Notes: a model not told the origin generated them from the sequence alone. 64,000 nt of DNA from Bacteroides sp. (GCA_021202275.1 JAJQDI010000002.1:1-64000), one strand, 5' to 3'. Counted from the stretch's first letter, positions 1-64,000 are shown. Made by a program: numbers and translations.

Positions 1-54
1 ACCGGGGACACAAGGATTTTCAGTCCTTTGCTCTACCAACTGAGCTATGGCACC
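1..54 (-). tRNA. tRNA-Phe(GAA), 3' end cut by window edge
   Basis: Reverse complement GGTGCCATAGCTCAGTTGGTAGAGCAAAGGACTGAAAATCCTTGTGTCCCCGGT shows a tRNA D-arm and an anticodon loop CTGAAAA (GAA). Confidence 0.93.
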
Positions 55-185
55 AATCATTCTGTTTTGCGGTTGCAAAGATAAGTATATTTTTTAATAC
101 CGCAACAGACGACAGAAAAAACAGAATATTTAGCAAAAATATTTGCTGAAAATAAAATTCACTGTATCTTTGCAACCGCAATGAT

Positions 186-258
186 CGGAATGTAGCGCAG
201 TTGGTAGCGCACTACGTTCGGGACGTAGGGGTCGGGCGTTCGAGTCGCCTCATTCCGA
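186..258 (+). tRNA. tRNA-Pro(CGG)
   Basis: CGGAATG...CATTCCG acceptor stem, anticodon loop TTCGGGA, T-loop GTTCGAGTC. Confidence 0.95.
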
Positions 259-266
259 CAGATCTG

Positions 267-303
267 CCGCAATCTCAGCAAGTTCTGTGATTGCGGTTTT
301 TTT
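267..303 (+). terminator. Rho-independent terminator after tRNA-Pro
   Basis: CCGCAATC...GATTGCGG stem followed by a T run. Confidence 0.8.
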
Positions 304-501
304 ATTATATATCCATCCGATTCGCATCGGATGGATAGTGGAGATCCCTGTACGAACACGGAAGACTTTTTCTTCCATCTACCGTGTATGCTACGGCATT
401 ATCTGTATTACAAACAGTAAATAAACTGTTGTCGGATTACCAGGGCAGATCACAACTGTCCAAGAGTCGCGCCCCATACTGCCATCGCTTTGCCACTAAT
501 T

Positions 502-539
502 TGCCACAGGGTTGGCAAAGTTTTGCCAACCCTGTGGCA
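502..539. repeat. 18-bp-arm near-perfect palindrome
   Basis: TGCCACAGGGTTGGCAAA-GT-TTTGCCAACCCTGTGGCA. Confidence 0.9.
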
Positions 540-810
540 CAATGGATTAGAAGATCTGTCCAAACAGTGATCCTCCGACCTTTTTACCTATCCCTCCAAT
601 CTCCGGAAAGAAGAGATCAGACTTCTATGAAACACATCCCAGACGTTTTTCCGCCCGGATGGAGAAAACAGTTCCCGACTCCTATCAGAAAGTATGTTTT
701 TTCAGGCAAAAGAGATACACGACAGAAGATCTTCAGGCTTTTACGTGGATCCGATCCTGTTTCATTGTCTACCCTGATCCCTCTTTACCCACAAAAAACG
801 TATACCTGCT

Positions 811-3800
811 TCACCGTTGCAAAGTCACTCCCATCAATCCGATCACCACATCGTTGGAGAGAGTTTCCAGGATCAGATGGCTGAGTTCCTTTTCCGGATC
901 CAACGACATCTCCAATAAGACTCCGGCTCCCCCGTCAATAGCCCTTCCATAGACACCTGTGATATTCAGTTCCTGTTCGAGATCGTTGCTGACCAAGCCA
1001 CTTTTCAGATGTACCCGGTACGGCCGTGGACGGCGCAATGAGAACGCCTGATCATCTACAAAGAAATCCTGCTCGATCGGGCACCAGTTGTCCGGATTGA
1101 TCAGTTGCAACGTCTCTGCGGAACCGTCGGTATAGTACACTCTCACCACGCCGTTAACCAGGTGACATTGCATATGATTGGTACTGCCTGCCATCATCAG
1201 GTAGGCGCGCGAAGCTCTGCCGGAGAGAGCCATACGGACGCTATCCGGATAATTGTCCCACAAAGAGGTAAATACAATATTATCTCCTTCGGCAGGCGAG
1301 AAGAAGTCGACTCCTAGTCCGGTCTGAAAAATTCCCCGGGCGATCTGTGCCCGGAGACCGCTATCGTCTATCTCCGCCATCGTTTGGGGATGACACCATT
1401 CTCCTATTCCCTGTACAGGCAACTGAAGGGTGGTATAGGGCGAACGCGGGGTCAGGTATGTATTCCGGAAAATGTCTGTGACCGAAGCATTGAAATGCGG
1501 AGCTATACTCACAGGTTCACAGGCAGCAGATTGTACCCGACTGAAATCTGCTGTATGCTCCTGCTCCGGTTCGCGTATCTCTACCGGCACAGGCAGCCAC
1601 CACAGCATGTCGTCCTGCTTCACCTGAACAAAAAAGATACGGTGTCCGGGAATCCCGCCCACACGGCCGGATATCTGCGCAGATTGCGGCAGTATCTCCT
1701 GCTCCGTCCATACCTGTTGTGGATCATAAACCTGCTGTATCTCTACATCCGCCAGACTGACCCGCAGGGATTCACCTCGCATATAGACATATTCCATCCT
1801 TTGCGGGAGCGGATCACCTGTCCACTCCAATATGAAGGAAGCAGTCTTTTCCGGAGGAAGCAATACTTCCAGACGTACCATAGGTTCACCGATCGCATCA
1901 GGGAGTTGCTGCCAGGCGAGATAATTGCCCGGACAGGTGATGGCGGCCAGCTTGCTTTTTCTCGCGGGAACCTCCAGCACTACCCTCTGCACAGTGGGTA
2001 GCTGATGAGTAAGGGTATAGTTTTCAGTTATCTGTGCATGTTCCTTCTGCCTGCTGTACGTAAAAGAGACATCCGGAGTTTCCAGCTCCGCGAAAGGCCA
2101 GGAGTCCGGGAAGCCGGGACGTACCACCAGTGTTTCGTTGAGCGCATCGGGCAGAATGCCAAACAATCCCTGGATAAACACCCGCGAAGCCACTCCGATG
2201 GGATCACCAAAGTCGCGGTAGCACTCTCCCCGGGCAGCATCGTAGAAACTGATCTGTCCGAAGTTGCCGGGGCTGCCTCCCAGGTACATCCCATCCAAGA
2301 CGGAACTTTTGAGCAGGTGAAATCCCTCTTCCCTGCGTCCGGCCTGGAAATAGGCAAGAGCCGTGTGCATCACCTCGGCAAAAGCTACATTGTTCACACT
2401 CCAGGCATAGGGCAGCCAGTTGGTCGTAGAGAGGGTGGTATACCTCCCATCAGGGAGTCCTGCCGCGCGTACGGGAATGTGGGGAATTTCCGTATCCACA
2501 TACCGGGTGGCCTGCCAGGCCTGGAAAGGATCGGCCGTTTCTCCGTCTATCGCATGATAGATAGTCCATAGACCGGCATTCGGGTGCAGACGTTGATGTC
2601 CCATGAAATCCTGGTACTCTGCCCAGTGTCCCCGGTCGGACATCCAGAGACGATCGTTCAGGGCTTTCCGGATCTTTTCCGCTTCGCGGCGGTAGGGTTC
2701 CGGATCTTCACCGATCTTTCCGGCGATCAGCGCGGCCATTTTGTGGGCACGGTAGTTGTAAGCGGTAGAGTGGGTCACCGCTCCGCTGTTGTAATAAAGT
2801 GCGTCACTGGCCCAGATACAGACGTAAGCATCATACAGCCCGTCATCATCGGGATCGTAATTGCGTTTTTCCCACTCCAGATGCCGGGTGATCACCGGCC
2901 ACATCTGCCGGGCATATTCCAGATCGCCCGTCCAGTTGAGATGCCACAGGAGTTCGTCGATGTAGCACAGATTCATATCGTAGTGATGCATCTGGTCGTT
3001 GCGATAGGGGTTGCGGCAGATGTATCCGTTGCTGTATTGGGGAGTACCCCATCGTTTTTCCGAACGGGCCAGGTTTATCTCCGGGTCCTGTGCCGGGTGA
3101 GAAATAGTCTGTGGCACTTCGGTCACCTGACTGGCGGCGTAGGCATTGAAATGCTTCCGGGCACGGTCGTGCCATCCCAGCGCATCTCCCGTATAGGCCG
3201 CGCGCCAGCCACTGAGCGGCATACGCCAACCCACCGCACCGTGTAGCCAGACCTGACCGTCCCAGATACCATCGGCAGCTACGGCCAAGGCTCCACCCAG
3301 TGGATTGAACCAGGGATCAGGTGTATGGAAACGGATCCGTGCAGCAAGCGCGCGACGGCTCTCTTCGGCCCGGGAAAATTCATCTGCCAGTGAAAGGGTG
3401 CGGATCGCGGGATCTACCGACAGAGCCAGGTACTGGGTTCCGCTGAGCAGTACGGTCCCATAAAGTACAGGCCAATCATCGGTTCCGAGCCGGGAACCTT
3501 CGGGGAAGGAGCCGTATAACATACGTTCTCCTGTTCCGGAATGCTGTCCGAAACGCAGGGAAAATGTATTTCCGGACAAGGTATACTCGTTGCCCTGACA
3601 GTATTCGGGTTTCAGGTCGAAACTGTCCGGCGGATCTACTCCCATATCTCCCTCCCGGCTGAAGCGTTTGTCTGAAGCTCCGCCGAATCTCCAGGTCAGC
3701 CGGGCATGTTCCGGCACATGTTCCGAACGGATCTGCCAGATGCCCCCGTCCTTGTCGGCCAGTGCCAGCGCGGTAAGGATCAGCCGGCCTCCCTGCAACA

Positions 3801-4176
3801 AGGGATCTTCTATGGTATAGACGCGGCTGCCCGCCCGGTAGCGGCTCTCTATCCGGGAAGCCTCATTCAATGCGATGGAGTCCTTGCCACACACCAGCCC
3901 GAAAGAGAGATTCCCTCCCATACGAGGCAGGTACAGGGCAAACTCCGGCACATCACCGGTCTCTACCCGGGAAGCGTCATGGCTTCCGTACAGGGCACGG
4001 TTGAATTTGCGGTCGCCATTGACAATCACGAAGTCTTCTCCATCGGGAGTATAGCACAGCGTACGTCCGGCTCCCCGCTGGTTGTCGTTGAGAGAGGACA
4101 GCGGCTGTGCCTGTACCCCGGAGAAAAGAGCGGCACTGAAAAGTGCCGCCAGGGAAAAGGATATGTATCGGATCAT
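811..4176 (-). CDS. Exported six-hairpin glycosidase-like protein (DUF4450-like)
   Basis: 1121 aa ORF with signal peptide; central alpha/alpha-barrel-like region (WHLNWTGDLEYARQMWPVITRHLEWEKRNYDPDDDGLYDAY...); stop TGA. Confidence 0.75.
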   Translation of the reverse strand: MIRYISFSLAALFSAALFSGVQAQPLSSLNDNQRGAGRTLCYTPDGEDFVIVNGDRKFNRALYGSHDASRVETGDVPEFALYLPRMGGNLSFGLVCGKDSIALNEASRIESRYRAGSRVYTIEDPLLQGGRLILTALALADKDGGIWQIRSEHVPEHARLTWRFGGASDKRFSREGDMGVDPPDSFDLKPEYCQGNEYTLSGNTFSLRFGQHSGTGERMLYGSFPEGSRLGTDDWPVLYGTVLLSGTQYLALSVDPAIRTLSLADEFSRAEESRRALAARIRFHTPDPWFNPLGGALAVAADGIWDGQVWLHGAVGWRMPLSGWRAAYTGDALGWHDRARKHFNAYAASQVTEVPQTISHPAQDPEINLARSEKRWGTPQYSNGYICRNPYRNDQMHHYDMNLCYIDELLWHLNWTGDLEYARQMWPVITRHLEWEKRNYDPDDDGLYDAYVCIWASDALYYNSGAVTHSTAYNYRAHKMAALIAGKIGEDPEPYRREAEKIRKALNDRLWMSDRGHWAEYQDFMGHQRLHPNAGLWTIYHAIDGETADPFQAWQATRYVDTEIPHIPVRAAGLPDGRYTTLSTTNWLPYAWSVNNVAFAEVMHTALAYFQAGRREEGFHLLKSSVLDGMYLGGSPGNFGQISFYDAARGECYRDFGDPIGVASRVFIQGLFGILPDALNETLVVRPGFPDSWPFAELETPDVSFTYSRQKEHAQITENYTLTHQLPTVQRVVLEVPARKSKLAAITCPGNYLAWQQLPDAIGEPMVRLEVLLPPEKTASFILEWTGDPLPQRMEYVYMRGESLRVSLADVEIQQVYDPQQVWTEQEILPQSAQISGRVGGIPGHRIFFVQVKQDDMLWWLPVPVEIREPEQEHTADFSRVQSAACEPVSIAPHFNASVTDIFRNTYLTPRSPYTTLQLPVQGIGEWCHPQTMAEIDDSGLRAQIARGIFQTGLGVDFFSPAEGDNIVFTSLWDNYPDSVRMALSGRASRAYLMMAGSTNHMQCHLVNGVVRVYYTDGSAETLQLINPDNWCPIEQDFFVDDQAFSLRRPRPYRVHLKSGLVSNDLEQELNITGVYGRAIDGGAGVLLEMSLDPEKELSHLILETLSNDVVIGLMGVTLQR

Positions 4177-4195
4177 ATGTTTCGCTATCCGGAGG

Positions 4196-6304
4196 TTAAG
4201 GCATCGGGTTCAGTCCTTCCCAGCGTACATTCCATGTACCGTCTTTCGGGAATCCGGGATTTTCTGTCTGGCAACCGTCCCAACCGGCACACATCATAGC
4301 TACCGCGGTCAGCAGGCCACCGTTGCCCGGCAGGTAAAGACGCAGACGACCGTCCTGGTAGTTATGTCCGCTCACCAGATAGGTATTGGTACGCTTGTCC
4401 ATCAACAGAGCACCGACTGCCTTTTCCGGCTCACCCAAACGGGCGGCATTCATAGCGGTCATCGGATAGTCCCAGCCCCAGGTCTTGCCCCAGTTCCAGT
4501 TGTCCCATATCCAGTGGAGAGTATTAGTCATATAATCCTGACGGATCAGTTTGCATATCGGCAGGATGCCCACGGCACCCAGTACCGCCATGTGATCGGA
4601 GGTATAACGTATATCCTTGTACGTATCTACCGCTGTTTCTGCCGCCAGATACAGTCCGTCTTCGTTGTAGGCCAGCGGAGAGAGTTTGTCTATCATTTCG
4701 TCCCATTGCAGGTTGCGCTGCTCCCCGGCACGTTCGCGCCATTTCTGGGCGGTCTCCATGGCAAAGTGCCAGTAAGAGAGTTCGAAAGGCGGGTTCACGG
4801 TCTCAGCCGCACGCAGGGTTTCCTGCGCAGGGATGGCTCCTTTCAATACAAAACGCCCTTCGAGTTCGTCGTAGGTAGCGAAGGAGTACATAAACTTCGC
4901 TGTCTCCTGGATCAGGGGATTGTATTTCCGGATCACCTCTTCGCCGGGATTGGCCCGGTAAATCAATTCTGCCAGATAGATCAGGTGAGGCTGTTGCCAG
5001 ATCAGGAAGCTACCCACCTTGGAAGGTGCTTCCATACCGCTGGGATCGGTCATTTTCATCCAGCGGATCCCTTCGAATCCCTGCCGGGAGGCGATCTCCC
5101 GCGCAATGGGTTCTACGGTTTCGTACCAACCCAGGGTACGGTCGAGCAGATGGGCACGGTTCCACAAAGCGAATTGTGCCTGGTGCCACCAGATCATCTC
5201 GAGGTGGAATTTGCCAAACCAGGAATTATAGGTCAGCCCTGTCTCCTGCGGTGGGGTATCTCCGGCACATTGGATAGCCAATAGATACTGGCTGAGCACG
5301 ACCCGGCGTTCCAGTTCGGCCGCGCGCGGATCGGTACACCCGGAAAAATCGACCGCGGCTCCGTCTTTCCAGAAAGTGGACCAGTGATGGGCAGATGCTG
5401 CAAAAGTCTCTTCGGTGGAAGTAATCGCTGCCGGCGGAGCGTCCGGGGTGAACGCACAGGTGAAATCCAACTCATTGCCCGAGGGTGTCAATACAAAATA
5501 ATTCTTTTCTTTCTCTGCCAGTCGGGCATCTCCCTCCCAACGAAGGGTTACATAATAGGTGGTTTCATCGAGCTGACGTTTCAGTATGGCAGACTGTCCT
5601 TCCTGGCTTACTAAGGTAGTCGTGTGTTTATCGTTGGCATTCCAGTCGCAGGCATCGTCGCAATGTCCTCCGGTCGGATAGGCAAAACGCAGTTTAATGG
5701 CCGGTGGCACGTCGGCGCGCAAACGGGAAGCGATCAGATCTGTCGCGGGATGACACATAGTCTCTACCTGATACGAATGGCCTTCCCGCTGAAAACGGCT
5801 TCGGATCACTCCTTCCCAGAGGTCCAGCTGCTGATCGATATCCGTGAGTGCGGAAGGATCAGGAGCTCCGGAAAATTCCAGCCCGACAATGCCGAGGTGC
5901 AGACGATGCGGGTTGACCCGGTACCAGTCGGCAGCGGCCTGCGGGCGTCCCGGTTCGTTGAACTGTACGGCATAGGGTTCCAGCTTGCCGCGACCGAAAT
6001 CATAATCTTTCAGGGTCTCTTCGTGACGGTAGTTCTGCGGATTGGCAAAATTGTGCCAGCCCCATTGGCTCTGTGTACCCAGAGGCACACCCAGGGAATA
6101 ACGTTCGGGGAAAGTCTGAAGACCGGTGGCATCTACGGTCATGGCAAAACGTCCGTTCCCTACGGAAAGGGAAGCCAGGGAGTCAACTGCCGTGACGCGC
6201 GGATTGTTCCGGTGGACAAGGGCTTCGCGATCGATCGGCGCGCGGTCGTTGCCGCTACATGCGACTAACGCAAATGCCCATAGGGAGTAGATGATCTTCT
6301 TCAT
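4196..6304 (-). CDS. Glycoside hydrolase-like lipoprotein (six-hairpin, GH65/GH95-type fold likely)
   Basis: 702 aa ORF, lipoprotein signal MKKIIYSLWAFALVACSG; SVGNGRFAMTVDATGLQTF motif; stop TAA. Confidence 0.7.
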   Translation of the reverse strand: MKKIIYSLWAFALVACSGNDRAPIDREALVHRNNPRVTAVDSLASLSVGNGRFAMTVDATGLQTFPERYSLGVPLGTQSQWGWHNFANPQNYRHEETLKDYDFGRGKLEPYAVQFNEPGRPQAAADWYRVNPHRLHLGIVGLEFSGAPDPSALTDIDQQLDLWEGVIRSRFQREGHSYQVETMCHPATDLIASRLRADVPPAIKLRFAYPTGGHCDDACDWNANDKHTTTLVSQEGQSAILKRQLDETTYYVTLRWEGDARLAEKEKNYFVLTPSGNELDFTCAFTPDAPPAAITSTEETFAASAHHWSTFWKDGAAVDFSGCTDPRAAELERRVVLSQYLLAIQCAGDTPPQETGLTYNSWFGKFHLEMIWWHQAQFALWNRAHLLDRTLGWYETVEPIAREIASRQGFEGIRWMKMTDPSGMEAPSKVGSFLIWQQPHLIYLAELIYRANPGEEVIRKYNPLIQETAKFMYSFATYDELEGRFVLKGAIPAQETLRAAETVNPPFELSYWHFAMETAQKWRERAGEQRNLQWDEMIDKLSPLAYNEDGLYLAAETAVDTYKDIRYTSDHMAVLGAVGILPICKLIRQDYMTNTLHWIWDNWNWGKTWGWDYPMTAMNAARLGEPEKAVGALLMDKRTNTYLVSGHNYQDGRLRLYLPGNGGLLTAVAMMCAGWDGCQTENPGFPKDGTWNVRWEGLNPMP

Positions 6305-6573
6305 GGTGGTTCGTGTATGATGTAATTCGGTTATTAAGAATCTGTTTGAAGGCCCTGATCCTGTTTTCTTATAAACTCTTTCCGACGATTTTTTCTTTTG
6401 GCTCTCCTCACATAGGAGTTCCTATGCTCCTCCAATCAGAGAAAAAATCCTCCTGAAATAGCCATAACACATTTCGACAGGAAAATTCAATCTGGCTCAG
6501 CAGATGAATTGATGGTACAAAGATAAGTGATAGCGAGCAGGTTCCCTCTGTTTGGAATGGCATAAATCCTGTG

Positions 6574-7887
6574 TTATTTGTCCGCGACCAGAGAATGGAT
6601 ATACATCTCTATGTTGGTATAAAAAGGATGCAGGGAGCATACGGAAGCATCGGAAGGATCGTTGGGATCCAGTCCGTTTGCCAGTTCCCAGGCGTCGGGT
6701 ATGCCGTCGCCATCGCTATCTGGCAATGGCGTACCGCTACGAAGCAACGGCCACCCTCCTACATCGGAAGGGGTATTGATGATACCCCTATCTCCCGCAC
6801 CGGCTGTACCCCGGCGCACTTCTTCTATCACTTTCGCATCGTAGCTATCCTGTCGCAGACTGCAACCTACCCCGGCCAATACGCTTTCATAGGCTTCCTG
6901 TGCCGACTCTTCCGGAATGGGTTCATAAGCAAAAGGCTCTTCTACCCTACCGGCCAGCGGATCCTTTCCACCTACAGCGGACCAGTTGTCGCGACAGGCC
7001 TCTTCATCCCCCTCCATCACATTTCCGGAAAGATAGTACTTTCCGGTCCCATCTTCCGCTACATCCAGCAAACGGGTATGTTTCGAAGCAGGGCCGGGCT
7101 TATAGTAGTTATTGACCATATTGATCTCTCCATAACGTCCTCCTCCGTAGGCTGTTTTAAAATCCCAGTTATAGACTACATTGTTGCGATAATCGACCAT
7201 TTTTGTTTGCTCTACCGAAGAAAAACGGGGATTCCTACTGGCATGGTGAGCCAATAAATTATGATGGAATGTAGCTTTGTATCCTCCCCAGATGCCTCCG
7301 AAGCCGTGACTTCCTTTGGTATACAGGGATTGATTGAGACTGTGTGAAACCAGACACCATTGCACGGTCAGATTCTCTGTTTTATAAATGGACAGACATT
7401 CATCAATGGACCAGCTGGCAGAGAGATGGTCGAGGATCACGTTTTTCTGCTCGTACCGCCCTCCGCCTATCGCATCGCTATCCAACTGGTATCTATCTCC
7501 CAGCCGGGAACGCAAATAACGGATAATGACTTCGCTGGCATTCACGACCAACGGATAATCTTTCAGGCAGATGCCTTCTCCCGGAGCTGTCTGTCCGGCA
7601 ATCGTGATACTGTCGTTATCGATGCGTAAGGTAGATTGTAATTCGATCGTACCATCTACATCAAAGACCACGATGCGGGGTCCGGTCTGCTCTACCGCAT
7701 CCCGCAGGCTGCCGGGCCCGGAGTCGTTCAGATTGGTCACTTTGATCACCCGGCCTCCACGCCCTCCGACGGTATATTTTCCATACCCTTCGGCACCGGG
7801 GAAAGCAATGGGAATTACAGGAGATTCCTGCCGGCAAGAGGCCAGTAGCAGAAAGAGAGTAAACAGGAATAATAGTTTTCTTTTCAT
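6574..7887 (-). CDS. Pectate lyase (PL1-like) lipoprotein
   Basis: AFPGAEGYGKYTVGGRGGRVIKVTNLNDSGPGSLRDAV motif; SDGDGIPDAWE calcium-type repeat near C-terminus; lipobox LLLASC. Confidence 0.88.
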   Translation of the reverse strand: MKRKLLFLFTLFLLLASCRQESPVIPIAFPGAEGYGKYTVGGRGGRVIKVTNLNDSGPGSLRDAVEQTGPRIVVFDVDGTIELQSTLRIDNDSITIAGQTAPGEGICLKDYPLVVNASEVIIRYLRSRLGDRYQLDSDAIGGGRYEQKNVILDHLSASWSIDECLSIYKTENLTVQWCLVSHSLNQSLYTKGSHGFGGIWGGYKATFHHNLLAHHASRNPRFSSVEQTKMVDYRNNVVYNWDFKTAYGGGRYGEINMVNNYYKPGPASKHTRLLDVAEDGTGKYYLSGNVMEGDEEACRDNWSAVGGKDPLAGRVEEPFAYEPIPEESAQEAYESVLAGVGCSLRQDSYDAKVIEEVRRGTAGAGDRGIINTPSDVGGWPLLRSGTPLPDSDGDGIPDAWELANGLDPNDPSDASVCSLHPFYTNIEMYIHSLVADK

Positions 7888-7980
7888 GGTTTATGTGATT
7901 GGTGGTTTTGTGTTTATAAGTTACCGGATCCGGGAGTAAAATCTTTGCTGAACATCCTTTTTATATGTACCGTTGCCCCC

Positions 7981-8222
7981 TGTAGAGACGCATACTTGCA
8001 TCTACACGATATATGTCCCATACAGGTAATCGTCATTTTACATATCTTCCCTCATCCATAATATACAATTTTCCATCCGGCACGCTGAGACGCAACTATG
8101 CGTCTCGTATGTTTTTATATAAAATGTTACGCATAGAAATAACATATTCTTTCTGTAATTTCAATCGTACATCGTAATTAGCTTCGCTGACCGTTGGCTC
8201 GTCAAATCGTAAATCTCTTCCT
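7981..8222. repeat. Intergenic palindromic repeat element (GAGACGC...GCGTCTC family)
   Basis: GAGACGCAACTATGCGTCTC at 8087-8106 plus TTCAATCGTACATCGTAATT motif; same family as copies further downstream. Confidence 0.7.
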
Positions 8223-8298
8223 GTCTTTATAGGAAATATCTGTTTTTACAGACCCTTAACAGAGGAGCATGTCGTTGATGTACTCCCCTCCTGATTAT

Positions 8299-11134
8299 TT
8301 AGCGGAAGTCAAACACCAGACGGATCCGCATGCCTTCGTCTCCCTTTTTGATCCGTATATTCCCCGGCTGACTACGGGGTCCGTGCTGGGAAATGGGTTT
8401 GAAACAACGGATGGCAGGTATATCCAGCAGGAACGACAGGTCGCCTTCCGGGAAGTCGGGCATGGTGTTTATACCCTCCTGCCGGCCCGCGGGTTCCTGT
8501 GGGGTGAATACCCGGAAATAGAGTCCGTCCGTCGCCGAATAGACCGTGAAAGGTGCCTGATCGCTTTCTAAGGTAGCCCAGTAGAGATGGGCATGGTATC
8601 CTTTGAATTCGGGATAGATCAGGGATTCAAACGATTCACCGGTAATGGTATTGTTATAGTCTTTTTGCCAGATGCCGTAGTTCATGCCACGGATACGGTT
8701 TTTCCATACCCGATACGGCCCCCGTCCCATCCAGCGCATGCCCGTGCACAACTCTTCCGGATAGGAGAAAGTAAGCCCCAGGTGATAGACCTCTTCATCC
8801 ATAAACGCGTCGTCGAAGCCACCTCCACCGGAAGCCCGGTTGAGCAAGACAGCGTCCATGTCCAGCAAGCCCTCCTTGTTCAGTGTCCAGACAATGGAAT
8901 CTACACCTCCGGTATAACGTACACACAAAACTGCCCGATCTGCTTCTGCACGCGCGGTGATCTCCCGGATCCTCATTTTCATACCGACAGCCACCGGACC
9001 ATCGGTAAAAGGTATTTCCGTTCGTCCTCCCTCCCGGGTGATCCGTTGAATCGTTCCATCGGAACATCGGAAAGAGACGGCTGTATGCTTGTTCTGCAAC
9101 GTGATGAGAGAATCTGTTCGTATGATCCGGGGAACTTCTTCTTTTACCGCCAAACCTTCCCGTTGCCGCTCCAGATATTCATCGGTATACCGTACAGGAT
9201 AGCTGCGCAGAAACACGCTATGGCCATCCGGATCATATCCTTCGATCTCCAGGACATCGGCCTGCATAAAATTTTCCGGCAGTGGTATCTGTACACGCCC
9301 GGTCTCACCGGGACACAAAGCGGGCAGGGGAATAGCACCGGAGCCGATCGTTTCCCTCTCTCCTCCCAACAAAGGCGAAGGACAGCGATAGGGCCGATAT
9401 TCCATCCGGCACTCTTTCAGTGGAGTGTATAACCAGTCGTTGGTCACAAAGATCTCTCCCCGGAACGAAGGAGTGATATAGAAAGGCCGGATCTGTATGG
9501 GCGACCAGATATCCCGCACCGTATAATAGCTGGCCTCTTTCTCCCGGTAAGGTCCCAATATGCCATCGGGGGCATTGAAACGTTCGCTGTCAAGTATGCC
9601 TCCCTCATCCGTACGCCGCACGGCATTGTCGCTGAAATCCCACAGGAAACCGCCTGCGAAAAGCGGATGAGCGGTATAGCGTTCCCAGAAATCTTCCAGT
9701 CCGGCACCATGCCCCTGGTCGTACTGCCCGTGCATAAATTCAGTGGGCATAAATACTTTATATCCGTTGGTAAAGCGCCCTACCCCGGTCAGAAAAGCCG
9801 GATAGTGGTGGGTATCCAGTCCGTTGAAATCGGCCCACGGATGGATCACATGGCGTTTTTGCGGATCACAGGCATGGAAAAGAGTGTCCAGTGCCGTATT
9901 CCACCCACCTTCATTCCCGTTGCTCCACAGAATAATACTGGGACGATTGACATCGCGGGAAACCATTTCCCGAAGGAGCCTGCTTCCGGTCTCGGTATCA
10001 TAGCTATTCTGCCAGCCGGCCAATTCGTTGATCACAAAAAGCCCCATCGAGTCACAAGCCTCCAGGAAATGTGTATCAGGCGGATAATGGAATCGCACTG
10101 CATTCATATTCATCTCCTTCATCAACTTTACATCTTCTATACTGATCTGCTTGTTGGTCGTACGTCCACCGTCCGGATGAAAAGAATGACGGTTGACTCC
10201 CTTCATAACTATTTTCGTACCATTGACATAGATCCCATCCCGCGGACGGAACTCCACGGTACGGAAGCCGATCCGCTCTTCGTGGATGTGCAACAGCCTG
10301 CCTGTTCCATCCGCCAGTTCCCAGCGTACCCGGTAGAGGTGAGGAGTCTCCGGTGTCCAGGGTTGGACTTCCGGCCATCGCGATGTAACCCGCTGCACCG
10401 TACTGGTGTCAGAGAGTATCTCCTGCTGCGAGGGATAGGTCACATTTTCCCGATCTGAAAAAAGAGTCGTGGTAAGCTGATAGCCCGGCTGCGCACCGGA
10501 CAGATAGAGCTCCGTGGTCAACGTTCCGTCTGCCGCCGCATCCGTAGCTACCCGGGTGATATGAACCGGAGGAAGTGCCCGTAACCAGACCGGACGATAG
10601 ATCCCGCCGAAAAGCCACCAGTCGGCCCGTCGCTCCGCCGCGTTCACGCTACGGTTGGCGGAATGTTTGGAGACCTGCACCTCCAGTTCATTGTCGGCAT
10701 CCATCCGGATCAAAGAAGTTATATCGTAAGAGAACCGGTAAAAACCTCCCTGGTGCATCTCCCCGGCCTGCATGCCATTGATCAGGACTTTCGCATCTGT
10801 CATGACTCCGTCAAAGACAATCTCTATCTTTTGGCCGGCCCATTCCGCGGGAACCTGGAACCGATACCGATAGATCCCTTCCTCCATACTGGGATGTTTC
10901 ACGCCGGGTTCTTTGTACCAGCGGCCGTAGGTATATTCTCCATATCCCTGCAACTCCCACTGGGAAGGGACTTCAATGGTGCTCCACACCCCACTATGAC
11001 GTCCCTGGGAACAATAAAAATCCCACGTCACCGTATTTCCCAGACCAGTTCCCGACAGGTACCGGACCTGGGTGTGCTGCCCCCAGACAGGTATAGTGAA
11101 CAGACAAAAAAAGCAGAGAGATCAGGTGTTTCAT
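8299..11134 (-). pseudogene. GH2 beta-galactosidase, signal peptide out of frame by 1 nt at a T7 (A7 on +) tract
   Basis: 910 aa in-frame body (GVNRHSFHPDGGRTT, INELAGWQ, RPSIILWSNGNEGGW). The frame upstream of the first M reads ...VWGQHTQVRYLSGTGLGNTVTWDFY. ATG AAA CAC CTG ATC TCT CTG at 11134 is in another frame; removing one T gives MKHLISLLFCLFTIPVWGQHTQVRYLSG. Confidence 0.85.
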
Positions 11135-11286
11135 ATCCGGTAAGATGGGTTCATATCCACAAAATAACAGAGAATAACTCATTCCATCGCTTTCTACATT
11201 GACAGTTTGACTGGTGGAAATGATGTTTCCGGAACAGTCTTATCGCTTTTTCCTCTATTTCCATGACGGAGTCTGAGTACACCGAT

Positions 11287-11326
11287 AAAAAAGAGGCCTG
11301 TCTTCACCAGGACACAGCCTCTCTTA
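11287..11326 (-). terminator. Terminator downstream of serine hydrolase gene
   Basis: Minus-strand AGAGGCTGTGTCC...GACAGGCCTCTTTTTT. Confidence 0.65.
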
Positions 11327-11378
11327 CAACACTTACAAGGGCTATTTAATTAATAGATTTTATTAGAATCTGACTTTC

Positions 11379-12551
11379 TTACTCCGGAGTCATAGCTCTG
11401 TTACTCTGATCAATAATTTCCAGGGCAGTTCCCAGCCAGGTATCCACATCTTCCGGATAGTGCTGCGGTGTGAAACTCTCTATACGTTTATGACCCAGTC
11501 GTACTACTACCGCATTCTTTTCAGGGATGGCAAAGACATATTGTCCCAGTACGCCACGCATGTAGTTGACTTCCAATCCTTCGTAGATCAATTTCCAGAA
11601 CTGATAGCCGTATTGTTCGTTCCTGTCGTTATAGGTCTTATTGATCAGTGTGGTATCCAGCCGGAGCGCTTTCTCGAGATAAGAAGAGGATACCAGCTGT
11701 TTGCCTTCCCACTGACCTTTATTCAGAAGAAGCTGGCCAAACCGGGCAAAATCACGCACATTTGTATTGTAACAACAAAAGGCTTTTTCTACACCCTCCT
11801 TTTTATCGAGACTCCAGAGCGCGTCTTCTTCCGCGTGCATCGGAGTCCACAACTTCCGTGAGACATAGCTACTGATCGGTTCACCGGTGACCTCTTCCAG
11901 AATGAAGGAGAGAAGTTGTGTCACTACACTCTGGTATTCGAAATAGACTCCCGGTTCTTCTTTCTCCTTCAGGTCAAAGGTCTGTTTCACCAGGTTATTT
12001 CCATAATACAACTTGGTTGCGGGCGAAAAAATACTACCATAGGTTTCGTCAAAATCAAATCCGACACTCATGGTCAACAGGTGATGCAGGGTAAGCGTCT
12101 TACCACCATAACCGGTAAACTGCGGAAAAAAATCGGCTACCGGCTGGTCTGTACTTTTGATCAGACCTTCGTCCAACGCGCAGCCGATGGCCAGCGATAC
12201 AATACTTTTCGCCACAGAGAAAGAACCGGAGAGAGATTCCTGATAGTATCCGTCCCAATATTTTTCGAACAAGATAGTGGTGTCTTTAATAATGATATAG
12301 GCTACCGTACTGAGATCTTCAAAGACCGGAAGGTATTTTTCCGGGATCTGATACTCATTATAATCAGGAGCTATGTCCCAGGGTCTGGGAGAAGCTGCTT
12401 TCACCACCCGGTTCTCAAAAAAAGTATAATCGTCTATTTTGGAATCTCCATGTTTCAATGCCTGACGGAGGTAATAATTCGAAGGCAGGAAAAACCAGAC
12501 GACAAACAGCAACAGTACCAGTGCTAAAATAATACACGTAATCTTTTTCAT
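11379..12551 (-). CDS. Serine hydrolase, class C beta-lactamase-like
   Basis: 390 aa; SVAKSIVSLAIG (SxxK), YQSV motif, N-terminal signal anchor; stop TAA. Confidence 0.85.
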   Translation of the reverse strand: MKKITCIILALVLLLFVVWFFLPSNYYLRQALKHGDSKIDDYTFFENRVVKAASPRPWDIAPDYNEYQIPEKYLPVFEDLSTVAYIIIKDTTILFEKYWDGYYQESLSGSFSVAKSIVSLAIGCALDEGLIKSTDQPVADFFPQFTGYGGKTLTLHHLLTMSVGFDFDETYGSIFSPATKLYYGNNLVKQTFDLKEKEEPGVYFEYQSVVTQLLSFILEEVTGEPISSYVSRKLWTPMHAEEDALWSLDKKEGVEKAFCCYNTNVRDFARFGQLLLNKGQWEGKQLVSSSYLEKALRLDTTLINKTYNDRNEQYGYQFWKLIYEGLEVNYMRGVLGQYVFAIPEKNAVVVRLGHKRIESFTPQHYPEDVDTWLGTALEIIDQSNRAMTPE

Positions 12552-12827
12552 TCCATCATGTTTTTAGTGTTAATAATTTTATCAAACAAAATTAAAAAAA
12601 CTCTTTACAATCACAAGGAATTTAAATGATTTTTTGTTAAAATAGTTGCTATAAATAAAAACGGATGAAAATCCCAAAAAGTCAGGAAAAGACACTAAGC
12701 ACTACAATCAGGTAAAAAATTATGTTGAGATCTATAAAACAAGGAACAAAAAAACATCTTTTCAAAGATACAGACAAAACTAGTTTTAATAAAAAAACTC
12801 CCGGACAAACAGGTCCGTAAGAAGGAA

Positions 12828-12872
12828 CAAAAAACACCCTTCAAAAGTAGGCTAACTAACTTTTGAAGGGCA
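12828..12872 (-). terminator. Terminator downstream of susD1
   Basis: Inverted repeat CCCTTCAAAAGT...ACTTTTGAAGGG with minus-strand T run. Confidence 0.8.
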
Positions 12873-12936
12873 GTTCTTCCGGGCTATGTCTCCTTGTCAG
12901 GAAACGGGACAGTATATATTCCTTATGAAAAACGTT

Positions 12937-14913
12937 TTAGTAAGCCGGATGCTGCTGATCGGTCAGCCCCGGATTTACATCAATGATACTGGTTGTATTG
13001 AAGGGCAAGATCTCTACCTTATTCTTTTCCATTCCGTAGAACATCTCTGTGATCCAGGTGTTTTTGCTGGCAAGCCCTTCCACATCCACAATGGACAATC
13101 CGCCTCTCTGTTTCACGGAATTACAGCCAAACATATTCAGGATGGTATAAGTCACTTCCTCTACATCCACCCCCGCGGGTACGGCAGCGCGGGTAAAGTA
13201 GACATTGCCGTCACTGCCTTCGTAGAAGGTCTTTTCCAACGCTCCCTGACTGGAAGAGTTCAATGTATTCAACGTCGTTTCTTCTTCCGCGGTCAGTCCC
13301 AGCGAAGCGATATCCGCGTCGCTCATAGCGATATACGGAAGAGCGATGGTAGGATCTTTGAGTACCGCTTTACCATGATCTTTATATGCCCAGTACACAT
13401 CTACGTTGGCATAGCGTCCTTCGCGGCTGGCCAGCTGATACAGTTTTTCTTTCTCCGCGGTCAGGTAATCTACCAGGATGCCCCAGCGCGCCAGGTCACT
13501 CTTACGCAGCGATTCATTGGAAAGTTCCAGTTTGCGTTCCTGGATGATCGCGTCTCTGAATGCCTGATAGTCTGTCGGAGTGGTGCCGATCTTATCCGCA
13601 TCGTTCCGGAAGGCACGCAGACGCACCTGCTCATACGCTTTCACCGCTTCCGGGGTGGGTCCGTTGTGGAGTTCGTTCAATGCCTCGGCATACATCAGCA
13701 ATACATCCGAATACCTGAGCAACGGGAAGTTCACATTCTTGCGGGCATCCGACGGGCCCTTCTCTTTCAGCCAGTTGATGCGGTACTTACCCACTCCATG
13801 CCCGATCCATGTATTCATCTGGTATGAATCGTCGCCCAGGATCGCATAATTACAGATAGATACGTCGCGCCGCTGGTCTCCCTCGTCAAATTCGAAATAG
13901 AACGTGGGCATGGCTACCATCTGGGCCCCTCCTTTTCCGAAAGTAGCAGGCGTTCCGCTGGTAGGGATGGTATTTACATACGCCGTGCGCACATCCGGAG
14001 CATCCGGTCCGTAGGTACCGTATTCCAGCATCGTCTCGTTGTTGTATTCCTGCGCGCACAGATCGCGGAACACCTGATCGTAGTTATTCAATAGCGTATT
14101 TTCCCCTTTATCCATCACGGCTTTACAGGCATCTGCCGCGATCTGCAACAGTTCTCTGATACGGGCCTGGTCTTCCCGCTGGGCAATTCTCAGTGTACTG
14201 GGATTATAAGGCGTAGTGGAGAGATCCCAGCGCAGCGAATGTCCGGCCGCATACAGTGCTACCCGTGCCAGGATACCATAAGCCGCGTTTTTGGTGAAAC
14301 GTTCCGGTGTAGCTACCATGTTCTCACTTTGCCAGGGCAGCAGTTCCACCGCCTGTTGCAGGTCAGCTACACAGCGGTCCCAGATCGTATCCCGGTGTAC
14401 CCGGGAAGAAGAGAAAGTAGTCAGATCCGTAGTAGGAACATCCGAATAGGGTACATCTCCGTAAAAACGGACCAGGTTCCAGTAGGCATAGGCACGTATC
14501 GCCAGGGCTTCTCCCATCAGCGAGTTGATCTTCTTCTCTTCACTTTCATTTTCTGCTGTCAGGGAAGGTAGATTCCTGATACATACATTGGCATATTCAA
14601 TGGCTTTGTACATTCCGGTATAGGTACCGCTCAGCATACCGGTAAGGGCGGTATAGTCGTAGTTGGCTACATAATACTTGGAGTTGGACTCTGTAGAGCT
14701 CGATTCGTCTGTCCCCATCAGCAACTGATAACCCAATTCCTGGGTAAATATACTGGGGTAGGCTCCTACGACAGTCATCTCGGCCCTGCTGATGGTAGTA
14801 AAGATCGAGGAACTGTCTGCTTTGGATTCCGAAGGCATATCCAGCCAGTCTTCGCAAGAGGTGAATGCCAGGGCAAGGGCAGTAACACCTATTATATAGA
14901 TACTCTTTTTCAT
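12937..14913 (-). CDS. SusD/RagB-family outer-membrane lipoprotein (susD1)
   Basis: 658 aa; SCEDWLDMPSESKAD N-terminus typical of SusD; stop TAA. Confidence 0.93.
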   Translation of the reverse strand: MKKSIYIIGVTALALAFTSCEDWLDMPSESKADSSSIFTTISRAEMTVVGAYPSIFTQELGYQLLMGTDESSSTESNSKYYVANYDYTALTGMLSGTYTGMYKAIEYANVCIRNLPSLTAENESEEKKINSLMGEALAIRAYAYWNLVRFYGDVPYSDVPTTDLTTFSSSRVHRDTIWDRCVADLQQAVELLPWQSENMVATPERFTKNAAYGILARVALYAAGHSLRWDLSTTPYNPSTLRIAQREDQARIRELLQIAADACKAVMDKGENTLLNNYDQVFRDLCAQEYNNETMLEYGTYGPDAPDVRTAYVNTIPTSGTPATFGKGGAQMVAMPTFYFEFDEGDQRRDVSICNYAILGDDSYQMNTWIGHGVGKYRINWLKEKGPSDARKNVNFPLLRYSDVLLMYAEALNELHNGPTPEAVKAYEQVRLRAFRNDADKIGTTPTDYQAFRDAIIQERKLELSNESLRKSDLARWGILVDYLTAEKEKLYQLASREGRYANVDVYWAYKDHGKAVLKDPTIALPYIAMSDADIASLGLTAEEETTLNTLNSSSQGALEKTFYEGSDGNVYFTRAAVPAGVDVEEVTYTILNMFGCNSVKQRGGLSIVDVEGLASKNTWITEMFYGMEKNKVEILPFNTTSIIDVNPGLTDQQHPAY

Positions 14914-14926
14914 ACGTATATACTGT

Positions 14927-17900
14927 TTATAATGTTAAGTTGATACCCAATACCCAGCTCTTGGCACGCGGGAAAGAGGAGTTGTCGATCCCCGGGGTGA
15001 GGGAACTGCTGGTAGTAGCCGAATCCGAGGAGCGGCTGATAGAAACTTCCGGGTCGTATCCGGAATAGCTGGTGAATGTATAGATATTGTTCAGTGTTCC
15101 ATAGACACGTACAGAACTGATCTTCGCCCGCTGTACCAGTTTTTTGGGCAGCGTATATCCCAGGGTGATCGTGTTCAGGCGCAGGAACGAACCATTCTCG
15201 ATGTAATAACTGCTATGGTCGCTGATCGCGTTCTTGTTGTTGGAAGAGATGTTCCATACTTTGTTCTTGCTGTCCTGATCGGGATTCAAAGCAGCCAGAC
15301 GATCCAGGTCGGTAGTCTCTTTTCCCGTCGCAGGGTCAATCAACGTAAAACGATCTTTCATCTTGGCCAGCGTGTTCTGGTTGGCCATATACGGACCGAT
15401 AAAACGCTGTGTACTCATGTTGAACACCTTATTGCCGTAGACAAAATTCATAAAGATGCTCAGGTCGAAACCTTTGTAAGCGAAGGTATTGTTCATACCA
15501 CCGGTGAACTTGGGCTGCGCGTTTCCGATCACGGTACGGTCATTGATGGAATATACCGGATGTCCGTCATCATCTACCTCTCCAGCCACATCTTTGTATT
15601 TGACATCTCCCGGTCGCACATTGTCGCGGACTGTTCCTTTCAGATAGGGTATACCTTCCTTCAGTGTATAGGAGCCATCGGCATTCTGGGTAAAGTCGGT
15701 CGTCTTATAAATACCGTCATACTGCAATCCGTAGAATTGCCCCAACGGTTTTCCCACCTCGATCTTATATCCCATTCTGCTTTCGTAGTCCTGTATCCAG
15801 CTGTCTATCTCGTCGTCTCTGTACAGGTCAAGTACTTTGGAACGATTGAAAGCGATGTTGAAATCCGTAGTCCAGGTAAATCCTTTGGTGCGTACATTCT
15901 GTGTATTCACCACGATTTCTACCCCGCGGTTGCGGATAGAACCTAAATTCTGGATCTGTGTGGAATATCCGGTGGAAGTAGGGATCTTATTGGACACCAA
16001 CAGGTTGTTGGATTCATTGTTGTACCAGTCTACCGAGAAGTTGAGCCGGCTGCTGAACAGCGAAACATCTACTCCCACGTTGGTAGTTGTGGTCTTTTCC
16101 CACTTCAGATCCGGATTTCCCAACGTAGTACCGGGTACATAGGTAATATACTCGCTTCCGTTGTATCCGTACACTCCCGAACCGTAGGTAGTGGCATACA
16201 TATTGTCTTTGATGTTGTTGTTACCGGAAGTACCGTAACCGATCCGTACTTTCAGGTTGTTCACAAAATCTGCGCGTTCCATAAAGGCCTCTTCGGAGAT
16301 ACGCCAGGCCACGGAAGCAGACGGAAAGTAACCCCACTGGTTGCCCCGTGCAAATTTCGAAGAGCCGTCGCCACGGAGCGTACCGGTAAAGAGGTAGCGA
16401 TCTTTCAGGTTATAGGAGAGACGACCGAATACGGATACCAATCCCATCCTTGTCTTATCCGACGCGCGGGAATAGGGCGTACCCATCTTCACATCATTGA
16501 GTCCGAAGTTCCCATCGGAGAATTTACGATACTCATTGTCCAGTTTCATGGTCTCCATGTAGTAGGTTTCTTGTCCCACCAATACAGTGAAACGGTGTAT
16601 ATCGGCCAGACTGAACGCATAATTCAGCGTATTGGTCACCTGCCAGGAGTATTTCTCACTGTTGTTCCTGTACCCGTATCCATAGGGGCTATCGTTGGAT
16701 TTTGCCTGCTTGGTAGAGCCGTCGTCCCAATAGTCGTGGCGTACCTGCTGCCAGAGGTAACTTCCGGAGGTGCGGAAAGTGAGGTCTTTCAGGATATCTA
16801 TTTCCAACCCGACATTTACCGTAGCCATACGGGTGTATTTCTTGTTGGTAATAGCCAGGTTGTCCAGCAGGGGGTTGTTGGCATCGTAGTTGGGATCTCC
16901 CATGATATCGGAGAGTTCAGTGCCGAGATCGGAACCGATCATCTGTTCATTGGTCCAGCGGATACCACCGGTGATGGGTTGAAGGATCGTCTGCTTGAGT
17001 TTACCCCCTAAGGAACCGCCTCCGTCCAGTTTGGTCATCTGAAGATTGGAAGAGAAATCGAATCGCACCCCTTTCCAGAGTTCGTGATTGATCTTTGTAC
17101 GGATGTTGTTGCGCTGGTATCCCGACCGCTCCATGATACCGTCCTGTCCGGTATAGTTGTAACTGAATATGTATCTGGTCTTGTCGCTCCCTCCGCTCAC
17201 GTTTACATTGTGGTTCTGGGTCACTCCGGTATTGCCAAACACCAGATCCTGCCAGTCGATCCCCGCGCGGTTGCCATATTCCTGTTCGATGCGGCTGTAA
17301 GCACCGGTATAAAAATCAGGGGCATTCACATCGCCGCCAAACAGGTTGGCAAACTCGTTCTGGCCGCCACGAAGAGACTAAAACTCGTATTGGTATTTCA
17401 CGTAATCCTCTACGCCCAGCAAGTTCAGTTTCTTTCCCAGTCTGTCGAAGCTGACAAATCCATTGCAGGAAACCTCCGTCTTGCCGGATTTACCCGATTT
17501 GGTCGTGATCAGGATCACCCCGTTCGAACCACGCGCGCCGTAAATTGCTGTGGCGGAAGCGTCTTTCATCACATCGATGCTTTCTATATCGTTGATGTCT
17601 ACATTCTGCAAACCGTTCTCCATCTGGAAACCGTCTACAATATACAGCGGATCGGTACCCTGAGTGATGGAAGTACCTCCACGTACCGTAATGTTGATAT
17701 CGGCTCCGGGAGCACCACTGGCCGTAACGATCTGCACCCCGGCAGCTTTACCCGCCAATGCCTGCGCGGCGGTAGTTACCGGAGACATGCGCAATTCATC
17801 GGCACCCACGGATACGGAAGAGCCCGTCAGGTCTCTGCGCTTCACTTTGGCGTACCCGATTGCTACCACTTCGTCCAGCATGTGAGAAGATTCCCGCAAC

Positions 17901-18187
17901 ATAACATCAATACGGGTCTGGTTGCCAATGGTAATAATCTGAGTGTCATAGCCAATAAAGGAGATAGTCAGTTCTTTGTCCGCAGGAGATACGGTAAGTG
18001 TGTAGTTACCGTCCATATCGGTAATAGTTCCATTAGAACTTCCTTTCACTGAAACGGAAGCACCAATGACAACATCCATTGCATCTCTTACCGTACCAGT
18101 AATTGTTTTGTTCTGTGCCAATATGCTTATCGGGCAGCCTAATAGCATGACTATCAATAAGCATAGATTTTTGTGTAAGATTCTCAT
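14927..18187 (-). pseudogene. SusC/RagA-family TonB-linked receptor (susC1) interrupted by one in-frame TAG (17378-17380)
   Basis: ORFs 17378-18187 and 14927-17329 are in the same frame (offset divisible by 3). The junction reads ...VEDYVKYQYEF-TAG-SLRGGQNEFANLFGGDVNAPDFY..., with homology to susC2 continuing on both sides. Confidence 0.92.
17999..18040 (-). repeat. Inverted-repeat site A (42 bp) inside susC1
   Basis: Minus strand AGTTCTAATGGAACTATTACCGATATGGACGGTAACTACACA, identical to the plus strand at 19488-19529. Confidence 0.97.
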
Positions 18188-18266
18188 AGATTATTAATAT
18201 ATAATGATTAATAAATAAATTCAAGCTTAACAATGTGTCTGTGACTATGTATGTGAGGTTACACAG

Positions 18267-18274
18267 CAAAAGTA
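18267..18274 (-). promoter_or_regulatory. Candidate -7 element of susC1 promoter
   Basis: Minus-strand TACTTTTG (TAnnTTTG), about 80 bp upstream of the susC1 ATG. Confidence 0.6.
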
Positions 18275-18451
18275 GAAAGTATGCCTAAGCAAGGAGATAT
18301 TTTTTTTGATTGAAACACTTTCGTATTTGATCTTAAATGACGGAAAGTTCAGGTCAGGGCATAAAAATCACAGAGTTAATAAATTGATTACTAACTAATT
18401 TGATTTTCTATTAATCATTTTGATCTTTTCGCCGGGCTACGAAAAGCGGCA

Positions 18452-19375
18452 TCAGCCCTCTTCTTCTTCGGCATTGGTTTCCCTGCCGTAAGACCGATAT
18501 TCGAGCGGAGTAAAGCCCGTACGTTTTTTGAAAAGTGAGAAAAAGTGTTCGGTAGATTTATAGTCCAACATAAAAGATATTTCTTTCACCGAATGCGACA
18601 TCCCTACCAGCAGTTGTTTGGCTTTGCGTAACTTCAGTTCCTGAAAGTATTTGGCCGGAGCATATCCTGTATAGTCTTTGAATACTTTACGAAACCAGGA
18701 ATAGCTGATGTTGAGTTTCATGGCCAGTTCTTCCGGGTCTATATTCTTGAATACATTTTCATTCATAATGATCTTGGCCTGTTCGATCTTCTGATCCACA
18801 TCTCCTATTTCGTATATCTTATTTTTGGAGATGGATAAGATCATACCGATCATATGCAGTACGATCCCTGACAGGTATTGCTGAGCGGATATTTTGTCCG
18901 ATTCCGCAATCTCGAGAGCCCGGGAGAACAAGTTGACAAGTTCTTCATTCAAACCCACTTCCAGGATCTGATTTTCTTTGGTCAGAAAAGAACCTTTAAT
19001 GATATGATCAATAATAGTACCCTCAAATCCAATATAATATTCGTTCCATCCTGTTTGCATAAACGGATAATAGGTGTGCCACTGCCCCGGAAAAAGCATC
19101 ATCAGTCTGCCTTTGCACACCTGCTTTTCCGGAGTGGTCTCAGAGGTAAACAGTCCCCTCCCTTTGGTGATATATACAAGTTGGTATTCACGAAGAATGC
19201 GGCCTTTCTTGGCATTGAAGAAGTACCCGGTCGGATGATCTTTCAGAGGATAAGGAGAGTTGGGTTTGATAGACTGGAAGCCCACCGTATTTACACAAAG
19301 ACCAAATTTCCGATCCATGTCATTTACTATCAAATATTTGAATTCAACCCCCAGGTCATTATAGTTTTTAGTCAT
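18452..19375 (-). CDS. AraC-family transcriptional regulator, inside the predicted invertible segment
   Basis: C-terminal double HTH (MKLNISYSWFRKVFKDYTGYAPAKYFQELKLRKAKQLL...EISFMLDYKSTEHFFSLFKKRTGFTPLEYR). The start MTKNYNDLG is preferred over the upstream M because the latter overlaps a -7 element. Confidence 0.9.
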   Translation of the reverse strand: MTKNYNDLGVEFKYLIVNDMDRKFGLCVNTVGFQSIKPNSPYPLKDHPTGYFFNAKKGRILREYQLVYITKGRGLFTSETTPEKQVCKGRLMMLFPGQWHTYYPFMQTGWNEYYIGFEGTIIDHIIKGSFLTKENQILEVGLNEELVNLFSRALEIAESDKISAQQYLSGIVLHMIGMILSISKNKIYEIGDVDQKIEQAKIIMNENVFKNIDPEELAMKLNISYSWFRKVFKDYTGYAPAKYFQELKLRKAKQLLVGMSHSVKEISFMLDYKSTEHFFSLFKKRTGFTPLEYRSYGRETNAEEEEG

Positions 19376-19405
19376 ATCGTGTTCTTCGTATAATATTGGT
19401 GTGAG

Positions 19406-19413
19406 CAAAAATA
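19406..19413 (-). promoter_or_regulatory. Candidate -7 element of the AraC-type gene
   Basis: Minus-strand TATTTTTG, about 30 bp upstream of MTKNYND. Confidence 0.55.
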
Positions 19414-19452
19414 GAGATTATTTTTAATTTTCCATGTAAAACCATCTTCTAA

Positions 19453-19470
19453 TAGTTCTAATGGAACTAT
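19453..19470 (+). repeat. Additional core site B
   Basis: TAGTTCTAATGGAACTAT, identical to 19487-19504; core TAGTTC-TAATG-GAACTA is a 6-bp-arm palindrome with a 5-bp spacer. Confidence 0.95.
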
Positions 19471-19484
19471 ATTTTTGATCGGGT

Positions 19485-22400
19485 AGTAGTTCTAATGGAA
19501 CTATTACCGATATGGACGGTAACTACACAATCACAGTGTCTCCGACCGATAAGGAGCTCACCTTTTCCTTTGTGGGGTATGATACGCAGACTGTGACGAT
19601 CGGCAACCAGACCCGTATAGATGTTACTTTGCAGGAGACTTCTCATCTGTTGGATGAAGTGGTAGCAATCGGGTATGCCAAAGTGAAGCGTAAAGACCTG
19701 ACCGGAGCTATCTCTTCCGTGTCGGGTGGAGAACTGGCTTCCGTACCGGTCATCAGCGCCGCCCAAGCCCTGCAGGGGAAAGCAGCGGGGGTGAATATCG
19801 TTTCTTCCAGCGGAGCTCCGGGTGCGGATGTGAACATAACGATCCGTGGGGGAACGTCGATCACGCAGAGTACCAAACCAATCTATATAGTAGATGGATT
19901 TGAAATGAGTGACGCGCTCACCACGATTGACATCAACGACATTGAAAGCATTGAAGTACTGAAAGATGCTTCTTCCACAGCGATCTATGGCTCCCGGGGT
20001 TCGAATGGTATCATCCTGATCACCACCAAGTCGGGCAAGCAGGGAAAAACCACGGTCAACTACAATACCTACCTCTCGTTCGACAAACTTTCCAAAAAAC
20101 TGAATATGATGGCCAACGCCGAAGAATTCGTGAAATACCAGTACGAACTGGCCGAATTACAGGGAAAGACCACCCAATGGAGCAATGTATTCGACAACAG
20201 CCTGGGAGTGGATAGTCCGGATTTCTACACAGGTGCCTACGGGCGTATCAGTCAGCGTTATGGCGACGACTACGCGATCGACTGGCAGGACGAAGTGTTT
20301 GGCGGCTCTGTCCTCACTCAGACCCATAATGTGAGTATTTCTACAGGTACGGACAAGACGCAGGTATTGCTGAGTTACAACTACAGCGCGCAGGACGGTT
20401 TACTGGCCAACCACAGTGTCAACAAAAGCACGATCCGCACCAAAGTAAATTCGGAACTGTACAAAGGCATCCGTGTAGATTTCAATTCGATGTTCTCTAC
20501 CCGGTCTACCGACGGCGGGGGTACCTATTCGGGCATGAAGAATGTGCTGTTGCAACCCATCAATGGCGGTACCCTGTTCACCCGGGACGAACTGCTCCAT
20601 ACACAGACCTATCCCAACTTCTCCAGTCTGGACTCCGGTTTCGATACGGCCAACCCGCTGGTGCAGAACGAAGCTTCTACGTCGAACAAACGCAACCGTA
20701 TCTTCTCGGTGAATGCCGGTCTGGAAATTGATCTCCTGAAACACTTCACCTGGCGCACGGCAGGACTCTACTCGTGGTCGCACAGCAAGTCGACCTCGTT
20801 TGCCGATGAAAACTCCACATCCTACATCATGGACCCGGTGAATACCGGGATCAACGGCAGCATCGGCAACGAAGAGTCCTACCGATATCAGATCACCAAT
20901 ACGCTGAACTACTTCCAGACATTCGCGCAGAAACACAAGGTCAATGTGCTGCTGGGACATGAGGTTGTCTATACCGAGAAGGAAAGTGATTCGATGAAGC
21001 TCAGGCAATTCCCGTATCCCAACTTCGGACTGGATGATATATCCAACGCGACTGTATATGACAAATCCTCAGGTCACTCCCGCAACGGCCTGGTATCTGC
21101 TTTCGCATGTGTTAACTATACGTTCGACGAACGCTACCTGCTGACCGCTACGATCCGTGGCGACGGCTCTTCCAAGTTTGCCAGAGGCAACAAATGGGGC
21201 ATCTTCCCTTCCGTATCGGGCGCGTGGCGTGTTTCGGAAGAACGTTTCTGGAAAAATAACATCGGGGACGCGGTCAACAACCTGAAACTGCGTGCGGGAT
21301 ACGGGGTAACCGGTAACAACGGTATCGGCGATAACCTGTATACAACTACCATCTCCCAAACAGACTATCCGATCAACAATACGGTGGGAAATCCGGCCTA
21401 TGTACCCAGTACGACCCTGGGGAATAAAAACCTCAAATGGGAAACCCTGCACGCGACTAACATCGGTGTGGACCTGTCTTTTTTGAACAGCCGTATCAAC
21501 TTTACCGTGGAATGGTACAACAACCAGATCAGCGATATGCTGATGAAAAGTGTGATCCCGGCCTCTACGGGATATACCAGCCAGTACCAGAACGCAGGTA
21601 AGATGCGCAACCGGGGATGGGAGTTCACACTCAACACAACCAATATACAGACCAAAAACTTCCGCTGGACCAGCGATCTGAACCTGGCTTTCAACAAATC
21701 CAAGGTAATTTCTCTGGAACAGGATCTGGAGTACAAAACCTTCACCGTGGGGGGCAACCGCTCGGGAACGCTGAACTACTATGCCGTAGTGAATGAGAGA
21801 CTGGGCGATATGTATGGATATGTGTATCAGGGTATTTACACTACAGACGACTTTATTCAGGCAGCCGACGGTACCCTGACCCTGAAAGAGGGTGTAGTAA
21901 AACCTTACGGAGACGCTGTTCCCCAGCCGGGCGATATCAAGTTTGCCGCGGACAATGAAGAGGGCGACCAGTTTACCCGGGAAATGGTGAAGATCGGTAA
22001 CGGTACTCCGGACTGCATCGGTGGGTTCAACAATATATTTACCTACAAAGGATTTGACCTGAGCATCTTCATGACCTTCTCCATCGGCAACGATGTGTAC
22101 AACGCAACCAAACATAGCATGAGCCCCTATGCGCTCTATCAGAATGTACCTACGGAATTCGGCGACAATTATTACCGCCTGATCGACCCGGCTACAGGAC
22201 AGAAAGCAACTACACTGGCGCGCCTGAAAGAGTTGAATCCGGACGAAGCATCCCGTACCTGGAGTCTGAACAATACCAACTCCAGCTACATCACCTATCC
22301 TTCTTCTTATTACGTGGAAGACGGTTCTTACCTGCGTATCGCGCAGGTGACCCTCGGCTATTCACTGCCCAGGAAGTGGTTGCAGAAAGTGATGATCTCC

Positions 22401-22571
22401 AACGCCCGGCTGTATTTCACCGCCAACAACCTGGCTACCATCACCGGTTACTCGGGTTATGACTCCGAAGTGTCGGCTGCCAACGACAATGTGATCTGTA
22501 CACCGGGGTATGACAGTTCCACGTATCCCCGTTCCAGAAGTTACGTGGTGGGTCTGAACTTAACATTCTAA
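19485..22571 (+). CDS. SusC/RagA-family receptor (susC2), 5'-truncated (no signal peptide or promoter): apparent OFF allele
   Basis: Homology to susC1 starts at SSNGTITDMDGNYT, directly at the 42-bp repeat. The upstream in-frame TGA at 19476-19478 precludes an N-terminus. Body intact to TAA. Confidence 0.93.
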   Translation, partial: SSSNGTITDMDGNYTITVSPTDKELTFSFVGYDTQTVTIGNQTRIDVTLQETSHLLDEVVAIGYAKVKRKDLTGAISSVSGGELASVPVISAAQALQGKAAGVNIVSSSGAPGADVNITIRGGTSITQSTKPIYIVDGFEMSDALTTIDINDIESIEVLKDASSTAIYGSRGSNGIILITTKSGKQGKTTVNYNTYLSFDKLSKKLNMMANAEEFVKYQYELAELQGKTTQWSNVFDNSLGVDSPDFYTGAYGRISQRYGDDYAIDWQDEVFGGSVLTQTHNVSISTGTDKTQVLLSYNYSAQDGLLANHSVNKSTIRTKVNSELYKGIRVDFNSMFSTRSTDGGGTYSGMKNVLLQPINGGTLFTRDELLHTQTYPNFSSLDSGFDTANPLVQNEASTSNKRNRIFSVNAGLEIDLLKHFTWRTAGLYSWSHSKSTSFADENSTSYIMDPVNTGINGSIGNEESYRYQITNTLNYFQTFAQKHKVNVLLGHEVVYTEKESDSMKLRQFPYPNFGLDDISNATVYDKSSGHSRNGLVSAFACVNYTFDERYLLTATIRGDGSSKFARGNKWGIFPSVSGAWRVSEERFWKNNIGDAVNNLKLRAGYGVTGNNGIGDNLYTTTISQTDYPINNTVGNPAYVPSTTLGNKNLKWETLHATNIGVDLSFLNSRINFTVEWYNNQISDMLMKSVIPASTGYTSQYQNAGKMRNRGWEFTLNTTNIQTKNFRWTSDLNLAFNKSKVISLEQDLEYKTFTVGGNRSGTLNYYAVVNERLGDMYGYVYQGIYTTDDFIQAADGTLTLKEGVVKPYGDAVPQPGDIKFAADNEEGDQFTREMVKIGNGTPDCIGGFNNIFTYKGFDLSIFMTFSIGNDVYNATKHSMSPYALYQNVPTEFGDNYYRLIDPATGQKATTLARLKELNPDEASRTWSLNNTNSSYITYPSSYYVEDGSYLRIAQVTLGYSLPRKWLQKVMISNARLYFTANNLATITGYSGYDSEVSAANDNVICTPGYDSSTYPRSRSYVVGLNLTF
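19488..19529 (+). repeat. Inverted-repeat site C (42 bp) at the 5' edge of susC2
   Basis: Exact reverse complement partner of 17999-18040. Confidence 0.97.
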
Positions 22572-22589
22572 TTAAAAAACACTTGAATC

Positions 22590-24674
22590 ATGAAAAAAAT
22601 ATCCATTATCACCCGCATCCGGAAGACCCTGATGGTGTCGTCCGTTGTTGCACTTTCCCTGGGGATCACTTCGTGTGAAGACTGGCTGGATATGCCCTCT
22701 TACACCACCTCCGATACTGAGACCGTGTTCGCGGATGAGAACACTGCCGATATGTTCCTGCAGGGATGCTACCGCGGTCTTGTGCACCAGGAAATGTACT
22801 ACCAACTGGGTATGGGCGAGACCGTGGTACACTCCAGCGAAGATGGCAGTACCAACAATTCGAAATACAATATCTGTAACTATTTCTACGATACGACTTC
22901 TCCGTACACAGTAACTACGATCTTCAAAGAGCAGTACCGTATCATTGAGTCTACCAACATTGCCATCAGCAGGCTGAATGGCATACCTGAGACAGACAAA
23001 CGCAATGCGCTCATCGGCGAAGCACTGGCCATCCGCGCTTTCTGCTACCACAACCTGATCCGTATTTACGGAGATGTGCCTGCGGTATGGGAGCCTCTGG
23101 AAGAGATGGACCCGGATGACGAAGATACGTTCTACCCCAGACGTTCGCCCCGCGACGAGATCTATGACCGGATCATCGCGGATCTGCAAACTGCCGTAAC
23201 GTATATCCCCTGGTATTCGGAAAGCGGTTATAATACGTACGAACGTCTGACGAAACAAGGTACGTACGCTATGCTGGTACGGGTGGCGTTGTATGCGGGT
23301 GGCTACTCGTTGCGCTGGGATCTGGAGACCAACGCTGCCTCTTCCCTGCGCATGGCACGCCGCGACGATGAAGCCCGTGTCCGGGAGCTCTATCAGATAG
23401 CCAGCGATGCTTGTCAGGCGATTATCTCTAAAAACGAGAATGCTCTGGTACAGGCGCAGGGGGGCAAGAGTGGTTTTGAATACCTGTGGTACAACTTCTG
23501 TCAGCGCAACTTCTCTGCTACCAGCCCGGAGATGCTCTGGGAACTAGCCCAATATGGAAACAATACCAACTCCGCTTTCGGTGTGTATGCACATCCGGGC
23601 AGCCGGGGCGGCACGTTCGGTTCGCGCAAGGCGATGCAATTCCTGCTGCCGACGTATTACCTGTCTTTCGATCCCAACGATACCCGCCGGGACGTGTCCT
23701 GTACGTCTTACAGTATTTACTTCTTAGATGGGGGATCAGCCACGGATACCTTCGTGGATGTGGGTACTACCTATTCCTGCATCATGGCGGGTAAGTTCCG
23801 CATCTCCTGGTGTGTGGAACCGGCAGACGCCTCCAAACGCAACCTGAATATCCCGCTGCTGCGTTATGCGGATGTATTATTGATGTATGCGGAAGCTCAG
23901 AACTATCTCAACAACGGCCCCACACAAGCTGCCAAAGATGCGTTGCAGCAGGTAAGAGACCGCGCGGGTATCGGCAACATGTCTATTCCTTCTACGCAGC
24001 AGGAGTTTGAAGATGCTCTGATCCAGGAAATGAAATGGGAGTTTGCCTGTGAGTTCAATCTCCGTACGGATCTGATCCGCATGAATCGTCTGGCTAAAGA
24101 ACTGGCGGAGACCAAACAGGCGATGAAAGACCTTTCCGACCGCAAAAACACCTATGCGAATGTGCCTGTCTACCGGCTGTATAAGTTCCAGGTAGATGCG
24201 CAGACCTACGGCGATCCGTTCCTGGACCTGGATTACATTGAACTGACAGATCCTGCCGAAATCGCACTAATCCGGGATGTACCAACGGATGCCGATGATT
24301 ACGATGCTTTCCAGGATGTACTGGCAGGCATTCTGGCAGCACACGGGATCACTGTAGAAGCGGGCGACAAATGGTATCCGACCCATATGTTCGAAGCCTA
24401 TACCAGTACGTACAACGGCAATGCGCGGAAAGCCGTCGGCTTTACCAACGGGTTCAATGCCCTGCAGATCGGTAACATCATCTACACCAAACCGACTGGT
24501 TCGGCGGAAAACGGAGGTTCCTATCCGGACTGGATCGAGGCAGCCGACGGCAGCGACGGACTTTATTACGGTTTCAAAGAAAACTGTGTGGAACTGCTTC
24601 CTTTTGCCGCACAGGCAGCCGGACATCCGATGATCGACAACCCGAACCTGACGCAGCATCCGGGGTATCAATAA
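22590..24674 (+). CDS. SusD/RagB-family outer-membrane lipoprotein (susD2)
   Basis: 694 aa; GITSCEDWLDMPSYTTSD; 18 bp after susC2; stop TAA. Confidence 0.93.
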   Translation: MKKISIITRIRKTLMVSSVVALSLGITSCEDWLDMPSYTTSDTETVFADENTADMFLQGCYRGLVHQEMYYQLGMGETVVHSSEDGSTNNSKYNICNYFYDTTSPYTVTTIFKEQYRIIESTNIAISRLNGIPETDKRNALIGEALAIRAFCYHNLIRIYGDVPAVWEPLEEMDPDDEDTFYPRRSPRDEIYDRIIADLQTAVTYIPWYSESGYNTYERLTKQGTYAMLVRVALYAGGYSLRWDLETNAASSLRMARRDDEARVRELYQIASDACQAIISKNENALVQAQGGKSGFEYLWYNFCQRNFSATSPEMLWELAQYGNNTNSAFGVYAHPGSRGGTFGSRKAMQFLLPTYYLSFDPNDTRRDVSCTSYSIYFLDGGSATDTFVDVGTTYSCIMAGKFRISWCVEPADASKRNLNIPLLRYADVLLMYAEAQNYLNNGPTQAAKDALQQVRDRAGIGNMSIPSTQQEFEDALIQEMKWEFACEFNLRTDLIRMNRLAKELAETKQAMKDLSDRKNTYANVPVYRLYKFQVDAQTYGDPFLDLDYIELTDPAEIALIRDVPTDADDYDAFQDVLAGILAAHGITVEAGDKWYPTHMFEAYTSTYNGNARKAVGFTNGFNALQIGNIIYTKPTGSAENGGSYPDWIEAADGSDGLYYGFKENCVELLPFAAQAAGHPMIDNPNLTQHPGYQ

Positions 24675-24705
24675 ACGGTTTTCATTCAAAATAGGTAGTA
24701 GTTTT

Positions 24706-24743
24706 GCTCTGTCGCCGGGATACTTCGGCGACAGAGTTTTTTA
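24706..24743 (+). terminator. Terminator of susCD2
   Basis: CTCTGTCGCCG...CGGCGACAGAG followed by TTTTTT. Confidence 0.9.
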
Positions 24744-25266
24744 TTTACTGACGATGTTGTATGGTGAATAAGAATACTTATTGAGCAAAAAGCTGTCTTT
24801 TCAGTAAAACATCAGCTTCTCTCACTGGGAAAATTCAGGAACAACAGGCTTTGTTGTCCGTATAGAATATCTATGGAACAAACAGACTTCATTGAACCGG
24901 AATACCCCATCCCATCGTCGGAAAGTGTAAAACAGAACAGAGCCTTGAACAATCAGACAAATTGTCATTTTCAATATCTATGCATTTACAGGTAGCTTAT
25001 TTGAATGCACCCCCTCCTGTTTTTGAAAATAATCCAACCAGAGCGATCAGATAAATTACAAACTGTTATTCAATCAGGGATTATTTCAGAAAATATCTAC
25101 CCCTACATCCATATCTTTTTTATTTTGTTTGCATATTACTCAAAATTCTATCCATTATTCATTTGAAACTTACTCACAAACCCGTTCATTCCGGAAAAAA
25201 ATTACCCTTGTAACGACATAAAAAGAGGTTTGTACAGGTATAAACTGTTTTCCGAATAGCAAGAAT

Positions 25267-25350
25267 AATTATCCGGTAGTGAAAAAGAATTATCTGACCA
25301 TGAAACCAAATTATCTGACTGTGAAACCAAATTATCTAAGGATGAAACGG
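25267..25350 (+). repeat. Four degenerate 21-bp tandem repeats
   Basis: ATTATCCGGTAGTGAAAAAGA / ATTATCTGACCATGAAACCAA / ATTATCTGACTGTGAAACCAA / ATTATCTAAGGATGAAACGGG. Confidence 0.85.
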
Positions 25351-25697
25351 GTGGTCAGACACCGGGATATGGGCCGTTTGACTACTGGAAAAATCGGTTT
25401 CCCGGTGTCCGGCCAGTATGATCCCGGTGCCTGACGAACAGTTTTATGTAGTGAAATGACTTTTTTATCCCCCAAAAACAGAATAAATATACATTATATA
25501 AAAACAAGAGAATTCATATTTTATATTTATGCGCATTATTTTTAGAAAAACAGCACTACAAAACAGTCAAAAAGAAACATAAAAGCACAATTATCATACT
25601 ATTTATTTCAAAAAAGCACAATTCAACAAATAAAAAGTCAAAACAAAATCATACATCTATGCCGTAATAACCTCATCAAAAATCTGAGAGATTATAA

Positions 25698-25735
25698 AAA
25701 AGGAGAAAAAACCGGGCGGTCTTTCTCCTTTTCTC
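25698..25735. terminator. Terminator downstream of GH105 gene
   Basis: AAAAAGGAGAAA...TTTCTCCTTTTC hairpin. Confidence 0.6.
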
Positions 25736-25768
25736 ATCAAGTAACAATAAACCCTTATATAGACACAT

Positions 25769-27067
25769 TTACTTTCTTACCACGATCTGATCGTATTGCT
25801 GTTCGGCTTTGATCTCTGTGTATTTCGGCGCGTCCATCATTTCGATCAGCGCGCGCAGTACGGGACCTTCGCCCATCGGATCGTTTTCCTGAGTGGGGCG
25901 ATTGTAGTAATATGCCAGGGAAGGCATAATTCCGGTACCTACGCAGATAGCGGTTACATCGCCATCGTCACTGATGCGGGTCATCATGCCTTTCAGTCCC
26001 TGTTCGGCTACGTAGATAAAGTCGGGATGCAACCATCCATTCTTTACACCACGGGCGATACCGAACACGAACATGGCTGTTCCGGTGATCTCCTCATAGG
26101 AGTCTACCTTGTCGAGCAGTTGATGCCACAGGCCGTTCTTTCCCTGATAACGGGCTACTCCGCTGGCCTGCATGTTGAAATTCTCTATCACGGCGTCACG
26201 CATGGGATGATCTTCCGGCATCATCGCCAGCAGATCGGCCTGTGCCATGAATACCCATCCGTTGGCACGGCTCCAGTGAGCCACACCGTGCTCTTTGTTG
26301 TCGGTATGGTAGCAATGATAGTAGATCTGCTTCTCCGGACACCAGAGATAGCGGGTATAATTGATCACCTGGTTGGCTGCGTCGGTAAAGTAGCGGTCGT
26401 CGCCCGTCATTTTTCCCATACGTGCCAGAAAGGAAATGGCCATAAAAGCATCATCCGCCCAGATCGTATTTACATGGGGCCATACCCGGGCAATGGTGCC
26501 ATCGGCCAGGCGGGGTTCGGCATATCTCAGGTGATCGGCTGTCTCGCTGATATAGTTCATAAAAGAAGGATGGGGATAGCGCATCTGCAACTCGATCAGG
26601 CTGGCCCCCATCGGTCCGTTGTCGTCCAGACGCTTGCCCCGGAAGATCATGTGCCAGCTCAGCTTGCGGATGGCATTCCACCCATCTTCCTTAAAAGCGG
26701 CATCGTATTGTTTGCGAAAGAATTCCAGGTTGCCTTCGTTGAAGACAAAATCCATATTCTTTAATACATATTTTTCGTATTTCTTATCCCCGACCTTATC
26801 ACCCAACTCCATCAGTGCCATATGGGTGACTCCATTGGTATAGTGCCAGTTGTTGTACTTGCAATTGACTTTCACATCCATGGAAAGAGGCAGGTTCTTC
26901 ACGGAAGAATAAACCTCTCCGGTCCTGGTATTTTTAAAATCATAGGTTGTACTCTCCAGAATACGGTTGGCTATCTTCTCCGCGGCTTCGGCGGCGGTTA
27001 TCTTTGTCTGTGCCGAAAGTGCACAGACACTCATAAAAAAGGCACACGTAAGCAAAATTCGTTTCAT
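25769..27067 (-). CDS. GH105 unsaturated rhamnogalacturonyl hydrolase-like, exported
   Basis: 432 aa, signal peptide; WADDAFMAISFLARMGKMTGDDRY, HWSRANGWVFMA motifs; stop TAA. Confidence 0.85.
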   Translation of the reverse strand: MKRILLTCAFFMSVCALSAQTKITAAEAAEKIANRILESTTYDFKNTRTGEVYSSVKNLPLSMDVKVNCKYNNWHYTNGVTHMALMELGDKVGDKKYEKYVLKNMDFVFNEGNLEFFRKQYDAAFKEDGWNAIRKLSWHMIFRGKRLDDNGPMGASLIELQMRYPHPSFMNYISETADHLRYAEPRLADGTIARVWPHVNTIWADDAFMAISFLARMGKMTGDDRYFTDAANQVINYTRYLWCPEKQIYYHCYHTDNKEHGVAHWSRANGWVFMAQADLLAMMPEDHPMRDAVIENFNMQASGVARYQGKNGLWHQLLDKVDSYEEITGTAMFVFGIARGVKNGWLHPDFIYVAEQGLKGMMTRISDDGDVTAICVGTGIMPSLAYYYNRPTQENDPMGEGPVLRALIEMMDAPKYTEIKAEQQYDQIVVRK

Positions 27068-27103
27068 GTCTTTTTGTTTATCTTGGGGTTGATCTGATTA
27101 TCG

Positions 27104-27913
27104 CTATTTAGGCAGATTGAATGCCACTTTGAGTTCTTCCATCTGTGCGTCCGACATCCCTTCCGGTACAAATCCCATGGAGCGGGCGGTCAGGTAGATC
27201 TGTGCCGACTTGGAGAGAGTATCGATACTATCGAATGCTTCCATAATATCTTCGCCCACGGCACAGACACCGTGTTTTTCCCACATCACTACGTCGTACT
27301 CCTCCAGCTGGTCGATGGTGGCGTCGGCCAGTTCAATGGAGCTGGGCAACTGATAAGGCACAATGCCCAGTCCGCGGGGACAGAATGCCCGTGTCTCCGG
27401 GATCATGCTCCACAACAACCGGGTCAGTACATCCTTTTCCAGAAAGGGAGCATGGTGGGTCATGGCCACCAGATCAATGGGATGTGTATGAATCGCGGCT
27501 TTGTAGGAAGATCCTTTACCGATCAGGTAATTGTGCATAGACAGATGCGCAGGCAGTTCTGAGGTGGGCTTCACCGGATGGTCGGCAATGATCTCGTAAC
27601 TGGCACAGTCGTCACAGATACGGATCATCGCACCATTGTCCATGGGTCTGCGGGCCAGATCGCGCATCCGCTTGTTGGTCCCTTTGCAAAAGAAGTATCT
27701 GCCTTTCAGATGAGGCAGTTCCTTACCGATCGGCATACGGTCACTGATGGCCGGCAGGGCACAGATCTCCGCGTCTACCGCATCGGTGATATTGATGGTT
27801 ATGTTGCCACCGTTGCGCTCGGCCCAACCCTTTTGCCAGAGATAACCTGCGACCTCGGCCACATCGGCTATCTGACGAGCCAGTTCCGGGCGGTTTTCTA
27901 AAATTGATTTCAT
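27104..27913 (-). CDS. rhaD: Rhamnulose-1-phosphate aldolase
   Basis: 269 aa class II aldolase (GNITINI, AAIHTHP, WEKHGVCAVGEDI); adjacent to rhaT, rhaA, rhaB; stop TAG. Confidence 0.92.
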   Translation of the reverse strand: MKSILENRPELARQIADVAEVAGYLWQKGWAERNGGNITINITDAVDAEICALPAISDRMPIGKELPHLKGRYFFCKGTNKRMRDLARRPMDNGAMIRICDDCASYEIIADHPVKPTSELPAHLSMHNYLIGKGSSYKAAIHTHPIDLVAMTHHAPFLEKDVLTRLLWSMIPETRAFCPRGLGIVPYQLPSSIELADATIDQLEEYDVVMWEKHGVCAVGEDIMEAFDSIDTLSKSAQIYLTARSMGFVPEGMSDAQMEELKVAFNLPK

Positions 27914-27924
27914 GAAGATATTTA

Positions 27925-28409
27925 CAATTTACGATTGAACATGCGATTATTTATAAGTTATTATGTACACGGTTCATATGCATGTAGAGACGCACGGCGT
28001 GTGTCTCCGCGGCGTACGCCCCATACAGCCATGGGATTTTCCGCGGTGTCCTTCTTCACGAAACAGGTAATCCCTCCCTGTGCGGTGACTATCCATGCAG
28101 AATCTGTTCCCATACGGTATGCCGATATACACCTTTCCGGATTGGACCTGCCCTGCTGAGACGCACGCCGTGCGTCTCTACAAGTGGATGAGAACCATAT
28201 ATTGGTGATATAGATATAATTGTTTCTGATATATTTCTTACGATCTGCGAAACAGGTACGATCTCCGGAATCAACGGTCGACAAAGTCAATCGAAGATCG
28301 GCATAGCCAACCAGGCGGTCAGCAAAGGGATTTACAATACAATTCATATGTATAAAATATAGAGTACGGGCAAATTAAATCGTACATCGTAAATCAGTAA
28401 ATCGTACAT
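27925..28409. repeat. MITE-like repeat element between rhaD and rhaT
   Basis: TTTACGATTGAAC ... GTAGAGACGCACGGCGTGTGTCTC (27985-28007) ... GAGACGCACGCCGTGCGTCTCTACAAGTGGATG (28158-28190) ... TCGTACATCGTAAATCAGTAAATC in inverted arrangement. Confidence 0.75.
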
Positions 28410-29432
28410 CTATTGCTGTGCCATCGCCACCACCACGATCGAAGAGATCAGGATCAATAGCCCTGCGAGAAGTACCGCAATGGTAGAGGTACCAGCCCCT
28501 TTCCATTCTTTCAGGAGAATGCCCCAGACATTGCTGAAGGTTACATTCAGCGACATGAGGATGCTCCAGGAGAAGGCCAACAGGATCGGACTTCCGGTGA
28601 GGAAGCTCTTTCCCATTTCTAGACCGAAGAACTGCGAATACCAGAGCACTCCGGCCAACGCGCAGAAAAGTACATTGTTGAGGAGTACATTTCCTTTGAC
28701 GGAGAAATATTCTTTACCCGTTTTGTTCCGGATATTCTGCTGGATGCAGTAGCAAGCATTGGTCACGAATCCTCCCAACGTTACCAGGAAGATCACAGGC
28801 AAGCCTGCGTACAACGCCTCTACCCCGCCTGCCAGTGCAGCTTCTTTGATGGGAGTACCGGCATCCAGTCCCAAGGCGAAACAGGCACTCATCACTCCGG
28901 CAAGCAGCGCAACAAGTAGTCCTTTGGTCAGGGCAAAGTCCCTGACAGCCGCGCGTTTTTCTTCCTCGGTCATGTGGCGGGAACGCAGGCTACCGGCATA
29001 ACCGATCACAGCGATACCCGCCAGTGTGATACACACACCGATCAGCAACATCACCCCTTCGCCGTGCAACAGGTCTTTTCCGGCAAACAGAGCCGGGAAG
29101 AGCGTTCCGAAAGCCGCACAGGTGCCCAGCGCAATGCTCTGTCCGAGTGCTACCCCGAGGTAACGCATACTCAGACCAAAGGTAAGCCCGCCTACCCCCC
29201 ACAGGATGCCATAGATAATAGCGGATAAAGCGCCACCCGCTCCCCAGAGAGCAAACAGGTTGCTCCCAACCGGAATAGCAAGCAATGCTCCCAGCAAAGG
29301 GAAAACCAGCCAGGCAAAGATCCCCTGGATGAGCCAGAAACTCTCCCAAGACCATTCTTTTACTTTCTTGATAGGCACATACGAACTGCTTTGTCCGAAA
29401 CTGCCGATGGCAATGATAAGAAGTCCGATCAA
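28410..29432 (-). CDS. rhaT: L-rhamnose/H+ symporter
   Basis: 340 aa, multiple TM helices, KVKEWSWESFWLIQGIFAWLVFPLLGALLAIP; within rha cluster; stop TAG. Confidence 0.9.
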   Translation of the reverse strand: MIGLLIIAIGSFGQSSSYVPIKKVKEWSWESFWLIQGIFAWLVFPLLGALLAIPVGSNLFALWGAGGALSAIIYGILWGVGGLTFGLSMRYLGVALGQSIALGTCAAFGTLFPALFAGKDLLHGEGVMLLIGVCITLAGIAVIGYAGSLRSRHMTEEEKRAAVRDFALTKGLLVALLAGVMSACFALGLDAGTPIKEAALAGGVEALYAGLPVIFLVTLGGFVTNACYCIQQNIRNKTGKEYFSVKGNVLLNNVLFCALAGVLWYSQFFGLEMGKSFLTGSPILLAFSWSILMSLNVTFSNVWGILLKEWKGAGTSTIAVLLAGLLILISSIVVVAMAQQ

Positions 29433-29459
29433 TGTATTTATGTTTTTCTTATTTAGGCG

Positions 29460-29622
29460 ACTTTTAAGTTTTAAGTTCTGAGTTATAAGTTATAAGTTTT
29501 AGTGGAGGTTCTTTAGGGATCCATACTTCACATCCGAATGGTACTTAAAACTCAAAACTTAAAACTTACTACTTAATAAAACTTATTCCCGCATGGTACT
29601 TAGAACTTACTACTTAAAACTT
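29460..29622. repeat. AT-rich heptad-like repeat / inverted repeat between rhaT and rhaA
   Basis: TTTTAAGTTTTAAGTTCTGAGTTATAAGTTATAAGTTTTAG ... ACTTAAAACTCAAAACTTAAAACTTACTACTTAA ... ACTTAGAACTTACTACTTAAAACTTAA. Confidence 0.8.
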
Positions 29623-30877
29623 AACATCTTTTCAGTGTCACTTCCGTTTCGTATTTCCGGATCTCCGCGATGTACTCTTCGCCTACCGGGACGTCGTTTC
29701 TCAGGCAGAACATATCCCATACAGCATTCCAGGGAAGTCCTTTGGCCTCTTCGAGCAATGCCAGACGTTCGAAAAGCTGATCGTTGGCTTCGTACGCACG
29801 CAACTGCGCTATGGGTTCCAGCAGCGCCTGAAGCACGCACTTCTGTGTGGCGCGGGTACCTACCACATAGGCTCCGATGCGGTTGATGCTGGCATCGAAA
29901 TAGTCCAGACCGAAGTGTACCCGGTCCAGTGCGTGGCTGCGTACAATCTCTTTGGCCAGATCCAGGGTATCGTCGTTCATGGTAGTCACATGGTCACTGT
30001 CCCAGCGGATCGGACGGCTCACATGCAGCATGATCTCCGGTGTATAGAGCAACAGACAGGAGATCTTATCCGCCACACTTTCTGTCAGATGGAAGTGTCC
30101 GGTATCCAGCGTCACCATCTTGTTATATTTCGCCCCGTAGCCCAGGTAGAAGTCATACGAACCTACCGTATAGCTTTCCAGACCGATACCGAACAGTTTC
30201 GCCTCGATACAGTCTTTCATATGTTCATATTTGGTCTCAAAGATCTCGTCAAGCGACTGCTTGAGCAACTCCCGGTAGCGCAGGCGGTTCACAGTCTAAT
30301 CCTTGCTGCCGTCGTGCACCCAGATGTTCATGATGCAGGGATCTCCCTGGAATTGTCCCATGGCCTCCGCTATGGCGCGGCTGCGTTTGGTGTGTTCGAT
30401 CCAGAAATTACGTATCTCATCGTCGGGATGGGCCAGTGTCAGGTTGCCACTCTTCGGATGCGAGAACGAGGTAGAGTTGAAGTCGAGGTACATACGATTC
30501 TCCTTCGCCCACTCCATCCAGCCCCGGAAGTGCGCAGGTTCGATCTGGTCACGGTCTACCACCTGGTCACCGAAATCGCCGTACGTAGCGTGCAGGTTGA
30601 GACGATGCCGGGCAGGGATGTAGCTGGTCGCTTTCAGGATATCCTGACGCAGTTCGTCTATGTTGCGCGCCTTGCCCGGATGATTGCCCGTAGCCTGGAT
30701 GCCGCCGGTGAGCTGACCGTCTGTATTCTCAAATCCGGTCACATCATCCGCCTGCCAGCAATGCAGCGAGATGGAAACTTTCTGTAACTCCCGCAATGCT
30801 TTTTCTACATCTACTCCTACCGCAGCATAGCGTTCTGCGGCAATCTCATAGGCTTTCTGAATCCATTCTTGTTTCAT
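29621..30877 (-). pseudogene. rhaA: L-rhamnose isomerase interrupted by one in-frame TAG (30296-30298)
   Basis: MKQEWIQKAYEIAAERYAAVGVD...NIWVHDGSKD-TAG-TVNRLRYRELLKQSLDEIFETKYEHMKDCIEAKLFGIGLESYTVGS...; same frame on both sides (offset 675). Confidence 0.93.
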
Positions 30878-30954
30878 ACTGAATACTATATTTACTGTTG
30901 ATTATTATTATCATATCTCTGTGTCACCCCGAGATAGTGTTCATATCCTTTTTG

Positions 30955-32373
30955 TCAGATCTCCCGGTCCTGCGGTTCAAAACGGCTGAGCGGGAGGGAG
31001 CGGCTGATGAGCCGGCGCATTTCGGCCATCGTACTGCATTTGCCGGCAGCCATGGCTTGCACCATGATGTTACCGATGGAAGTCGCTTCACAAGGTCCGG
31101 CTACCACCGGAACACCGGTAGAGTTGGCCGTAAACCGGTTCAATAGATCGTTACGACTGCCCCCGCCGATCACGTGCAATACCTCGATCCGATGTCCGGC
31201 CAGTCCGGCCAGGTTTTCCAGTACCTGCCGGTAGCGCAGTGCCAGGCTGTCGAAAATACAGCGCACCATTTCTCCCCGGCTTTCCGGCACAGGTTGTCCG
31301 CTCTGGCGGCAGTAGGTACGGATCGCCTCCGGCATATCCGGAGGATTGGCAAACAACGCGTCGTCCGGGTAGACTAAGCTACGGAAAGGCTCTACCGCCT
31401 CTGCCTCCGCGATCAACTGTGGGTAGGAAACCTCTTCCCAGTGCAGGCGGCAACGCTCCAGTAGCCACATGCCGCAGATATTCTTCAACAGACGGATGGT
31501 GCCTTCTACTCCTCCTTCGTTGGTAAAGTTCAGAGCCTCTGTCTCCGGTGTGATCACCGGCTCTGCCGTTTCTATCCCCATCAGCGACCAGGTACCACTG
31601 CTCAGGTAGGCAAACCGGGGATGCGTAGCCGGAACCGCTGCTACGGCAGATCCGGTATCATGCCCTGCTACCGCAACTACAGGAATGGCTCCCAGACCGG
31701 TCTGCCGCTGCACTTCTCCGGTGAGCGTACCGATCACCTCACCTGGCCGGACAAAGCGTCCGAAGTGCTCCCGGGTCAGCCCAAGCGCATCCAGCAGTTC
31801 GGTTTCCAGTTCACAGGTACGTGCGTTCACCAATTGCGCCGTGCTGGCAATGGTATATTCGGTCACCGCCTCTCCCGTGAGCATGTAACTCAGGGCATCG
31901 GGCATAAATAAGATCTTTTTCGCAGCGGCCAGCCCACTGTCGTTGTTGCGCCGCATCGCATCCAGCTGGAACAGACTGTTGAAGTTCATCACCTGTATGC
32001 CTGTCAGGGTATACACCCGGCTACCGGATACCCGGCTGAAAAAGACATCCGGCGCTCCTGCCGTATGAGGATCCCGGTAGGCATAGGGCTGACGAAGGAT
32101 ATGTCCGTCGGCCCCGATACAGACAAAATCGACTCCCCAGGTATCTATCCCGATGGAAAGCGGCGTAATCCCTCTGCGGGCCACGATCTTCAGCCCTTCC
32201 AGGATCTGTCTGTAAAGCGCGAAAAGATCCCAGTATACATGTCCACCGACTTCGGTCAGGGGATTCGGGAAACGATTGATCTCTTCTATGTCCAGCCCTT
32301 TTCGGGAAAAAGAGCCGATGATGGTACGGCCACTGGTGGCGCCTAAGTCTACAGCAAAAAAACAGGAATTCAT
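30955..32373 (-). CDS. rhaB: Rhamnulokinase
   Basis: 472 aa FGGY kinase (AVDLGATSGRTIIGSF, GIDTWGVDFV, GHDTGSAVAAVPA); stop TGA. Confidence 0.93.
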   Translation of the reverse strand: MNSCFFAVDLGATSGRTIIGSFSRKGLDIEEINRFPNPLTEVGGHVYWDLFALYRQILEGLKIVARRGITPLSIGIDTWGVDFVCIGADGHILRQPYAYRDPHTAGAPDVFFSRVSGSRVYTLTGIQVMNFNSLFQLDAMRRNNDSGLAAAKKILFMPDALSYMLTGEAVTEYTIASTAQLVNARTCELETELLDALGLTREHFGRFVRPGEVIGTLTGEVQRQTGLGAIPVVAVAGHDTGSAVAAVPATHPRFAYLSSGTWSLMGIETAEPVITPETEALNFTNEGGVEGTIRLLKNICGMWLLERCRLHWEEVSYPQLIAEAEAVEPFRSLVYPDDALFANPPDMPEAIRTYCRQSGQPVPESRGEMVRCIFDSLALRYRQVLENLAGLAGHRIEVLHVIGGGSRNDLLNRFTANSTGVPVVAGPCEATSIGNIMVQAMAAGKCSTMAEMRRLISRSLPLSRFEPQDREI

Positions 32374-32628
32374 CCCAGGTTGCGATTAAAGGTTATATAC
32401 TGATGATCTCATCTTCACGTGTGCCAAAGAAGTACCGACCTGATAAGAGCAGACATATCCTTCGCGGCTACCACATACGGATGTTTTCCTCTTTCGGGAG
32501 AAACAGATCGTAGGATCGGTGCATAGGGGGCGTCCGGCAACTACCGTCCATACCCCTGACGGGCGGGTCTGTGTGGTCTTGTTCTTCAGGGTATACTTCA
32601 TATTCGTGTCAGCTACGATCAGATGATA

Positions 32629-32636
32629 CAAAAATA
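32629..32636 (-). promoter_or_regulatory. Candidate -7 element upstream of rhaB (long leader)
   Basis: Minus-strand TATTTTTG, about 255 bp before the rhaB start. Confidence 0.5.
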
Positions 32637-32732
32637 GGGGATGGCTCCCCTATTTTCCCTAACCTTTTTGATCGAAAGGGTGTATGATTTGGCAAACAGC
32701 GAGCAGGTCTGAGACGCCGCTACCACTCATTT

Positions 32733-34268
32733 TTAAGGTTGCAGCCCTTGTACGGATGCGCTGTGTCTTACCACAAAAGGTTTTCCTTCTTCTGTCCGGA
32801 TGGTCACCTCTTTCAGTGTTACGTCTTTGCAGTAGATAAACTCTGCTCCCAGTTCAGCGGTGATCGTTACCCTTTCGAGGGTAATATGTTCAATCGGCAT
32901 TTCGGGCAGTCCGTTGAAAAACAGCGCGCGACGAGCTCCCGCGCACACTAAGTCTTCGATATGGATGTTGCGGAACGCAGGAGTGGTATCGTCTACCGGA
33001 AGAGGCTCTACGGCAGCCAGTACGGTCTCTCCACTCTCCAGGACTTCCACGGCCGACTTCCCCCCGTAGTACAGGTTGAAGGTCACCGGCTCGGTGGGGA
33101 TATCCATCATGGAGACCTGACGTATCCAGATATTCTCTACCACACCGCCCCGCCCCCGGGTACTCTTGAAACGAAGGCCCACGTCTGTACCCAGGAACTG
33201 GCAGTTGCTCACAGAGACATTGCGTATTCCCCCGCTCATCTCACTACCCACGACAAACCCTCCGTGACCTTTGAATACGGTGCAACCGTCGATCACCACA
33301 TTTTCACACGGACGGGCCCGCCGACGACCATCCGCGTCTTTCCCACTCTTGAGGCAAATACCATCGTCGCCTACATCGAAGGTAGAGTTTACGATCAACG
33401 CGTTGCGGCACGATTCCAGATCCAGTCCGTCGCCGTTCTGCGCAAAGCTGGGATTGCGTACCTGTATCTCTTCAATGAGCACATTCTCACACATCAGCGG
33501 ATGCAGGTTCCAGGCCGGAGAGTTCTGGAAGATCACTCCCTGCAACCAGAAATTTTTACATCCGATGAGGCTCACCATCACCGGACGCAGGAAATGGCGT
33601 ACGCTCTGCCACTCCTCTTCCGTAGTCAGGTGCTGAGGCACATTCATGTTGCTGATGGTATCTCCTTTCAGTGTTTCCGGATAGGGAAACCAATAGGTCG
33701 GACGTTTGTATACCCCACCCCGCGCGATGGTCTTTTTCCATTCGCTTTCGGTCACCTTCTCCCGTTTCAGGGGACGCCAGAAGTGTCCGTTACCGTCTAT
33801 GGTTCCCTGACCGGTAATGGCTACGTCCGTCAGGTTGCGTCCGGAGACCGGCGACTGGCAACGACGGGTATCCAACCCTTCGAACACAGTCTCTACCAAC
33901 GGATAAAGATCCACATCCGGGGAGAAGAGGATCACCGCTCCTTTTTCCAGGTGCAGGTTGATCCGGCTTTCCAATACGATCGGTCCGGTGAACCATATGC
34001 CCGCGGGGACAGTGAGCCGGCCTCCGCCCTGATCTGCCAGGCTACGGATAGCCGCAGCAAAGGCTTCGGTACAGAGATCCGTTCCGTTGCCTACCGCGCC
34101 AAAGTCGGTAAGTTTCACTTCCCGGTCGGGAAAGCGGGGAGCCTCTACCCGGGGCATATCGAAAGGAAGATCCCGGTAGAGGGATTCGTATGTATAACTC
34201 TCCTGCCGGCAGGAAGTGAAAGACAGGATCAGCAGGAATAAGCTTAATGGATAAATTTGTTTCATCAT
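32733..34268 (-). CDS. GH28 polygalacturonase-like lipoprotein
   Basis: 511 aa; TDFGAVGNGTDLCTEAFAAAI, parallel beta-helix NGDGLDLESCRNALIVNSTFDVGDDGICLKSGKD; stop TAA. Confidence 0.92.
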   Translation of the reverse strand: MMKQIYPLSLFLLILSFTSCRQESYTYESLYRDLPFDMPRVEAPRFPDREVKLTDFGAVGNGTDLCTEAFAAAIRSLADQGGGRLTVPAGIWFTGPIVLESRINLHLEKGAVILFSPDVDLYPLVETVFEGLDTRRCQSPVSGRNLTDVAITGQGTIDGNGHFWRPLKREKVTESEWKKTIARGGVYKRPTYWFPYPETLKGDTISNMNVPQHLTTEEEWQSVRHFLRPVMVSLIGCKNFWLQGVIFQNSPAWNLHPLMCENVLIEEIQVRNPSFAQNGDGLDLESCRNALIVNSTFDVGDDGICLKSGKDADGRRRARPCENVVIDGCTVFKGHGGFVVGSEMSGGIRNVSVSNCQFLGTDVGLRFKSTRGRGGVVENIWIRQVSMMDIPTEPVTFNLYYGGKSAVEVLESGETVLAAVEPLPVDDTTPAFRNIHIEDLVCAGARRALFFNGLPEMPIEHITLERVTITAELGAEFIYCKDVTLKEVTIRTEEGKPFVVRHSASVQGLQP

Positions 34269-34305
34269 GAGTCTGTTCTGTTTTATCTGAATGTTGTTCT
34301 GATCT

Positions 34306-34392
34306 GAGACCCACGCCGTGCGTCTCTACAAGTGGATGTTATCCTACCATGTAATTTCAATCGTACATCGTAAATCCGTAAATCGTAAATCA
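34306..34392. repeat. Half-element of the palindromic repeat family
   Basis: GAGACCCACGCCGTGCGTCTCTACAAGTGGATGTTATCC...TTTCAATCGTACATCGTAAATCCGTAAATCGTAAATC. Confidence 0.8.
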
Positions 34393-34402
34393 ATTAATCC
34401 CT

Positions 34403-36238
34403 TCATTTTTCCCCCAAATAGTACGACGGCACCGGTGCCTGCGGATACCCCATGCTCCGATGCAATACATAGCTCCGGTAGAGAGGGTCCTGCATCAGCG
34501 TCACCCGGCGGTCCCGTGCCGGAATATTCGTCCGGTAGATACGCGGTTCACCCGGCAAAGCGGTGATCACCTCTTCCCGCCAGTCGCCATCCATATCGGC
34601 GATCAGGACAATGTCTCCTTCTATGCCTTCGGTAAAGGTCTCTCCCTGCCATTTCCAGATGCTCTGGCTGCGTCCGTCGGACGAGGAAGAGGCTCCCCAG
34701 CGGTTATCGTCGCCCCGGAAAGTTTCCCGCAACAGATCGGCATCCCACCACACCCAGTTGCGACAACCCGGTACCTCCTCGCTGGTAGTATGGAGTTTCT
34801 TTCCATCGGCGGTAAGCAGGTATTTGTCTGTACTGCCTCCTTTGCGGTCTTCGCTGGCAAAGCACTCCAGTCCCGGATGTTCCGGATCGAAATCGGCTAC
34901 CATACCGTCGCCCACATGATAGGTGGTATGGCCGATGCCCCAGATCAGTTCACCGGTACGGGCATCCACTACAGACACCCCCCGGCCGTCTTCTTTTTTA
35001 GGTTCGCTCACCATAAATACCTGCATCCCTTCATGGTCCGGGTGGAGCTTGCACAGGTACGCCTTATCGCTATGTCCGAGACCGGAAGACCAGAGCAGCG
35101 TACCATTGTCGTCCAGTATACAAGAGCCCAGCAGGATCTCATCCCTTCCGTCACCGTCTACATCCCCTGCCACCATACTGTGTGCGCCCATACTCCGTAC
35201 GACAGGGTTTTCTTCATCACCGTCCCACCGCCAGAGTCGTTCCAGCTTACCGTCCCGCAGTTGCCAGGCATCTACCACCATCAGTTTGTAGGTGCCCCGT
35301 GCCGCCAGGATACAGGGCGTTTTCCCGTCGAGGTAGGCCATACCGATCTGGTTACGGTTCTGACGGATCAGGTTGCCGTACCGGTCGTTGCGTTCGGGCT
35401 AGTCGACACGAGCGATCTCTTTTCCGGTCATCCCATCCAGTACAGAGAGGTATTCACTTCCACCGCAGACCCGGCCTTTCTCATTTTTCATATAATCATC
35501 TCCCGCGGTTTTGATCGCCACCTCGGCACGGCCATCCCCATCGAAATCATATGCCACAAACGGAGAATACCAGACGCCCGGCTCTATGCCCGGCCCCATA
35601 TCGTAGGTCCACAGGTAAGTACCATCACTCAGATAGGCAGATATCTTGTAAGTAATCCCGGTTGTATCGCCCGGCATACCCGGATCCACATTGGAAGAGG
35701 GCGTACGTACAATATAATCATAGACACCATCTCCGTTCAGATCGGCCAGGGCCACCTTTCCCGCTTTGTCTTCATCCCGCAGGCGAATGGAGGTATAGTT
35801 GGAAAAAACTTCCCGGTCCACTTCGATCTCTCCTTCGGAAGCTACCGCTTTTCCCCGTACCATGGGCACCACTCTGTACGTAGCCTTTTCCGTCCAAGGA
35901 GAGGCATCGGTAAAGTCACAGGTATGCGTCACAGGCCGGGAAGTCAGCCTGCGACTTTTTCCGTTCTGTATGCGATACACATGAAACGCAGTAGCAGGAT
36001 CATCCATATCCAGGAGTCGCCAGCTCAGATACACGCCCTGACCGTCCCGGGATGGAACAGCCGCCAAGCCTCTGTCCAGGTTTTCACGCACACGTTCGGT
36101 AGCAAACCCTTCCACCAACGGTTTGGGTTCGTGGCGGGGTTCCAGTATTTCGTAATGATAATGTCGCTCGCGGGGATCCTGTGCAAACAGGTTGATCATG
36201 GGTAGCAGCCATGCCAGCCCTATAAAAAGTCTTCTCAT
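34403..36238 (-). pseudogene. PL11-like rhamnogalacturonan lyase interrupted by one in-frame TAG (35399-35401)
   Basis: PL11 N-terminal half (DRGLAAVPSRDGQGVYLSWRLLDMDDPATAFHVYR) and C-terminal half (NRNQIGMAYLDGKTPCILAARGTYKLMVVDAW) in the same frame (offset 996) separated by ...ARVD-TAG-PERNDRYGNLIRQ.... Confidence 0.92.
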
Positions 36239-36252
36239 GGTAACAGAATATT

Positions 36253-36340
36253 ATTTACGATTTACAATGGAAGTTTGTCTATTCAAGCGATAATTGAAAG
36301 GTGTTACTTCCATCGTAAATCGTAATTCAGTAAATTGTAC
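36253..36340. repeat. Short inverted element of the TTTACGATT family
   Basis: TTTACGATTTACAATGGAAG ... ACTTCCATCGTAAATCGTAATTCAGTAAAT. Confidence 0.7.
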
Positions 36341-39152
36341 ATATCTTCACTGGCCCCAGCAACCCACTCGCTACCGGCTGCCAATGTCCGTACCCGGTAG
36401 ATTTATAGTGTATATCTACCAGATTGATCTCTTTGAATTTTCTCCAGGGTACTCCCCGGCGATCCATATCCGCGATGCGGTTGGCCGGCAGGTTGGTCAC
36501 CTCTATTTCTATGATATTCTCACCGGGACGCAGGTAACTTCCGATCCGGCAGCGGTAGGGAACTGCGAACAACACGGCTACTTCTTCTCCGTTGATACGT
36601 ACCCGCGCGCTTTCCCGCACATCCCCCAGATCCAACACCCAGTCCGTAGCCTCCGTATCATCGATCCGGAACGTTGTGGAATAGCAGGCCGTGGCCATGG
36701 TACGCGCTGCATTTTCCACGGAGAGTTCCGTCCAGGAGCCCAGGGATACGGCAGCAGGCGCACCGGTGACTTCCGGCACACTCTCTACAAACCGGAACTG
36801 CCACATTCCGTCCAGGGAGATCTCCCGGCCTCCGGCTGTGAAATAGTTCCACTCTTTTTCACCCACCTCCTTTCCGGTATAGGTGCGCAGGATGACAGAC
36901 TCGCCCGAAGCCAGTTGCAGGTAAACCTCAGCCTGCCCGTCACGCTGTCGCAGGCGGGCTTTCCCTTTTTCTCCGGTCATCGGATCATAGAGCATAGCCG
37001 AAATTGCCGGTACAGCCAGGGGTATCCATCCGTCCGTATCCTGCGGGCAAAGTGCCGAGATAAAGTAATGATGCCCTTCCGGATTGCTCCGGCGGATCAT
37101 ATGTAGTCCGTATTCGCTCTTCATCCGTTCCGGAAGTATGCCTGTCTTTGCCAGCGATATACTATCGTTGTGATATCCGTAGATCATTCCCGCAGGAGAG
37201 ACATCCCCCCACTGGAAAATCTCTTTCAGAACAGTCTCCCGCTTTTTCTTCTCTTTCATTCCGGGCACCGTATGCGGGAAAGAGTTCAGGAACACGATCG
37301 TAGCTCCCTCCTGAGCCAGCTGCACCAGCCGGGCTGCCACATCTTCCGGCATAGTCTCTGTCCGCGGTACAATCAGCCCTTTGTAAACAGTTCCCGCGGA
37401 AGTGATTAATTTCCCGTCCCGACACACCAGGTCCCGGACAAAACGATCTGAAATATAATCCATATCATACCCCGCGTTGTAGAGGGTATGCACAGTAGCA
37501 ATAAATTCCGGTGCACGCCTCGCCATTTTGTGGATATCAAACATCAGCAATGTCCCGTCCTGCTGCGCCCACATATCATACACAGGCAGATAGAGCAGAA
37601 AGTCATTGTCCGGTTCTCCCATCTGCAGGAAACTTTGGCAACGGCTTATATAGTCGAAAAACGCAGGGGCATCCCGCCAGATCGGGTTGGTCGGGCTCAT
37701 ATCCACTGTGGCGTAGAACTTCCATCCCGGCCACTCCGCTTCCCAGGGCGAATAGGTGGTTCCATGAAAATAGGCACGGTTCACTCCGGATACGAACAAC
37801 AAGTCGATCTCCGGTTTGCATTGCGAAAGGGAAGTGCGGAAATGTTCGGTCAGCCACGTAAATGTCTCTGCCGAGGTATAAGGCTTTCCGGCGATATGTG
37901 CCGCCGAAGAGGCGTATTTCAACATCGTAAGGTCGGAGTCATTGGGCCGGGTGAGCGAATCTTTGCGCAAGCCCCGGATACCGAAATCGGTGATACCGAA
38001 TCCTTCGCATTCGGGAACATCTACCGTTGCGTACAAATCGATCAGGTTACCGGGCGAGCCGTGCGCCTGATTGCGTGTCTTTACTCCGTGTCTGTGTGCC
38101 CAGTCTGTCCATTGCCGGGTGAAGTTTTCCAGCAACAACTCGGCCATCGTCTCCCGGTAATCAGCGATCACATCCCGGGTGAGCCGGTTTTTCTCCACCA
38201 TAGACAGGTTGTACTGTGACATTCCCTGAACATACTCACGGGTAGCTTTTTCATCTAAGAATTCCGGAAGATACATCTCCATCGGATAGCCACGACGACG
38301 GGCGAACTCATCGAAAAACCCTTCGGTCCAGTTGGCACCGTAGACTTCGTAGGAGTCATTAAAGAAATGATCCGGATAAGGAGTAGCAGTGCGGGAAAAC
38401 GCCTCCTCAAAACGTTGCAGGTAGTTGCTGACTGCCCTGACAGAAAGATGATCCATGACATATCCCTCTCCACCCGGAGCAGCGCGTTTGACCTTCTGCA
38501 ACGTCTTTCCACAGAAAGCGGCGATCAGCCGCCATTCTCCCTCCCCGTAAGGAGCTTTCCAGTCCAGTGTCCCGTCCGGCTGTACCCGATCGGTCAAATC
38601 CAGAGGTTGCATTCGGGTTATCTCCATAGGGTTCCCATAGGGATCGGCAGGTGGAAAAGCCATCATCCGCTCCAGACGAGCATACGGAGGCTGATCTTTA
38701 TCTGCCACCGGAATCTTTTCCACAAATGGGCTCCCACATGGTACCTGATATTCCAGGACAAGCAGCCGGGAAGCCGCATCTTCGATACTTACTTCCGGCC
38801 CCCCGAACGGCCAGCCTGTACCTGTATTCATATCGATCTGAAGCCCGAGTCGTTCTCCTTCTTCCAGGGTATGGCGTATCATCTCCATCCATTCGTCGGA
38901 AAGATGCCGTAATTCTTTATCATCCATTCCCTGAACACCGTAGATCGGGGTGATCTCCAGGGCTCCCAGACCGGCACGGGCATATTCTTCCAGATTGTAA
39001 GTCAGATTGTCCCGGTCTACCGCACTACCCATCCACCACCAACGGGCACCGGGACGGGATTCTGTTCGTATTTCCGGCCAGTCGGTTTGTTGAGCATTCA
39101 CAGACAAACTCATCGCGGTAAGGATGAAAAAAAACAGATTATAGAGTTTCAT
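36327..39152 (-). CDS. GH106-like alpha-L-rhamnosidase, exported
   Basis: 941 aa with signal peptide; RPGARWWWMGSAVDRDNLTYNLEEYARAGLGALEITPIYGV typical of GH106; stop TGA within repeat. Confidence 0.88.
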   Translation of the reverse strand: MKLYNLFFFILTAMSLSVNAQQTDWPEIRTESRPGARWWWMGSAVDRDNLTYNLEEYARAGLGALEITPIYGVQGMDDKELRHLSDEWMEMIRHTLEEGERLGLQIDMNTGTGWPFGGPEVSIEDAASRLLVLEYQVPCGSPFVEKIPVADKDQPPYARLERMMAFPPADPYGNPMEITRMQPLDLTDRVQPDGTLDWKAPYGEGEWRLIAAFCGKTLQKVKRAAPGGEGYVMDHLSVRAVSNYLQRFEEAFSRTATPYPDHFFNDSYEVYGANWTEGFFDEFARRRGYPMEMYLPEFLDEKATREYVQGMSQYNLSMVEKNRLTRDVIADYRETMAELLLENFTRQWTDWAHRHGVKTRNQAHGSPGNLIDLYATVDVPECEGFGITDFGIRGLRKDSLTRPNDSDLTMLKYASSAAHIAGKPYTSAETFTWLTEHFRTSLSQCKPEIDLLFVSGVNRAYFHGTTYSPWEAEWPGWKFYATVDMSPTNPIWRDAPAFFDYISRCQSFLQMGEPDNDFLLYLPVYDMWAQQDGTLLMFDIHKMARRAPEFIATVHTLYNAGYDMDYISDRFVRDLVCRDGKLITSAGTVYKGLIVPRTETMPEDVAARLVQLAQEGATIVFLNSFPHTVPGMKEKKKRETVLKEIFQWGDVSPAGMIYGYHNDSISLAKTGILPERMKSEYGLHMIRRSNPEGHHYFISALCPQDTDGWIPLAVPAISAMLYDPMTGEKGKARLRQRDGQAEVYLQLASGESVILRTYTGKEVGEKEWNYFTAGGREISLDGMWQFRFVESVPEVTGAPAAVSLGSWTELSVENAARTMATACYSTTFRIDDTEATDWVLDLGDVRESARVRINGEEVAVLFAVPYRCRIGSYLRPGENIIEIEVTNLPANRIADMDRRGVPWRKFKEINLVDIHYKSTGYGHWQPVASGLLGPVKICTIY

Positions 39153-39257
39153 ACAGAATTCTTTCTATGTGTTTGACAAAAATAGCGAAAGCCGGATACA
39201 AGGTGACGTTTACTTCAACTATGCGAAGACACCTCCTATATGCTACAAATATATAGA

Positions 39258-39663
39258 GATTTACGATTTAGTTCCTTCGTCATGACCCATTCTTTGATTT
39301 TTAACATCAAGGTAAGTTGATGATGTACGATTTATTCCTTTATCACGACCCTTATCTGATGATTGACACTAAAGAACGTTCGACAATGCAGGATCGGAAC
39401 CGGTAGTATCGACCTGTAGAGACGCAAGGCGTGCGTCTCCGCGACATACGTCCAATAAAAATATAAAGTGTTATCTCTTGGTATATTCCTCCACTAACTC
39501 AGATATATCCTGTAGTATTTTAACAACTCCATGCAGCATATATCTCCATTCGGCCCGCGGAGACGCACGCCGTGCGTCTCTACAAGTGGATGCTACCCTA
39601 TAATTTGTAACTTCAATCGTACATCGTAAATCGTCCATTCGTAAATCTCTTCATTCGTAAATC
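39258..39663. repeat. Composite palindromic repeat element
   Basis: GATTTACGATTTAGTTCCTTCGTCATGACCCATTCTTTGATTTTTAACATCAAGGTAAGTTGATGAT (near-identical to 45844-45910), GTAGAGACGCAAGGCGTGCGTCTC, GAGACGCACGCCGTGCGTCTCTACAAGTGGATG, terminal CGTAAATC motifs. Confidence 0.8.
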
Positions 39664-39666
39664 TCT

Positions 39667-42300
39667 TTATTTTCCCAGTTCCAGGCAGCCCATGATAAAA
39701 GGCCCTGTCGCTTTGGCATCGTTATCCCGCATCTTCTCACCGATATAGTATTCAAAGCTACCGTCGCGATAGGGATGTCCACCCAGGCCACCGACCTGGC
39801 AGCAGCGGGTCAGCGTCAGGGTACCATCCGGATTTTCAACAAGTAATTTCTCTTTCAGACCGTTGAATGCTTTTTCCGCAATCTTCCGGTATTCCGGACC
39901 GATATAGCCTTTGTTCACCGCTTTAGCGTAGGCATACATACACTGTGTGGTGACGGATGCCTCCGGGAAGTTCCCTTCCCGCTCAGGCTGATCGAGTACC
40001 TGATACCAGAGCCCGGCTTTGTCCTGATATTTCGGCAGGGCATCCGCCAGTCCCTGTATCCAAGAGATCATTTCGGCGCGGGCAGGATGCTGTTGGGGAA
40101 TGTAGTCCAACGCATCTACCAATGCCATGTACCACCAGCCGATGCTCCGGCCCCAGAAGTTGGGAGAATGTCCCGTCTGCGGATCGGCCCACCGCTGGCT
40201 CTTGCTCTCGTCCCAGGCATGGTGGTACAATCCGGTCTTTTCGTCATACGTATGTTTGTGACAGAGCCTGAACTGCTTCACCGCCTCTTCGATCCACTCC
40301 GGCTGGTCGAATTCCGCTCCGTAACGCGCCAGGAAAGGAGAAGCCATATATAAACCGTCGAGCCAGATCTGGTGCGGATAGATCAGCTTGTGCCAGTAGG
40401 CCCCTTCCAGTGTACGCGGGTGATTTTTCATCTGGCGGATCAGCGATTCCATTCCCAGCTTGTACTTCTCTTTTCCGGTGATCCGGTACAGATCAAACAA
40501 AACCTTGCCCGAGTTGATGTAATCTATATTGTACGTTTCCACATGGTGCAGGTGGATCATTCCCTCGTCGTTGATCAGAGAATCGGCCCATTGCTCCACG
40601 TAGTCAAAATAGTGCTGCTCGCCCGTAGCCTCCCACATACGCAGCATGGCACAGCATCCTACGCCCTGCGCATATCCGAAGAAAAGACGCTTGCCATGAT
40701 CCAGTTGCCAGGCTTCCGGAAAACGGCGCATTTCCGAGTCGGCAAACCAGCGGGCATACGTATCCGGCGCGAAGTCGTCCGTACGGAAGGGAACGGCAGG
40801 CAGTCCGTCACCGTTACACAGGTTGACCCGGAAGAATGTTCCGTATCCGTAGCGCACAGCTACCGGTTCTGCAACCTGCGGAGCAGAAACCTCCAGGCTA
40901 TTGTCTCCTGTGATCACAGCCGTAGCCGGATAGAAACGCGCGTCGGCACCCGAAACAAAAAATCCGTTGACAGCCTCACCGTCCGAAGTACACAAGCCTC
41001 CATCTGTATAGTCAAAAGTCACTGTTACTTCAGAACCATTTACTTTCATGCTTTTGTATAAAGGTCCGGAGTAAGTTACCTGCTTATGGTATTGTCTGGC
41101 AAGTGCCCAGTTGGCCAGCCTTTCTCCGACCGGCCGCTTGTCACGGGGATGGATATCGGTAGAATCGGCCACATCCGTGGCCACCACCATGCCTGTATGA
41201 GGGACACGCTGCCAGGTTTTCAGTTGAGTTTCCCGGATGCCTGCCGGTTGCCTGTAATGCGGAGCGATCTGTACAAAATAGAAGGGGAGTTCCGGTTGCT
41301 TCCAGGCTGCGCGCCAGCTACCGATCAGATCTGTAAACACCTCCTGATAGTCTTCGTAACGGATCGCGTTGGACTCTCCCTGATACCAGATAGTGCCACG
41401 TATGGTATAGGGAATCAGGGGAGCAATCATACCGTTCCACAACGTAGCAGGCACTTTGCATTCATCCTTCTTACGTTTCACCTGCACGGCGGCGAACTCT
41501 TCCAGTACACCGCTGTACAACGGTTTGTTCTCCATCACTGGCAAGGGCATCCACGACTCGGCATGAGTACCGCCCCAGGTAGACTGGATCAGTCCCATTG
41601 GTATGCCTGTTTCTTTGTATAATTTACGTCCGAACGTAAATCCGACAGCGGTAAAATCTTTCAGGTTTTCCGGTTTACACACGACCCACCGCCCCACACA
41701 ATCGTCCTTTTCCCCGTCCGGAGCCAGCTGGTGCTCCACATGGAACAGCCGGATCTCGGGATAATCGGCGTCTTTGAGTTCCTCTTCTTCCCCGATCATG
41801 CCGGTCTTCCACTTCATCTGCGGATCACGCATCACCGGGAACTCCATATTGGACTGTCCGCTACAGAGCCACACCTCACCGATCAGTACATGGTTCAGAG
41901 TAAGGGTGTTCTTGCCGGAGACAGTGATCTGTTGCCCGGTACAAGCCGTGGGAGTATCGAGTTCCAGGGACCATCTGCCTTCTGCGGTTGCCTGAGCAGT
42001 ATACGAACGATCGCTCCAGGAGACAGCAACAGTTACCGCTTCACCCGGAGAGGCTTTGCCCCAGACAGCCACCCGGCTGTTTTGTTGCAAGACCATATGA
42101 TCTGAAAAGAGAGAGGGAAGAGAGATCTGCGCCTGCAAGGGCAGCAGCCCCATCAGTACAAACAGAAAGATCGCTGTACGGCGAAAAAGGCTGAAAGATC
42201 TATGGAGAGACGATATAAGAGGCCATACATATCCATCCCCGTGCGTCTTATGCCTGCTTCTGTAAAACGGATCCTGTGGATTAATCAAGTGAATGTTCAT
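39667..42300 (-). CDS. Bifunctional sialate-O-acetylesterase-like (SGNH) + GH105 fusion
   Basis: N-terminal LFSDHMVLQQN...GEVWLCSGQSNMEFP, TIWYQGESNA; C-terminal GH105 (YAQGVGCCAMLRMWEATGEQHYFDYVEQWADSLI...KLIYPHQIWLDGLYMASPFLARYG); stop TAA. Confidence 0.88.
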   Translation of the reverse strand: MNIHLINPQDPFYRSRHKTHGDGYVWPLISSLHRSFSLFRRTAIFLFVLMGLLPLQAQISLPSLFSDHMVLQQNSRVAVWGKASPGEAVTVAVSWSDRSYTAQATAEGRWSLELDTPTACTGQQITVSGKNTLTLNHVLIGEVWLCSGQSNMEFPVMRDPQMKWKTGMIGEEEELKDADYPEIRLFHVEHQLAPDGEKDDCVGRWVVCKPENLKDFTAVGFTFGRKLYKETGIPMGLIQSTWGGTHAESWMPLPVMENKPLYSGVLEEFAAVQVKRKKDECKVPATLWNGMIAPLIPYTIRGTIWYQGESNAIRYEDYQEVFTDLIGSWRAAWKQPELPFYFVQIAPHYRQPAGIRETQLKTWQRVPHTGMVVATDVADSTDIHPRDKRPVGERLANWALARQYHKQVTYSGPLYKSMKVNGSEVTVTFDYTDGGLCTSDGEAVNGFFVSGADARFYPATAVITGDNSLEVSAPQVAEPVAVRYGYGTFFRVNLCNGDGLPAVPFRTDDFAPDTYARWFADSEMRRFPEAWQLDHGKRLFFGYAQGVGCCAMLRMWEATGEQHYFDYVEQWADSLINDEGMIHLHHVETYNIDYINSGKVLFDLYRITGKEKYKLGMESLIRQMKNHPRTLEGAYWHKLIYPHQIWLDGLYMASPFLARYGAEFDQPEWIEEAVKQFRLCHKHTYDEKTGLYHHAWDESKSQRWADPQTGHSPNFWGRSIGWWYMALVDALDYIPQQHPARAEMISWIQGLADALPKYQDKAGLWYQVLDQPEREGNFPEASVTTQCMYAYAKAVNKGYIGPEYRKIAEKAFNGLKEKLLVENPDGTLTLTRCCQVGGLGGHPYRDGSFEYYIGEKMRDNDAKATGPFIMGCLELGK

Positions 42301-42479
42301 GGTTCTGTGTGTTTATCAGGTTCACGCTACAAAAATAACTCATTCAGTCAGTCCACCCGGTCCGTATTTTGACGGTAATCTTATGTGTTTTGCCACTTCG
42401 TCCGAACCATTATGCATTATTTTTGTATAAAAAGGAAGAAAAAAGGATCATTTATGCATATTCTTTCCGGAATATTCCC

Positions 42480-42487
42480 TAATTTTG
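42480..42487 (+). promoter_or_regulatory. Candidate -7 element of argR operon
   Basis: TAATTTTG 28 bp upstream of the argR ATG. Confidence 0.6.
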
Positions 42488-42514
42488 CGCCGATATTAGA
42501 ATAATTATACAAAA

Positions 42515-42985
42515 ATGAAAAAGAAAGCAAGCCGGTTAGACGCCATCAAGATGATTATCTCCAGCCAGGAAATAGGCTCACAGGAAGAACTGCTTCAGGC
42601 TCTCTCCGCCGAAGGGTTCGAGCTTACTCAGGCTACGCTGTCACGAGACCTGAAACAGCTGAAAGTGGCCAAAGCAGCCAGTACCCATGGTAAATATGTA
42701 TATGTATTGCCCAACGATATTATGTACAAACAGGCCACAGGGATGAGTGCGACGGAAATGGTGATGAATACCGGTTTTGTGTCTCTGGAATTTTCCCGCA
42801 ACATAGCTGTGATCAAGACACGGCCGGGATATGCGAGCAGCATGGCGTATGACATAGATAAAACAGAATTCAACGAGATCCTGGGCACGGTGGCAGGAGA
42901 TGATACGATCATTCTGGTACTGCGTGAAGATGTACAGCCCGACCAGGTGCGCAAGCTGCTTTCGACGATCATACCGTCTCTCTGA
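42515..42985 (+). CDS. argR: Arginine repressor
   Basis: 156 aa; SQEELLQALSAEGFELTQATLSRDLKQLKVAK winged helix; C-terminal AGDDTIILVLRED; stop TGA. Confidence 0.95.
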   Translation: MKKKASRLDAIKMIISSQEIGSQEELLQALSAEGFELTQATLSRDLKQLKVAKAASTHGKYVYVLPNDIMYKQATGMSATEMVMNTGFVSLEFSRNIAVIKTRPGYASSMAYDIDKTEFNEILGTVAGDDTIILVLREDVQPDQVRKLLSTIIPSL

Positions 42986-43021
42986 ACTTATACGTAACGA
43001 TATCAAGTACCGACAGAATTA

Positions 43022-43621
43022 ATGGATATAAAGATAGATGTCATGGTGGCCAACTCTTCGCATGAGATATATGTCGACACCATTCTGGATACGATCACTG
43101 AGGCTGCGAAAGTACGCGGCACAGGGATCGCCAAACGTACGCATGAATATGTAACGCAGAAAATGAAAGAGGGTAAAGCCATCATCGCATTGCATGGCGA
43201 TGAGTTTGCCGGTTTTTGTTACATCGAGAGCTGGGGCAACAAACAATATGTAGCCAACTCGGGACTGATTGTCGTGGAGAAATTCCGCGCACAGGGGCTT
43301 GCCAAGCGTATCAAACAGGCAGCTTTCACGCTTTCCCGCCTGCGGTGGCCCAACGCAAAACTGTTTGGTCTTACAAGTGGCGGAGCCGTGATGAAGATCA
43401 ATACGGAACTGGGATATGTTCCGGTCCCTTTTTCTGAACTGACAGACGACGAAGCGTTCTGGAAAGGGTGCGAAGGGTGTGTCAACCACGATGTTTTGCT
43501 GCGTACCGAACGGAAATACTGCATTTGTACGGCCATGCTGTACGATCCGGAAAAACATACAGAGGAAGCCCTGGCTGCTACAAAAACAAAAACTCCCGGA
43601 CAGGAGACAACAGCCGGGTAG
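43022..43621 (+). CDS. GNAT-family N-acyltransferase in arginine operon
   Basis: 199 aa; NSGLIVVEKFRAQGLAKRIKQAAF GNAT motif; between argR and argG; stop TAG. Confidence 0.85.
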   Translation: MDIKIDVMVANSSHEIYVDTILDTITEAAKVRGTGIAKRTHEYVTQKMKEGKAIIALHGDEFAGFCYIESWGNKQYVANSGLIVVEKFRAQGLAKRIKQAAFTLSRLRWPNAKLFGLTSGGAVMKINTELGYVPVPFSELTDDEAFWKGCEGCVNHDVLLRTERKYCICTAMLYDPEKHTEEALAATKTKTPGQETTAG

Positions 43622-43655
43622 AAATTCTTTAGAGAAAAATTAAACGCATGAAGAT

Positions 43656-44864
43656 ATGAAGAAAAAAGTTGTATTGGCATTCAGCGGAGGTTTGGATACC
43701 TCTTTCTGTGCCATGTATCTCGCCAAAGAGAAAGATTGCGAAGTCTATACCGCCATTGCCAATACCGGCGGGTTCAGTGAAGAGGAACTGAAATCCATTG
43801 AGGAAAGAGCCTACAAACTGGGCGCAGTGAAGCATGCCACCATCGACGTGACACAGGATTATTACAACAAGAGCATCAAATACATGATCTTCGGTAATGT
43901 ACTGCGCAACGGTACGTATCCGATCTCTGTCAGTTCGGAACGTATCTTCCAGGCGATCGCTATCGCCAATTATGCCCGGGAGATTGGCGCGGATGCCATT
44001 GCTCACGGAAGTACAGGAGCGGGCAACGACCAGATCCGGTTCGACCTCACGTTTGATGTCCTGGCTCCGGGCATCGAGATCATCACTCCGACCCGGGACA
44101 TGGTACTGACCCGTGAATACGAGATCAACTATCTGAAAGAGCATGGTTATGAAGCGGATTTCGTGAAGATGGAGTATTCAATCAACAAAGGACTCTGGGG
44201 AACTTCTATCGGTGGAAAAGAAACCCTGGACAGCGCGAAGACCCTGCCTGAAGAAGCGTATCCTTCACAGGTAACCGCGGAAGGTACAGAAGTATTGACA
44301 CTGGAATTCAAAGAGGGTGAACTGTGCGCAGTGAATGGTGAGGCTTTTGACGATAAGGTGAAAGCGATCAATAAGGTAGAAGAGATCGGAAGCAAATACG
44401 GCATCGGACGGGATATGCATATCGGAGATACGATCATTGGGATCAAAGGTCGTGTAGGCTTCGAAGCGGCTGCGCCGTTGCTGATCATCAACGCACACAA
44501 GATGCTGGAAAAGCATACCCTGAGCAAATGGCAGCAGTACTGGAAAGACCAGGTGGGCAACTGGTACGGTATGTTCCTCCACGAAGCGCAGTACCTCGAA
44601 CCGGTGATGCGGGATATCGAAGCTATGTTGCAGTCTTCCCAACGCAATGTCAACGGAACGGTAAGTATCCTCCTGCGTCCTTACAGCTATACGCTGGTAG
44701 GTGTGGAATCCTCTTTCGACCTGGTAAAAACCGATTTCGGCGAATACGGCGAAGTACAGAAAGGCTGGACCGCAGAAGACGCGAAAGGATTTACAAAGAT
44801 CCTTTCTACTCCGTTGCGTGTATATTATGCCAACCAGAAGAAAAACGGAAAAGAAGAGATCTAA
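43656..44864 (+). CDS. argG: Argininosuccinate synthase
   Basis: 402 aa; VVLAFSGGLDTSFCAMYLAKE, HGSTGAGNDQIRFDL; stop TAA. Confidence 0.96.
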   Translation: MKKKVVLAFSGGLDTSFCAMYLAKEKDCEVYTAIANTGGFSEEELKSIEERAYKLGAVKHATIDVTQDYYNKSIKYMIFGNVLRNGTYPISVSSERIFQAIAIANYAREIGADAIAHGSTGAGNDQIRFDLTFDVLAPGIEIITPTRDMVLTREYEINYLKEHGYEADFVKMEYSINKGLWGTSIGGKETLDSAKTLPEEAYPSQVTAEGTEVLTLEFKEGELCAVNGEAFDDKVKAINKVEEIGSKYGIGRDMHIGDTIIGIKGRVGFEAAAPLLIINAHKMLEKHTLSKWQQYWKDQVGNWYGMFLHEAQYLEPVMRDIEAMLQSSQRNVNGTVSILLRPYSYTLVGVESSFDLVKTDFGEYGEVQKGWTAEDAKGFTKILSTPLRVYYANQKKNGKEEI

Positions 44865-44876
44865 CAGAACATACAC

Positions 44877-45845
44877 ATGATAAAAGTTGGAATTATCGGC
44901 GGTGCTGGATATACGGCAGGAGAACTGATCCGTTTGCTGATCAACCACCCCGACGCGGAGATCGTCTTTATAAACAGTACAAGCAACGCGGGCAACCGTA
45001 TCACGGATGTACACGAGAGTCTCTATGGAGAGTGTGATCTGACATTTACAGATCAGTTGCCATTGGACGAGATTGATGTGCTCTTCTTCTGTACGGCACA
45101 CGGCGATACAAAAAAATTCATAGATAGCCACAACCTTCCGGAGGGACTGAAGATCATCGACCTGTCTACGGACTATCGTATGAAAAGCGAGGAGCATGAT
45201 TTCCTCTACGGACTGCCGGAGCTGAACCGCCGGGCGATCTGTAAAGCGGACCGGGTAGCCAATCCGGGATGCTTCGCTACGTGTATCCAGCTGGCACTCC
45301 TCCCGCTGGCCAAACACCTGATGCTGAACGATGATGTGATGGTAAATGCCATCACGGGAAGTACCGGAGCAGGCGTGAAGCCGGGTGCCACCAGCCACTT
45401 CAGCTGGCGCAACAACAACATAAGTGTCTATAAGGCTTTTTCGCACCAGCACGTACCGGAGATCAAACAATCGCTGAAACAGTTGCAGAACAGTTTTGAT
45501 TCGGAAATCGATTTCATTCCTTACCGGGGAGATTTCCCGCGCGGGATCTTCGCGACATTGGTGGTGAAATCGAAAACAGACCTGTCGGAACTGACACGTA
45601 TCTACGAAGAGTACTACGAGAAAGACTCCTTTGTACATATCGTGGATAAGAACATTGACCTGAAACAGGTTGTTAATACCAACAAGTGTCTGATCCATCT
45701 GGAGAAACACGGGGATAAGTTGTTTATCATCTCCTGTATAGATAACCTATTGAAAGGGGCTTCGGGGCAGGCGGTACACAACATGAACCTGATGTTCAAC
45801 CTGGAAGAGACAGTAGGACTGAGGTTGAAGCCAAGCGCCTTCTGA
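44877..45845 (+). CDS. argC: N-acetyl-gamma-glutamyl-phosphate reductase
   Basis: 322 aa; VGIIGGAGYTAGELIRLLINHPDAEI, NPGCFATCIQLALLPL; stop TGA. Confidence 0.96.
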   Translation: MIKVGIIGGAGYTAGELIRLLINHPDAEIVFINSTSNAGNRITDVHESLYGECDLTFTDQLPLDEIDVLFFCTAHGDTKKFIDSHNLPEGLKIIDLSTDYRMKSEEHDFLYGLPELNRRAICKADRVANPGCFATCIQLALLPLAKHLMLNDDVMVNAITGSTGAGVKPGATSHFSWRNNNISVYKAFSHQHVPEIKQSLKQLQNSFDSEIDFIPYRGDFPRGIFATLVVKSKTDLSELTRIYEEYYEKDSFVHIVDKNIDLKQVVNTNKCLIHLEKHGDKLFIISCIDNLLKGASGQAVHNMNLMFNLEETVGLRLKPSAF

Positions 45846-46065
45846 TTTACGATTTAGTTCCTTTGTCATGACACATTCTTTGATTTTTAACATCAAGGTA
45901 AGTTGACGATTTACAATTTACGATTGAAATAACATCGTAGAGTGGCATCCACCTGTAGAGACGCACGCCGTGCGTCTCCGCGATACAGGTCCAACAAAGG
46001 AGGGCGTGCGTCTCTGTGATACGGTTCCAACAGGGGGGCGGGCGTTTCCGCAGTACAGATCCGGC
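45844..46065. repeat. Palindromic repeat element (left-half type) with three degenerate tandem units
   Basis: GATTTACGATTTAGTTCC... ; TTTACGATTGAAATAACATC; GTAGAGACGCACGCCGTGCGTCTCCGCGATACAGGTCCAACA followed by two diverged CGTGCGTCTCTGTGATACGGTTCCAACA / CGGGCGTTTCCGCAGTACAGATCC units. Confidence 0.8.
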
Positions 46066-46277
46066 ACAGGTATACATCGCATGTAACGGCACCGATATCC
46101 TCTCTACGGCATCTCAGTTCGCTGGTCTGGCAGCCCCGACGGAGAGGAGAAACACCAGGAAACAGAATGATGTACAATCTGAATTTTCCATTCCGGAGAA
46201 AACAAATGTTCCCGGCATGTTCAGGTCAGCTTCCCGGAATGGTTCCCGGGAAAAGTAAAAACTAAAACTCATTTGAT

Positions 46278-47405
46278 ATGAATTTATTCGACGTATATCC
46301 GCTTTTCGATATCAACATCGTATCCGGCAAAGGTTGCCAGGTATGGGATGAAAACAATGTAGAATACTTAGACCTTTACGGAGGCCATGCTGTGATATCC
46401 ATCGGCCACTCTCATCCGCACTATGTGAAGATGATCAGTGACCAGGTAAGTAAACTGGGATTCTATTCCAATTCGGTTGTGAACAAACTGCAACAGGAAG
46501 TAGCCCGCCGACTGGGTAGGATATCGGGATACGAAGACTACTCCCTGTTCCTGATCAACTCCGGTGCGGAAGCCAATGAGAACGCCCTGAAACTGGCCTC
46601 GTTCCACAACGGTCGCAAACGGATCGTCAGCTACTGCAAATCGTTCCACGGACGCACGTCACTCACCGTACAGGCTACGGACAACCCGAAGATCGTGGCA
46701 CCAATCAACGCCACCGGACACATCACCTTCCTACCCCTTAACGATACGGAAGCGATGAAAGCCGAACTGGCCAAAGGAGATGTCTGCGCCGTGATCATCG
46801 AAGGTATACAAGGTGTCGGAGGCATCAAACTACCCGACGACAGTTTCCTTCAGGAGCTGAGCAAGACCTGTACAGAAACTGGTACTGTACTGATCTTAGA
46901 CGAGATACAAAGCGGCTACGGCCGTTCGGGAAAGTTCTTTGCCCATCAATACGCCGGTATCCGTCCGGACCTTATCACCGTAGGAAAAGGGATCGGCAAC
47001 GGATTCCCTATGGCGGGAGTATTGATCGGTCCGATGTTCGAGGCCGTTCACGGGATGCTGGGTACTACCTTCGGAGGAAACCACCTGGCCTGTGCCGCCG
47101 CATTGGCCGTGATGGATGTGATGGAAGAAGAGGGCCTAATCGGACGGACCGCGACTGTGGGCAACTACCTGATGGAGGAACTCCGGAAATTCCCGCAGAT
47201 CAAAGAGGTCCGCGGACGTGGACTGATGATCGGGATGGAGTTTGAAGAACCGGTCAAAGACATCCGTCGCAAACTACTCTTCGAACAGAATGTGTTTACC
47301 GGAGTTAGCGGAACAAATGTGATCCGGCTACTGCCTCCTCTCTGTCTGAACCTGGAAGAAGCGGATATTTTCTTAGAAAAATTCCGCAAGGTATTGGGTG
47401 AATGA
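46278..47405 (+). CDS. argD: Acetylornithine (or succinylornithine) aminotransferase
   Basis: 375 aa class III aminotransferase; LILDEIQSGYGRSGKFFAHQ, GTTFGGNHLACAAALAVMDV; stop TGA. Confidence 0.93.
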   Translation: MNLFDVYPLFDINIVSGKGCQVWDENNVEYLDLYGGHAVISIGHSHPHYVKMISDQVSKLGFYSNSVVNKLQQEVARRLGRISGYEDYSLFLINSGAEANENALKLASFHNGRKRIVSYCKSFHGRTSLTVQATDNPKIVAPINATGHITFLPLNDTEAMKAELAKGDVCAVIIEGIQGVGGIKLPDDSFLQELSKTCTETGTVLILDEIQSGYGRSGKFFAHQYAGIRPDLITVGKGIGNGFPMAGVLIGPMFEAVHGMLGTTFGGNHLACAAALAVMDVMEEEGLIGRTATVGNYLMEELRKFPQIKEVRGRGLMIGMEFEEPVKDIRRKLLFEQNVFTGVSGTNVIRLLPPLCLNLEEADIFLEKFRKVLGE

Positions 47406-47460
47406 TATACATAAGAGGGAACAGGCTATATTTGAGATCTGTTTCATCAAGATCAGCATA

Positions 47461-47502
47461 TAAAAAGAGAAGATACCAGCTATCAACGGTATCTTCTCTT
47501 TT
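47461..47502. terminator. Bidirectional terminator after argD
   Basis: AAAAAGAGAAGATACC-agctatcaac-GGTATCTTCTCTTTTATT. Confidence 0.85.
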
Positions 47503-47536
47503 ATTATAAATCGGCTTCCTTCTGTAGATCCCAGGA

Positions 47537-47775
47537 TCAATATACCTCCAGACTTACCCGTTCCGTATGCTCTTCTGGTTGTTCCGGAACGGGATCTCCA
47601 TTTATCAGGGAACGCAGGATCCGGACCTGGTCGGTACAGAACATATAGTAAGGATGCAAGGCTTGCCGAACGTAAAAATCGGAAATTTCTATATCCCGAA
47701 CAGGCTTTTCCCGATAGCCATCCATAAAGAAAGTATAGTTGTCAGCCACACCGGCAAAAGTAAAATCGCTCACCG
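47537..47775 (-). pseudogene. C-terminal fragment resembling GH28 polygalacturonase
   Basis: PVSDFTFAGVADNYTFFMDGYREKPVRDIEISDFYVRQALHPYYMFCTDQVRILRSLINGDPVPEQ matches the style of GH28 C-termini; no N-terminal part nearby. Confidence 0.55.
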
Positions 47776-47945
47776 GCCTCTCTCCCGTCACGTATATCAA
47801 GGAGAAACGTATGCAGAGAGCGGCTGTCTTAGTCAGGGAGAAACAATATTCCATAGCGGAAATAGCGTATAGGGCAGGCTACACAGATCCGCACTATTTC
47901 AGCAAAACGTTTAAATTGTTCTGGGGAATGACTGCCACTGAATAG
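47760..47945 (+). pseudogene. C-terminal AraC-type HTH fragment
   Basis: KSLTGLSPVTYIKEKRMQRAAVLVREKQYSIAEIAYRAGYTDPHYFSKTFKLFWGMTATE; about 60 aa only. Confidence 0.75.
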
Positions 47946-48001
47946 GCAGAAGAGCAACCGGAGAAATAAGAACTGTTTCTGTTCAAAACCAGTACACCCT
48001 G

Positions 48002-50742
48002 TTACACAGGCACCGTAAACCAGAAACAAGCCCCTTCTCCTTCTCTCGAATTCACTCCGATCTCACCCCCATCTGCTCCGCGATGCTTTTGCAGATAGAG
48101 AGCCCCAGACCTGTTCCCTGCGCAAAATCATCCAGTTTCACAAAACGCTGGAAGATAGCTGTATGCTCTTTTTCAGGGATCCCGCATCCGGTATCCTGAA
48201 CATAGATCCTGACCTTATCTTTTCCTTCTTTATAGAAACCTACTGTAATGGCACCTTCTGGGGTGAATTTGATAGCGTTGTTCATGAAATTACCAATGAC
48301 CTGCATGAGGCGGTTCTTATCTGTGCGCAGGACACAGGGAGAAAAATGCTCTCCGTATCTTACCTCAACCGGAGCAGATTGCAACTTCATGTTGTAAGTC
48401 TGGACAATTTCCTGACAAAGCGCATGCAGATCAAGCTCGTCATAAAGTAGTTCCATCGTTCCTGCTTCAATCTTTGACAGATCCAGTATATCGGAGATAA
48501 GCTGTAAAAGCAATTCGTTGTTCTTTTGTATAATGTTTACATAGGAGTTTTTCTCGTCATCGCTTTCCGTCTCTGCCAGAACTCCTGAAAACCCGACTAT
48601 AGCGTTCAACGGAGTACGTATTTCATGACTCATGTTGGCAATGAATGCCGATTTCAGCCTGTCGCTCACCTCCGCTTTTTCTTTGGCTTCGATAAGCTTT
48701 TGCTCCGTATCCTTGAGATTGGTTATATCAAAATTGACACAAAGCATCTCTGACTTTGACGGGTCTGTATTCGCAGGGTTTTTAAGTACATTGATCTGTG
48801 TCCACCGCCAGGTGTTATCTTCGTGCAGCACACGCAAATCTTCTGTGAAACCATTTACTTCGCCCGCTTCTACTTTTCCGATATGGGCGAATATTTTATT
48901 CCTGTCTTCTTCATGAACATGGCTATATACACCGATGATCTGAGAGAAGGGGGTTCCTGGTTTTTCTCCCATATTGGCATACCACTGTGGTACACCTTCC
49001 CCCTCCCGGGTAGTCAGGTCAAACTTACAGTAGCCGATCCGTCCATATTTACTGATGAGTGAGAAAGAATTTTCAAAATCCGCTATCCGGCTGTAGGCCT
49101 GGTTGATCTGCGTATTATCAATGTGAATAAGCAGATAGTGTATGATCTCCCCATTGCTGTCGTACAATATATTTGCCCGGGTATATATCTCTATCGCGCC
49201 TTTTCTGTGAGAGGCGAAATAACCTTTCACCCTATCAAAGGTATACCGGATACGGAAAGAGGTAGGCCGGTTATTCTTCAACAAATCTTTATGCTCCTGC
49301 GGAATATTGGGATCATCAAACAGGTTCAGGCCAATGACATCCTCCTTCTTCGTTATGCCAAACATTTCCATGTTGCTGTTGTTCAGGTCAACAAGCCGTC
49401 CGTCTTTATCATACAGTTCAATACCCACTGAAAGATTATCGTAGATATTACGAAGAATTTTCTCACTCCTGTCCAGCTCCTCATGTACCTTGTAAGATTC
49501 GGTAATATCTGACAGTAAACACACCCGTTCGTCTTCTCCGATGGAATAGATAACGATATTACACATTTTCTGAATATCCTCTATCCATTCCTGTTTTTCG
49601 ATATATCCACCGGATAAAAAGAGTCCCTTTGAAAACAACAGGTCGTTGAGGTTGGCCTCACGGCTTTCACTGCCTTTTACTCCTATAAAACGACCCGATG
49701 GGATCCGGAAAAGATCAAATGTCGCTTTATTGGCATCCAGGATCAGATAATCTTCGGGATCGCCCGCGTCATTATAAATCACCTTCATTCGTATATAGGC
49801 CAGTGGCATATTCTGATACAAACTCTGCAACTGGGCTTTATCGAACAACGCAGATCTCTCGGATCTGTTAAGCTCAATGAAAAGGCTTATGATATTGGCC
49901 AGTGAACTGAACCAGATGAGATCATCTTCTGTCCAGTTATAATAACGATCTACCACATCGATTCCTACATACCCCCAGACACCGTTTTTCGAGACCAAAG
50001 GCACAACCATCAGAGATTTTATATCCTGCATCTGTAACAGCTCCCTGGTTTCGGCAGCCTCTCCGGGCAATTCTTCCAGGGAGTTCAGCACCACAGGATT
50101 CCCCGTAAGCAACTGAGTGCTCCACCAGTTATTACTTGTAACGGAAAGATCCTGAAGTATCTCTATCTCAGGGGTTATGTACTCATCTACCACTTCATAC
50201 GTACAGGACTGGGTCTGTTTTTCCTTGTCGTATTCGAAAATATACGTTCGTCCGGCACTGAATTGTTTGAGAATATCTGTCAGTATATGATGAATGACCT
50301 GCGCGGGATCTTCAGATCTGAGAAACGACAACAGGATCTCCGAAACACTGTTCATCTGATAAAGAAGATTATTCAGCCGTAAGGAAGTTCTTTGTTCCGG
50401 AGAAATAATTTCAGGACTGGGAATAACCTGGAAATAACCGAATTCCATATCCGTCTGACCGGTTTCAGGGTTACTGCCTACATGCCTGGAACGTATCCAT
50501 ATAGCTTCATCCGGCGGAGTCTGAATGGAGAATACACTTTCTGTCCGGAAAGAATTCGACAGGTTCTTAAGTAATTTTTCCCGGTAATCCTTACGGACCA
50601 TTTTAACAAAATCGTTACCAGTCGTTGTATCGCTCCCGAGTTTGAGCAGATCCTGAACAAAAGCGGAAAAAGTAAACTCAAAAGTCTTAACATTGAATCT
50701 CCACCATCCCACATTCAGATCAGTCAGTATTTTAGTAAGCAT
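48002..50742 (-). pseudogene. PAS/GAF sensor histidine kinase, 3' end frameshifted at a G5 tract (48066-48070)
   Basis: HisKA (FIANMSHEIRTPLNAIVGFSG), HATPase (DTGCGIP, GTGLGLSICKSIAEQMG). Current ORF ends VRSE-TGA at 48052. Adding one G restores MGGEIGVNSREGEGACFWFTVPV-TAA. Confidence 0.85.
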
Positions 50743-51223
50743 GTCGTTGTGTTTTTAGATTTAATATCACAGATATAATTCCCATTCCTTTCCTGAGCAG
50801 AATCCCGACAAAGGTAATAATTTAATACTATCAGACAAATTTTTACGGAAACCGGAACAACGACAACCCGTGAACTACCGGAAGTCAGATCCGATCTGTC
50901 ACTTGCAGCCATTCACTTACATCCATCCTGAAACCATACAAGCTCATCTCAACAATATATATATGGTTCTGCCGATCTGTCCGCTCCGATCTGTCAGGAA
51001 CTGTTCAAAACCAGCATTCAAACCACCAGATACCTTGCCGCAACAGATACGAAGGAAAATAAAATCATCTTCACAGGCATACAACTTTAATATACAGAAA
51101 AAAAGGCGGATTCTGATCATCAGACCATATACCGAATGAAACCGGCATAAAACCAGCATCCTTACTGGCATTTTCAATTTTTACTTTTACCTTTGTCCAT
51201 ATCCGAACAAATAACAAACAGAT

Positions 51224-51994
51224 ATGAAAATAACCATTATCGGCACCGGGAACATGGGCGGTGCCATTGCCCGGGGTCTGGCCCAGGGCAGGCTGGTAAG
51301 CAACAGTGATATCACCGTATGTGACCCGAGCCATGCGAAGCTGAAAGAGTTGAACCAGGAATATCCTGAGATACATACGTCTTCCGACAATGTATCGGCA
51401 ACACAGGGTGCCGACCTGGTGATCCTTGCCGTGAAACCGTGGCTCCTTAAAGAGGTGATGAGCAGTCTCCCGCTGACGGATACGCAGATGGTAGCATCCC
51501 TGGCAGCCGGCATCCCGTTTGCCGAACTTTCGCAGTACGCGGCCGTACAGACTCCCCTTTTCCGGGTAGTGCCCAATACCGCTATCAGCCAGCTGGCCAG
51601 CCTCACAGCCATAGCAGCACAGGATGCGACTCCCGCACAGCAACAGCAACTGCTGGATATCTTCTATGAAATGGGAATAGCGATGATCGTACCCGAAAGT
51701 CAGATCCCGGCAGTGACGGCCCTGACCTCGTGCGGTATCGCTTTTGTACTTAAATACATCCAGGCGGCCATGCAGGCAGGTGTGGAAATGGGGGTATATC
51801 CCAAAGATGCCATGCGTATGGTGGCACAGTCTGTGAAAGGGGCGGCAGAACTGATCCTCAACAACGATACGCACCCTTTGGTAGAGATAGATAAAGTAAC
51901 CACACCGGGGGGTATCACCATCAAAGGGATCAACGAGCTGGATCACGCGGGATTCTCTTCGGCAGTGATCCGGGCGATGAAAGCAAGCAGATAA
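51224..51994 (+). CDS. proC: Pyrroline-5-carboxylate reductase
   Basis: 256 aa; ITIIGTGNMGGAIARGLAQG, TTPGGITIKGINELDHAGFSSAV; stop TAA. Confidence 0.95.
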   Translation: MKITIIGTGNMGGAIARGLAQGRLVSNSDITVCDPSHAKLKELNQEYPEIHTSSDNVSATQGADLVILAVKPWLLKEVMSSLPLTDTQMVASLAAGIPFAELSQYAAVQTPLFRVVPNTAISQLASLTAIAAQDATPAQQQQLLDIFYEMGIAMIVPESQIPAVTALTSCGIAFVLKYIQAAMQAGVEMGVYPKDAMRMVAQSVKGAAELILNNDTHPLVEIDKVTTPGGITIKGINELDHAGFSSAVIRAMKASR

Positions 51995-51997
51995 AGA

Positions 51998-52288
51998 GAT
52001 TTACGGATTTACGATTTACGATTGAAATTATATTATAGTAGGGTAACATCCACTTGTAGAGACACACGACGTGCGTCTCCTTATACCGCATGGGAATATA
52101 TACCGCATGGAGTTGTCACAACGACATAGAGTCTATCTGATTTTGTGTTGACCTACACCGCAGAGAGGCATGCCTCTTTTTATTGGACGTATATCGCGGA
52201 GACGCACGCCGTGCGTCTCTACAGGTAGATGTTATCGATCTCATCAGGACATTTGTATTTTCAATCGTAAATCGTAAAATCGTAAATC
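51998..52288. mobile_element. About 290-bp MITE-like element with about 80-bp imperfect terminal inverted repeats
   Basis: Left GATTTACGGATTTACGATTTACGATTGAAA...GTAACATCCACTTGTAGAGACACACGACGTGCGTCTCC; right end reverse complement GATTTACGATTTTACGATTTACGATTGAAAA...ATAACATCTACCTGTAGAGACGCACGGCGTGCGTCTCC. Confidence 0.8.
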
Positions 52289-52329
52289 AACATACCTATA
52301 TATTCGTTACCATTTAATTATATACCACC

Positions 52330-52884
52330 ATGAACGAACCCATCAGACAAATTGCCGGACGCCTGCGCGGACTGCGTGAGGCACTGGAACTGACTCCGGC
52401 AGAGATCGCACAGCAGTGTGGGATACCGGAAGCAGACTACTTGCAGGCCGAATCGGGTACGGCGGATATTTCCGTCAGCCTATTGCAAAAGATCGCCCGC
52501 CACTACGACGTGCCGCTGGATGCGCTTATGTTCGGAGAAGAGCCCCGGATGAATAGTTATTTCCTGACCCGGGCGGGAAAAGGTACTTCGATCGAACGTA
52601 CCAAAGCTTATAAATACGAAGCGCTGGCAGGGGGATTCATCCACCGCAAAGCTGATCCGTTCATCGTGACGGTGGAACCGAAAGAGGAAGATGTACCGAT
52701 GTACTACAACACCCATCCCGGACAGGAATTTAACCTGATACTGGAAGGGGAAATGCTGTTGAGTGTAGGGGGAAAAGAACTGACCCTGCATACGGGAGAC
52801 AGTATCTACTTCAACGCCGTACTGCCTCATGGCATGAAAGCGCTTGGCGGGAAACCAGTACGTTTTCTGGCGGTGATCCTCTGA
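52330..52884 (+). CDS. XRE-family HTH / cupin regulator
   Basis: 184 aa; N-terminal HTH (LRGLREALELTPAEIAQQCGIPEADYLQAESG) and C-terminal cupin (HPGQEFNLILEGEMLLSVGGKELTLHTGDSIYFNAVLPHGMKAL). Confidence 0.9.
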   Translation: MNEPIRQIAGRLRGLREALELTPAEIAQQCGIPEADYLQAESGTADISVSLLQKIARHYDVPLDALMFGEEPRMNSYFLTRAGKGTSIERTKAYKYEALAGGFIHRKADPFIVTVEPKEEDVPMYYNTHPGQEFNLILEGEMLLSVGGKELTLHTGDSIYFNAVLPHGMKALGGKPVRFLAVIL

Positions 52885-52983
52885 ACACGACTCACTCCGG
52901 TACTTTCCGAAAGCAGAAACATCTTATACCAATGATCCTTCTCCGGTACCTGTCAGGCTACCGGAAACAGATAAATAACTACC

Positions 52984-54642
52984 ATGATAGAAAAATACCT
53001 GAAACAAACCCGCTTTACCTCGCAGGAAGATTTCATCCGGAACCTGGAGATCTGCGTGCCGGAACGCTTCAACTTTGCTTACGATATCGTGGATGCCTGG
53101 GCAGAACAACAACCGGACAAGCCTGCCCTGCTCTGGACCAACGACCAGGGAGAGGCACGCCAGTTCTCTTTTGGAGAGATGAAAGAATATTCCGACCAGA
53201 CAGCTTCCTACTTCCGGAAGCTCGGCATCGGACACAAAGATAAGGTGATGCTGATCCTCAAACGACGTTACGAATTCTGGTTTGCCACGCTGGCACTGCA
53301 CAAGCTGGGTGCGGTGGTGATCCCGGCAACTCACCTGCTTACCTCTAAAGACATTATCTATCGCTGCAACGCCGCGGATATAAAAACAATCGTGGCGGTT
53401 GGTGAAAAAGTCATCACCGGTCATATCCGGGAAGCATTGCCGCACTGCCCGTCGGTACAGCACCTGATCAGCATCGGGCCCGACTATCCGGAAGGGTTCG
53501 ACAACTTCCACAAAGGGATGGTACAGGCTCCGGCCTTTGAAAAACCGGAATGCCCCAACCGCAACGAAGATATCTCCCTGATGTATTTCACCAGCGGTAC
53601 TACCGGACAGCCCAAAATGGTGGCACACGACTTCACTTATCCGCTGGGACACATTACCACTGCCTCATACTGGCACAACCTCACCGAAGAGAGCCTGCAC
53701 TTTACCATTGCCGATACCGGATGGGGCAAAGCGGTATGGGGCAAACTCTATGGACAATGGATAGCGGGAGCCAATATTTTTGTATACGATCATGAGAAAT
53801 TTACCCCGGTGGATATCCTTCACAAGATCGAGGAGTTCGGGATCACTTCGCTCTGCGCGCCTCCGACCATCTTCCGGTTCCTGATCCGAGAAGATCTGAC
53901 ACGATTCGATCTCTCTTCCCTCACCTATTGCACCATTGCCGGAGAGGCATTGAACCCGGCAGTATTTGAGACCTTTAAAAAGTTGACTGGCATCAAGCTG
54001 ATGGAGGGCTTCGGACAGACGGAGACTACACTGACCATTGCCACGTTCCCCTGGATGGAACCGAAGCCGGGCAGCATGGGAGTGCCTAACCCACAGTACG
54101 ACGTAGACCTGATCGATGCTGAGGGACGCTCGGTAGAGGCGGGCGAACAGGGACAGATCGTGATCCGAACGGATCGTCGACGCCCCATCGGACTGTTCAA
54201 AGAGTATTACCGGGACCCGGAACTGACCCGCCAGGTATGGCACGATGACATCTACTACACCGGGGATGTGGCCTGGAAAGACGAAGACGGATACTACTGG
54301 TTTGTGGGCCGGGCAGACGATGTGATCAAAAGCTCCGGCTACCGCATCGGACCGTTCGAAGTAGAGAGTGCCCTGATGACACACCCGGCGGTGGTAGAGT
54401 GTGCTATCACCGGAGTACCCGACGAGATACGCGGTCAGGTAGTAAAAGCGACGATCGTACTCTCCGCGGAATACAAACCCCGGGCCGGAGAAGCATTGGT
54501 GAAAGAGTTACAGGACCACGTGAAACGGGTGACTGCTCCTTATAAATATCCGCGTGTGATCGAATTTACAGACGAACTTCCCAAGACTATCAGTGGAAAG
54601 ATCCGCCGGGTAGAGATCCGCGAACAGGATAATAAAGAGTAG
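52984..54642 (+). CDS. AMP-dependent acyl-CoA synthetase
   Basis: 552 aa; MYFTSGTTGQPKMV, GFGQTETT, YTGDVAWKDEDGYYWFVGRADDVIKSSGYRIGPFEVE; stop TAG. Confidence 0.93.
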   Translation: MIEKYLKQTRFTSQEDFIRNLEICVPERFNFAYDIVDAWAEQQPDKPALLWTNDQGEARQFSFGEMKEYSDQTASYFRKLGIGHKDKVMLILKRRYEFWFATLALHKLGAVVIPATHLLTSKDIIYRCNAADIKTIVAVGEKVITGHIREALPHCPSVQHLISIGPDYPEGFDNFHKGMVQAPAFEKPECPNRNEDISLMYFTSGTTGQPKMVAHDFTYPLGHITTASYWHNLTEESLHFTIADTGWGKAVWGKLYGQWIAGANIFVYDHEKFTPVDILHKIEEFGITSLCAPPTIFRFLIREDLTRFDLSSLTYCTIAGEALNPAVFETFKKLTGIKLMEGFGQTETTLTIATFPWMEPKPGSMGVPNPQYDVDLIDAEGRSVEAGEQGQIVIRTDRRRPIGLFKEYYRDPELTRQVWHDDIYYTGDVAWKDEDGYYWFVGRADDVIKSSGYRIGPFEVESALMTHPAVVECAITGVPDEIRGQVVKATIVLSAEYKPRAGEALVKELQDHVKRVTAPYKYPRVIEFTDELPKTISGKIRRVEIREQDNKE

Positions 54643-54722
54643 CTATGTACCTTCCTCAATCGTTTGCATAAAAAACAAAGCATGATTTGCTGATTTTCAG
54701 CACAAGAGTTAATAAAAGCTTT

Positions 54723-54857
54723 TACCTTTGCCTGTGTAAAGAAGAAATTGTGCAAAAATTCTGTTGAAACAACAGACAGTGGTTTTTCATAGGTTATCAT
54801 AAAGGTTAGATTAATGGTAAAGAAAACCGCTCCGATGCGATGTCGGGGCGGTTTTTT
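54723..54857 (+). ncRNA. Candidate small RNA (promoter and terminator, no ORF)
   Basis: -7-like TACCTTTG at 54723-54730; terminator CCGCTCCGA-tgcgatg-TCGGGGCGG-TTTTTT at 54827-54857; no credible ORF on +. Confidence 0.5.
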
Positions 54858-55351
54858 CATTTCTGAGATGTACATGTCAGTTTTCTTACTTAGGGTTTTT
54901 CGTATTTTTGCCTTCACACCTTCACTGTTGCATATAACAAACTATTTATTAACCAATTAGATGTGAAACCCATCCTTTCTTTCAGCCTTCACCGGCCTTC
55001 ACGCCTTCCCCTGTGTTATATATACCTGAATGTGCTGGTTACCAGAAAAGAATGAGCCTGTGTATGTAACCTCAAAAGCCACTTTACATAACATACATTG
55101 CCAAAAGGATTAACCCTTTATTCCCTATACATTAATTGTGCCTACAACTGTGGGCCCAACTAATCTCAGTGAGAAAAGTACCTAATGTAACCGGGATATG
55201 TATATAAACAACACGGGTAAACTGGTTAAGGTCACCGGAACAGAAGAAGCAGGACCATGAGACAAACAGGTTTATACCCAAAAAGTAGTATACACAGAGA
55301 GCAAAAAGCCAGATCTCCGGTGCAGAAAACAGATTTGATCACTTCATAAAA

Positions 55352-55411
55352 ATTCCTGTGAAGACAGTCCCACAGAGAATATACATCCTCTCATTTTGTC
55401 TTCACAGGAAT
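55352..55411 (-). terminator. Terminator downstream of caspase gene
   Basis: ATTCCTGTGAAGACA...TGTCTTCACAGGAAT, minus-strand TTTTTA tail. Confidence 0.75.
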
Positions 55412-55462
55412 CTATACATTGTCAGACCGGAACGTCTCTGTTCCGAAATTTGACTTATCAGA

Positions 55463-58243
55463 TCAGAAACTCTCCTGAGTATCCTCTGTCGGCAATTGCT
55501 TCAGCCGGATATCTTTCCATTGATCGCCCAACTGGGCGGAAACGCTCACCTGTGGTTCCTGGAGTTTATTGATCTTCAGCGTAGCTCTCTTTACCTCGCT
55601 GGCTGTGCGGTCAAACAGTTCCTGCATGGTCAGTTCCCCCTTAGACTCCTGCAATACCTTGATGAGGAAATAGGTATAATAGCCCTGTTTTTTCTCGTGG
55701 TACACACTGGAGGTCTGGTCGCCGCTGCTGGAAGAGAAGCTGATCGTATTGCCTAACGGGAATCCCGATCTGGGTACGACGCGGATCGCTTTCTGTGCCA
55801 CAAGCGGAGCTTCGCTCTTGTGTCCTCCACTGAAACAGGCATCCAGAAATACATATGCGTTCTTCGGATTATGAGCTGCCAGTTGTTTGTACAGATCGTT
55901 CAGTGAAATACCCAGGTGCATATTTCTTCCTGTGATGTCCACAGGCAGCAGATAGGGATCTTTGGTACGTTCGTCGTTATTGCCATGACCGGAGAAGTAG
56001 AAAAACAACTCGGCATCGGGATTGGCACTGGCAATGCTGGAGAGCCAACCCAACTGTTCGTGCATCATCCCGGTAGTGGCGTTATATAAGACTTTGATCT
56101 GGTTGGCCGGAATACCGAACGTACGCACGCAATACTCCCGGAACACCTGCGCGTCGTTGACTGCGTAAGGTACATTGATCTCGGCATTGGCCCCTGTGAT
56201 GCTGTAGTCTTCGTTGCCGATGATCAGCGCATAACGGTTGGGGCAAACTTCCCCTTCCGGAATATTCTCCAGCAGCTCACTCTGGTAGGTGAGCGAGAAG
56301 GTATTGGCATTGACCGCAGGGGCATCCGCGCGGGAAGAGATATTGATGGTATTGGCCGCGGTCAGATATTGTCCGATCTTTACTTTAAAGACCTGGTTGA
56401 CATAGGACGACCGGCTGTCTTCGCTTACCGTCATATTTACCAGGATCGAGTCGCGGTCGAAACGGTTGTTTACTACAAACCCGCAATCGATGACAGATAC
56501 CTCGCCGGGAGCAATACTATCCAGGGAGATCTCCGGTGCATCGGTAGCGTACACATTCTCAGGGAAAGTGAATTTGATCTGAAGTCCCGTAGCCGGCACA
56601 CGTCCGAGGTTGTTGAGGGCAACGGTCAGCTTTCCGTTCTTTCCCCGGGTCAGGGAAGAACCATCGGTAGCAAAGAACTGAAAGTCTGCCACATCCAGAC
56701 GGGGGAGTGCGTACTCCAGTGTACCGATATTCATGGCTATCGGCTGCGCGTCGAACCCATTGGCCTCAAACGCATAGAGGTTGATCACCGCCTGTGCGGT
56801 AGGCAGATCCTGTTTGGCTAAGAAACGCATGGTAAACTCTTTAGAACCTCCCGCGGGCACAATACCGGCATCGAGTTCACGGGCACCGTCGAAATATTGT
56901 TCCAGTCCATGCTGCTCGGACAGACGTACACGTACGTTGTACGCGTCTCCCTCTCCTTCGTTGAGCAAGGTAAACCGGATGGTGAATGCCTCACCGGCAT
57001 CGATCAGACGGTTGTTGTTGTGATCCATGAAACTATCTACCCGGATCACCAGCTGCGCCGGATTCACCGGTACCGGAGCAGAGAGATCCACCGTCTCTAC
57101 GATCGTACGGTCTTTCTGCGCTACCTGGTAGGCCGCGAGCAAGGCAGGGAAATCGCTGTAGGTCTTGTTGTTTTCCAGGATCTGTTTAAGCACTTCATAC
57201 TCCGCGGTCATATCCATATACTGGTAGATACTCATCAAACCCTGCATATACTGTACCGATGCCGGATCTTTGCTGAGTATTTTCAGGAAAAGTTGCTCCG
57301 CTTCCTGCAGGTATCCGGCAGCGCGCTGGCGGACGGCCGCGTACTCCGCGTCATTGGCTATCGTAGCTCCTTCGTTGATGATCTCCGTGGCATAATTGAA
57401 ATGGGCCCGTGCCACCCCCGTCAGGATCTCCGGGCTATCGGGATGAAGCGCGTACAACCACTGGTATACTTCCAGAGCCTCTTTGTTGCGTCCTTCACGT
57501 TCCATCAGGCGGGCTTTGATGGGAAGTACCTTTTCGTTGTTGGGGTCAATCTCCAGAATACGGTTGATACATACCAGCAACTTCTGCATGTTGTTGGTAG
57601 CGATATGCACGTTGACCAGGTTGTAAAAGAAATCCAGAGATACCGGATATTTCTGCACCGCCTCTTCGAGGATCTGTTCCTGCCTCTGATGATCCTTCTG
57701 CTTCTGGTAAGACATGCTCAGGTAGACATACGCGTCTTTATCCTTACCTGCGTCGGGCAAGGTAAGATACTCCCGGAAAAACCGTTGCGCCTGCTCGTGC
57801 TTGTCCTGGTTGTAGAATACCACCGCCGTATAATACAGAATGGAAGCATACTGGCCATCACGTCCGAGGTAGCTATCCTGCAGGGTGCGTAGCTGAGGCA
57901 GTTCGATATAAGCCGCACCAAACTCAGCGGCCTTTGCCGGATTGTCTTTGTCGGTGTAGTACGTGAACCCGGTCAGCAGCAACGGGTAGATCTGCCGCAA
58001 CCTCCGTTTGGAAGCGTCCAGATACTCACCCGCGTCGGAAGCTTCGGCCACCTTGCGGTAATTGTAATAAGAATTCAACAGATACCCGTACATACGATCC
58101 GCGTCCGTATGGTTGTCACGGGCACTCTCATACATCACAAATTGTTGAGCGGCATCATTGAACAGCGCACTGGTCTGCGCCTGTAATCCAACTCCCCACA
58201 CCAGGCATATCCCCATGATCGCCAAGAATACATTTTTTCTCAT
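55463..58243 (-). CDS. Exported TPR protein with C-terminal caspase (peptidase C14) domain
   Basis: 926 aa; signal peptide; TPR repeats; ALIIGNEDY, FFYFSGHGNNDE (His), YVFLDACFSGG (Cys); stop TGA. Confidence 0.9.
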   Translation of the reverse strand: MRKNVFLAIMGICLVWGVGLQAQTSALFNDAAQQFVMYESARDNHTDADRMYGYLLNSYYNYRKVAEASDAGEYLDASKRRLRQIYPLLLTGFTYYTDKDNPAKAAEFGAAYIELPQLRTLQDSYLGRDGQYASILYYTAVVFYNQDKHEQAQRFFREYLTLPDAGKDKDAYVYLSMSYQKQKDHQRQEQILEEAVQKYPVSLDFFYNLVNVHIATNNMQKLLVCINRILEIDPNNEKVLPIKARLMEREGRNKEALEVYQWLYALHPDSPEILTGVARAHFNYATEIINEGATIANDAEYAAVRQRAAGYLQEAEQLFLKILSKDPASVQYMQGLMSIYQYMDMTAEYEVLKQILENNKTYSDFPALLAAYQVAQKDRTIVETVDLSAPVPVNPAQLVIRVDSFMDHNNNRLIDAGEAFTIRFTLLNEGEGDAYNVRVRLSEQHGLEQYFDGARELDAGIVPAGGSKEFTMRFLAKQDLPTAQAVINLYAFEANGFDAQPIAMNIGTLEYALPRLDVADFQFFATDGSSLTRGKNGKLTVALNNLGRVPATGLQIKFTFPENVYATDAPEISLDSIAPGEVSVIDCGFVVNNRFDRDSILVNMTVSEDSRSSYVNQVFKVKIGQYLTAANTINISSRADAPAVNANTFSLTYQSELLENIPEGEVCPNRYALIIGNEDYSITGANAEINVPYAVNDAQVFREYCVRTFGIPANQIKVLYNATTGMMHEQLGWLSSIASANPDAELFFYFSGHGNNDERTKDPYLLPVDITGRNMHLGISLNDLYKQLAAHNPKNAYVFLDACFSGGHKSEAPLVAQKAIRVVPRSGFPLGNTISFSSSSGDQTSSVYHEKKQGYYTYFLIKVLQESKGELTMQELFDRTASEVKRATLKINKLQEPQVSVSAQLGDQWKDIRLKQLPTEDTQESF

Positions 58244-58299
58244 AATTAACTCCTGTATATTCTCTTACACAAAATTTCATCTTCCAGTGCTGTAGTCTA

Positions 58300-58399
58300 A
58301 GACACAACGATACATTTCGTATGTTTGCATATAAAATGTTATGCATTGGGATTTACAAACATATTCTTCCTGTAATTGTAATCGTAAATCCGTAAATCA
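58300..58399. repeat. Repeat copy at the stop codon of the WD40 gene
   Basis: TTCGTATGTTTGCATATAAAATGTTATGCATTGGGATTTACAAACATATTCTTCCTGTAATTGTAATCGTAAATCCGTAAATCAG; matches 8102-8180 (TCGTATGTTTTTATATAAAATGTTACGCATAGAAATAACATATTCTTTCTGTAATTTCAATCGTACATCGTAA). Confidence 0.75.
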
Positions 58400-60481
58400 G
58401 AACGCATCCAGAATGGTGAACTCCACATTGATCTTCCGGTACTCCCCTCCTCTTTCCGTGGCTACCTCCACATAGAAATCATATTCGTTGCGGGTATTCT
58501 GTAAGGTGGTGATGTGATTTTCGATCATATGTTGTACGCCTGCCGCGCGCAGGTAGGCGAGCTGCTGGTTCTGGGTAATACCGCTTGCTTTGGTGACGGT
58601 GAGGTTGTCGAGTACACCGTCGCTGTAATAGGGTTCGTTGACAAAGTCACCGTACCGGCCGTCATACGCGATACGTCCACGGATAGGGCTGGCGTCTGCC
58701 GAACCGGTGATCTTTACTTTCACCCGTTTGCCTTCGCTCAGGTATTTGGCAAAGTCGCCTTCCTGGAACGACTGCCGGATGATGCGCATCATCGACATGG
58801 CCGCGTTGGATTTCTCTATATCGTATCCACCGGACGGGAAATCTTCGTTGGCCGAGAACGCGCGGTTCACCACTTCGTATTGATAACCGATCTTATAATT
58901 AAGGATCCGGTTCCCTTCCGCATCTACACCGGCTACCACTTCCGTATTCACCGTGATCTGGGTATTGTCCGTGATCAGTTTGTCCTGCTTGTTCTCTTCC
59001 AGTACCTCCTGCTTGAGGTCTTCGAGTTTCATTCCTTCCTGGCTCACCTGCTGCATCACTTCCAGCGGAATAAAATGATCATCTACCTCCATGGCATTGA
59101 GTTTCAGACGGCCGATGTTGTCATAGATATATACCTTACCAGACACCTCATTGAGCACCTCCACATAGGCGATCTCAAATTCGTCTTTATCATTCAGTAC
59201 ATACTGCGCATTGGAGAAAGAGAAGTTGGAAGGATCGTTGAAGTCGCCGACTTCATTGCTTCCAACGGGAATCTCAATATCGGGCATATGTTCAAAACCG
59301 ATCGCAAGCAGTCCAGTAGCCACGCTGTAGTCACGGGTAAACGGATTGTCTATGGCGATACGGTCTCCGGCCAGACGGGTAGCGGCCTCAATGGAAAACA
59401 GTTCCTGCTGGCGGGCACGGGTTTCGTCGTTGACACGCAACTGATATTCTTCCAGAGATTCGCCCTGCATCATCTTTACCCATTCATTCATCTGCTGGTC
59501 TACCTCCTGGTTGAGCAACTTACCGTAGAACGGATTCAGGCCGTTGGCATTCCAGTAGACCAGCTCGTTGTACCGGTTGGTGAGCAGATGCTGTTCGTCG
59601 CTGGCGGTAGCCTTCATAAAGGCGCATGTCACCGCGCCGGCATTGCCCGGAAGGGTTTGCAGGACCTGCTGGTTGCGCAGGTTGAGTATCCGGATAGAAT
59701 CTCCTCCCTCAACAAAAGCCAGGTATTTATCGTCCATATTGAAAGCAGAAAGACTCAGGGAAGACTCCGCTTCATAGGTATATACCGGTTCCCAGCTTAC
59801 CGTGTTCCACAGCGTGATCCGGTTGGTATCATCTACCGAAGCCATCATACTGCCGTCGTTGGAAAAAGCCACATACGAGACCTCTCCGTCTACAGAAAGC
59901 TGTTTGCGCATGCTGCGCGCGTCAAAGTTCCAGATGTCGATCTCTTTTCCACGGACCGCCGCCACGAAGTAATTATCCGGGCTCATGCGGACAAATCGTG
60001 CGGGCGACTCTCCCTGAAGTATACACTTCAAGGAATAGTCGCGGGGGTCATATACCAGGATCTCGGACAGGGAATTGGCCACGACCAGGTTACGGGCATC
60101 TGCTCCGTAACACAAGGCACCCACCTCCCATTTTCCTTTTACACCTTTGCGTTTATTCTTTATCTTCTGAAGCACTTTGTTGTAGTCGTTGCAGGAATAG
60201 ATCGCCACGCGTCCCTTCTTATCCAATACCGCCAGGCTGGCACCGGAAGGAATGATGGCGAATTCCCTGATTTTCTCTACTTCAAACAACTGGTTGTCGT
60301 TGTAGGTATGGATGCCTTTTCCGTTGTAGTACATCACCCGGTACGACGCGTTGCTCACAGAGGTGATCTTTCTTTTCGCTTTGTATGTTTTCAACTCTTC
60401 TACCTGCGTGAAAAGCGAGGCAGATACAGCTGCCATTCCCAGGCACAGGAATATTCTTTGGATTGTGATTCTAGCCAACAT
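58397..60481 (-). CDS. Exported WD40 beta-propeller protein with C-terminal OmpA-like domain
   Basis: 694 aa; repeated VSYVAFSNDGSMMASVDDTNRITLWN-type blades; C-terminal QQLAYLRAAGVQHMIENH...DFYVEVATERGGEYRKINVEFTI; stop TGA. Confidence 0.8.
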   Translation of the reverse strand: MLARITIQRIFLCLGMAAVSASLFTQVEELKTYKAKRKITSVSNASYRVMYYNGKGIHTYNDNQLFEVEKIREFAIIPSGASLAVLDKKGRVAIYSCNDYNKVLQKIKNKRKGVKGKWEVGALCYGADARNLVVANSLSEILVYDPRDYSLKCILQGESPARFVRMSPDNYFVAAVRGKEIDIWNFDARSMRKQLSVDGEVSYVAFSNDGSMMASVDDTNRITLWNTVSWEPVYTYEAESSLSLSAFNMDDKYLAFVEGGDSIRILNLRNQQVLQTLPGNAGAVTCAFMKATASDEQHLLTNRYNELVYWNANGLNPFYGKLLNQEVDQQMNEWVKMMQGESLEEYQLRVNDETRARQQELFSIEAATRLAGDRIAIDNPFTRDYSVATGLLAIGFEHMPDIEIPVGSNEVGDFNDPSNFSFSNAQYVLNDKDEFEIAYVEVLNEVSGKVYIYDNIGRLKLNAMEVDDHFIPLEVMQQVSQEGMKLEDLKQEVLEENKQDKLITDNTQITVNTEVVAGVDAEGNRILNYKIGYQYEVVNRAFSANEDFPSGGYDIEKSNAAMSMMRIIRQSFQEGDFAKYLSEGKRVKVKITGSADASPIRGRIAYDGRYGDFVNEPYYSDGVLDNLTVTKASGITQNQQLAYLRAAGVQHMIENHITTLQNTRNEYDFYVEVATERGGEYRKINVEFTILDAF

Positions 60482-60544
60482 CTCTTTATTCTGTTTTATT
60501 TGTTATCGTCTTTGGTTCTTTCTATATATGCCTTTGGTTCCTGC

Positions 60545-63166
60545 TCAATTCAGGATGTCTTTTCCCAGATTGAAGGTTTTAGTGGTATGATTCTTGTCAT
60601 AATCAAACAGCAGGTCTCCGTTCTGCTTGTAAAGGATCACGTGGTTGAGCCGGAACCAGATGACAGCGGCTCCTACCTTGACACCGTCTATGATATCCAT
60701 CCGGATGTCTCCGGATGGTAAGGTACGCAGACTTACTTTACTGCCACTCTGCACCCTGACCTTATCAAAGCTGACCGACTTGCCGTGGGAAGTCTGGATG
60801 GTCATTACCCCGCTTTCATTCACCACGATGGAAATAGCGGCTATGTTCTTATAAATATTCGGGCATCTCTGTCTGAAGGAAGGATTGTACCTATCCAGTG
60901 CTGCAATCACATCCGCACCGTTGATCCGGCGTCCGGGCTTGCTCATCATTTCTATGAACGCAAACACTCCTGCGATGGAGGGATCCGTACGGTTGGAGAT
61001 CCATTGATTGTTGAGCTGATGCAGCAGATCGGCCACAGATAGTTCTTCCGCGGCATGGGTCACCTGGGCATGAGCTACAGCCAGGTGATCACTGCCAGGC
61101 AGAATGCCGCTCAGCAACAGATTTCCGTTGTCCAGAGAAGTGAGTCTGACAGGAGGCATCTCTGCTGTCTGGGGAAACTCCAGTTTATCTATGATCCTGC
61201 CGTCGCGATCCAATGTATAGGTGTAGGCATTGCAGGCTTTTTCCTCCGGTTTCATTCCATTCAGCCAGTCTACCGTTCCCCGGGAAGAGAGAGCTGCCAG
61301 AAACACCTGTGACGACTCTTTTTCGGGCAACCGTACGTCAGCCAGCTGCAGATCCGACAGAGCCGTTCCGGTCAGATACAACCGATCTTCCCCTCCGAAA
61401 AGGGCCAGTTGCAGGATATCCTGTTGCGAACGAAGAGGGATAAACCAGTCGAACGAGCCATTCGGATCGACACGCCCGATAAATGGCGACGCGCCCGCAA
61501 CCGGGTGATGGGTCTGTCCCGCGCAGGTCACCGATCGGTTGAAATACCCACACACGTAGTAACTACCGTCGGGAGCCGCGATCAGATTGTCCTTCGCCGC
61601 GCCGGGATACATACCTTTGGTTTGCAATACTTCCCGGAGAGACCATTTGCGTTCGAGCTGCAGGTCGGCGTTTTTCACCGGGATCAGTTCTGCCTTCGAG
61701 GTAGCATAGCGCGCCATGGCCATGCCAACGAGTGAGTTGACATAGGTCGGATCGCAGGATACATACTGCCTTCCCTGGTAGATATATGTATAGGCTTCTT
61801 TGTTAAAGCCTTCTATACACACTCCCGTAGAGGCGTGTCCGGGATACAACAACCCGATGGTAGGATAGCCCAGCAGAGAATGTACCATGTAGCTGAGCAA
61901 TACGGCACGATCTTCACAGTCGGTATACGGATAGGCAAAACACTCTTCTACGAAGAAATAACGTTCGCGTCCGAATTGCTCTTCGTCTGTCATATAAGGG
62001 AATCCCGCATAGATGAAATCGAGCAGTAACTGTACCTTTTCTTCTCCTGTAGAACAGCTTTCCAGTAAAGGGATAAAACTGGTATACAGATCTGTTTTCA
62101 GCTCGGAAGAGACCGAGGCATCGAAATAGACCTGCATATCCGCAGACGGATAGTCGTTGTAAAAATCGATCACCCCCTGGTTGTACCGCAAAGAGACATC
62201 ATGGTCTTTCCCGTTGAAGGAAAAACTTACCCGACGCTCTCCCACCGGAGCGTCTGCGAAATGAAGCGCGGTGGAAAGGTTCATATCCAGTTTTCTGTTG
62301 CCTTCGGAAAACTCACCGTCGTAGGTACGGATGCCTCCGGGTATGGGTTGCAAGGCATAATAACGCACTCCGTTCTTTTCTATATAAGGATGTTCGTAGA
62401 TCTTTTGTACGAACGACAACAGGATCACCGGCTCGTTGCTGCTGGTAAAAGCCAGACGCGCGCTGTAGCCTGCTTTGTTCATCAGGAACCAGGTCAATAG
62501 ACGCGCCGAAGTGAGATCCTGTCCATACAGCTGCAAAGCCATCGACTGCACAAGCCGGTAGAATCCCCAGTCATTCAGTCCATACCGCTCTTTGAGGGTA
62601 AACAACTGATCGAGCAAGCTGTCGTAAGAGGTCTCCGCTTTCGCACGCCAGTAACCGGCCACTCCTCTCTCCTGCATTTCTTCCTGATAAGGAAACGCCA
62701 GTTTCCTGTCTACGGAAATGTTCAATGTACTGCCGTAAAAGGAGAACACAACTGGTTGAGTGTCTGCCGATGCTTCCGGAGAGCGGGGGATACGGGGATG
62801 GCTGGAGGGTGCGACCGGATCCGGAACTACCGGGGTCACAGCCAGCGGAACGGTAGAAGAGGGCCGCTGTTCGTCGGGGGTGGCCTGAGGTGGGGTCACC
62901 GGTTTGGGAACACTTTCTCTCAACTCCCCGGAGAACACGCTGAATTCTTTCCAGTGCTGTTCCAGCATCTCACTGAAAGCCTTGTCCTGCTCTTCCGCAA
63001 AACGATGGAAATCGGCCCGGATCTCTTCGGTGAACAGGTGCATTTCTTCCTGAAAGCCGGAAAGCATCTGATCCATCTCTTTCTGCAACTCCTCCGGAGT
63101 CTGCGCAGAAAGAAATCCACCTACCAGGCAAAAACATATAAAGATGTGCTGTCGCATACGAATCAT
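60545..63166 (-). CDS. Exported transglutaminase-like protein
   Basis: 873 aa; PYTDCEDRAVLLSYMVHSLLG (Cys), LLYPGHASTGV (His), YVSCDPTYVNSLVG (Asp); coiled N-terminus and signal peptide; stop TGA. Confidence 0.82.
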   Translation of the reverse strand: MIRMRQHIFICFCLVGGFLSAQTPEELQKEMDQMLSGFQEEMHLFTEEIRADFHRFAEEQDKAFSEMLEQHWKEFSVFSGELRESVPKPVTPPQATPDEQRPSSTVPLAVTPVVPDPVAPSSHPRIPRSPEASADTQPVVFSFYGSTLNISVDRKLAFPYQEEMQERGVAGYWRAKAETSYDSLLDQLFTLKERYGLNDWGFYRLVQSMALQLYGQDLTSARLLTWFLMNKAGYSARLAFTSSNEPVILLSFVQKIYEHPYIEKNGVRYYALQPIPGGIRTYDGEFSEGNRKLDMNLSTALHFADAPVGERRVSFSFNGKDHDVSLRYNQGVIDFYNDYPSADMQVYFDASVSSELKTDLYTSFIPLLESCSTGEEKVQLLLDFIYAGFPYMTDEEQFGRERYFFVEECFAYPYTDCEDRAVLLSYMVHSLLGYPTIGLLYPGHASTGVCIEGFNKEAYTYIYQGRQYVSCDPTYVNSLVGMAMARYATSKAELIPVKNADLQLERKWSLREVLQTKGMYPGAAKDNLIAAPDGSYYVCGYFNRSVTCAGQTHHPVAGASPFIGRVDPNGSFDWFIPLRSQQDILQLALFGGEDRLYLTGTALSDLQLADVRLPEKESSQVFLAALSSRGTVDWLNGMKPEEKACNAYTYTLDRDGRIIDKLEFPQTAEMPPVRLTSLDNGNLLLSGILPGSDHLAVAHAQVTHAAEELSVADLLHQLNNQWISNRTDPSIAGVFAFIEMMSKPGRRINGADVIAALDRYNPSFRQRCPNIYKNIAAISIVVNESGVMTIQTSHGKSVSFDKVRVQSGSKVSLRTLPSGDIRMDIIDGVKVGAAVIWFRLNHVILYKQNGDLLFDYDKNHTTKTFNLGKDILN

Positions 63167-63237
63167 TTTTGAGTTCGGAGCATGGAACCGGAATACCGGT
63201 TGTCTGCCTCTGCTACTAAGATGTAATATCCTGCTTT

Positions 63238-63996
63238 TTACTCTGTGATCTGAAGCATCTGCAATACGGTAGCACGTTCATGGGCGGGAATGCTGTATAC
63301 CCACTTCAACACGCTTTCGAAAGTGACCTTCTGATCGGTATAAGGAATATTCTGCCGGGTGGCGATCATCATAAGATTGATCCGTTCGAAAGGTTTATTA
63401 GTCACCTTGGATAGTTCGTATTTCAGGCCATTGCCGGGAAAGGTATACTCCTGATCGGCCAGGAACAGACGGGAAGCCTCGAGTTCATTCGGGAATACCA
63501 CGGAACCTCCGTCTTTATCGAACCAAAAGATGGTGAGATAGGCATCCCGGTTCCGGGACCGTATGTTGAAACTCAGCCCATCGCCGTTCTTATATGTATT
63601 TCCCACACCGGTCAGTTCCAGGACAAACTCCCGGTCGGTCTGCTCGTTTACCCTGACCACCGCGCCGATGGTTACCTCTTTGGAAAGGGTCTCGGTACGC
63701 GGGTCCCAGATATTGCGGACTTTCCTGTCGGTCACATTCATCATCCCGCCGATAGCAATGGCGTTGACCTGGGAATAGACCTCGTAGAAATTGCTGTTGT
63801 CATTCTCCGATACCTGCCCGAAGGCGGAGAAGACCTCCTCAAAAACACCGGCCTTGCGCAAAGCCTCTTTACGGGCTTCCATCAACGCTTTTTCCTCGGC
63901 CTGACGCGGAGTGATATCGTCACTCACTACCCAGACTCCGGTACATCCCTGAACTTTCACCTCTTTTTGTGCGGATAAAGAGACGAAAGGCAACAC
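63238..63996 (-). CDS. DUF4384-like exported protein, N-terminus truncated by window or near edge
   Basis: LPFVSLSAQKEVKVQGCTGVWVVSDDITPRQAEEKALMEARKEALRKAGV (LPP20-like) and SRNRDAYLTIFWFDKDGGSVVFPNE (DUF4384-like). Confidence 0.7.
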   Translation of the reverse strand: MLPFVSLSAQKEVKVQGCTGVWVVSDDITPRQAEEKALMEARKEALRKAGVFEEVFSAFGQVSENDNSNFYEVYSQVNAIAIGGMMNVTDRKVRNIWDPRTETLSKEVTIGAVVRVNEQTDREFVLELTGVGNTYKNGDGLSFNIRSRNRDAYLTIFWFDKDGGSVVFPNELEASRLFLADQEYTFPGNGLKYELSKVTNKPFERINLMMIATRQNIPYTDQKVTFESVLKWVYSIPAHERATVLQMLQITE

Positions 63997-64000
63997 ACAG

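Follow-up and report, generated by a model that had tools for sequence, protein, structure and literature searches.

A conserved, apparently undescribed orthocaspase operon variant in Bacteroidales

Gene content and predicted protein domains of the locus

Four co-directional genes (g1 to g4; Table 1) lie near the end of the window, that is, the whole stretch of 64,000 nucleotides of Bacteroides sp. DNA that was analysed. The gene maps, which are the output of a mechanical ORF caller, gave intergenic gaps of 71, 63, and 153 bp, and RNA folding placed a hairpin behind g4 (−32.6 kcal/mol, z = −5.96; 0 of 200 shuffled sequences folded as well); both agree with the original prediction of four genes, separated by gaps of these lengths, that end at one strong terminator. 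The hairpin has a long loop with an inner stem, of which a standard terminator scan reports only a part. What had been described as a four-gene cassette does contain these four genes, but the unit consists of five, as a further gene, g0, is located beyond the edge of the window. Similarly, the bound at 63996 given for the cassette is only the edge of the window; g1 starts at contig position 64068, with its first 24 codons past the window, and the full-length ORF is present in L042/L162.

Table 1. Genes and features of the module locus (positions count from the first nucleotide of the window; g0 is given in contig positions)
Feature	Position	Strand	Description or basis
g0	contig 64096-64782	-	outside the 64,000-nt window, 27 bp upstream of g1
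g1	63238..63996	-	apparently exported DUF4384 protein, 276 aa in full
g2	60545..63166	-	apparently exported, transglutaminase-like putative cysteine protease; N-terminal helical region and C-terminal propeller-like region
g3	58397..60481	-	apparently exported WD40 propeller with putative C-terminal OmpA-like domain (Asp596/Arg645)
g4	55463..58243	-	apparently exported; TPR, Ig-like (CARDB/NEW3-like, weak), C14 caspase (His753/Cys803, Asp801)
Terminator-like hairpin 3′ of g4, T-rich tail	55346..55417	-	RNA fold

All five proteins, including the four of the window, for at least three of which signal peptides had been predicted, have N-termini that resemble signal peptides and end in ..AQ or ..TQ; a crude scan showed that, for each protein, about 94% or more of the homologues carry a hydrophobic stretch at the N-terminus. 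The products of g0 to g4 are, judging from these N-termini, apparently exported to the cell envelope.

The product of g4 matched the Pfam family Peptidase_C14 (PF00656) with 89.7 bits (cut-off 21.4; E = 3e-25), preceded by TPRs and weak matches to Ig-like domains; searches against the PDB returned weak matches to the metacaspases MCA1/MCA2. The motifs FSGHGN and DACFSGG place the catalytic dyad at His753 and Cys803, as expected from the predicted TPR-caspase architecture with His/Cys motifs. Both residues, together with Asp801 located two residues before the cysteine, were present in 63 of 63 g4 homologues. Among 42 caspase domains sampled more widely, 39 have DACF[ST]G; one member (L200) has lost both the catalytic histidine and the cysteine, which indicates that activity may not be essential everywhere. 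An aspartate before the catalytic cysteine goes with a preference for Arg or Lys in orthocaspases and metacaspases. As Asp precedes the catalytic Cys in g4 as well (DACFSG), the conserved Asp801 suggests cleavage after Arg or Lys. Consistent with such a preference, one paper (PMC6426788) describes orthocaspases as cutting after positively charged residues.

The assignment of g2 as a Cys-His-Asp transglutaminase-like protease depended on more sensitive comparisons. Its product has no Pfam match, is absent from the results of a PF01841 search of its own genome, and gave no match to a transglutaminase in Pfam, NCBIfam, and PDB searches. Nor did hhalign with the single g2 sequence return a transglutaminase; a multi-sequence alignment was needed. 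When compared with an alignment of 28 Pfam-type transglutaminases from related genomes, the g2 core matched with hhalign Prob 93 and E = 3.4e-7 (controls, Prob 0.1–0.3%). The triad consists of Cys417, His444, and Asp472, and is largely kept among homologues (Cys in 26/26, His in 25/25, and Asp in 23/25, the other two having Glu); its Cys and Asp line up with the Pfam-type transglutaminase family. This supports the presence of a transglutaminase core, below Pfam detection, in g2, and the conservation of catalytic residues thus extends to both predicted proteases. In the long form of g2 found in the window lineage, the C-terminal half is similar to the propeller of CylK (E = 1e-15). When the complete g2 model was used for a fold search, this propeller only was returned, with low scores, which therefore says nothing about the protease part; the alignments behind the AlphaFold models used here were shallow (8 and 15 rows).

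For g3, Pfam reported WD40-type matches, and the AlphaFold model, with a mean pLDDT of 72 and values of 70–90 over most of the propeller, matched the propellers of RACK1/WDR5 (E about 1e-17). The C-terminus, which had been predicted to be OmpA-like, is not among the 13 PF00691 matches of its own genome at E ≤ 10, and Pfam, NCBIfam, and PDB searches gave no OmpA match for it. Compared with the OmpA domains of the same genome, it reached hhalign Prob 77 (E = 2e-5), four control profiles yielding 0–4%. The order of strands and helices in the model fits an OmpA-like domain, and Asp596 and Arg645, which align to the peptidoglycan ligands of OmpA, are kept in 65/65 g3 homologues. These data support the view that the g3 C-terminus is a remote OmpA-like domain; the predicted WD40/OmpA-like architecture was thus recovered, its first part by Pfam and the model and its second by hhalign instead of PF00691.

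The DUF4384-like label of g1 was upheld by Pfam (PF14326, 38.2 bits versus a cut-off of 27; E = 1.6e-9). Its orthologues from genomes of the same genus are 43–50% identical. DUF4384 proteins from a divergent branch scored 20.5 and 26.5 bits, under the cut-off of 27, and align with g1 at hhalign Prob 100. The remaining gene, g0, has no significant Pfam match; in this assembly, its reading frame is broken by one in-frame TAG, and it is uninterrupted in several relatives, among them the closely related L078.

Co-occurrence and rearrangement across Bacteroidales

A scan with the g3 alignment, covering one genome for each species, identified 65 module loci, all of them in Bacteroidales; the scan also yielded two unrelated WD40 matches. 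Down to a g3 identity of 33%, g4 directly follows g3 in all 63 loci in which the contig continues. The order of the remaining genes differs. In the window lineage, Tannerellaceae MAGs, some Mediterranea, and Phocaeicola, the five genes are arranged as g0-g1-g2-g3-g4. Dysgonomonadaceae share this arrangement, with a lipoprotein of the LPP20 type in the place of g0. The LPP20 (PF02169) match of this lipoprotein is weak and below the cut-off, and its comparison with g0 gave hhalign Prob 8; g0 itself has no significant Pfam match, and none of these comparisons revealed a kinship of g0 with LPP20. In a second arrangement, found in Muribaculaceae and others, g3-g4 are followed by g1, g0, and g2, often with a CarboxypepD_reg-like gene in between. 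In most Bacteroides, finally, g3-g4 and g0-g1-g2 reside at two unlinked loci, the former adjoining a gene that we took, by eye, to be cca, and the latter genes that we likewise took to be pta-ackA. Mapped onto a tree of g3 and g4, at least eight changes of arrangement have occurred while membership was kept.

Although unlinked, g0-g1-g2 and g3-g4 co-occur in 6 of 6 genomes of the genus. Within the genus of the window, g1 was found in 6 of the 36 relatives sampled and was absent from the remainder, and all six carry g3 and g4 elsewhere in the genome. One further genome of the genus with g3 (G015) has its genes in the second arrangement, together with a DUF4384 gene that is divergent. Of 394 genomes sampled across the order, 8 contain full-length g3; all 8 have g0, versus 47 of 394 overall. 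When the window's own genome is left out, 7 of 7 g3 genomes contain g0, for which the chance probability is about 2e-7 if kinship is ignored, so that the true figure is less extreme. All co-occurrence figures given here ignore kinship, and the samples were drawn with pattern-based scans and loose profiles, contig ends hiding some neighbours. Within this scope, the genes are co-conserved across families of Bacteroidales.

Starting from g0 rather than g3 revealed a wider distribution. Among 51 g0 loci of the order-wide sample, a DUF4384 gene of the g1 family was found in 28 and a caspase in 27; both are present in 24 loci, and a transglutaminase core is present in 18, with the partners mostly residing within about 7 kb of g0. 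The other 24 loci lack a caspase in the examined stretch, some since the contig ends. As some of the 51 stretches come from genomes with g3, this set is partly dependent on the g3-g0 set. As a control, 1.18 Mb around g3 loci were surveyed, and at most one caspase per locus was found, always g4. The counts and this control together indicate that g0, DUF4384, and the caspase constitute the core that recurs across the order, often joined by the transglutaminase, whereas g3 joins this core in a single branch. A short version, g0-DUF4384-caspase (about 460 aa), occurs as a second copy in L152 (genus Bacteroides) and in L058 (another family).

Some loci carry additional genes. Fimbrillin-like (Mfa_like_1) genes lie inside the operon in L113, L114, L116, L118, and L128, which form one clade. 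In Muribaculaceae-type genomes, CHASE2 genes (identified by Pfam in one member, to which the others are similar) and a gene for a conserved small exported protein are found directly upstream of g3. Each confined to a single clade, these neighbours are weak hints to function. The neighbours of L103 were also considered as a fimbriae cluster, which was dismissed because Pfam shows them to be an imelysin/di-haem peroxidase/porin set.

A proposed envelope protease and its alternatives

The interpretation we favour, and to which we give about an even chance of being correct, is that the module encodes a caspase complex that is exported, anchored to the wall, and cuts proteins of the envelope or the cell surface after Arg or Lys. 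All five products would leave the cytoplasm by Sec export. Because the Asp/Arg pair is conserved, g3 would bind peptidoglycan via its OmpA-like domain, with the propeller serving as a scaffold, and the TPRs of g4 would bind to this scaffold or to clients. The His-Cys dyad of g4 would then cut its targets in the envelope or on the surface, with Arg or Lys at P1, whereas g2 might act as a second processing enzyme or as the activator of g4. As g0 and g1 accompany the caspase also where g3 is absent, both presumably belong to it, as adaptors or regulators. Likely clients would be (lipo)proteins that are exported or reside on the surface; in one clade, fimbrillin-like genes lie within the operon. 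The data establish gene content and order, joint inheritance, the retention of catalytic and ligand residues, and signal-peptide-like N-termini; activity, P1 specificity, complex formation, compartment, substrate class, and trigger are elements of this model that we infer. In a bolder and less likely version, the exported caspase and the transglutaminase-fold protease would form a cascade of two enzymes on a scaffold bound to peptidoglycan and would shape the surface (lipo)proteome, as a caspase system that works outside the cytoplasm and is unrelated to cell death. The original prediction of a periplasmic proteolytic or signalling module stands in so far as the genes are co-conserved and their catalytic residues are kept, so that neither of the two outcomes named as refuting it was observed, and in so far as their products look exported; it has to be amended in that the genes number five and that the propeller/OmpA protein belongs to one branch only.

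The same parts could serve envelope-stress signalling: the propeller/OmpA and TPR proteins would sense damage of the wall or the outer membrane and the caspase would cut a regulator or membrane sensor, the output being gene regulation rather than bulk processing. Caspase, TPR, and WD40 parts are typical of regulatory architectures (PMC3501461), and the CHASE2 sensor genes and the small exported protein upstream of g3 in Muribaculaceae-type genomes point in this direction. However, the CHASE2 link is limited to that one clade, and the recurring families of the module yielded no recognisable sigma/anti-sigma factor, histidine kinase, or response regulator, which makes signalling less likely. Still less probable is a role in the maturation or release of adhesins or fimbriae, in which the caspase and the transglutaminase-like protease would process surface lipoprotein adhesins in a gingipain- or LapG-like fashion. 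The DCEDR motif of g2 appears to resemble that of LapG-type proteases, and the clade with Mfa_like_1 genes in its operon would fit. The Arg/Lys specificity suggested by Asp801 is also that needed for the processing of Mfa1 by Arg-gingipain (PMC5954841). However, the locus in the window and most others are devoid of a fimbrillin gene in the operon, and the type V pilins of Bacteroides are reported to be cleaved by a surface clostripain (PMC12632263), so that pilin maturation does not offer an open post for the g4 caspase. It is this report, together with the restriction to one clade, that lowered our estimate for fimbrillin maturation.

Bacterial caspases act as effectors in several defence systems, and the general caspase model of PADLOC does match g4, which raises the question of whether the caspase kills infected cells in regulated cell death or anti-phage defence. 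This match concerns only the caspase domain of g4, however, and no other PADLOC model, hence no multi-gene system, was matched. Moreover, the module proteins bear signal-peptide-like N-termini, and g3-g4 of Bacteroides occupy a fixed chromosomal site instead of a variable island. With neither a multi-gene match nor a variable location, the phage-defence reading was rejected as very unlikely. That the genes are accidental neighbours that share no function could be argued from the variable gene order and from the separation of g0-g1-g2 and g3-g4 in many Bacteroides. Yet, co-occurrence holds even when the genes are unlinked, membership outlasts the changes in order, and the catalytic residues are kept, which renders mere chance grouping barely credible.

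Relation to known systems

The wall-anchored caspase complex favoured here would not be without relatives. With prokaryotic caspase homologues (orthocaspases or bacterial metacaspases), g4 shares the C14 His-Cys dyad, the Asp two residues before the Cys, and the TPR and WD40 partners. A survey from 2012 found OmpA domains in 14 of 217 metacaspase operons, and 23 operons with proteolysis domains (PMC3501461). In cyanobacteria, DUF4384 accompanies orthocaspases as an accessory domain (PMC7475262). Because OmpA and DUF4384 were already known in these contexts, the module is placed among the orthocaspase operons. It differs from them in being a recurring exported multi-gene set, across Bacteroidales, in which DUF4384, the transglutaminase-like part, and WD40-OmpA are separate proteins.

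Propellers and OmpA-like peptidoglycan-binding domains are joined in one exported protein in PorE and OmpA-family scaffolds of type IX secretion. In this architecture, g3 would be similar to PorE; the setting differs, as no T9SS partner genes were recognised in the module. The triad of g2 is that of transglutaminase-like proteases (PF01841), but g2 lies below Pfam detection, has a DCEDR/DPT motif set, and is coupled to a caspase. Arg-gingipain and fragipain process surface lipoproteins or pilins (PMC5954841, PMC12632263). Like the apparently exported g4, they are exported caspase-fold cysteine proteases of Bacteroidales, belonging, however, to different peptidase families (C25 and the clostripain-like C11, respectively), and neither is encoded in the module.

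In the literature on caspases or peptidase C14 with Bacteroides and DUF4384, searched largely without subscription journals and preprints, no account of the module was found, in line with the claim that it is undescribed. We regard the module as real and conserved, and as a variant of the orthocaspase operons of bacteria that seems not to have been described; it is not categorically new.

The role of most bacterial caspases is obscure, and attention has so far been directed mainly to cell death or defence in the cytoplasm. An apparently exported caspase module with named partners in B. fragilis, B. cellulosilyticus, and Phocaeicola plebeius offers a tractable system for caspases outside the cytoplasm. 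It is also a candidate for a second route, besides clostripain, of surface-protein processing. If the bolder, two-enzyme version of the proposal is true, common gut bacteria would harbour an unrecognised, order-wide envelope protease machine.

g0 and the genes around it in the window lineage

g0, the fifth gene of the exported caspase module, lies just past the window edge. In this assembly a single in-frame TAG breaks its reading frame, which is unbroken in a near relative (L078); the stop codon may reflect a pseudogene or an assembly error. Upstream, two large genes resemble, when read by eye, those for a TamL-like outer-membrane lipoprotein and a TamB/AsmA-like protein; apparent envelope-biogenesis genes adjoin the module in this lineage. 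The window itself also carries a polysaccharide-degradation set (a GH106 rhamnosidase, a GH88 with an acetylesterase domain and a second GH88) and a TonB-dependent receptor.

Locations of the features discussed
Feature	Location	Remark
g0	G000:C21:64096-64782 (window's contig) = L162:1097-1783	just past window; one in-frame TAG splits ORF
Two large genes	G000:C21 about 66318-73220 = L042:11319-18221	upstream of g0; by-eye reading
Polysaccharide-degradation genes	window 36327-42300 and 25769-27067	
TonB-dependent receptor	window 19512-22571	
Pseudo-caspase	L200:5740-7581	partner of g0-DUF4384
Minimal g0-DUF4384-caspase operons	L152:4576-7555 and L058:4134-7568	
CHASE2 and small exported protein genes	L119-L121, L127, L129, L134, L135, L138	upstream of g3
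Fimbrillin-like (Mfa_like_1) genes	L113, L114, L116, L118, L128	in the g4-g1 interval, or 3′ of g4

Additional genes in other genomes

In Muribaculaceae-type genomes, g3-g4 (the propeller and caspase genes) have directly upstream of them a gene for a CHASE2 protein and one for a small, conserved exported protein that has no Pfam match. In one clade, the operon contains fimbrillin-like lipoprotein genes, preceded by a CarboxypepD_reg-like gene.

Variant caspases and minimal operons

The caspase encoded alongside g0-DUF4384 in L200 has lost both catalytic residues. Two minimal operons, from a Bacteroides-genus genome (L152) and from another family (L058), consist of g0-DUF4384 and the caspase without transglutaminase or propeller; in the former, a short ORF follows the caspase, and in the latter, an outer-membrane beta-barrel gene sits in between.
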